Shown here: one piece after another, positions 1 to 42,984 of the stretch
Position numbering within the stretch: the first letter of the stretch is position 1
How the letters are laid out: every line of letters starts with the position of its first letter
NCBI GenBank assembly: GCA_029834535.1
Contig: JAQMWT010000143.1
Coordinates: 1 to 42,984 of the forward strand
DNA from: Chrysophaeum taylorii
Lineage: Eukaryota; Sar; Pelagophyceae; Pelagomonadales; Pelagomonadaceae
Length of the DNA stretch: 42,984 bases
Direction: 5' to 3'
Made by a program: the position numbers and the translations under genes
The notes under the pieces: model-generated
Told to the model about the DNA's origin: nothing
What the model saw: the letters and a program-made list of their open reading frames with translations, nothing else
The model's database searches: none

Positions 1-961
1 CACTTGAGTATGTTTAAGGGTGTCATGAATTTGGATGGTTAGCCAACTTGGATTAAACACGTTTTTAAATGCTAGTTGTTGATTAGGTGGGAAGTTGGCA
101 AAGTAGTGTATCATGGCGGTAACGTCTCGGAAGAAGTTGCGTAAGTTGATGAGAAACATCGTTACAAAGCGTTCGATAGCACGTTAAGTAGCTCCTCAGG
201 ATTGGTCACTACGCAGGTTTTATCTTCCACAGAATTGTAACAAAGACCAAGCTGCTACAAGAATCCCCCTCAAGATTTACACTCGAAATGAGGGCAGCTG
301 CAGTAAGAGCATGGTGTTAGCGTCAGGTTGACGAGAATTTTAGAAGCATCAACGTTACGGGATGTTGCAGTCTGCACGATTGGCCCTCTTTGAGCTGCTT
401 GTTAATAGCAATGGACTTCCAAGACGGAGGATTCGGCTCGATGTGGGCAGCGGATCATTAATAACAAGAGCGTTGGAAGGGTTGCTGATTATTGCGAATT
501 CCACAAACTCTGTCTGTTGAGCTTCCGCAAGCAGCTGCTGCAAAGACTTAAGCCAACACTGAGGATCCTTATGCGTGGGATGAGAAAGTTCGGCGGGGAT
601 GCACCAAGGGCGGATGTGTGCCTGACATCATCGCAAGTACGTCAAACTTGCATGTTTGAGCAGGAAATACTCAGACTTGCTGTTTGCGATTTAGACGGTT
701 GTGGGCAGTTGCCTTGGGTGCCTTGGGCGTAACGGGCGTAGATTGATGTCCTTGAGCCACCGACAAATAGGTTCGATGTTTCCGATTAGGGGAACTAGTC
801 GGTGCAGCGCTTGGAGTTAGAGCATTACAAGGTGGGGATAGTGACAGTGCACCACCACGACCACGGTTCAGGGTAGAATGGCGCCGGCTCGCAGCATCTT
901 TGTTTTTAGTGGGATTCATCGTAAAAATAATATCCACATCACATCTTCCATTGCATTTCAC
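1..961 (-). other. Decayed unrecognised ORF region downstream of Copia L
   Basis: The minus strand carries coding-like fragments in several frames: an ATG at 961 starts a basic, Ser/Pro/Asn-rich 96-residue stretch, then come fragments near 355-543 and 1-200 (the last includes a hydrophobic, helix-like run around 'LINLRNFFRDV'). The first ATG lies only 75 bp after the RNase H stop of Copia L. I do not recognise the protein. It could be the start of a gag from another LTR element placed head-to-tail, or an extra ORF downstream of pol. No LTR matching the one at 11.8-12.4 kb is visible here, so Copia L seems to lack its 3' LTR in this window. Confidence 0.35.
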
Positions 962-1035
962 ATTTTAGCGAGCCAGTATTCCTTTGCATAGCAGGGTTAG
1001 TTTAAAGTCATTTTGGACATAATGAAGGGTAAGAA

Positions 1036-1712
1036 TTAACCATCTTGTCGAGCTATGGGTTGTTGTAAGCCAACTAACGTGCGAAATCTGCTGGAGAGCG
1101 GAGCTCCAAAGGGTTTAGTAAATCGATCGGCGATATTTTGGGTACCGGAAACATGATGTAGGACGTATACGTTTTAACTGTACGTAGTCGCGAATACGGA
1201 ACCAGCGTGTGCTTATAGCTTTGGCCTTAGTAGCACTGTCGGGATTGTTGGAAAGATGAATAGCAGAGGCAGAGTCTCCCAGTATAGGACTGTTACGTAT
1301 GAACGACATGTCCGATGCGAAGGGATTGTCCTGAGCATCATAATCTAGTAGCAAGTCTTTCCCTGGAGGTTGGCGGAGATAGAAGTGAGGATTTATAGCG
1401 AAAGCCATTTCTGTTAGCAATTTGCGTAACCAGACCACATCATCGGCGCACATATTAAGGGCGATAAGTTCACTCTCATGCGTAGGAGTAGCTGTGATAG
1501 GCTGCAACTTAGACTTCCAAGTGATGAGAGAACCAAACAAAGATAGCGTAACCGGCTGTAGATTTGCGGTCTTGTTCATAAGAGGGTGCATTATCGGCAT
1601 CGACGAACGCGACCAATGGATCAAAATTACCGGAATTAATTTTTTCTTTAGTGTAGTCCATGATGGTGGCCATGTCGGTACGATTACCGATAAGAAGTCG
1701 AAGATGGTCCAT
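1036..1712 (-). pseudogene. Copia RNase H domain (copy L)
   Basis: Removes the RNA strand of the RNA/DNA hybrid during reverse transcription. Visible in order: 'DRKSTAGYAIF', 'ITWKSKLQPI', 'THESELIALN', 'WLRKLL', 'GDSASAIHLSNNPD' and the C-terminal 'VSGTQNIADRFTKPFG'. These match the Copia RNase H landmarks, including the T-x-E-S/A-E-Y-like block (here THESEL) and the I-A-D-x-x-T-K-P tail. The reading changes frame at least twice (pieces 1712-1509, 1624-1115, and the tail to the stop at 1036). It directly follows RT, as expected for Copia. The acidic residues look preserved, but the frame breaks make it a pseudogene. Confidence 0.85.
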
Positions 1713-2795
1713 TAGGAGGAGCGAAGATTACGATTTTCGGGCTTGCGCAAGTAGCGGAGCGTTCCTGTTAGTACTTGAACATGTAGAAAGGCTGGATTGT
1801 GCATTCCTCGAGAGCAACGACTAAGACTTTGTGATAGATCGGGGCGACAGGCCAATTGGACAAACGTGAGCTTGCCGAGTAGAGTGGAGAAGGTGTGAAG
1901 GATGAACTTGTCCATATCGGAAGATGGTTCTCCAGTTTTATACGTGGCTGATGGTGACATCGGTGTGGAAGTGGGACGTAACTGCATTAAAATGGGGTAC
2001 TCTTCGAACAATGCATCAAGTTTAGCCTGACAGTCCAGTGATATAGAACCATCAGTTGTACGCGTTATGCGCATGCCTAAGAGAGTATGGACTTCCTCGA
2101 AGGTGTCGACTGAGTATTCCTTTTTCAGGGCTTGCTGGAACTCACGACGTAGAGTTTCCGAAGTGCAAGTAATGACGACGTCGTCTACTGAGAGCGTGCA
2201 AATTAGAAATGTAGCGTCAGCTTGGACTTTAGCGTAAATGCATGTGTCTGTTCGAAATCGTGTATAGCCTAATGAATCAAAGAAGCCGTGTGGTTTGATT
2301 CCAAAGAGCAGGGCTCTGACGTAATCCATAGAGAGATTTAAGTAGCTTTGGGAGACGACGGCCTTGGTATTTATTATCTTCGGGATCGAGAAGGTAAATG
2401 CCTTGTGGCAGTTTGACATAGACATGAGAATCGATGGGAGCTTGAACAAAAGCGTTAGGGACGTCGACATGGTAGACGGGAAGTCGCAGATGAGCTGCTA
2501 GCGCCAGAACACAACGGATGCCAGTAAGCTGTGCCATAGGGCTGAATGTGTTGAAAAAATCGGTGCCCAGAGAGGCTAAGAATCCTCGTAGGACCAGGCG
2601 TGCTTTATGTTCGATGTACTGACCAGCAACGTTGGTTTTTATACGTAGGACGAGGCGGGTGTCAATAGGCTTTGAGTTGACCATTGGCAGCGCTTGTTTA
2701 AAGTAGCCAAACTTAACAATATCAAAAATCTCCTTGGAGATGGCAGCAACATAAGCTTTGCGATCAGCGTCTGAGAGACCTTTGGGACAGTTCAA
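1712..2795 (-). pseudogene. Copia reverse transcriptase domain (copy L)
   Basis: RNA-dependent DNA polymerase of a Copia element. Landmarks in order: 'EHKARLVLRGFLASLGTDFF' (Copia K-A-R-L-V block), 'HVDVPNAFVQAP' with the first catalytic Asp, 'VKLPQGI', 'LKSLYGLRQSPALW', and 'LSVDDVVI' for the second Asp pair, then 'LLGMRI'. The usual Tyr of Y-V-D-D is Ser here; both Asp remain. Two overlapping frames (2795-2277 and 2470-1712) show a frameshift near 2.3-2.45 kb. It lies between the integrase/linker and RNase H. Confidence 0.88.
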
Positions 2796-4400
2796 CTCAT
2801 ATTCATCAATTTTGATGTCTTTGGCTTGGCTTGAATCTTGTATTCGTCCAAACCAACCGTGCTGGGGTCATGAGTCGTCACCAGATGAGTAATTGTGTAA
2901 GAAGCGACATTATCGTGCAGATGAGCGTGATCGGGATCTTCGACGAGTTGAACAACGAGTAGAGGAGCATCACCAAGGTGGGCCTCAATGTAACGCGATT
3001 GCACGGTGATATAGTCTTCGATGGCGGAGAGATGAGGCTCGGAGGCACCATAAGAAGCGCCATTATGATCCAAAATGGAGTGGGGCGTGAACAAAGCATA
3101 AACATATTGAGCGGGAGGAACTTGAAAGGCGTGAGCATGTTCAGAAATTAAATGGACGAGAGCTTGAGGGAGGTGAAAGTCTGCAAGGTGGGCGTCGTCG
3201 CAGAAGTGAACATGAGGAGCATCAGGCGATGGGTGGCTATGGCTCCTATGACACATAACTGAAGAGGACTGTGATATCGCTTGGTGCACATGGTGATGAA
3301 GGGATGGTGTAAATTCCCCCTCTGGAGGTATAGTCGTCCAGTGGATGCCATGAGCAAGATGAGGGGAGTGGAGGGTGGGGTCGCAGAAGGTTATGTACTG
3401 CTTGGAGAGGTCATACTTGAAGTCGGCAAGCGCACCACCGGCTTGTTTATAAGCGGCAACAGTAGGCGAGGCAATACGAGTAAGAACATCCTTGAGATTG
3501 GTTTTGCGACGAGGCTGAGGGTGATGAGGACCACGGGTGAGACGGAAGACATCCTGGGAATAGAGAGACCGATATGATGGTAAAAGTGGCAAAGTGTCGG
3601 GAGACACGTCAGATGTAGGTGTGGTGGCGGAAGTAGCGGGCGCAGGAGCAGCTGGAGCACATGCGGGAGCGGGAGAGGGGGCGTGGAGATGAGAAGAAGG
3701 AGTCCGCCTCTCATGGTCGGGGTTGGTAGGCATAGCATTCCCCCTCTGCGTCGCATCATTCGGGGTGCTGTAAACAGAGAAGGGAATGTCGGGTGAAGGT
3801 GTGGGAGATGGATGCTGTTCATAATCAGGAGGAAATTTAGAAATAAGATGAGGAAAAGTCAGTTTAGAGGAAACACGGACTTGACCGTTTTCAGGATTAA
3901 GGACAACATCGGCTAAATGATTGACATGGGGTGTTATTAAAGGGTTTATAACGTTAGCACCACATAAGTAGATGTAGGGACGACATCGGGGTTCATATTT
4001 ATGAAATTCGTTAGGTTCCAAATGCAGATAACAAACAGAACCAAAAGGTTTGAGGTAGTCCTGTTGGGGAACATTACATTGGTCTAATAAAACTTGTTGG
4101 GGGCTTAGGACTTTATTGTAAATACGTTCGAGGGAAACATTAGGGAGGAGATTATACGATTGGATGGCATGTATAACAGCCCACGGGTAGTGTGGTGCCG
4201 GATCTGTTAGGGGGTGACCTTTATAGGATACATTAAGCATTTGCCGGAGTCGTGTAGACGCGGCAGTGGCCATGTGACCAACAGCGGCTTCTACTTCATG
4301 ATTAAAGACATGTAAGTAAGGGGGGAACGCAGACATGTTAATACCATGTTCCGCACGAAAGGGGGTTGTTACATGTTGAGATAAATAGGGTTTGAAGGAG
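2792..4400 (-). pseudogene. Copia integrase C-terminal half and IN-RT linker (copy L)
   Basis: The end of the integrase core is seen as 'PPYLHVFNHEVEAAVG', equivalent to the Copia P-x-x-P-Q-x-N-G-x-x-E block carrying the catalytic Glu. It is followed by 'PWAVIHAIQSYNLLP' and 'LKPFGSVCYLHLEPNEFHKY', which match the Copia N-R-L-P and L-R-x-F-G-C-x-A-Y-V blocks. A long Pro/Ser/His-rich linker (about 350 residues) then leads to RT. The track is open for 568 codons down to 2792, unusually intact for this copy. The first part of the integrase lies beyond the Gypsy-like insertion, at 6828-7260; leaving out 4401-6831 (the element plus one copy of the duplication) restores one reading frame. Confidence 0.85.
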
Positions 4401-4634
4401 TGTGGCAGTAACGCCCATTCCCCCACTTGCCTGCCTGCCACCTGACTTACCCTAATTGTTGCCCTGGTATTGACCTTGCATTTATGGGGGGGTGTCATCT
4501 TGACACCTTCACCTGCGCTTCCACTGGACCCAATGTACCGGGCATTTGTATTGCTTTCTTGTTGTTTCCTTGAAATCTTATAATAACTACTAATCGACAG
4601 ATGTTTGTCTGTTTGTCTGTCTGTCTGTCCCTCG

Positions 4635-5245
4635 ATTTAGGGTAAGGATCAGGTAGGCGCGAGAGCCAGACAGTGATCCTCCAAACCGTCTACGGCGACC
4701 TCGCAGACTATTTCCACGACCCGCGGCGGCTCTTTCAGCGCGCCATTCTCACGACCCGTCGAAACGATGTTGTCGATGCTGACAACGCGCGCATGACCGC
4801 GGCCTTTTTTTCCCGGAGACGAGGCGTCGGAGTTCTTTTCGGCTGACTAGGCTGGGTCGGAAGACGACGCCTCGCTCTTTACAGTAGAGTTTTCAACTCC
4901 CCGACAACCAACGGCATGCTGACTTTGATCGCGAGCTTAATGTCTTCGCAACCTCGACCCGTCGCATGGCCACTGCAACGGTACCAGATACATGATCGAT
5001 CGTGTCGTTGTCACCGAGGCTCCTCCAACCTGTATCGCTTAAGGCCCGCCTACGCCAAACGATCAACAAGAGCCAGGGCCAGACGCCCCGCGAGGTCGGC
5101 GTCCTCTTTCCCAAGCCCGTCTTCTGCCACGTCCAGCTCTACGTGGCTCTCTGTCGATCGGCAACCCCGAGGATATACTCATCTGGGTCGACGACTCCAC
5201 CCTACCCCACACGTGCTGCGCAATACCGATAAGCCCCCTACCGGC
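4635..5245 (+). pseudogene. Helitron/PIF1-family helicase C-terminal fragment (copy 1)
   Basis: A broken fragment of the helicase half of a Helitron Rep-helicase. Two blocks are recognisable: 'LFQRAILTTRRNDVVDADN', matching the R-A-I-L-x-P-x-N-x-x-V-D-x-x-N block, and later 'TINKSQGQTPREVGV' plus 'PVFCHVQLYVALCR', matching the T-I-N-K-S-Q-G-Q-T and S-H-G-Q-L-Y-V-A-L-S-R helicase motifs V/VI. The blocks are in different frames. The Rep nuclease and the helicase Walker A region are absent. The same fragment occurs in all three copies, so it was captured once, in an ancestor. Confidence 0.82.
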
Positions 5246-5264
5246 GTCTACACGCGCACTATAG

Positions 5265-5560
5265 GTGAACTTACTGGGACCACGTGAACTTACTGGGGTT
5301 TGAGATTGGGACTAGGTGAACTGAGTGACCAGGTGAACATACTGGGGTTTTTAGAGTAAAGTTTTTAGAGTAAACTCAAAGGTTGACGGCGCGTGCGGAT
5401 CGGAGCAGCTTAGATTGGCGGAGGCGAGAGCGACGAGCTCAAAGGAGTGGGTGTGTGCTAGGTGAACTTCCTGACCAGGTGAACTTATATGAAACTTACT
5501 GGGACCAGGTGAACTTACTGGGGTTAGAGATTGGGACTTGGTGAACTTACTGGCCTGCAC
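5265..5560 (+). repeat. Degenerate short repeats at the Helitron 3' end (copy 1)
   Basis: Repeats of a core AGGTGAACTTACTGGG alternating with spacers such as GTTTGAGATTGGGACT or ACC. The same array type ends the copies at about 36630-36960 (plus) and 22520-22880 (minus). Unit order differs between copies, as expected for an unstable minisatellite. Possibly a replication or transposase recognition region; this is inference. Confidence 0.75.
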
Positions 5561-5721
5561 TTGTTACCCTCAATTAAATGTTCGACAGCATGGCGTGAGC
5601 GGAGTGTGAGCGCTTGGTTGGACGTGTGGTGGAACCACCCGTGGTTCAGGACAGTTGAGCGGTCACGTTGTGACCGACGGTTAGGCGGAGAGGGGCGGGT
5701 GAGTTGAGTTTCCACCACAGG

Positions 5722-5737
5722 TGGTCTCAGAAACGGG
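5722..5737 (+). promoter_or_regulatory. Candidate primer binding site of the Gypsy-like element
   Basis: TGGTCTCAGAAACGGG starts 2 bp after the 5' LTR. TGG is complementary to the CCA end of a tRNA, and the spacing is typical for LTR elements. The tRNA species cannot be named from the sequence alone. Confidence 0.55.
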
Positions 5738-6189
5738 AACTGATAGTTTCCGGGGTTGTTGTTACGCGAATCCCGGACTGTCAGTCTCCCGCGCTCGGCG
5801 GCGAATCGGTGTTCAGGCTTTGAGCGAGTGCGAAGCCGACGTGTTGGTAGGCGGTTTCGAAGGATCGGAAGAGCGACTGAGGCTCTTTACGTGAATCGGA
5901 ATAAACGGTTGACGGATTACTACTCGAACGTCGAGCGGATTTTTGTGCGTCTCAAGACAAAAAGCGAGCCCAGGAGACCACCCACAGTCTCCAAAAAGAG
6001 GCAGAAAGAAGGCCGGAGAGACCAACCATAGTCTCGGAGACCAACCATAGTCTCTGGCGAGGCAAAAGGCTTGTGCCGTGTAAGTCCGTCGCACCGGTCA
6101 ACCGCGCGAGTCGAACAGTAGCCGGCAAATTTTGCTGCTCGACGAGAAGTTTTTGTGTTCGAGATAGCCGTTGATATCCGAGAGAAACC
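5738..6189 (+). other. Internal region of the Gypsy-like element, no intact gene
   Basis: A short open stretch (5756-6031 plus) gives a basic, gag-like peptide with no recognisable domain. Three near-identical units of GGAGACCAACCATAGTCTC lie at 5973-5992 (variant), 6016-6035 and 6036-6054; each can pair GAGAC with GTCTC as a small hairpin. Possibly packaging or leader RNA structure, which is inference. Confidence 0.45.
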
Positions 6190-6480
6190 GCACCATGGAA
6201 ACTAGAGGAGACTGACGTTTGTTTTGCGACCGCTTCTGCTGAAGAGCGACACTTAAGACCAGAAGACAAAGACCCTGACGGAGGTAGCTTCACTCGCCTA
6301 CTAACGAATATGGACGGCTGTGAACCTTGTGCCTGACTTTCGCCTGAATGAAATTGATGTCCTCGTCAGTAACTTCGGCCTCCGCAGCAACAAAGTTCCT
6401 GCTGATGTAGCTCACCGAGCTTATCGTACCATTCGTGAGCGTGACCTTCGTCACCCTTTGAAGTCGAGGACGACTTCATC
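6190..6480 (+). pseudogene. Gypsy pol C-terminal tail fragment
   Basis: Contains 'DFRLNEIDVLVSNFGL', 'RSNKVPADVA' and 'RERDLRHPL'. The same tail is found on the minus strand at 29768-30124, there directly behind a Gypsy integrase C-terminal domain. In both places it ends just before a polypurine tract and LTR, so it is the end of pol (or a tail domain) of this Gypsy lineage. The frame is interrupted upstream (stop near 6300). Confidence 0.6.
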
Positions 6481-6483
6481 TCA

Positions 6484-6492
6484 AGTAGGGGG
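6484..6492 (+). promoter_or_regulatory. Polypurine tract of the Gypsy-like element
   Basis: AGTAGGGGG directly upstream of the 3' LTR that starts at 6497. The same tract precedes the LTR at 29733 on the minus strand. It would prime plus-strand DNA synthesis. Confidence 0.7.
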
Positions 6493-6496
6493 CTTA

Positions 6497-6827
6497 TGTG
6501 GCAGTAACGCCCATTCCCCCACTTGCCTGCCTGCCACCTGACTTACCCTGATTGTTGCCCTGGTATTGACCTTGCATTTATGGGGGGGTGTCATCTTGAC
6601 ACCTTCACCTGCGCTTCCACTGGACCCAATGTACCGGGCATTTGCATTGCTTTCTTGTTGTTTCCTTGAAATTACCCTCAATTAAATGTTCGACAGCATG
6701 GCGTGAGCGGAGTGTGAGCGCTTGGTTGGACGTGTGGTGGAACCACCCGTGGTTCAGGACAGTTGAGCGGTCACGTTGTGACCGACGGTTAGGCGAAGAG
6801 GGGCGGGTGAGTTGAGTTTCCACCACA
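6497..6827 (+). repeat. 3' LTR of the Gypsy-like element
   Basis: 331 bp, TGTGG...CCACA, uninterrupted, and nearly identical to the 5' LTR. Palindrome GGTGTCATCTTGACACC at 6587-6603. It is followed by the target duplication GGAG and the resumed Copia integrase. Confidence 0.88.
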
Positions 6828-7590
6828 GGAGTCACAGTAGATTTGTTTGAGTTGTACGTGAACATACGTAGAGCAGAAATTGCGGACAAACTCAAGGGCG
6901 TTACAAAATTCACTGGAGTTAGTGCTACGACAAAAGTACACTAACAAAAATTTAGAAATGAGACATTTATAAACAATATGTCAAAAGGATCCCCATTCAG
7001 AGAGAATGGATATGTAACCACCGTCACATGCCCAGGCTTCACCAGGTTGAAAATTTTTCGAATGATGGTTGCTTGGTAAGGTGATGTGGATGAGGAAAGC
7101 GTTTTTTATGAATCGTACAATCCACACCGAACTTACGGTAGGGTACGTCAGATGGGTGGTGTCCAGGACTGGCGATAACCTGAACAGCTTTTATAGCTTG
7201 AGAATCACTAGAATGGTGGATGTTGTGAAAATTGGTGGCTCGTTGTTGTGCATCTCGAAATGCAAGGGTGCCTCTGGCATAAGCTTTCTTATCGAAGGGC
7301 GCGTGCTTCTCATGGAGCTGTCTTGGCGTTATAAGAGGAATGTGTTTTTCTTTAGTAGGAAATGATGTATCTGCGGATGAGGTGTTAGAGAGGAAGACAT
7401 AAGCTACTGAATCGAGATGAAAAGATGGAAGTTCGTGGTTAGAAGCAGGATTATCACAACATGAAAGTTTTTTATTGGAGATGTAGAACATTGTAATGGA
7501 ACTCTGGTGTAATAATAAGGATTTATCTGTTGGGAATGTATTTGTGAAGAAGGTTGACCTATAGTTTTTGGTTAGAGAGGCATGGTCAGG
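6828..7590 (-). pseudogene. Copia integrase N-terminal half (copy L)
   Basis: Zinc-binding pre-integrase part: 'FHNIHHSSDSQAIKA' and 'VDCTIHKKRFPHPHH'. The F2 copy has two Cys here ('LCTDC'), while copy L keeps only one. The core then begins with 'GEAWACDGGYI' (first catalytic Asp), 'LISKFLLVYF' and 'IYCDS' (second Asp), interrupted at 6828 by the Gypsy-like element. The third acidic residue is in 'HEVEAAVG' at 4.3 kb. Between the MTase end and the zinc-binding part is a spacer of about 100 residues shared with copies R and F2. An in-frame stop near 7039 and a small frame change break it. Confidence 0.8.
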
Positions 7591-8681
7591 GTCAAACGAT
7601 GGTGATAGCGTTAATTTACGCAAGTCATAGACAAGCTGACACAAATGTTTATAAATTATATGATATGTTCCAGCTGGAATAGCATTCGCGATTATATCAC
7701 AGCATAGGTCCGGGGACAAAGACAGAAGAAGATCTCATGCAAGCAAGTGGCTTTCTTGAATTAGTCAAGAATCCCAGGCGAAAGTTAGAAATGCCCTCCA
7801 TTTCTAACTTTCGTGGGATGTTCGACTGTTTTATTAGAGTGCAGACGAAGGAACAGCATAGTTAAGGTTTCAAGCTCAGTCACAGTTAAGCGCACGGATC
7901 CTGTACAACTGAAAGTGTTGTAGGTTTTAGGTGTGGAAATGAATGGTATGTCAGGAAAGACCTGCGTCCAAGGCTCGTCGACTATTAACTTGCGACTGAT
8001 GGAATTAGCTTGGTCTGCAATGTCCAGAAAGAAAGTGACTCGTTTATTAGGCCATGAAAGCAGATCAAGATGGCCGGTGTTATATTTACGTGCAACGAGG
8101 ATCCATCTTTCTCTGGCTTGATAATCTCCACACAGATAGCATGGAAATCGGTCACATATATCCACCGTATAGTGCATCGTTGAGAAGATGAGATTAGCAA
8201 CTCGTATATGGTCTTCATACGATGCGGAGTGTGGTGGTGTCATTTCCATGAAAAGAACGAGCGGCTTTAAAAGCTCAAGTACACTTAGAGCACTTGGAAA
8301 CAAGGAATCATCCATATCACGCTCGAAGGTGGAAATGGATCTCCCATTGATTATGTTGCGATTTGTGCATGGTGATGTCAATTACACTATATCGGTGTAA
8401 TATCGTGCACGTTCAACATCCGATGCTCGATGGAGATATGTCAGAAACTTAGGTAGGGATGGGACAACTTCGATGGAATTACCAAAACGTCTTCGTAGCA
8501 TGTGCGTGATATTGTCGTCGCTCTAAACAAGAACTTTAACGTTGATGTTGATTTGCAAGTCATTAGAAGCGCAAGCCAAGAATGCAGGAGTGGACATCCC
8601 AGAGCAAAGTAGAGTTACAGTAGGTGTTCGTGGGCTAGGAGATGAAGTTGCTGTATGAAGCAATCGTGTGGTAACTTTGCG
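7590..8681 (-). pseudogene. Retrotransposon cytosine-C5 DNA methyltransferase (copy L, broken)
   Basis: Would methylate cytosine C5 in DNA using S-adenosylmethionine. Motif I 'TLLCSGMSTPAF', motif II 'VLV-stop-SDDN' (Glu codon now TAG, 8523-8525), motif IV 'LTSPCTNRN' with the Pro-Cys pair (Glu just before it is TAA, 8382-8384), motif VI 'FMEMTPPH', motif VIII 'GDYQARERWILVARK', motif X 'IIANAIPAGTY'. Compared with copy R about 690 bp are missing near 7720-7760, which removes the target-recognition region and motif IX. The upstream PR ends in UGA (8682-8684) in the same frame as this domain. Not functional. Confidence 0.85.
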
Positions 8682-8684
8682 TCA
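8682..8684 (-). promoter_or_regulatory. In-frame UGA between PR and MTase (copy L)
   Basis: Codons read GTA-TGA-CGC-AAA. PR and MTase are in the same frame on either side, and the stop sits at the same place in copies R (34069-34071) and F2 (38679-38681), always followed by C. Candidate readthrough stop that would set the Gag-PR to full polyprotein ratio. Confidence 0.6.
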
Positions 8685-11674
8685 TACGGGAGGTGGGAAA
8701 TGCTTGCGTATGTAAGGCAGCTGCGAATGCATTGACTCCTGGATGGTTTTAAGCCTTGGGACGTAAATTACGCGTTCCATGAGGGTGGAATATAGTTTAG
8801 GCATTTCGCGTTGTTCGTTAAAGGCACATAGTCTGAACTGTAGTGAGCGAAGTTCCATTTTACGCGCCGTTGCTTGTTGTGGCGAATAAATTGGTAGAGT
8901 TGGCAACAGGTTACTGAGTCTAAACAAAGTAATCTTGACATTATCATCAATTTTACACTGGATAGATGATTGTCCTTTAAATTCAACTCCATAAAGATGT
9001 ATACCAAGTTTATCTTCTCCCATTGAGTCATACTGATGATGTGCAGATCGGGATCGTTATGGTCGTTTTGCTTGGGTAGAAAAAGCGCAACGTCTAGCTT
9101 TACATATCCCACATTTGGATGCTTTGGGAGAGCGGGAATGACGGTCCTTATAATCACAGCATGTGTGATTCTCTGCGTATCCGTAGCAGTCTGGATAGCA
9201 GGTGATAAGGACTCGGGTAGCTTTACGATGTGGATAGGATCAGCATAACGTTTAAAGTTAATTACATGTTGAGAAGCACATGTGTCAGCATATCCTGGCG
9301 TAGTCATTAGCGGCAAATTGTACTCGTTGTACAGTTTAAGCATTGTTGCATAACAGGCATGTGTTGAGCTTTGACCAAACACGTACTGTGTCATGAAACT
9401 TTGCGTTTGTTCGGAAGGCACAACGACGAGTGTAAAACCAGTGTTTAATTTTGGTAGCAACACAGGGGGATCTGTGCCATCTTCATTATCTTCATTGGGT
9501 AGATTACTGGGGAGCTCAGAGTGCGAGGAAGTTTCCCGAGCTTGACGACGAACGATAGCATTCTGAGCTTTAGCATTTATGTGCTGCAATAGCGGCTGAG
9601 GGATGTTATCGATTTCATCATTTTTAATGGACAGAAAAGTGTGGAAAATTTTCTCTGTATCAGCAGTCCCCCTCTGCTCCGCATCACTGGGGGACGCTTC
9701 AGGAGCAGATGTTTCAGTTTGATACTTTTCTTCTGGAACATGAGATTCCTTATCGGCTTCTAAGAGGTTTGATATAGTATTGGACATAGTATCAACTCGA
9801 GATAAGTAGAGATGAACTTGGGTGGCTTCATCAGGATCTAAGGACTGTGTCGAAGCTTGAGAAGCGGTTGTCCAGAGGGTACTCAGTAAGCTTTTCATTT
9901 CCTCCTGTACCATTTTAGAGTCGGTAGAGGGGTTGGGATTCGCTTCCTGTAATTTACCAAACAGGTGGCGAAGACGATCAACTTGATAAGTAGCCCGGTC
10001 CATAAGAGACATATTAGAGCGTGCATTACGGTTAGAGGAGGGTGAGTAGACAGGACGATCGAAGCTGGTACCTTTGACGTTATAATTTGAAGGTGGACGA
10101 TAGTACGACGTCACGAGGTAAAATTGTCGATGCTTTATCTTTTGCATTACGAAGCTTACGAGCGTTGAAGCCAGACTGTCCAGCTACAGTAGCTAACAAC
10201 GAGTAAGCGTTGTTTAGAGAGTCGTGGGATTGATGAATAGTATCCATCAATAATACCTTAGGTGGCTTGGTAGCGGTAGTACCAGGGATGTAAGGGATCC
10301 AGGAAGCGGGTTTATCCAAGCGTCGGTTAGAGGAAAACTTTGTTTCATTGTATATCTTTAACAAGAATCCCAATAACGGACGAACGTCGTTAGGATCAAC
10401 TAGCTTTAACAATTCAGGATCGTGAATCGAGTTGTTCCCAGAGCGTGTCTCGTAGAGTTTACACCATTCCAATAAAGATTGAGAATAGCGCTCGTGATCC
10501 GAGGGATTAGCATATAGACGGTAGATCTCCTCGTGAGCTTTAAGAGTAATTATGGAGTTATTAAGCTGGATTGATGCTTCATCATTATTTACTTGCTTTG
10601 CCTGAGAATCCCTTACCCTGATCGCCGACTACGGTTGCGATGGAGGACGGTGCCTCATGAATCCTGAGCCTTGCGAGGGCATCCGCCCTCCCGGCGTAGG
10701 TTGGCACCTAGTCGCCCCGGCGGGCCGTTGGCAGCCGGAACGTTGCAGGGACGGGCGGGGGGCGAAGACGGAAGGTTATCGACGAGTTGGTTGTCAGTCA
10801 CATCGCGGTCTCCTCGTCGCATGGCGACAAGCTTGATGGTCACTCTCCGCCGACCTTTCGGCGCTCCTCGTCTACAGGCCCGTGATTCCGGACTGGCTCC
10901 TGTCGGTCCGGCCTGGCTCCCATGCTCGGGAGAGGTCTGAAGTTAGTTAAGTTAGTTAGTTAGCCTGAGATTGGAAAGCAAGAAGTTGTTCGACGAATAC
11001 ATTGGCATACCAATTAACATTTAAAGACATTAGATTAAACTGAGATTTAAGCTCAGTAACATCTGTACAAGACACTGTCTCATAGTAATGGTAAGCTAAA
11101 AGCATTACTGCACGTAGTTTATTAGGATGTGCAGTAAGTGCATATATCTTCTTTAATTGTGGCCACATAGCGAGTGCTGGTTTGTCTTGTGATTCAAGTT
11201 TAAAATGTACAAGAAACCAGCATAAGTTTCGCAGTGTTTGATTCAGTCGGTATTAGAGAGACCTGTAAAGGATGTTAGTTAGATAATCATACACAGCTGA
11301 TTTAGGAATCGGGTATCTACTGATCGAGGACACGTTTAACATCCTTATTTAATTCGGGACGAACGAGATTATAGGACTCTTGTAATAAGTCGTTCGAGAT
11401 TGTTACGGACATCAACTGTTAGTTGAAGGAAGAGTTGACGTGTCTTGTCGTTCGGGCAGGGCATCTTCATTAATGCAGATGTAATTCGTTCATTTTCTCG
11501 GATATCCATCTTGAAATGATGGCATCTACTTCGTTATCAAGGATTTGACTGTATTCCGGAGCATTCCGGATATTGGTATTTTTGGGAGAAGTATCGTGAC
11601 TGATCAAGGTAGGTTAGAGGATTGATAGACAGATTCGACACATAAGAATGAAGGGTTTCTTGAGTGCGGGTCAT
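8685..11674 (-). pseudogene. Gag-protease polyprotein (copy L)
   Basis: Starts at ATG 11674 ('MTRTQETLHSYV'). Gag is decayed at its N-terminus; the rest includes 'LKSQFNLMSLNVNWYANVF' and 'SWIPYIPGTTATKPPKVLL'. No CCHC knuckle is visible. The protease active site is 'YADTCASQHV' (about 9263-9293): D-T-C-A-S where D-[ST]-G-A is usual. About 200 more residues follow ('RKMELRSLQF' near the end) before UGA. The SINE-like insertion 10608-10962 lies in gag, and its removal restores the frame. Frameshifts are visible near 10.1 kb and 9022 by comparison with copy R. Confidence 0.75.
10608..10962 (+). mobile_element. (GTTA)n-tailed SINE-like repeat, copy A
   Basis: 355 bp flanked by the 8-bp target duplication GCCTGAGA (10600-10607, 10963-10970), inserted in Copia L gag. 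The 3' end is a GTTA repeat. GC-rich and able to form hairpins, for example GAGGGC-ATCC-GCCCTC at 10675-10690 and GTCGC-ATG-GCGAC at 10816-10828. No long ORF, and no convincing tRNA-type A/B boxes. Four related copies lie in the window. The variable duplication length (8 and 13 bp), the simple-repeat tail and the 5'-truncated copies point to LINE-driven retroposition. Confidence 0.7.
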
Positions 11675-12403
11675 ATGTACAGTACGCTATTTTAAACGTG
11701 GGCTTATTTACAAGACCAAACAAATCAACATGCTATTTAAAACAGGATGACTTGAGACTGAAGAATGGATTAATTCTCGAGCAGTCAGTCTTTTGTTGGG
11801 GAATGGAAGGAAAAACCCGTACAAGTTTCCGCGGCTTGTATAGGAAAAATTTTAATTATTAGCTATGCGAGTGCATATGACCAGTGACCGACCCAACTCG
11901 GTCACAAACCAATTTAACTGGTGGGCATATACCGTCACATAACAAATATGTACAGTAGACCACCGCCAAACACATTGTCGCATTGTACTCGTGATCAGGC
12001 GTAAATTGATCACTCCATTTATACGTACAACACAGTTGGGCTGACACACCTACGCATCTGGGCCCATAACCTGGAGAGATTTGACCCTCTCCGGGTACAT
12101 GGTAGAGACTGCGTGCAGTCTTAGGCGTGTACAGACCATTCCGCTTGTCACATGCTACTACACAAGGTAGGGATTTAAGCCCTAACTCCTTAAGGACATT
12201 AGGTCCCATAGAAGCGTTTACACTGACAACGAGGAACGAAGCCTCTGTTAATTAAACAGAAAACCCCGTACCTGACGGTACGCACCTGGAGGCCTACTCC
12301 ATGTTGGAAAAGAGCTTCAGACTGGGTTCTTCATAGTCATGAAAGTATAATTGCGGAAGGGTAAGGAAGGAAGGACAGGAGGAACGAGGGAAAGCCGTAT
12401 TCA
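11675..12403 (-). repeat. 5' LTR plus untranslated leader of Copia L
   Basis: Homologous along its length to 30501-31223 on the plus strand. It starts TGAATACGGCTTTCCCTC at 12403 and ends before the gag ATG at 11674. The exact LTR/leader border and primer binding site are not resolved. A conserved hairpin CGTACC-GTCA-GGTACG (12267-12282) is followed by GGGGTTTTCT. Open frames within it are chance. Confidence 0.7.
12267..12282 (-). promoter_or_regulatory. Conserved hairpin in Copia LTR/leader (copy L)
   Basis: Six-bp stem with a 4-nt loop (GTCA), followed on the sense strand by GGGGTTTTCT. The counterpart at 30617-30632 has loop GTTA with the stem unchanged. Possibly an RNA 3'-end or packaging signal; inference. 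Confidence 0.45.
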
Positions 12404-14244
12404 AAAGGTGAGGGTAGGAATGCCGGTCCTGGTGTGTGCGAGTGCCCGGGGCTATATATACCCCTGTGCTTCCCCATCATAGTTGCGGCGCAAGCGGTGG
12501 TGATTCGAACGCGCGATCCACCTCGAGCGCCAGCGGCCTAACTTCTTTATGGGAGCAAATGCCGGTCCTGGTGTGTGCGAGTGCCCGGGGTCAATGATAC
12601 TCCTGTGGTATCGAGAGAAAACCCCGGTAGATATGTGTGAAATGTTCCAGTGTCGCACGCCACATGCAGCCTCTGGGATACTTCCCACTGGCATCACGCC
12701 TCCGAGTAAAGCACGCCGCGCCTGCTGAATGCTGTTCATCGTCACCGTTCGCATAGATTGGTCTTTAGGAACGGCAACCGCGGTCGTGCTTGAGATCCGC
12801 CTTGTTTGTCATCTGGCTAAGTACGACTGGGTGAAGCCTTGTCGTCGATGAACCGTAATTGGTCGTGTCGCTTTGGCAACGTACCGCCATCTGTGGAAAG
12901 CGTTTGCTGAGGAACGAACCTGTTCAGGTGGCTCGTCGCTATCTAAGCTTGGATGGTGGCAGAGTTTTGAGCTGGATCCGCATCCTATCGTCACAGGTTT
13001 GTCGTCGTGGTCGTTATTGCAGTCCGCCTCATTTAGGATTCCTGTTCCGTCCATACCGGCTGGTTGCGAGATGGTCACGGTTATCTTGCCGTGAGTTTGT
13101 TGGACACCGTGTTCAGAAGCTGATGATCTCAACTTTATCGCGATTAACAGGCACATCTGCGTCGACGTAAAGTCGTTCGACGCACGATTTTCCCGGCTTC
13201 CTGATGTTCAGCAGGATGGAGCTGGGACACCACGGATAAATCTGTCAGTGCCCGGGAGGTTGCAAGCGACGTTAATGAGTGAAGCATGGCGCCGACACGT
13301 GGATGGCTCCGTTTTCTGGCTTTGTGGGCGTCACAAGTGACTGGTTCGCCAAAACGGAGGGCTCTATGGTGCCTTGATCAGGATGCGCCTGCGAACGACA
13401 CACTGGTGCGCGAAGGCAGTCCATGGCTGGCTGTCGGCTTGGATCCCAGTGCAAAGAGCAAACGGATGGTAATACTGGGCTAATGGCTTCCTTCAATGCG
13501 AACGTGTCGCAGATCTCGAAGGCGAATGACGGTGCCCTGTGTTTTCCTTGATGACGCTTTCCGCCAAGTTCCGCTGGTGTAAAGTGGCGACCAGTGATTT
13601 GGAACTGGATGCCAAGTTGCACTTGAGCGGTGAAGTTTGGGCGGAATGTCGATAATGCGTCTGATGATATCATCTCCACATGGTACATCAATTCGACTAC
13701 GATGCGACCACTGGAGACTCCTTCCTTGAAAGTCGTCCTAGTGTCTAGTTTTCGCAAGACATACCCATCAGGGTTTATACGCACTCGAAGCAAGTGCAAG
13801 CAAACCCACCATAAGCAATCACGATGCTCGGCGCGCCACCTGGGAGATGTTAATTGGCAGGCCGTCTGTCGCGACTCCAAGCGTTTCGCGAGCGAAACTG
13901 ACGTGGATCAGCGCTATGCAGTCGGGCAGTCCTGCAGATACCGACCACCACCTGGGCGCAAGTTGGTGACCACAGGATCGTGCGGCGAAGAACCTCGGGC
14001 TGGTGGTGGTGAATGAGCAGTCAGTACACCAAACTATCTAATACGCGATGAAAAATGTATTTGTGGAAGTGAGGCAGCGCAACGCCGGTGTGCTCGGGGG
14101 TGGCCTCTTGTCGACCTGACTTTGCAACGGTGGTTTCAAGCAGCTGTTTCGAGGTTTGTCGGTTAACGACTTGCGAATCGCAAGATGGTGAGTGTCCGCA
14201 ATGCACTGCTGGAGGAGGTGGCGTGGATGGTCTTCAACTGCTGG
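12404..14244 (-). other. Decayed 3' part of element M, no gene recognised
   Basis: Coding-like stretches on the minus strand (14262-14021, 13880-13272, 13156-12809, 12754-12452) should correspond to integrase and later pol by position. The first runs in frame from the MTase once the SINE-like repeat is left out, and has a His/Cys-containing start ('HLLQQCIADTHHLAIRK') at the place where a zinc-binding pre-integrase domain would be. I found no convincing RT motif. Two direct repeats of about 35 bp (ATGCCGGTCCTGGTGTGTGC...) start at about 12420 and 12558; the first leads into TATATATA near 12450. Confidence 0.35.
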
Positions 14245-14257
14245 GGCGGCCGGAGAT

Positions 14258-14629
14258 ACCAATCAACTAATAACTTCGACCTCTCCTGAGCATGGAGCCA
14301 GGCCGGACCGACAGGAGCCAGTCCGAATCACGGGCTGTAGACGAGGGGCGCCGAAAGGTGGGCTGGCGGGGGAGTGATCATCGCTTGTCGCCATGCGACG
14401 AGGAGACCGCGATGTATCGACAACCGACTCGTCGATAACCTTCCGTCTGCGCCCCCGGCCATACCCGTCCCGCTGCGAACGTTCCGGCTGCCAACCGGCC
14501 CGCCCGAGAGGCGAATAGGTGCCAACCTACGCCGGGAGGGCGGATGCCCTCGCAAGGCTCAGGATTCATGAGGCACCGTCCTCCATCGCAACCATGCGGT
14601 CGCCGATCAGGGTAAGGATAAGGCTGTAC
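14258..14629 (-). mobile_element. (GTTA)n-tailed SINE-like repeat, copy C
   Basis: 372 bp flanked by the 13-bp target duplication GGCGGCCGGAGAT (14245-14257, 14630-14642). On the minus strand it begins near CTTATCCTTACCCTGATCGC and ends in a degraded GTTA tail at 14258. Inserted just behind the MTase of element M; removing it and one duplication joins the MTase frame to the ORF at 14262-14038. Confidence 0.7.
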
Positions 14630-14656
14630 GGCGGCCGGAGATGTTGGAGAAAAGAA

Positions 14657-16570
14657 TTAGAAGAATTCCACCATCTGACAGATTTCTCTTAGGCTAGGAA
14701 TGCCATTGCGTAGGGCGCTCCATTCGATGTGAAGGTTCACGTGGTGATGCGAGGCATGATGTGCGAGGACAGCGCTGTATTTGGCCTGCAGCATGTTGTG
14801 CGGGACAGCGTTGGCCAGTGCCTTGAACGCGAAGAACGGCGGGTGCTGGCGGAACAAGCGGAGAAGCTCTGGTTCCGAATGGTGTCCAAATTTTGCGATT
14901 TCGTTGAGAGTCGCGTATCGGATGCGATTGGGGGAGACCAGCAGTAGTGCTCTCGAGTAACTCGTGTTGGTGGGGTACGAGCCAGTGACCGAGTAGCACT
15001 TGGTGCTTTTCTGGAGCGTGTCGCCGATATGGCCGACATAGTCCGCGTAAGTGGGACGTGCTTCGGACATTACGACACCCGTGGGGTCATCGAGAGTGAT
15101 TCGCCATCGCGAGTCGATCGCGGCAAAGCCGGGGTGCGAGCGATTCATGTAGTGGACCCACGTGGAGGGACGCGAGCAGCTGTGCGCGGAAGCCAAGGCG
15201 GTGGTGAAGGCCACGACCAGAAAAGCGGTGCCCTTGGGGACAGACAGGGAGAAGGCGTGTTGCGGCGAGAAAGCGGCTATTTGGTGGGAGCAATCCATGA
15301 TCTGGGGTGGGCGCGAATGGATCATGATAGAGGCGCGCGTGAAATAACCGCATGCAAGTTCGGTAGCGGCGGTGCCCGAGATGGGTGCATTCAGCTGGTA
15401 AGCACTTGTTGACTCGGAAGCGTGAAAGCAGCGAAGCGTGTTCCAGGAGGCGAGAGTGGGGTGTTGCAGCAAGTGGTTGTGTCGCAGTGTAAATACCAGG
15501 AGGCGCGGGATGGAAGTCATGGAGGCATAGGGGGTGCCGTCTGCGTCCAGTCCAAGATCCAGGAAGGGCTGCTTGAGGCGTGCGAGCAATCGGAAGATGC
15601 GTGCATTCTCGGAAATCGAGAGTTGAGCTGCATTGGCGGGTGTGTAGGAGAATATTGCTTTGTGCTGATAGTAATCCAAGGTTGAGCGGGTCACAGTGCC
15701 GCGAAGGGCGGGTGCGGGTATCCAGAGATCTTCGGGGATAGTGTGACTAGGATCCAAGAAGGGAACCATGCTCGGTGGGGATGTTAACCAGGAGGAAGCG
15801 GTTTTCTCGAGATAGTAGCCATCTAGCGGGTGCCAAGCGAAGACAGCGAGATAGCGGTGTTTGCTTATGGCGTTGCCGAAGGCTGAGGCGATGTAGACAC
15901 CGGAGTGTCGAAAGTAGCCCATACTTTGATGGTGTTTGGCGAGTTGCGTGTACTCGTGGTGAGTTTTCGGGTTTGGTGGGACGTTCTCGACAGTTGTGTA
16001 TGTCGGGAGCGTGCAACGAACAAAGCGGACTTGCTCTTCGACAAAAAAATCGGCAGTCGCTGGAGTTGCATAGCAATCATATTCCTTCATTACGCTGAGG
16101 TGTTGACAGGGCAGGGTGAAGACGGCCATGTCAAGTCGAGGCAGCCGTAGTTTGCCAGTTTGAAGAGCGGCAGTAAGTTGCCTGAGATCCCTATAGTGCT
16201 GGGCATCTGGGAACAATTTTTGTACGCGGGCGTGCATGGTTGGGTTAATTTCGCACGTGACGACGACAGTAATTCGCTTGTCGAAGCGTTTGCGAAAGGA
16301 AGTGAAGCCTTATTGGTGGAGTCCACCTGCGATAATGGCAGTGTGCAGCGGAGGGGGTTGTGTGAACACAGAGAGGTCCGCGGTGCCAGTGAGCGCATAT
16401 TCTAAATAAGGGCTCGGCAGTTTGAAAAATTCCGTCATAAAAGCAGAAAGGGCTTCCAGTTTGGCAAAATCGAGAAGATGGGACTGTGAGCGTGTTTTAG
16501 TGACTTTTTGCGTGATGTTTGCGATTTCGTCCTTGAGGGACATTTCGAGACGAGTGTGGAAGCTGACCAC
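14657..16570 (-). pseudogene. Retrotransposon cytosine-C5 DNA methyltransferase (element M)
   Basis: One frame of about 637 codons broken by a single TAA (16310-16312) inside motif I. Motif I about 'HTAIIAGGLHQ-stop-GF'; motif II 'VTCEINP'; motif IV 'TLPCQHLS' (Cys44 of the part after ATG 16237); motif VI 'VENVPP' (residues 83-88), the canonical E-N-V; motif VIII-like 'GNAISKHRYLAVF' (121-133); motif IX 'NRIRYATLNEIAKF'; motif X 'ALANAVPHNM' near residue 475. The C-terminal part aligns with the Copia-borne MTases around 'RIRHYSTRELARANNF' and 'IANAIPAGTY', so all four share descent. The long stretch between VIII and IX should hold the target-recognition region. Confidence 0.85.
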
Positions 16571-16812
16571 ATTGACGAATGCATGCCTAGGCCGAGATGG
16601 CAGCGACAGGGGCCCGTTAGTCTGTCTATGAGCGATAACTACAGCAGTGGTTTTTAGGGGTGTTTTGTTGTCATGAGGGTCTGAAGTGGAGTTTTTCGGG
16701 AGTTCATTTAAATATGGCTTGTGCGGCAGCGGCGGGTCCGTTGCCTGAACGTTGAGGGGTTTTTACTCGAATGTTGCTATAACCTGTAAACCTGGTCGGA
16801 AATGCGGGACGA

Positions 16813-17169
16813 CTAGGAAAACCAAATATAATGCTTAGCCAGTAGAACCTTTGGTGTCGTGTGAGGAGAGACCTGCAGCTTGCATATATAGAGGTTTTTT
16901 ACTATACCTGTAAAGTTGCTGGTGAGTTTGCCTCTTCCCATGCGGATTGTATGCTCGGGAATCCTGCGTATGGATTCTCGAACAAAATTTGTTGTAGTGC
17001 GAGTAAAACAAAATGAAGCACCGCCGTCAAGCAAAGAAAATTCGGTGCCGGGGCCGTTGCATCCGAGCAGGGAATGAGTCTTTTTGGAAAGCTTTCCTGC
17101 GGTGTATGCAGCGCATAAGAAATCTGCGACTTTGTTGGAAATTGTCGATGATGTGGGAAAATTTGTCAT
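16813..17169 (-). pseudogene. Retroviral-type aspartic protease (element M)
   Basis: 'FSLLDGGASFCFT' fits the L-L-D-[TS]-G-A-S active site, with Gly replacing Thr/Ser but the following Gly kept, unlike the D-[ST]-C-A form in the Copia copies. About 119 codons, ending in a stop at 16813, in a different frame from both Gag and MTase, so at least two frameshifts separate them. Confidence 0.6.
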
Positions 17170-19389
17170 CGCTAGGCTGGGTGCCTGATTTAATGTTGTT
17201 TGATTGGCGGCACAGGCGTCGTCGGCAACAGTTAGTGAAAAAGCCGGCTCTTATGAAGTGCACGTATATAATCTTGGTGGCGTTGTACGAACTCTTCGAT
17301 GGAGTCTTATTGATCTTCGATTTCGGGAACTTGATCATCGTCGTATAAGCCGAGGTGACAATGGTCATCATATAAACCGAGTTGGCCTTGGTCATCGTAT
17401 AACGAGCCGTCGTCGATGCGCCCTCATCAGCTTGATAATCCGGCGGTTGGTCGGATGAGTGGAGCTGAAGGAAGTCGGCGGAGTCGGTATCAGCCTCAGA
17501 TAGGATAATCTCGTCAGAGATGGTGGTGATAAGGTTGGCGAGCTTGGTCATGCGGTCAGGGTTGGAGGTGCGTTGCCGACCAGCTTAACTGAGGTTGCGG
17601 ATGTTCTGGAGCTTACGGCGAACATCACATAGTGGGACTTTGAGCCGTTGGTCAGGAGTGGACGGCTTGGGAGGGTGCGTTTGTGTGGGAAATGTGACCT
17701 TGCGGAGGTGCGGGTGTTCGCGTTTGTCAGGGGTGACAGGAGGAACACGGGGATTGGGCTTATGTTTGGTGGGGTGGTCTTGGGCTTGGGATTGTCATTA
17801 GTCGTAGTATGACGGTGAACGAGGATTTGGTGGCTTTTTGTTTTTCTTAGGGTGGCGGGTGATTTGTTTCTTGCGATAAGCGTGGAGGTGTTGGATGAGT
17901 GCGTTATCATCGTCTGGGTCGAGATTGGCTTCCGTGATAAAGGCGTCGACAAGGTCGGCGTCGTCCGGAGATGCGTCATCTGGATCAGGGGGTATGTCGT
18001 CTTCGGGAGGAGAAGCGTCATCGTCATCTTCGGTGAGGTAGAAACCAAGGCGGCGGGAAAGGAGGCGTGGGTTGTCTTTGTCTTTTGTCGGCAGACGACC
18101 GAAGTCGGTGACAATGCGGAGAGGCTTGAAGTTGAGGGAGTGGTGGGGCTTGAGGTGAGCCCAGAAGTTGCGCTCGAAGGTTGATATAACAGTGATGCGT
18201 GCAATAAGCTTGGGCAGATGGTGAATCGCAGCCTTATCTTCGTCGAGGAGCTGAGAGTCGTTTGGGGTGCGAAGACAATTAGCAAGACGGGCGAAGCCTT
18301 TGATGTGAGTTGGGGCGCGGGAGTCGAGTAGACTTGGGGGGTATTTGTAGCGAAGTGTCTTGTGAGTTTCGTCTTTGATCGTATCGTCGTCGAGTTGAAG
18401 AGAAGGATCGTCGGTGATTTGACGTAATTGCTGCTGGATATGCCGCAAGTAGTCTATATATTGCGATGGCTCGTGGATCTCCGGGTTGAACGACGTCTCC
18501 AGGTACGAACTAAAAGCGTAGTGAGCATGATGGACGTGGTTCTGGCCCGTGTGCTTGTCAAGAGCGAGACGAATTTGGTGTACGAATTCGAGGCCCATCG
18601 GATGAGAGGATCCGAGTTTGTCGATCTCGTCGTATGCGGGGTGTTTGACAGAGTCGCGACCGGCGTGCAGGAAGCGGCGAAATAGGGGGTGCACGTCTCG
18701 CGGAGGTACACGATGAAGTCGGCTTCTTTGTCCTTGAGGTGGGGTTGCGTGATAAGATAGAGCTTTCCTTTCGACGCATCGGTGGTGTCTTTGTCTTTGT
18801 CTTGGGGTTCTCGGAGTTTGGGCAGATATATATTGTCAAGGAAGTCTTTGCCGAACTTGCGGTAGACGCCCTGGTAATAGACTAAGCGTCCTTGGAAATC
18901 TTGGGTGTTGCCAGCAGTGGCATGGTGTTCGGGGCGTTTGTCGTATTCTTCGATGCAGTGGCTGAGGAGAGCGTCTGCTAGATCGTTAGATCCGCGTATG
19001 ACGGATTCCCACGTGTAGAAGCCTTGCAGGAAGTATTGAGTAATGCCAGTCTCGGGCATGAGATGTTCGACGAACAACTGCATGACGTGGTAAGAGAGCA
19101 TTTGGGGGGGGACTTGAGCGTCGTCCATGGACTTGACAACAGAGCTAGAGGGGTCTGAGAACGTGGTGGCCTTGCTCTTAGGGTCTTGTGGAGCCGTAGT
19201 GGGGGGAGCAGTCGCTGCTGCGACGGCGGGTGGTGGGGCGTTTTGGTTTCGCTGCATCTGGGCGGTAAACGCGTTGAATTGTGCAGTGAATTCTGCCCTT
19301 TGGCGATCTTCTTGGTCTTTCATTGCTTGGTCATGTTGGGTCTCCTTATTGGCCAACTCTTTTTGGAGGTCTTGATTGCTTACTGGCAT
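17027..19389 (-). pseudogene. Gag of element M (frameshifted)
   Basis: ATG 19389 follows the leader. The N-terminus is charged and coiled-coil-like ('NKETQHDQAMKDQEDRQRAE'), then an Ala/Pro/Thr-rich stretch, then a helical capsid-like region ('YIDYLRHIQQQLRQI'). An acidic segment ('TEDDDDASPPEDDIPPDPDD') precedes a Lys/Pro-rich part. The frame changes near 18690 (pieces 19389-18690 and 18694-17798). A later piece (17551-17027) follows 'LCDVRRKLQNIRNLS', possibly a ruined CCHC zinc knuckle. Structural protein by position and composition only. Confidence 0.55.
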
Positions 19390-19680
19390 TTGTTTTGTTG
19401 GTTCAGGAACGTCAGAGAGCGGGACTCAACTGGAAATCCTGGTACTCTACCGATACCGGACTGGCGCCCGTTACCTAGAGAACAGTGATTTCTACTGTGC
19501 TACCCTTCGGTAGAGTTAGAGCAGTGGTAGAGCTGCCCTTGTCGTGTTCTTAACAATGAGGACAGCACGGTGTTGATAACACAGCGTTTTTCTGGTTTTA
19601 GTGTGAGATAAGAAGGTGCTACCCCCAGGATAGGGGGGTACTAACCCCAACTATAACTTTCTATCTCTAGGAATTTTTTA
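19390..19680 (-). repeat. LTR end/leader of element M
   Basis: Related to 29250-29590: shared blocks include TTGGGGTTAGTACCCCCC, CACCGTGCTGTCCTC, CACTGTTCTCTAGG and CAGGATTTCCAG (minus-strand sense). It lies directly upstream of the gag ATG. The exact LTR end and primer site are not resolved. Confidence 0.5.
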
Positions 19681-20481
19681 CCTCTACGCCCTCGCAGATT
19701 GAACTCGGTGACGAGCGGAATCTGGATTAAACAAAACAAATGTCTGGCCAAAGACAAAAAGAAGTTGAGTTGTGAGGAGGCAGGAGGCGTGTGGTGAGAA
19801 GTGTGCGAGGTGCACGAGCGAGATAGAGAGGGGAGTAGCAGGTGAAGATGAGTGAGAAAAAGGGAAGGAGCGCAAAGTAGAAAGCGGAACAATTTGTAAG
19901 AGGTGACAAGGTGCGGAGGAGAACGCAACAAGAGGAGGTGAATAAGTTGGAAGGGGGAAAGTATCGAGCGCAAAGAAGAAATAAGTTGAAAGAAAATGCT
20001 AGATGGGCTAAGTGTGAAATATGGCGAATATAGTGCTAGAGGTCAGATCATCATCTTGTCCAGTGACTAATGAAAGAAGGATTGAAATGACAACATCGTG
20101 AAAATGATGCTATATGCAATGTGGACAGGAGAATTGTGATGTGACTAGAAATAAGCGAGTGTACTAGTATCATCGTGGAATACGAGAGTTGCATGCATTA
20201 TTAGGTCGTGGGTGTTCCATGATGTAGGACGACTGTGCGTGCGGTCTGATAAATCCTAAGTGGCGGAGGGATCCTCGTAGTAGAACGAGTGGTCAATCTA
20301 ATAGCAATGGCAGGATCAGAGGTCAAGCAGTCGTGAAGTGTACAGCAGACCAATGAGTGATCGAAAGGCGAATAACGAGAGTAGCCATAGGAATGAGATT
20401 CTATTGTGACTGAAGGTGGGCTAGCAAGGGTGCGACGATGTGACTGAGCGGCAGCGTTATCCCATGAAGAGATATGTACAT
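19681..20481. other. No gene seen
   Basis: Purine-rich plus strand (many GGAG/GAAG runs at 19740-19960), then unremarkable sequence. It may be the rest of the LTR of element M plus 3' sequence of the neighbouring element. Nothing further can be supported. Confidence 0.4.
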
Positions 20482-21829
20482 TTAACCAAGTCGCATGGTA
20501 AGGTAGTCATCCTTGCGACAACGAGTAATACGGAGGTGTTCCTGGAAGATGAGAGAACCAGAATTGCCTGTCACATACGTGTCGAAGCTGTCGTCCTGCG
20601 TACAGCGTAGTACAGCTGAAGCTAAACTATGAGTGTCTAAAATAACATGTGAATAATCATCGTGTAACGTTGATATCGGGATAAAGTCGTCTGGGGGTGG
20701 CCAATAAAGAAGGAACAAATCGGAAAGTAAGTTTGTAGCGGTTGAGTCTCGTGGGTAGTCCTGGATCTCGACTGTAGACCTGGGATTGTGGTCTGGTGGA
20801 GGCTTCCATTTGCTATCATCAAAAGATGATTGGACTGGGACTGAAGTTTGCGGGTGTATCTCGTATGATGGAGGATACAGACGTGTGTCCTGTGCAGAAG
20901 AGTCAGTCGTCAGGTGTAAATGCCTAAAGGCGATGGACTGTGCGAATACATTGTCCTTGCCTGTGGGAGAGCTGACTTCGAAGGTATGGTCGGAGTCGTA
21001 ACCTGTGTGTTCGACTCGAGGGTCATTTGCTATTCGGCAAAGTAGTCCTGTGTCGTGACAATCGACTGGTCCGTAACTCATTTCATGTCCGGAGTCGTTT
21101 TCACCAGAATCAAACTTCCCTTGATGTACAAGCGCGAGTGAGCGTGGTGCATCCTTTGTGAATTGTACAGTGACTGAACGTGGAGACATTCGACAGAAGG
21201 GTGGCGTCGATATGCGGGAGCTGTACAGTATACAACGCTGAGGGAGCGTATGTTTCAAGAGAGGAGGAATCTGTGGACGGACGATGTCCGACGAGTGAAT
21301 CTGATGTGAGACGATTGACATAGTGTGAAGACTGTCCGATAAGAGTGAGTCATGCGAGACTGTGGCTAGCAGCGAGTGTGCGGAAATAAAGACGGAGATA
21401 GGCATGGCAATTGACTTCCCTTTATTTAACACAACTGAGTGGGGCATGCGATGTGCGGCAGGGACAGTCGGTAGAATGCGGATAGCAGAGCTTGTGTCCA
21501 ACCTGTGGAGATTGGGGGTTATCCTCGCGGGTGCTGCGGGGAATATCGACTGGGTGCGAATCGCAATAGCAGCCGGTGAGCTCAGAGTTCTGCAAGGTGG
21601 AACCTGCAGTGTGAACGGAGAGGAGCGAGCCGGGTGCATTATAAGAGCATAATATGCGAGGGCAGTCTGAGCTGTGTCCGAAGTGGACTTCTGGCGGTAT
21701 TGTCGACAGATGCGAAACGTGAACAGAACTGGGCGATAAAGTCGCGTGAAGTGGTGCTGCAACCGAACCTTAGAGGTGCAGAGCTTCAACGTCAAGCATA
21801 GTGCTGGGAGGGGCGTTAGGCGAGGCGAG
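20482..21829 (-). pseudogene. Unrecognised Ser/Thr/Pro/His-rich ORF
   Basis: An open minus-strand frame running to a stop at 20482. The reading starts at 22122, but its first about 100 residues are SINE-derived sequence, so the true start is unknown. No domain is recognised. Composition resembles the ORFs at 22.4-26.9 kb, and it probably belongs to the same decayed element. Confidence 0.35.
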
Positions 21830-22176
21830 GAAGGGATTCTGCGCGCGACTATCAGTGAGACGGTGCCTGCTCGCCTCCCGGGCTGGCCGGTTAGCACCCG
21901 GAAAGTCCGCGCTGGGATGGGGTTCGCTCGGTTGGTCAGAACGCGACGGACAGGTCGATTGTTCGTGGACCAACACGTTCGGGGCCTGCGACGCTTTTGC
22001 ACGACCTCGCACAAGGCCGCGCGCGGTGGTGGTCCGCCATCAACCAGTCCTCGTCCCTCGCCTCTGCCCCACCTGTGTGATTTTCCTCTGAGATTCCGGA
22101 TCGGCTCCTGCCGGTCTGGCATGGCTCCCGTGCTCTGGCTCCCATGCCGCGGGTGAGGTCCGAAGTTAGTTAGTTA
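21830..22176 (+). mobile_element. (GTTA)n-tailed SINE-like repeat, diverged copy E
   Basis: Shares the GCCTCCCGGGC...GGCCGGTTAGCACCCGGAA block and the TCCGGATCGGCTCCTGCCGG...CATGGCTCCC 3' part, and ends GAAGTTAGTTAGTTAGTTTG. The middle differs strongly, so it is a separate subfamily. No target duplication was found. Confidence 0.55.
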
Positions 22177-22515
22177 GTTTGCTATCATTTAGTGGCGGGC
22201 ATTTGTTGCGCGAGACTGGCGATAACTGCGGCATGTGGCGTTGGCGTGACAAAAGTTCATTTGCATATGGCAGCATGCAGGGTGGAACTGAATGAGCTGT
22301 GACCTGAGGGGTGTAACCTGAAGGCTGACAGAAGAGCGTTGGAGGCTCGGAATTACATTAATGACGAAACTTAGTGTCATCACAAATCGTCGGGAGTTGA
22401 ATCGTCGCGAATCGCGTCGAAGCGGGGAGTAACGACGAGTGCTCATCCGGTCTTGTCATGTGACGGTGATCCTTAGGAAGAGGGACTTCAGAACGTGCCT
22501 TAAAGTTAGTTCCGA

Positions 22516-23571
22516 CAAGTGCAGGCCAGTAAGTTCACCTAGTCCCAATCTCTAACCTCAGCAAGTTCACCTGTTTCTGTTAAGTTCACCTAGTCCCAAT
22601 CTCTAACCCCAGCAAATTCGGCGTAAACCCAATATCTAACCCCAGTAAGTTCGGCGTAAACTCACACCCACTCTCCTTTGAGCTCGTCGCTCTCACCCCC
22701 GCCAATCTAAGCTGCTTTGATCCGCACAGCTAACCTTTTAGTTTACTCTAAAAGCCCCAGTAAGTTCACACTTGGTCTGAGTAAGTTCACCTGGTCACTA
22801 AGTTCACCTAGTCCCAATCTCCAACCTCAGTAAGTTCACCTGGTTCCAGTAAGTTCACCTGGTCCCAGTAAGTTAACCTATAGTGCGCGTGTAGACGCCG
22901 GGAGGGGGCTTATCGGTATTGCGCAGCACGTGTGGGGTAGGGTGGAGTCGTCGACCCAGAAGAGGATATCCTCGGGGTTGCCGATCGACAGAGAGCCACG
23001 TAGAGCTGGACGTGGCAGAAGACGGGCTTCGCCAAGAGGACGCCGACATCGCGGGGCGTCTGGCCCTGGCTCTTGTTGATCGTTTGGCGTCGGCGGGCCT
23101 TAAGGGATGCAGGTTGGAGGAGCCTCGGTGACAACGACACGATCGATCATGTATCTGGTACCGTTGCAGTGGCCGTGCGACGGGTCGAGGTTGCGAAGAC
23201 TTTAAGCTCGCGATCAAAGTCAGCATGCCGTTGGTTGTCAAGGAGTTGAAAACTCGACTGTTAAGAGCGAGGCGTCGGCTTCCGACCCAACCTAGTCGGC
23301 CGAAAAGAACTCCGACGCCTCGTCTTCGGGAAAAAGGCCGCGGTCATGCGCGCGTTGTCAGCATCGACAACATCGTTTCGACGGGGCGTGAGAATGGCGC
23401 GCTGAAAGAGCCGCCGCGGGTCGTGGAAACAGTCTGCGAGGTCGCCGTAGACGGCTTGGAGGATCAATGCCTGAATGGCTCGCGCGCCTACCTGATCCTT
23501 ACCCCAAATCGAGGGACAGACAGACAGACAGACAAACAAACAGACAAACATCTGTCGATTAGTAGTTAGGA
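22516..23571 (-). mobile_element. Helitron-like element, copy 3 (1,056 bp)
   Basis: Minus-strand orientation. It begins TCCTAACTACTAATCGACAG at 23571 and ends CTGCACTTG at 22516. The flanks read ...GGCTACA and TCGGAACT..., again A^T with no duplication. It contains the microsatellite, the helicase fragment and the AGGTGAACTTACTGG-type array in the same order as copies 1 and 2. Confidence 0.8.
22880..23515 (-). pseudogene. Helitron/PIF1-family helicase C-terminal fragment (copy 3)
   Basis: 'LFQRAILTPRRNDVVDADN' and 'TINKSQGQTPRDVGVLLA' followed by 'PVFCHVQLYVALCR'. Same limits and same missing parts as in copy 1; frames are broken. Confidence 0.8.
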
Positions 23572-25403
23572 TGTAGCCAGAGTACCCATAGGGGGCGTGA
23601 CTGATACGAGTCGTCGCGGGTCTTGTCGGCGGTGGAAAACGAATGCGCCCTCGTAATTTGAACTTGGTGAAATCTTCGAATTGCCGGTGAGGCGGAGAGA
23701 TAGCGGTTGCGGAATGAGCGCAGAACCGGGCGGCGGTCGGAGGGGGCGCGTAAGCGGTGACTGGGAAAGCAGTGTTGTGTTGAACCTGAAACAATAGATA
23801 ATCGGGTATCGTACTGTGCATCAAGCGATCGTGCATCTCAGTTGAGCGTGTGTGTACCATGAAGATGGCAATATGTGGGTAGTCTAAACCGAGAGGGGCG
23901 GCGAGCGTGCCGTCGCGAGTGCGCAGGTGCCTGTGCCGTGTCTAGGCTGTAGTCGGAATATGACGTGTGGCGTCATACAAGGCGATGGGAGCTGAATCAG
24001 ATGTGACGGGACTGGCTAACAGTGCCAGGAGCAGCATGTCGGGGGTAACGCTCAGAGATGAGGGTGGAACGCAGTCCACGTCGATCTTGGTTGCCATATA
24101 TGGCGATATGAGCGTAAACATCTGACATGAAGGAAATGCTTATGTCCCAAACGAGAATGCGGGTATAGTCACATGGGATGGTTGCTTCTTGTCGCTGCTG
24201 CAGTCAAGAGCTATGGAGGAAACCAATGGAGAAACCACGAGCATATGGGTAGCGTCTGGTGGCCAAGGTTCCTGTGGGATTGGCTGAGTTGGATCCAAAA
24301 TAGGGTTCCTGCTCGGAGATGACTCAATCGGTGCGAAGGGTGCGTGCTCGAGATCGAGGTCGTCCAGTAGGTGACATGGAGTGGTCGCGAAGGAGCGGTT
24401 TATTGACCTTGTATCAGAGGAGACCGAGGTGGTGCAGTGACCTGCCTGGCTGAAGTGGCCTTGCTGGTGACATACCGGCGGGTTCGCATAACTCTGGCGA
24501 GTGCTGACATTGGCTAGTGGCTGATCTGTAGTCGTGCAAGGGGGCGAGATCGTTCGTGCTGGCACGGATTGCAGCGGCAGGGGCGGGTCAGGTGCCCGGG
24601 AGGCTGAAAGGCGGCATTTGTCTTCCAGGGGCGAAGGAAGCGAGCGTTGCTGTAGCTTCAGTTCATCGTGATCGGATAGGCGCAATACGCTAGTGCGCGT
24701 AGTCGCGGTGCGCTTACCTGTGTCTTCATGATGTGCCTGTGCGTCCTGCAGTGGTGCTTCTGCGAGCGGGACATGTCTGAAGGACTGATCAATCGGATGG
24801 GGTGCGTCAGCTATGAGTGAGACAGGTGCCTGTAGCAGTGCAAGGTCGCGTGACTGGACGTATGCTTGGTTGAGCGATTGAACGTTGGACCTGAGCATTG
24901 TCTGCTCAGTATGGAACCGTGCTGTGCAGCTGGTTTGCATTGTCTCGTCTGCTACATCAATGGGCTGACTGGTGTAGCTGGCCGTTGTGGTCTTATCTTT
25001 CGTCTTTTCGTCCATGAGATACTGCGAGATAGTAGTCGTTGCTATGTGCGAGACGAGAGGTAGCTGTTGAGCAGCTGTGGGGAGCGCAATGCTTGCTTGG
25101 CTGGCAGTTCTCGTGGCTGGGGAGTTCCAGAGACATGGTCGCGTAGCGTCAGACGTCTTGGCGTTAGGGATTGCCATAAGGTGACTCATAAGTTCGAAGT
25201 CGGACGTCAGGAAATGCTTCGAAAGACCTGTGAGGTCACCAGTTGAAATACGCCCTCGTGAGGCGTGCGCGACTACGTGTAGGCGCGAGCGGCCTATGTT
25301 GGTGATTGGAAGGTCGTGAGACACATGGCGGCGCGGAGCGTCAGTGGAAAGGACAAGTGTCTCGGTGTCATAGGCGGTGACGCGGGGAGCATCGAGAAGC
25401 GGG

Positions 25404-26918
25404 TCATGCTCCAAGAGCAAAATCGCGTAGTGCAAGTGGTCCGAAATCAATGCCAAAAGGGGTGTGGCTCGCGGCTGACCTGTCTGCAAGGTAGTGCAGA
25501 TGGGTGCGTGAGCTGAGGTCCCGTGGGGGAGAATGTCCGGCCTGGGACACGTGGGGTCCAGTGGCGGGAAATCGAAAAGGGGGATCGCCGAAGGAGAGTG
25601 CGAGTTCGCTGGGGTCATAGTGCGTGAGTGCAGTAGAGCCAATGGCGATGGAGGGGTTAGTCATGCTGGGTGCATCCTCAATGACGGAGGTGCGGGGACC
25701 AGAGCGGCGAGTGCCATAGTGACCAGGGTTGCCCATAGGCGTGCATTGCATGTGAAGGTGCGGGCTTATGACGTGCGTCCTCAAATGAGGGGTGACGTGC
25801 CGAGCGATAAGACGCTGTTGAGGGAGGCATCGTGCGTGGTGATTGTGCATGTCTGCGGTGGAGCCGGCAGCTGGCATGGAACATTCGTCGTACATTCCTG
25901 TTATGCGAACATGCTGACAGAAGCGGCTCAGGTGGAGCGAGTCTGTGCAGTGCGCGCGGAGAATGTCGCCTGAGAGCGCAACATCGATTTTCCGGAGGCA
26001 TCGTAGGTGTGTGGCGTCCAGAAGAGAGCTACGCAAGTGGACGTAAAGGACCGAGGTGGTCGCAATATGAGCGTGCACAGTTTGCGGCTGATCGGAGCGT
26101 TCATAACTCTCGAAATCTGTGTCTGTGACTGCGGCCATGATGGAGGCTTGCCAAAAGCTTGGTCGCGGTGAGATGAAAGGGTCGGCATCCGAAAGGAATG
26201 CGTCCTCTGACTGATAGTTGAAGAGCGGGTGATCATGTGCTGCTACTGATGTTCGTGCGATGACATCCATCGAATCGCAACATGGTGATCGCAAATGGGT
26301 CCATGCAAACTGCTGAGCAGTGTCATCTTGTGCATCCGGCCCGGAAGGTGGATGGTGGGTGCAGCGTGAGCGTCGGTGAGCGGCAGTGCGTGTCTGTCTG
26401 CGGAGAGAGAAGACAGCGAGGTGGAACCAGCTCGAAGTGATCGGGAGCGACTGATCGGGAGATATCGAACAAGGCGGGAGTACCTGGTGAATCTGAGCTG
26501 ATACCTGCAGGTGCGGTGAGTTCCTGCGAGTATGGTGACCGTGGGACCGTTGACAGCGTGTCTTGTCCCTGTGGATGCGACATAGCGGGGGTGTTGCTGA
26601 TGGCGCGTGGGTCAGGTGGTTGCTCGGGAATGGTCGGGGAGACCATCTTCGAGATAAGTGAAGTTGGGCTTGCTTCTTCACTGTACGCATCAGACCAGGG
26701 GGCGGAATCCGAGAGGATGTCGTCAGTAGCCTGCGGCTCTGTTGCCTGGGGCATTGAAGACGTTGGGGCCATGGATCCTTGAGTGTGGTTGCCATAGTCG
26801 ATGTAGGCGTAATACTCGGGAACATCTCGAAGTGTCTTATTCTTTGACTTGTCGACCGTGGGAACGAGGTGGCCTGGCGTTCCGCCGGCAAGGCTGCTTC
26901 ATGGGCCGTTGTGCCCAA
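25404..26918 (-). pseudogene. Unrecognised ORF overlapping the upstream gag-like frame
   Basis: A 504-codon minus-strand frame. Its first half is probably a shadow of the frame at 26899-26323, but from about 26270 on it reads like a real protein ('FNYQSEDAFLSDADPF', 'RKIDVALSGDILRAH'). It passes into another frame near 25430, where the 25642-24140 ORF takes over. No domain recognised. Confidence 0.35.
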
Positions 26919-27165
26919 AGAGAGAAGAAGCCCTTGTGCATGTCATGGCAGCATGATGGTGATCATGACCATCAGGGAGAGAGCTGTCTGTTGATGATTC
27001 GGGATTTGTCGACTTATGGTCTTCGTTGTTGTGCTTCTTGGTTTCGCTTTGCACGTCGGCAGGGCTGCTGTCTGGGCCGTTGTGCCCAAAGAGAGAGGAA
27101 GCCCTTATGCATGCCGTGGCAGCGTGATGGTGGTGGTGACCATCGGGGAGAGAGCTCTCTTTTGC
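26890..27165 (-). repeat. Two long direct repeats coding a His-rich peptide
   Basis: Blocks at about 26895-26990 and 27060-27155 encode 'SLPDGH(D/H)HHHAA' followed by 'RASSLFGHNGP'. A weaker third copy ('PPDGHATYGHDGP') is coded near 28180. The repeats are in frame, indicating expansion within a protein-coding gene. Confidence 0.7.
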
Positions 27166-28734
27166 CAATTCCAAAGTTGTCGAATCTTGATCTTGGTGGG
27201 CTTGTTTCTGGGTGTAAATTTGCACGTTCCTTGTGTAACTTTGCACGTGAAGAACGTCGCCCGTGGTGGGGGTACGATCACCGGTGTTGGATGCGCGCCC
27301 TCGCAACTCGAGCGCGGGGATGTGGTCGAGTTGGTTTGAACCAGATGGCCAAGGAGGCGAGCGGGAGCAAAGGGGAACAGTGGGTGCCAGAGAGGTGAGG
27401 AGTGACATGGCAGAGGAGGAGGGGCCAGAGATGGCGGGGGGTTGAGGACAGAAAGGCGGAACGGGTGGTGCACCAGGAGAGCCGGGTCCGGGGCATCCGT
27501 GGAGATGGTGATGGTACGCGGGTAGGGGCGGGAGAGACGCATCGAAAAGGGTTTGGTCGGAAGGGGATGAGGGTAGGTGATGGGCGGAGGAACAGGGAGA
27601 AAGATGCAATGCAGCATATTGGGTTGGGTTGGTGGCATCCAAGGAGGCAAGGATGGTGTGGAGGACGGCGTGGGTTTCGTAATGGGAGTTGCGGATGTCA
27701 GCATGGGCATTGTCGAGTGCCTTGAGCTGGGCGTCCTTGAGATGGAGTTCAGCGTGGGTGGAGGCCAGTTCGCTGGCTTGGATGGCGAGCTTGGCGGTGG
27801 CGGAGGCTAAAGCGGCGTCGGCTATGGTGAGTTTGGCGGCTGTGGAGGACAAAGCGTTGTCCTTGAGGGTGAGCGTTGCCGTGGTTGCGGCCAGGTCGGC
27901 GGTTTGGGAATCGAGTGCAGCCCGAGTGGTGGCCAACTCGCGTGGGAGCGCAGACGAAGGTGCATGGGAACTTGGAGAAGGGATGTCGAGTGATGTTTGG
28001 GTGGTGACGGGAGAAGGGTCGTAGCCGTTGAGTGCGCAATCACGCGGTTGTAGGTGAAAATCGCGGGGGCATGGGTGGTCGAAAGATGGAGATCGGACAG
28101 GAGGGTCCGATGAGGGGGCGGCGGGAGCTTGAGCCGCGGAAGGGGATTGGGTAGCAATGGAAGTGCCGGGGCCGTCATGGCCGTAGGTGGCATGACCGTC
28201 GGGAGGGGAGTGGGTGTCGTGGTGAGTGGTTGGACGATGACATAGGGGAACTTGAAGAAGTGGTGAAGAGGGAGTCGCCGAAAATATGGAGGAAGGCTCC
28301 AGTGAATGAGGAGGAGGACCCGGTGGAGTAGGTGGAGTGAAGGGGGGGAATGAATGTTGGTGTTGGTTGTGGAGTATTCGATATCGTTGGTGTGATTTTC
28401 GAATAGGTGGGGTTGTGGTTAGGGTGACGATCGGGATGGTCGGTGTGGTGACCGGGGTGGTTGTTGCTTTGGGGGGTGGTCAGGGGTTGTGGTGGAGCAG
28501 AAGCGGCGGCTACAGCTGGAGGTGCTGCTGCGGCTGGAGGGGGGGTTCTGCTGTAAATGGCGGTGATCTGGTTATGCGTATGTTGGCGCAGCTGCCTAAG
28601 CATTGCGTTGTTTGCGGCTAGGGCAGCGTCGAACTGCAGTGGGGTTTGCAGCTGCGGGCGCTGCTGCTGAAACATTGCTCGGTGGGCAGCTAGGCGGGCA
28701 TCGTAGACGGCGAAGCTCGCGTTGAGTGCGTCGA

Positions 28735-28835
28735 GTGCGTCGTCGTCGAGTTCATCATCGTCGAGTTCACCATCGTCGAGTTCATCGTCGTCGAGTTCAT
28801 CCTCGTTGAGTTCGTCGTCGTCGATTTCGAGGGCA
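28735..28835 (-). repeat. 15-bp tandem repeat coding acidic pentapeptides
   Basis: Units of about GATGACGAACTCGAC code repeated D-D-E-L-D. At least six units, with small variants (G or A for one position). In frame in the gag-like ORF. Confidence 0.75.
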
Positions 28836-29185
28836 GAAAATGGTGATTGTCCATGTTCAATAACTTGTTGGACAGCAGGAGGGGGGTTGACCATCGAGAT
28901 GATCGGGTCTTGGGTCGCAACTTCGAGATAAGCTTGCTCGAGGGGGGTTTCCGTAAGAAGAGCTGGTGGGGAAGCCTGTTCAAGTTGCTCGTCCTGGTCG
29001 AGTTGCTCGTTCATAGCTTCGATTCTCGCGGAAAACGCAGCATTTTCGGCAGCTAAATTAGCGGCGAACCGAGCCTAGAAAGCATCGATATGTTGCGAGA
29101 TCCAGATCCAGAAAGTTTGTTCTTGTGGTGTAGCGGATTGCTTCGCGAGTTCCAGACTCGTGACTTTGGGGTCATGAGTCGCCAT

Positions 29186-29733
29186 GTTTTCGGGGTTGCG
29201 TTTACGCGATGTTGGTTGCTTTCACACTTTTGCACCAGTAGCAAGCGATCAGACTTGACTACAGTCTTAGAAACTTCAGGAACTTCAGGAGATTGCTCTT
29301 ACCTGGAAATCCTGGGTCTTTGTCCGATACGTCGATCGGGATCGATGTCTTTCGGAGGGACGTTTCTCTACCAGTACAGGACTGGGTCCAAACCTAGAGA
29401 ACAGTAAAAGTCACTGTGCCCCTGGTAGAGAATGATGGCAGTTGTAGTGCTGCCCTAACGCTCAGTCTCTAACGACACAAAGAGCAGCACGGTGTTCGAC
29501 ACAGCGATTTTGTTCGTGATTTGGGTGTGTGCATGTGTGTGTGTGGGGGGTGGGGGGGTTACTAACCCTAAATGGGATTTTGTACATCGAAAGAAGGAAT
29601 CAGCATGAATCCTCAGTACATACGTTTCAGTATAAAAGCAGGTGAAGGTGTCAGGATGACACCCCCCAAACTTTCAAGGTAACAGGCAGGGTAACAGGCA
29701 GACAAGTGGGGGGGGATGGACGTTACCGCCACT
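29186..29733 (-). repeat. Gypsy LTR and leader shared by two elements
   Basis: Begins at 29733 (AGTGGCGGTAACG, a mutated form of the TGTGGCAGTAACG start at 4401/6497) directly behind a polypurine tract. Contains the palindrome GGTGTCATCCTGACACC (29647-29663), a possible TATA-like TTTATACTG at about 29627-29635 and a (GT)n/G-rich run at 29520-29560. The leader continues to the gag-like ATG at 29185. The LTR end and primer site are not fixed. Confidence 0.55.
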
Positions 29734-29735
29734 GT

Positions 29736-29747
29736 AGCCCCCTACTT
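29736..29747 (-). promoter_or_regulatory. Polypurine tract before the Gypsy LTR
   Basis: AAGTAGGGGGCT on the minus strand, the same tract as at 6484-6493. It sits between the pol tail and the LTR. Confidence 0.65.
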
Positions 29748-30500
29748 GAGATGAGTCGTCCTCGACTTCAAGGGTGACGAAGGTCGCGCTCACAAATGGC
29801 ACGATAAGCTCGCTCAGCGACATCAACCGCGACTTTGTTGCTGTGGAGGCTGAAGTTACTGACAAGGACATCGATTTCATCGGGTCGGAAGTCAGTGACA
29901 CAAGGCTCACAGCAGTCCATACTCGTTCGGAGACGAGTGAAGCTACCCCCGTCATGGTCTTTGTATTCTGGTCTTAAACGTCGCTCGCCCAGAGGCTTGG
30001 TAGGATCGAAAACGCGAGGATCATCGCGCGGTCCCAGATCGGTGTAGTAGTGAAGTGCGACGGTATCATTGTCGTGATCATAATCCTCGTAGACTTCGGA
30101 TACGTAGATACGCTTCTTCCACACATTAGATCGTCCTTTGACCCTAAAGATCGCAAATTCGCCACGCTTGAAGCGGGTGCGATCGAGGGCTAATGCAGAG
30201 GGGCTGAAGAGGTGTCGATGGTCGGCACTTTCGGAGGCACAATCTGTTGCGCAGATACCACAACCGGTTCAGCACCGTCATCGTTGACGTCCTTAACTTC
30301 GTAAACGACTGGAGATATCTTCTTGGTGACAATGTATGGACCACGCCAAATAGGCCGCAACTTGTGACGCGTCTTAGGTATAAAACGCAGGACATAATCG
30401 CCAGGAGAGAGTTGGGTGTCCAGAGAGTTACACTATAATGTGTACGACGCTGGAGTTCCTCGCACCTCTTTTCACACTCCTACATGAAGGTTTCTCTCCG
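29748..30500 (-). pseudogene. Gypsy integrase C-terminal (GPY/F) domain and pol tail
   Basis: Minus strand: 'CEKRCEELQRRTHYSV', then 'LSPGDYVLRFIPKTRHKL' and 'RPIWRGPYIVTKKIS' followed by 'VYEVKDV'. This is the G-D-x-V-x-x and G-P-[YF]-x-V signature of Ty3/Gypsy integrase tails. After one stop and a frame change comes a charged tail ('DHDNDTVALHYYTDLG', 'DEIDVLVSNFSL') homologous to 6.2-6.48 kb. It ends at the polypurine tract. Truncated at about 30500, where Copia R begins on the other strand. Confidence 0.78.
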
Positions 30501-31223
30501 TAATACGGCTTTCCCTCATACCTTCTCTCTTACTTACCCTTCCGCAATTATTTATTCCAAGACTATGAAGATCTCCGTCTGAAGCTCTCTTCCAACAAGG
30601 AGAAGTCTACCAGGTGCGTACCGTTAGGTACGGGGTTTTCTGCTTAATTAGCTGAAGCTTCGTTCCTAGTTGTCAGCGTAAAAGCTTCTATGGGACCTAA
30701 TGTCCTTAAGGAGTTAGGGCCAAAATCCCTACCTTGTGTTGTTGCATGAGACAAGCGGAATGGTCTGTGCACGCCAAAGACCGCACGCGGTCTCTACCAT
30801 GTACCCGGAGAGGGTCAAATCTCTCCATGTTATGGGCCCAGCTGCGTAGGTGTGTCAGCCCAACTGTGTTGTGCGTATAATGAAGTGATCATTTTACGCC
30901 TGATTACGAGTACAACGCGACAATGTGTTTGGCGGTGGTCTACCGTACATATTTGTTATGCGACGGTGCGTGCCCACCAGTTAAGTTGGTTCGTGGCCGA
31001 GTTGGGTCTGCCATTGGTCACGTGCACTCACATAACTAATAAAATTAAATTTTCCTACACAAGCTGCGGAAACTTGTGTGGGTTTTTCCCTCCATTCCCC
31101 AACAAAAGACTGACTGCTAGAGAATTAATCCGTTCTTCAGTCTCAAGTCACCATGTTTAAATGGCATGTTGATTTGTTTGGTCTTGTAAATAAATCCACG
31201 TTTAAATATAGCGTACTGTACAT
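30501..31223 (+). repeat. 5' LTR plus leader of Copia R
   Basis: Begins TAATACGGCTTTCCCTC (TGAATACGG... in copy L), so the first TG is damaged. Homologous to 12403-11675 along its length. Hairpin CGTACC-GTTA-GGTACG at 30617-30632, followed by GGGGTTTTCT. The gag ATG is at 31224. Confidence 0.7.
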
Positions 31224-34071
31224 ATGCATCCGCACACAAGAAACCCCTCATTCTTATGTGTCGTGTCGAGCCTGTCTATCAATCCTCCAACCTACCTTGA
31301 TTAGGTCACTAAACCTTTCCTAAGAACAATGTCAAGACCAAACCAATATCCACTGCGGATATTTACAAACAAGAACAAACTCTAGTTGACAAACTCCACG
31401 AAGGTCTTCGCTTTCAGGACAATTCAACTAAGGTCAGTTTGCAACTTGAAATGCTTCGTAGGCACATGACATGCCCATACGCCGACGCGTTGTTTCTCCT
31501 TCGATTCGTATGATGCGTATACCCGGAATGCTCCGGAATACAATCAAATCATTGACAGCGAAGTTAATATCATCTTTTCTAGATGGAAAGCCGAAAAAGT
31601 TAATGAACTCCATCTTCCAGATGAAGATGCACTGCCAGATCACCTAAAGACTTAGCATGTTAACCATGCCCATCGACTATCAGCCGATGAACGTAATGAC
31701 CTTGAACGACTCTTCTTTCAAGAGTCTTTTAATATTGTTCGTCCTGAAATAAACGAGGATGTAAAACTTGTGCATGATCATTTAAACACACAATTTCCTA
31801 AATCAACTGTGTATGATTCGTCTCTAACCAATACATCCTTCTCAGTCTTTCTAATGCCGACTGGCATAAGTACTGCGAGACCTACGCGGGGTTCCTGTAC
31901 ACGTTCTTTAATTCGGAATCTCAAGATCGTCCCGCCCTCGCTATGTGGGCACAACTTAAAGAAATCTACGCATTAAACGCGCATCCAAACAAAACCAGAG
32001 CAATAATGTTATTGTCTTACTACTACTACGAAACTGTATCATGTACGGACGTTACTGAACTTAAATCACAATTCAATCGAATGTCCTTAAATGTTAATTG
32101 GTACGCTCATGTATTTGTTGAAAAACTTCTTGCTTTCAAACCCAGGCTAAGCAGCTAAATAAGGATGATGCCTCAATTCTGTTTAGTGACTCGATCATAG
32201 CCCTAAAGGCTCACGAGGAGATTTATCGCTTATATGCCAACCCATCAGACCATGAACGCTATTCACAATCTTTATTAGAGTGGTGCAAGCTATACGTGTC
32301 GCGCTCAGGGAACACCTCTACTCGTGATCCCGATGTTTAAAAGCTAGTGGACCCTACTGATGTTCGCCCGTTACTGGAGTTCCTATTAAAAATCTATAAT
32401 GAGACGAAGTTCTCAACGGACCGACGCCTGGATAAACCAGCATCCTGGATTCCCTACATTCCAGGTATTACGGCAACAAAGCCTCCTAAAGTACTGCTGA
32501 TGGACACTATTCAGCAGTCTCATGACTCCTTTAATAACACATATTCATTGTTAACTACAGTGGCTGGTGGCCCATCCGGTTTTAACGCTCGTAAACTGCG
32601 TAATGCTAAACATGAAGCGTCTACAATCTCACCTCGGGACACGTCATACTATCGTCCACCTTCAAATTATAATGTTAAATGCACTAGCTTCGATCGTCCT
32701 GTTTACTCACAGTCTACCGATCGCAACTCTCGCTCTAATATGTCATTCATGGATCGGGCTACCTAACAGGCCGACCGTCTTCGCCATCTGTTTGGCAAAC
32801 TACTGGACGCGAATCCTAATCCTTCTACCGATGCTAAAATGGTACAGGAAGAAATGAAGAGCCTACTAAGTACCCTTTGGACCACTGCGTCTCAAGCTTC
32901 CACGCAAACTCTTGATCCTGAGGAAGCCACTCAAGTGCACCTATACCTATCACGTGTCGATACGATGTCCAACACTATATCGAACTTCCTAGAGACCGAT
33001 AAATCGTCTCACATCGTAGAAGATAAGGATCAAGTTGATACATCTGCTCCTACAGCGCCCCCCAGTGATGCGGAGCAGAGGGGGACTGCTGAAACGGAAA
33101 AGATGTTTCATACCTTTCTCTCTATAAAAGATGAAGAAATCGACAACATTCCTCAACCATTGCTGCAGCATATAAATGCTAAAGCACAAAACGCTATTGT
33201 TCGTCGTCAAGCACAGGAAGCTCCTCATAAATCTGAGCCTTCTAATAATCAACACGACGGAGAGAACGAAGATGGCACAGAGCCCCCTAGGATCCTTCCA
33301 AAATTAGATAACGGTTTTACTCTAGTCGTTGTACCTTCCGAGCAAACGCAAAGCTTTATGACGCAGTATGTTTTTGGTCAAAGTTCAACCCATGCTTGTT
33401 ACGCAACTATGCTGAAGCTGTATAATGAGTACAACTTACCTTTAATGACCACACCTGGATACGCAGACACCTGTGCTTCACAACATGTCGTCAACTTTAA
33501 GCGTTATGCTGACCCAATGCACATCGTTAAATTGCCCGAATCCTTGTCGCCTGCCATCCAGACGGCTACGGACACTCAAAGCATCACCCACGCAATGATC
33601 ATAAGAACTGTTATTCCCGCTCTCCCAAAGCATCCTAACGTTGGCTACGTCAAGCTCGATGTTGCACTCTTCCTACCTAAGCAGAATCAACACAACGATC
33701 CCGATTTGCACATCATAAGCATGACCCAGTGGGGAGAAGATAAACTTGGTATACATCTTTATGGGGTTGAATTTAAAGGACAGTCAGCCATTCAGAGCAA
33801 GATTGATGACAACGTCAAAATTACTCTGTTTAGATTAAACAACCTCTTACCCACGCTTCCGATCTACTCGCTACAGCAAGCTAAAGCGCGAAAGATGGAG
33901 CTTCGCTCTTTACAGTTTAAATTGAGTGCTTTCAACGAGCAACGTGAGATGTTAAAACTCCACTCCAAACTACTAGAACGTATAATCTACGTCCCGTGGC
34001 TTAAAACCATTTTGGAGTCCATGCACTCACAGTTGACCTATGTTCGCAAGCATTTCTCGCCCCCTATATGA
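31224..34071 (+). pseudogene. Gag-protease polyprotein (copy R)
   Basis: Same protein as in copy L. Main open piece 32839-34071 (410 codons). Protease 'YADTCASQHVVNF' with Asp210 of that piece, D-T-C-A-S again. The Gag part is broken by TAA at 32338-32340 (Leu in copy L) and at 32764-32766 (Tyr in copy L), and by lost or gained bases near 31230 and 32130. Pro/Glu/Ser-rich stretch before PR ('APPSDAEQRGTAETEK'). Ends 'KHFSPPI' then UGA-CGC. Confidence 0.8.
34069..34071 (+). promoter_or_regulatory. In-frame UGA between PR and MTase (copy R)
   Basis: Codons ATA-TGA-CGC-AAA. The frame before and after is the same; same position as in copies L and F2. Confidence 0.6.
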
Positions 34072-35923
34072 CGCAAATTTAACCCAAGTTTGCTTCATAC
34101 CATAACATCCAACTCCAGCTCACGCGTACCCACTGTAACACTGCTCTGTTCTGGGTTGTCTACTCCTGCATTCTTGGCTTGCGCTACCAATGACTTGCGT
34201 ATCAACATTAACGTTAAAGTTCTTGTTGAGAGCGATGAAAATCTCACGCATATGCTTCGAAGACGGTTTGGCAACTCTATTGAAGTGTTCCCGTCCCTTC
34301 CAAAGTTTCTAACCTATCTGCATCGTGCATCAGACGCAGAACGTGCTCGATACTACTCTGACATTGTGGAATTGACTTCCCCATGCACTAATCGCAACAT
34401 AATTAACGGAAGAGCTATCTCAACTTTCGAGCGAGATATGGATGACTCCCTATTTTCAAGCGCGTTAAGTGAGCTCGAACTCTTAAAGCCCCTTGTTCCT
34501 TTCTATGGAGATGACACCACCACACTCTGCATCCTATGAAGATCACATGCGGGTTGCCAATCTGGTCTTCTCTACAATGCATTATACAGTGGACGTTTGC
34601 GATCGCTTTCCTTGTTACTTGTGTGGAGACTACCAAGCATGGGGAAGGTGGATCCTGGTAGCCCGCAAATATAATACTGGTCCGCTAGACTTGCTTTCCT
34701 GGCCTAACAAGAGAGTCACTTCCTTCCTGGATATTGCGGACCACGCTAACACCACAAGTCGAAAGTTAATTGTCGATGAACCATGGACACAAGTCTTCTC
34801 TGATGTACCATATGTTTCCATACCTAAAACGTACAGCACCTTCAGTCGCACGGGGTCCGTTCGTCTAACTGTAACCGAGCTTGAAACGTTAACCATGTTG
34901 TTTCTCCGGTTACATTCTTATAAAACGACAGAGCACCCTTCTCAAGATGAAATTGATGGCATCTCTAATTTTCGCTTGGGATTCTTAACGAATTCAAGGA
35001 AGCCCCTTACATGTGTGACTTCGCCCATTGAACTCAAGGCGTTTGTCATCCTCTATAATATCATGGGACGCTTGCTCCCCAACTCAACCACTTTACCTGT
35101 GTCTTTTCGTATTACGACCATCGAATCTAACCAACCATCTCACAGGTTATTTCTAAATAAATCTTCTAGCTCTTCCATCATCTACATCACAGGCGGAAGA
35201 CATACAGGTGGAGATATCACCGTCACCAACCCTTCCTCTAAATACCAGGCACACATTAACGCATTTGGTGAAACTTACACTTTCCAAACGCATGAAACAG
35301 GAATTGATAAAACCGCTACTCTCGATTCTGTGACTGGCTTTCTTTGGTTGTGCCAAGCTTACCACCACCATAATGAAACCCGAGACACCCGTCGCCTCGT
35401 GCAAACACTTGTCTCATACACTTCACCTGTGCTTCAGGATTCTTTCATTTTCTACTCCAAGTCCAACCACCTTGAATTTGTCGACAGAATTTTTGCTTTA
35501 AGTGACATGCATTTGTCTCAAAGCAGGTACCTTGGCTTCATTACTTCTAGTGATAGAAAGATGGGCGCTAAAGTTCATTCTATCCACACACCAACTCCAA
35601 CTATTCGTGGGTACGCTAACATGCTCATCTACGATCCACGACTTGATCGCATCCGACACTACTCAACTCGAGAATTGGCACGCGCCAATAACTTCACAGC
35701 ACACCAGACTAATTTTCTGTTGTCCTTGTCCCCTGATCTTTGTTGTGACATGATCGCTAATGCTATCCCGGCTGGGACTTATCACGTACTGTATACACAT
35801 TTGTGTCAGCTTGTTTATGACTTACGTAAATTAACTTTATCACCATCTTTCGACCCCGATCATGCTTCACTAACCAAAAACTATAGGTCGACCTTTTTCA
35901 CTAACATATTTCAAACTGATTCA
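34072..35923 (+). pseudogene. Retrotransposon cytosine-C5 DNA methyltransferase (copy R)
   Basis: The most complete Copia-borne copy. Residues from ATG 34090: motif I 'TLLCSGLSTPAF' (17-28), II 'VLVESDEN' (44-51), IV 'DIVELTSPCTNRN' with Cys99. An extra T near 34503 shifts the frame. The second piece then has VI 'MEMTPPH', VIII 'GDYQAWGRWILVARK' (R-x-R damaged to W-G-R; copies L and F2 have R-E-R), a long target-recognition-like region, IX 'RIRHYSTRELARANNF' and X 'DMIANAIPAGTY'. Starts in frame behind the UGA of PR. The tail after motif X ('LTKNYRSTF') leads to the integrase spacer and is cut by Helitron copy 2. Confidence 0.88.
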
Positions 35924-36966
35924 TCCTTACTACTAATCGACAGATGTTTGTCTGTCCGTTTGTTTGTCTTTAAATGTCGACTGCTAAGAGGGCCCCGATT
36001 CAGGGTAAGGATCAGGTAGGCGCGCGAGCCAGACAGTGATCCCTCCAAGCCGTCTACGGCGACCTCGCAGACTGTTTCCACGACCCGCGGCGGCTCTTTC
36101 GGCGCGCCATTCTCACGCCCCGTCGAAACGATGTTTGTCGATGCTGACAACGCGCGCATGACCGCGGCCTTTTTTTCCCGGAGACGAGGCGTCGGAGTTC
36201 TTTTCGGCCGACTAGGTTGGGTCGGAAGACGACGCCTCGCTCTTTACAGTCGAGTTTTCAACTCCCTGACAACCAACGGCATGCTGACTTTGATCGCGAG
36301 CTTAAAGTCTTCGCAACCTCGAACCGTCGCACGGCCACTGCAACGGTACCAGATACATGATTGATCGTGTCTTTGTCACCGAGGCTCCTCCAACCTGTAT
36401 CCCTTAAGCCCCGCCTACGCCAAACGATCAACAAGAGCCAGGGCCAGACGCCCCGCGAGGTCCGCGTCCTCTTGCCCACAAGCCCGTCTTCTGTCACGTC
36501 CAGCTCTACGTGGCTCTCTGTCGATCGGCAACCCCGAGAAGATGCTCTTCTGAGTCGACGACTCCACCCTACCCCACACGTGCTGCGCAATACCGATAAG
36601 CCCCCTCCCGGCGTCTACACGCGCACTTAGGTGAACTTACTGGGACCAGGTGAACTTACTGGGGTTTGAGATTGGGACTAGGTGAATATAGTGACCAGGT
36701 GAACTTACTGGGGCCAGGTGAACTCACTGGGGGTTTTAGAGTAAACTCAAAGGTTAGCGGCGTGTGCGGATCAAAGTAGCTTAGATTGGCGGAGGCGAGA
36801 GCGACGAGCTCGAAGGAGTGGTGTGAGCACGAGCGGGCTTACGCCGAACTTACTGGGGTTAGAGATTTGGACTAGGTGAACTTACTGACCAGGTGAACCT
36901 ACTGGGACCAGGTGAACTTACTAGGGCTAGAGATTGGGACTAGGTGAACTTACTGGCCTGCACTTG
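35924..36966 (+). mobile_element. Helitron-like element, copy 2 (1,043 bp)
   Basis: Starts TCCTTACTACTAATCGACAG, ends CTGCACTTG. Flanks ...GATTCA and TCTCTACAA... rejoin to the uninterrupted frame seen in copy L, so the insertion was exactly A^T without duplication. Contains the microsatellite, the helicase fragment (about 35990-36630) and the AGGTGAACTTACTGG-type array. Confidence 0.82.
35990..36630 (+). pseudogene. Helitron/PIF1-family helicase C-terminal fragment (copy 2)
   Basis: 'RAILTPRRNDV' and 'TINKSQGQTPREVRVLLP' are recognisable; the last block is frameshifted compared with copies 1 and 3. Same captured segment. Confidence 0.78.
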
Positions 36967-37210
36967 TCTCTACAACTAAACCAGAGTTCTATCACAATGT
37001 TATATATTTCAACTAAAATATTCAAATGTTGTGACAGCTTATCATCTACTCACGAATTTCCTTTGTTCAATGTAGATTCTGTAGCACATGTCTTCATGTC
37101 TAACATCCCACCCTTAGATGAACCATCGCCTTCTAAATCGAATCCTAAACACATCCCTCTAATAACCCCAAGACATTTGCACGAGAAACATGCTTCTTTT
37201 GACAGAAAAG
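36967..37210 (+). pseudogene. MTase-integrase spacer of copy R, truncated
   Basis: 'LNQSSITMLYIST' to 'HIPLITPRHLHEKHASFDRK' aligns with copy L ('HQSSITMFYISNK', 'LHEKHAPFDKK'). In copy L the zinc-binding part of the integrase follows; here the sequence stops at the SINE-like repeat. Confidence 0.7.
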
Positions 37211-37461
37211 TACTAACTAACTTAACTTCAGACCTCTCCCGAGCATGGGAGCCAGGCCGGACCGACAGGCGCCAGTCCGGAATCACGGGCCTGTAGACGA
37301 GGGGCGCCGAAAGGTGGGTCGGCGGAGAGTGATCATCAAGCTTGTCGCCATGCGACGAGGAGACCGCGATGTGACTGACAACCAACTCGTCGATAACCTT
37401 CCGTCTGCGCCCCGCGGCCATACCCCGTCCTACTGCGAACGTTCCGGCTGCCAACCGGCCC
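37211..37461 (-). mobile_element. (GTTA)n-tailed SINE-like repeat, copy D (5' truncated)
   Basis: Tail on the left (TACTAACTAACTTAACTTC, i.e. GTTAGTTAGTA on the minus strand); breaks off at the CCGGCTGCCAACCGGCC block on the right. No target duplication, and the flanks belong to two different Copia families, so it marks a rearrangement breakpoint. Confidence 0.65.
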
Positions 37462-38681
37462 ACACAACAGAATATCAACAAGTTATTTGAGACTCTATTA
37501 CAATCAGCTGACATTCTGTCAACGACATATACTGCGGACAACAGTAGTTTACTTAGTCTAAACGAACAGCTCATGTTTGCAGAAGACATCATTTATGATG
37601 TAGACGTTCATCTATCCTCGACCGAAAAGTCGTTAAACTACGTGGAGCCACAACACCATACTGTTGTTACTGCTCCCACCCCAAAGGCAACTCCTCCTAC
37701 TACAAACACACAGGGTAATCCTTCCAATACTGTGCCTAACCTCTTTACCGCTTCCGCCATCTCGGCTTTACCACCAGCATTATTGTCCTCGTAATCTTCA
37801 CAGCCCAATCTGCCGTCAACACACCATCACAAGCCGAAACCAAAAGGGATGCCGATCATACTTCGCTATCGTCATTTGATGAAAGGCACGGCATGGCTGA
37901 TGAGGCTGACGAACCATCACCACCTGTTCAACCGATTATTATTCCAACGAACCTGTTATTGCTGAAGAACTTCTTCACAGCCAGCCTCTCCACTACTTGC
38001 CCACATTCGGAAAACGCCTTCCTCACCAACTACATGAAGGTAAACAGTGTCCCTCCACATTGCTCTTTTCTATATTTTGACTCATGTGCTACCATCTCAT
38101 TGATGTCCACTTACGATTTTGCAATACCCAATCATATAATTCCATTGGATTCCAAATATGCGCCGATTGTTATTCAGACGGCTACAGGACAACAACGGGC
38201 ATCACACATGATGTTAACACTTAACATTGTTGTTCCCCTACCAGATCAGCCACAAGTTGGCTATGTTAAGATCGACTTCGCTTTATGTCTTCAGCCAGTG
38301 CATGACCGACATCTCGCTATCCTGAGCATGCTCGAGTGGAACCAGACGAACCTGACCACTGTGTTCAATGATCGAGCTGAGCCAAAGCTCAGCGCTGTCA
38401 CGAGCCGCATAGACAAAGATGTACGTATACCCATACACTATGTAGCAGCTAATTTATCTGCGGTCCCTTGTCTCACTTACAACATCGCGCGCGACAAGCA
38501 GCTCGAACTTCGTTCTCTCGCATTTCCCCTCAAGCGATACCATGAAAACAGGGATCTACTGGCATACTACAACTACCTACTCCAAAGAGTTTTACCAGAT
38601 CGCCCGTGGATTCGCCCTTTGGTTCTCAATCTTCGGAAACAGAACAAATTTGTTCAGCAAAATACGCAGCCATTAACTTGA
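37462..38681 (+). pseudogene. Gag C-terminus and aspartic protease (F2)
   Basis: Gag end: 'INKLFETLLQSADILST' to 'LLSLNEQLMFAEDIIYDVD', equivalent to the region before PR in copies L/R; a stop and a frame change lie near 37793-37893. Protease in the open piece 37893-38681: 'YFDSCATISLMSTYDF' with Asp63, so D-S-C-A. Then 'KQLELRSLAFPLKRYHENRD', matching 'RKMELRSLQFKL' of copy R. Ends ACT-TGA-CTA. Confidence 0.75.
38679..38681 (+). promoter_or_regulatory. In-frame UGA-CUA between PR and MTase (F2)
   Basis: TGA followed by CTA, the strongest known leaky stop context (UGA-CUA) in eukaryotic and viral readthrough. The frame continues openly into the MTase. Confidence 0.65.
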
Positions 38682-40774
38682 CTACTTTCACGCCCAGTGT
38701 TTCTCTCACAAGAGTCCAATCTCCGCAAACCCTCTGTCATGTTACTTTGTTCTGGTTTGTCAACTCCGGCGTTCCAGTCTCAAGCCACTAATGACTTAGG
38801 CTTAAATATCAAAGTAAAAGTTGTTGTTGAGTCTGATGATACGCTTGTTCGTATGTTACGCCACCGTTTTCCTACTGTATTTTTATTTGAATCTTTCCTC
38901 GCCTTTATTAACCACCTTCACCTAATCTCACCAGAGGAAAGGCGCACATTCTATTGTGATATAATTGAGATCACTCCTCCCTGCACAAACAGGAATTTAC
39001 TAAAACAGCATAAGACAGAAGACTTACACAGCCTGCTGGACGACTCTCTTTTCGACAGCATGTTGTCTATCATCAAGCTACTCCAGCCCTTGGTACTACT
39101 GGCTGAGATGACGCCTCCGCATAAGTACTGTCATCAAGACCACATCACAGTGGCCAACCTTATCCATACTACACTTGATTACTGTGTCGATGTTGTTGAT
39201 AGGTTCCCGACCTACCTCTGTGGCGACTACCAATCTAGAGAAAGATGGATATGCATCGCACGCAGATATTCTACTGGACCAATTAAACTATTGTCGTGGC
39301 CCATCCTCCATCCACGCCCCTTCCTAAAGATCGTGGATGATCTACAAGCTATTCCCAAGCGGCTTTGGCTACCTAAACACGTATCCAAAGACTGGATCCG
39401 GGTGTTCCCCGATCCTCCATATATCCCGCTCCTAAAACGTTTGCACCTTACTCTCGCACAGGTTCTGCTCAGCTTACTATGGCTGACCTTGCGACTCTCA
39501 ATATGTTACTGCTTCGCCTTCACTCACAACAGGCTCACGAACAACGTACTCACTCTGTTCAATCCGAGTGTACTTATCATCAGTTGTGCTTTAAACGCTC
39601 CTCTATGGAGCCACTACCCAATGCAACACATCCTATACAAGTCAAGATTTTTACAATCCTCTATAACTTGTCTGCCAGCTTACACACTAACTCACCCACT
39701 CCTGTGTCCTATTACATAACCGTTTTCGAAACTAACCGACCGTCACACAGGTTATTACTTACAACCTCATCAACATCACACAACTCCTACTTCTTAACTG
39801 GTGGCCACCATTCCGACGGCAACCTCACCATAGAGGACGCCACCACCAAACATCAAACTCCCATCAACGCCTTTGGAAGCACGTATACGTTCACTGCTTC
39901 CGACATCCCCCGCGACCGGGACAGGTCCATATATTTGGAGCCGTTTATGGGTTACTTGTGGATCGATGGTGCCTCATGAATCCTGAGCCTTGCGAGGGCA
40001 TCCGCCCTCCCGGCGTAGGTTGGCACCTAGTCGCCTCCCGGGCGGGCCGGTTGGCAGCCGGAACGTTCGCAGTGGGACGGGGTATGGCCGGGAGGCGAAG
40101 ACGGAAGGTTATCGACGAGTTGGTTGTCAGTCACATCGCGGTCTCCTCGTCGCATGGCGACAAGCTTGATGGTCACTCTCCGCCGACCGACCTTTCGGCG
40201 CTCCTCGTCTACAGGCCCGTGATTCCGGACTGGCTCCTGTCGGTCCGGCCTGGCTCCCATGCTCGGGAGAGGTCTGAAGTTAGTTAGTTAGTTAGTCCAA
40301 GCCCTTCCCCAAGTTGGCTCCGCTGCCACCTATGGCACCGCCATACAAAAACTCTTGTCCATATGCTCTCTTGTGATGCCTGGCTGCCTTACCTACAAGG
40401 CCACCGACAACTCTTTCGATTACAAGGATTCTCATTTTGCTCTGGAAGATCACCACTTATCTCATAGTCGCTATATAGGGTATCTTCGTGGAAGTGACCG
40501 CAAACTCGGCTCTAAAATCCACTCCATGCTTGCCCCATTGCCAACCGTCCGAGGGTATGCCAATATTATTTTACTTGACCCTCGCAACGGAAAATTACGC
40601 TACCCCACTCGACCGGAGTTGATTCGTGCTAACAACCACACCAAACAACAGGAATCCTTCCTATTGTCTCTACGCCATGACCTTTGCTGTGACATGCTCA
40701 GCAATGCTCTGCCTGCCGGTACGTACAGCACTCTGTACAAGCACCTTTCGCTCCTCGTTGCCGATATTAATTAA
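38682..40774 (+). pseudogene. Retrotransposon cytosine-C5 DNA methyltransferase (F2)
   Basis: From ATG 38697: motif I 'MLLCSGLSTPAF' (15-26), II 'VVVESDD' (42-48), IV 'IIEITPPCTNRN' with Cys96, VI 'AEMTPPH' (136-142), VIII 'GDYQSRERWICIAR' (176-189), all intact. A one-base loss near 39435 shifts the frame; the next piece (39479-39970) is the target-recognition-like region. SINE-like copy B (about 39966-40297) splits it. After it come motif IX 'KLRYPTRPELIRANN' and X 'MLSNALPAGTY'. A TAA at 40772-40774 follows in a frame that stays open behind it. Confidence 0.87.
39966..40297 (+). mobile_element. (GTTA)n-tailed SINE-like repeat, copy B
   Basis: Nearly full length (starts at GATGGTGCCTCATGAATCC, lacking the first about 40 bp of copy A), ends GAAGTTAGTTAGTTAGTTAG. 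Inserted in the F2 MTase; host sequence on either side aligns with 'FLW' and 'QA' of copy R. No clear target duplication. Confidence 0.68.
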
Positions 40775-42120
40775 ATCCCCATGTTGGACCCTACCTTCCA
40801 ACATACTGCTGCAGTGACTAAGAAATCCTATGTATCCAACTTCAGGACCATTAATCAAGCTTCCACCACGTGCAGCACAGATACCTTGTCTTTAGCACAA
40901 GCTTTTTTGATGTCTATTTCCAGCAACTGCTTGACCGAAATGTCGTTAAACTATATATCTTCGTCCTACGAAGATACTCGTTGCTCGTGATGATGAGGAT
41001 GCACCTCCAAGTGACCCTACTGCGCACCAGGATGACGACGCACCGCCTTCCCCTGCCTTAGACACCGAACTCAAGTTCGATGTTCGGCGCAAACGGCACA
41101 TTCCCGCTCATCCCATTCCTCGTAAGTCCTCGCACACGGATCCACCGAATATCTCAATGCCAAAGAACGTGCCAATCGCTTTCACCGGGTGCATCACTGC
41201 CCCGACAACGTCGCTGCCAAGGCCCCCAACGTACTTGCTCGCCCTGGATTCTCTGCTTCTGACATACCATATCGCGACTTATGCACCGACTGCATCGCAC
41301 ACAACAAGCGCCACCCGCACAAGCATTTCAATGCGACCAAGCCTTCTTTGAGCAAACTCACAAAGCCGGCGAAGTCTGGGCGCGCCACGGCGTCTATGTG
41401 ACCATCCCATCCGAATGGGGAGGCTTCACATATCATCGTCTTCAAGGAACTCATTTCGAAATTTCTCTTGGTGTACTTTACACGCACCACCAACGCCACG
41501 GAGTTCACTCAAGCTCTGGATTTTGTGTATGACTTCTGTCGTACACAACTCAACGTGCACATGCGCACCCTCTACTCCGATGCATTCAAGCCCTACTTTA
41601 GTCAGCACATTACCTCCCGTACCGCGTCGACAAGGGCATTCAACTCATTGCCTTCCCGCCGTACATGCACCACTTTAACTTTGAAGTTGAGTCTGCCATC
41701 GGCTTCATCGCCTCCGCCTCCTCAACTCGCCTTCGTTCTCTCCTTAATGCTCACTATCGTGGCGCCAAGATCGTGGAACCAGCTATCATGTTCCCATGGG
41801 CGGTGATACACCGTTCAAAGCTACAACCCTCCCGAACGCCACGCTCGAGCGCATTCATCCTGCTATTCTGAGTCCGCAACAGCTACTCTACAACCAACTC
41901 AGCACTCCCAACACGATATGCTCAAGATTTTTGGCGCTGAATGTTACCTCCTATTGGAGCCCCATGAACACCACAAGTGGGAACCGTGCCGCCGCAAATA
42001 TCCTATCTCTGTTGCGCCAACGCGCAAAACCCGCTCGTCTCCCCACGCGTCGACCATCTCGCTGACGTCCTCAACCCTGAAAACGGACAAATTCGTGTTT
42101 CGTCCAAGCTGCAATTCCTC
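40775..42120 (+). pseudogene. Copia integrase (F2), multiply frameshifted
   Basis: Zinc-binding part 'FHRVHHCPDN' and 'LCTDCIAHNKRHPH' keeps H-H-C-C. Core: 'GEVWARHGVYV' (the first Asp position is His here; copy L has Asp), 'LYSDAFKPYFSQH' (second Asp), then in another frame 'FNFEVESAIGF' (Glu). Afterwards 'PWAVIH' and 'FGAECYLLLEPHEHHKWEP'. Changes of frame near 41400, 41620, 41810 and 41950. Dead copy; domain order as in copy L. Confidence 0.75.
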
Positions 42121-42984
42121 TACATGTTGCAGCATCCTACTCCTGATCCTGAACTAGCTCCTCCGCCTTATGCTCCTCCCGCGCCTTTCTCGCTCGCACC
42201 CCACACCGCTATCCAAGACCATGTCATTCAGAGGGGGACATTGACTCCTCATCCTCAGAGGGGGCACTCCCCACCTCTTTCACCTCCTTCTTCGTCCCCT
42301 ACTCCTGCCTCTTCTCCTCTTCTAACACTCTCGCCGACGATTCTGGCTCTATGTCACCGCCGCCCTTGCTTCCTTCTTACAAAGACCTTTTTGCACAAGA
42401 TGACCTCATTCTTGTCCCAGGTTCCAAACAGCCTAACACCCGCAAGGCCACTTCTATGAAAACTATCCGAGCCCGGTTACAAGCGTCTACTATTGGTGCT
42501 TACAAAGCCGCTGGTGGCAAGCTCGCCGATTTCCGCTGGGATCTTCGCCACCACTTTCTTACGTTCAAGTCTCCTTATCGTAGCAATACGTAACTGAACG
42601 ATCTCCGTGGTGGTATCCTCTGGTCTGCTATCTGCTCAGAGGGGAACATGCGTTGTTAGCTCGTCTTCTTCTCCCGTTGCGCACACTTGCCGCTACCCGC
42701 ACGTCGATGGTTACTTCGCCCACGCCAAGTGCGCATCCAGCATCCCAGCTGCAACCTTTTTAACTGCTGATGGTTCACCTGCGTGCCCTATTCCTCAGCC
42801 CCTTTTATCTGCGTTCACTGAACACGCTGCTGCCTTCGGCACTTCTTCCTTACAATATGCACTTACGTACCTGGCGCCGACCAGCTTTATTGATCACAAC
42901 TCCTCCGAGTTTGGCGCTACTTCTGCATCTCTGGCTGACTTGGAGGAATACCTTCTGGTCTCTACAGAGCTCATCACCCAGGTC
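42121..42984 (+). pseudogene. Integrase-RT linker (F2), runs off the window
   Basis: Pro/Ser-rich, then 'PSYKDLFAQDD' and 'IGAYKAAGGKLADFRWDL' (42351-42593), matching 'PSYRSLYSQD' and 'VAAYKQAGGALADFKYDL' of copy L. The last bases code 'ASLADLEEYLLVSTEL', like 'PHLSAIEDYITVQSRY' in copy L, which lies about 90 codons before RT. The window ends there. Confidence 0.7.

What the first reader, a model, noticed from the sequence alone, without database searches (positions are those of the whole stretch)
34072..35923. Cytosine-C5 DNA methyltransferase built into a Copia polyprotein between protease and integrase
Directly seen: motif I (LLCSGLSTPAF), II (VESDE), IV Pro-Cys (TSPCTNRN), VI Glu (MEMTPPH), VIII (GDYQ-x-x-x-R), IX and X (RELARANNF, IANAIPAG) in the right order, following the protease and preceding the integrase; copy L carries the same plus RT and RNase H. 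From memory, published precedents are retrotransposon DNMTs in dinoflagellates and charophytes; whether this lineage is known cannot be decided here. A mobile element bringing its own DNA methylation enzyme could mark its own cDNA or alter local chromatin.
Basis: partly seen in the sequence, partly recalled or inferred. Interest (0 to 1): 0.95.

Follow-up and report, generated by a model that had tools for sequence, protein, structure and literature searches.

The report
Copia retrotransposons carrying a DNA methyltransferase
In the genome of a photosynthetic alga, copy-and-paste jumping genes of the Copia type carry their own built-in enzyme of the kind that puts methyl marks on DNA, a combination that the papers seen here describe only for other classes of jumping genes.

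Summary
The finding's stretch encodes, in two frames, a cytosine-C5 methyltransferase (motifs I, II, IV, VI, VIII, IX, X in order) downstream of a Copia-type protease. This copy is a fossil: one frame break, a degenerate motif VIII, and it is cut off before its integrase. Other copies in the same 70.8 Mb genome show the architecture in unbroken frames: 1,691 aa reading DNMT-integrase-RT and 1,952 aa reading protease-DNMT-integrase-RT. There are three lineages (A1, A2, B) and at least 307 DNMT loci. Seven of seven Copia RT loci fetched without prior sign of the domain carry it. In the few pairs measured it is under purifying selection. Lineage A falls below the Pfam DNA_methylase cut-off. The DNMT retrotransposons of the key paper are LINE, DIRS and Gypsy; seven literature searches listed no DNMT-Copia. 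In lineage A a conserved in-frame UGA precedes the DNMT, so it probably reaches particles with Pol by readthrough. Best mechanism: it methylates the element's own new DNA. Against a lasting CpG mark, there is little CpG mutation footprint. Enzyme activity is untested.

The parts
31340..34068 (+). Gag-protease part of the finding's copy (lineage A2), decayed; active-site-like DTCAS at 33466-33480
   Evidence: tblastn of L040 Gag-PR; open frame 32767-34068; my reading
34069..34071 (+). in-frame UGA between protease frame and DNMT frame
34072..34494 (+). DNMT motifs I, II, IV (first frame)
34505..35890 (+). DNMT motifs VI, VIII (degenerate), target-recognition region, IX, X (second frame)
35936..36966 (.). 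inserted sequence with a ~1 kb repeat that ends the finding's copy
36967..37212 (+). short remnant of the polyprotein downstream of the DNMT (about 80 residues)
37465..38678 (+). Gag-protease part of a second copy, lineage A1 (DSCAT active-site-like motif)
38679..38681 (+). in-frame UGA (UGA CUA) between protease and DNMT
38682..39964 (+). DNMT of the A1 copy, motifs I-VIII and part of the target-recognition region, frameshift near residue 253 that is not shared with most other copies
39965..40291 (.). repeat inserted in the A1 DNMT
40292..40774 (+). rest of the A1 DNMT with motifs IX and X
40900..42984 (+). A1 integrase region and the segment before RT, frame-broken, cut by the contig end before RT
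1301..11210 (-). copy L, lineage A2: Gag-PR 11210-8993, DNMT 8630-7669 with two stops and with most of the target-recognition region and motif IX missing, integrase split by an insertion at 6828-4399, RT 2828-1910, RNase H 2077-1301
13080..18855 (-). lineage B copy: Gag 18855-17238, protease and linker 17271 to about 16361, DNMT about 16360-14648 (Pfam 1.5e-6 on 16309-14660), integrase remnants 14328-13080

Best explanation
These are Ty1/Copia-type retrotransposons of a chlorophyll-c alga whose Pol polyprotein contains a cytosine-C5 methyltransferase between protease and integrase. SHOWN: the domain, its position, three lineages, stop-free full-span frames, low dN/dS in the pairs measured, and a conserved UGA before the DNMT in lineage A1. 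INFERRED: lineage A makes Gag-PR as the main product and Gag-PR-DNMT-INT-RT-RH by UGA readthrough, lineage B by a frame change before the protease; the protease releases the DNMT, which is packaged with RT and integrase; it methylates newly made element DNA in the particle or pre-integration complex, marking it as host-like or shielding it from restriction or deamination before integration. Probability that it is a C5-MTase domain in Copia Pol: about 0.95. Probability of self-methylation of new element DNA as the main role: about 0.45.
Confidence: 0.6

Rival explanations
1. The domain is a C5-MTase by descent but acts on RNA (genomic RNA or the tRNA primer) or serves as a nucleic-acid-binding part of Pol without catalysis on DNA.
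For: Little CpG mutation footprint; motifs I and VI of lineage A are unusual (CSGLST; EMT where C5-MTases have ENV, recalled consensus); SymbioLINE-Dnmt and KnitGypsy-Dnmt3 showed no activity in yeast, called inconclusive there, and RNA methylation was suggested for the LINE case (PMC5890265).
Against: Catalytic Pro-Cys, the Glu and a QxRxR motif are kept in the four full-length A1 copies aligned, and a region of about 300 aa lies between VIII and IX, where C5-MTases have their DNA target recognition (knowledge of the family).
Confidence: 0.25
2. The enzyme works on the host: it methylates host chromatin near insertion sites or competing elements, or disturbs host silencing.
For: The host has DNMT5-like and DNMT2-like genes, so a 5mC system may exist to interfere with; hundreds of element copies could make much enzyme.
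Against: Placement after a probable readthrough stop inside Pol favours packaging at low level (inference); little CpG footprint in the elements (host genes not tested).
Confidence: 0.12
3. A captured passenger without selected function, kept because removing it from the polyprotein is costly.
For: Many copies with broken DNMT frames exist alongside.
Against: dN/dS of 0.10-0.28 for the DNMT in the open-frame pairs and retention in lineages whose DNMTs are only 21% identical.
Confidence: 0.06
4. Not a C5-MTase; another Rossmann-fold domain with chance motifs.
For: No Pfam hit for the finding's frames, E 0.083-0.26 for other window A copies; Foldseek's four hits at E 1e-3 or below are not MTases.
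Against: Pfam over cut-off for P0002 and lineage B, VIA ranking, motif order including IX and X.
Confidence: 0.03

Closest known systems
SymbioDIRS-Dnmt3 and SymbioLINE-Dnmt (Symbiodinium), PMC5890265
   Same: C5-MTase in a retrotransposon coding region, hundreds of copies, purifying selection; in SymbioDIRS inside Pol and active on CG in yeast
   Different: LINE and DIRS, not Copia; that paper states that Symbiodinium Copia lacks any DNMT; DNMT-less relatives coexist there, whereas here 7 of 7 RT loci fetched without prior sign of the domain carry it
KnitGypsy-Dnmt3 (Klebsormidium nitens), PMC5890265
   Same: LTR element, DNMT in the Pol polyprotein
   Different: Gypsy machinery; a Dnmt3-related enzyme, while the class of the enzyme here was not determined
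Ty1/Copia (Pseudoviridae)
   Same: RVT_2 RT, integrase before RT, HHCC stretch, RNase H after RT
   Different: extra C5-MTase of about 550-590 aa between PR and INT; DTCAS/DSCAT protease motif in lineage A; UGA after PR
Eukaryotic DNMT1/CMT/DNMT5/DNMT2 and bacterial C5-MTases
   Same: motif order, predicted fold of the catalytic half
   Different: very divergent (lineage A copies scanned are below the Pfam cut-off); no visible derivation from the host's DNMT5-like or DNMT2-like gene (hhalign probability 11.5 and 1.7)

Membership tests
C5 cytosine methyltransferase (PF00145) | profile match over curated cut-off | tested here: inconclusive
   finding's frames no hit, other window A copies and the L039 and L047 frames below cut-off; lineage B and outside relative P0002 over it
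C5 cytosine methyltransferase (PF00145) | motifs I, IV (Pro-Cys), VI (Glu), VIII (QxRxR), IX, X in order | tested here: met
   in the finding's copy VIII is degenerate; lineage B has a weaker VIII (ISKxRY)
C5 cytosine methyltransferase (PF00145) | fold of the catalytic domain | tested here: inconclusive
C5 cytosine methyltransferase (PF00145) | methylates cytosine in DNA | not testable with these tools
   needs an assay
Ty1/Copia retrotransposon | RVT_2 reverse transcriptase | tested here: met
Ty1/Copia retrotransposon | order integrase before RT before RNase H | tested here: met
   rve itself below cut-off (E 0.004-0.008), RNase H by similarity and reading, not by Pfam
Ty1/Copia retrotransposon | long terminal repeats | tested here: inconclusive
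   lineage B L043: ends 88.6% alike over 167 bp; lineage A: none found in the stretches held
SymbioLINE / SymbioDIRS / KnitGypsy DNMT elements | LINE, DIRS or Gypsy machinery | tested here: not met
   RT is RVT_2 type with integrase upstream
DNMT1-6 class | clade in a DNMT phylogeny | not tested
   no reference set held; only comparison with the two host genes made

The most novel reading that the evidence does not exclude
A retrotransposon-specific C5-MTase lineage, too divergent for the standard profile, has become a fixed part of the Copia polyprotein in this algal lineage (one ancient capture before A and B split), with target-recognition regions diverging faster than RT between A1 and A2, so that each family carries a self-marking enzyme of its own specificity acting inside the particle rather than leaving stable CpG marks in the genome.
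Probability: 0.3. Interest if true: 0.85.

Novelty: new variant of a known kind. Interest (0 to 1): 0.74.

Why it matters
It would add Copia to the retrotransposon classes that took up a DNA methyltransferase, which suggests a general benefit of the enzyme to elements that make DNA copies. In this genome it is not an oddity of a few copies: 31 loci (17 A1, 14 B) have stop-free frames over nearly the whole query, so the question why a mobile element would methylate DNA becomes testable. It also suggests that surveys based on the Pfam DNA_methylase profile can miss such enzymes.

Tried and rejected
Shared frameshift subfamily: copies matching the query over 1-345 seemed to share the frameshift near residue 253; the DNA alignment shows different indels in different copies, an effect of the query.

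CpG decay as proof of methylation: little excess. dN/dS over residues 253-420 in 11 copies gave a median of 0.51 in 55 pairs, and 0.38 over 0-420; several of those open frames run on out of register after indels or deletions, so I put no weight on these. A protease comparison of 69 codons gave 0.025 with dS near 1 and is too short to use. RNA structure after the UGA: none seen.

'Stop-free' is not 'intact': the B copy L044, listed without stops, has a locally shifted stretch in its translation. Origin from the host's DNMT5-like or DNMT2-like gene: no support. AlphaFold of lineage B: pLDDT 34, not used. Foldseek on model A: oxidoreductases and a channel rank first, DNMT1 at rank 10.

Relatives elsewhere: two protein fragments; none for lineage B, none for the whole polyprotein, none in viral contigs or prokaryote genomes. 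NCBIfam gave nothing of use. Host naming: one light-harvesting protein best matches 9ygv, giant kelp, another 9vfj, whose source I did not learn; so a chlorophyll-c alga, probably an ochrophyte. The rRNA search did not complete.

Full report
What is in the stretch. The + strand from 34072 to 35890 encodes a cytosine-C5 methyltransferase in two frames. The motif scan places I at 34144, II at 34219, IV (TSPCTNRN) at 34375, VI (MEMTPPH) at 34508, VIII at 34622, IX at 35669 and X at 35759. The frame breaks between IV and VI, and motif VIII reads QAWGR. This copy is a fossil. It follows a protease region, but similarity to the polyprotein stops at 35935 and only some 80 residues resume at 36967-37212; the integrase to the right belongs to a second, neighbouring copy of another lineage (A1). 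The minus-strand copy L keeps motifs I, IV, VI, VIII and X, with two stops between I and VIII, and lacks IX.

Is it inside Copia polyproteins? I read open frames of other copies without changing them. L039 has one frame of 1,691 aa: DNMT, an HHCC stretch, integrase, RT (RVT_2 7.7e-42). L043 has one frame of 1,952 aa: protease-like stretch (LIDGGAS), DNMT, integrase, RT (1.6e-38). L040 has a 960-aa Gag-protease frame, a UGA, and a 1,154-aa frame with DNMT and integrase. L047 (1,676 aa) and L048 (1,177 aa) show the second part of the DNMT, integrase and RT in one frame for the finding's own lineage, A2. Lineage B ends are 88.6% alike over 167 bp in L043, which fits LTRs; for lineage A I found no LTR pair in the stretches held.

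How common? A1: 142 distinct loci merged (checked); 17 of the 74 candidates scored cover at least 585 of 589 residues without a stop. A2: 92 scored (query being the second part of the domain). B: 73 scored, of which 14 cover at least 598 of 600 residues without a stop. These are lower bounds, as only the best candidates are scored. Of the 150 best RVT_2 loci (of 1,670 candidates), 71 have a listed DNMT upstream, one of which I added by hand after fetching it. From the 79 without a listed DNMT I fetched upstream DNA of five; 5 of 5 carry it, two A1, two A2, one B. With C483 and C344, fetched before any sign of the domain there, that is 7 of 7. I saw no Copia without it, but most were not examined. 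None of the 57 PF00145 matches listed for the genome falls on the 233 listed A loci; one search scored 123 of 474 candidates, so the census itself is capped, but the A copies scanned one by one are below the cut-off too.

One capture or more? Domain identities: A1 against A2, RT 65%, integrase 60%, catalytic half 51-54%, target-recognition region 45%, protease 35%; A against B, RT 36-38%, integrase 26-28%, DNMT 21%, protease about 25% over short alignments. The same insertion point in A and B suggests one old capture (inference; no tree was made).

Selection. Four full-length A1 DNMTs give dN/dS of 0.12 to 0.28 in six pairs; the first 253 residues of 11 copies give a median of 0.12, range 0 to 0.49, in 54 pairs. 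In L039/L040 the DNMT has 0.13 and RT 0.18; in L039/L041 the DNMT has 0.28 and integrase 0.13; in L047/L048 the target-recognition region has 0.10, integrase 0.06, RT 0.07. Only open frames were used, which favours low values, and pairs share history.

Expression. By my pattern a UGA lies 19 codons before motif I in 30 of 35 distinct places examined (36 rows, L009 being the window itself); in the finding's copy it lies 22 codons before. In L015, L025 and L038 the triplet is still visible with a small deletion after it, and in L030 it is changed to a sense codon. The usual context is UGA CUA, which I recall as a readthrough motif of plant viruses; I also recall stop-codon suppression in the Copia element SIRE1. 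No downstream structure stands out in four sequences. Readthrough is therefore an inference; reinitiation is possible where UGA is followed by AUG.

Footprint. If the elements were lastingly CpG-methylated one would expect CpG transitions. In 329 pairs of A1 copies at least 90% alike, C/T differences are 5.7% at CpG, 3.9% at CHG and 5.3% at CHH; over 3 kb (326 pairs) 7.2, 4.6 and 5.9%; in 6 B pairs 10.8, 6.0 and 9.5%. CpG observed/expected is 0.81-0.97 in A elements and 1.02-1.13 in B. This speaks against a strong lasting CpG mark and for a transient, non-CpG or RNA target, or for slow deamination.

Host. 84 light-harvesting matches; the best solved relative of one is a giant kelp FCP (of that paper, PMC13219633, I saw the listing only). 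There is a DNMT5-like gene (L002, matches 7r76, E 3e-143; I recall 7r76 as Cryptococcus DNMT5, the entry being named Rad8) and a DNMT2-like gene (L001, my reading of its motifs).

Compared with what is known. PMC5890265 (I read parts 1 to 4 of 7) describes DNMTs in LINE and DIRS elements of Symbiodinium and in a Gypsy element of Klebsormidium, shows CG methylation in yeast for the two DIRS enzymes, and says that Symbiodinium Copia lacks a DNMT. PMC12344493 (passages) speaks of DNMT3 members in LTR Copia and DIRS elements citing that same paper, whose LTR case is Gypsy; I could not check whether it means more. The passages that I saw of PMC9998398 and PMC12477816 mention no DNMT in Copia. The listings show no title or abstract start that describes a DNMT-Copia element; the library lacks most subscription papers and preprints.

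Verdict. Real, confirmed at the family level, a new variant of a known kind. What it is, is well supported; what it does rests on analogy.

Noticed in passing
window 26162-23531, minus strand: Weak matches to the lineage-B DNMT profile and target-recognition region (E 5e-7 and 1.8e-5 in a small set, tblastn 8e-9), perhaps a third, old and decayed DNMT-bearing element; Pfam finds no DNMT there.
   Followed up: partly
window 10748-10949, 37212-37461, 40044-40286: A repeat of about 240 bp at three places, 94-100% alike piecewise, one inserted into the A1 DNMT.
   Followed up: no
window 4678-5572, 22769-23473, 36042-36975: A repeat of about 1 kb, mostly 90-99% alike piecewise, that lies in the interruptions of two A2 copies; it carries GGTGAACTTACTGGG-like short repeats.
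   Followed up: no
window 33466-33480 and the A1 copies: The protease active site reads DTCAS or DSCAT, with Cys where Copia proteases have Gly (recalled consensus); lineage B reads LIDGGAS.
   Followed up: no
L043 2597-2633: In lineage B (L043) the Gag frame overlaps the protease-DNMT-Pol frame by about 37 bases, which may point to a frameshift instead of the UGA of lineage A; in L044 the two frames do not overlap.
   Followed up: no
L002 (G000:C621): Host DNMT5-like gene in an open frame of 2,086 aa.
   Followed up: partly
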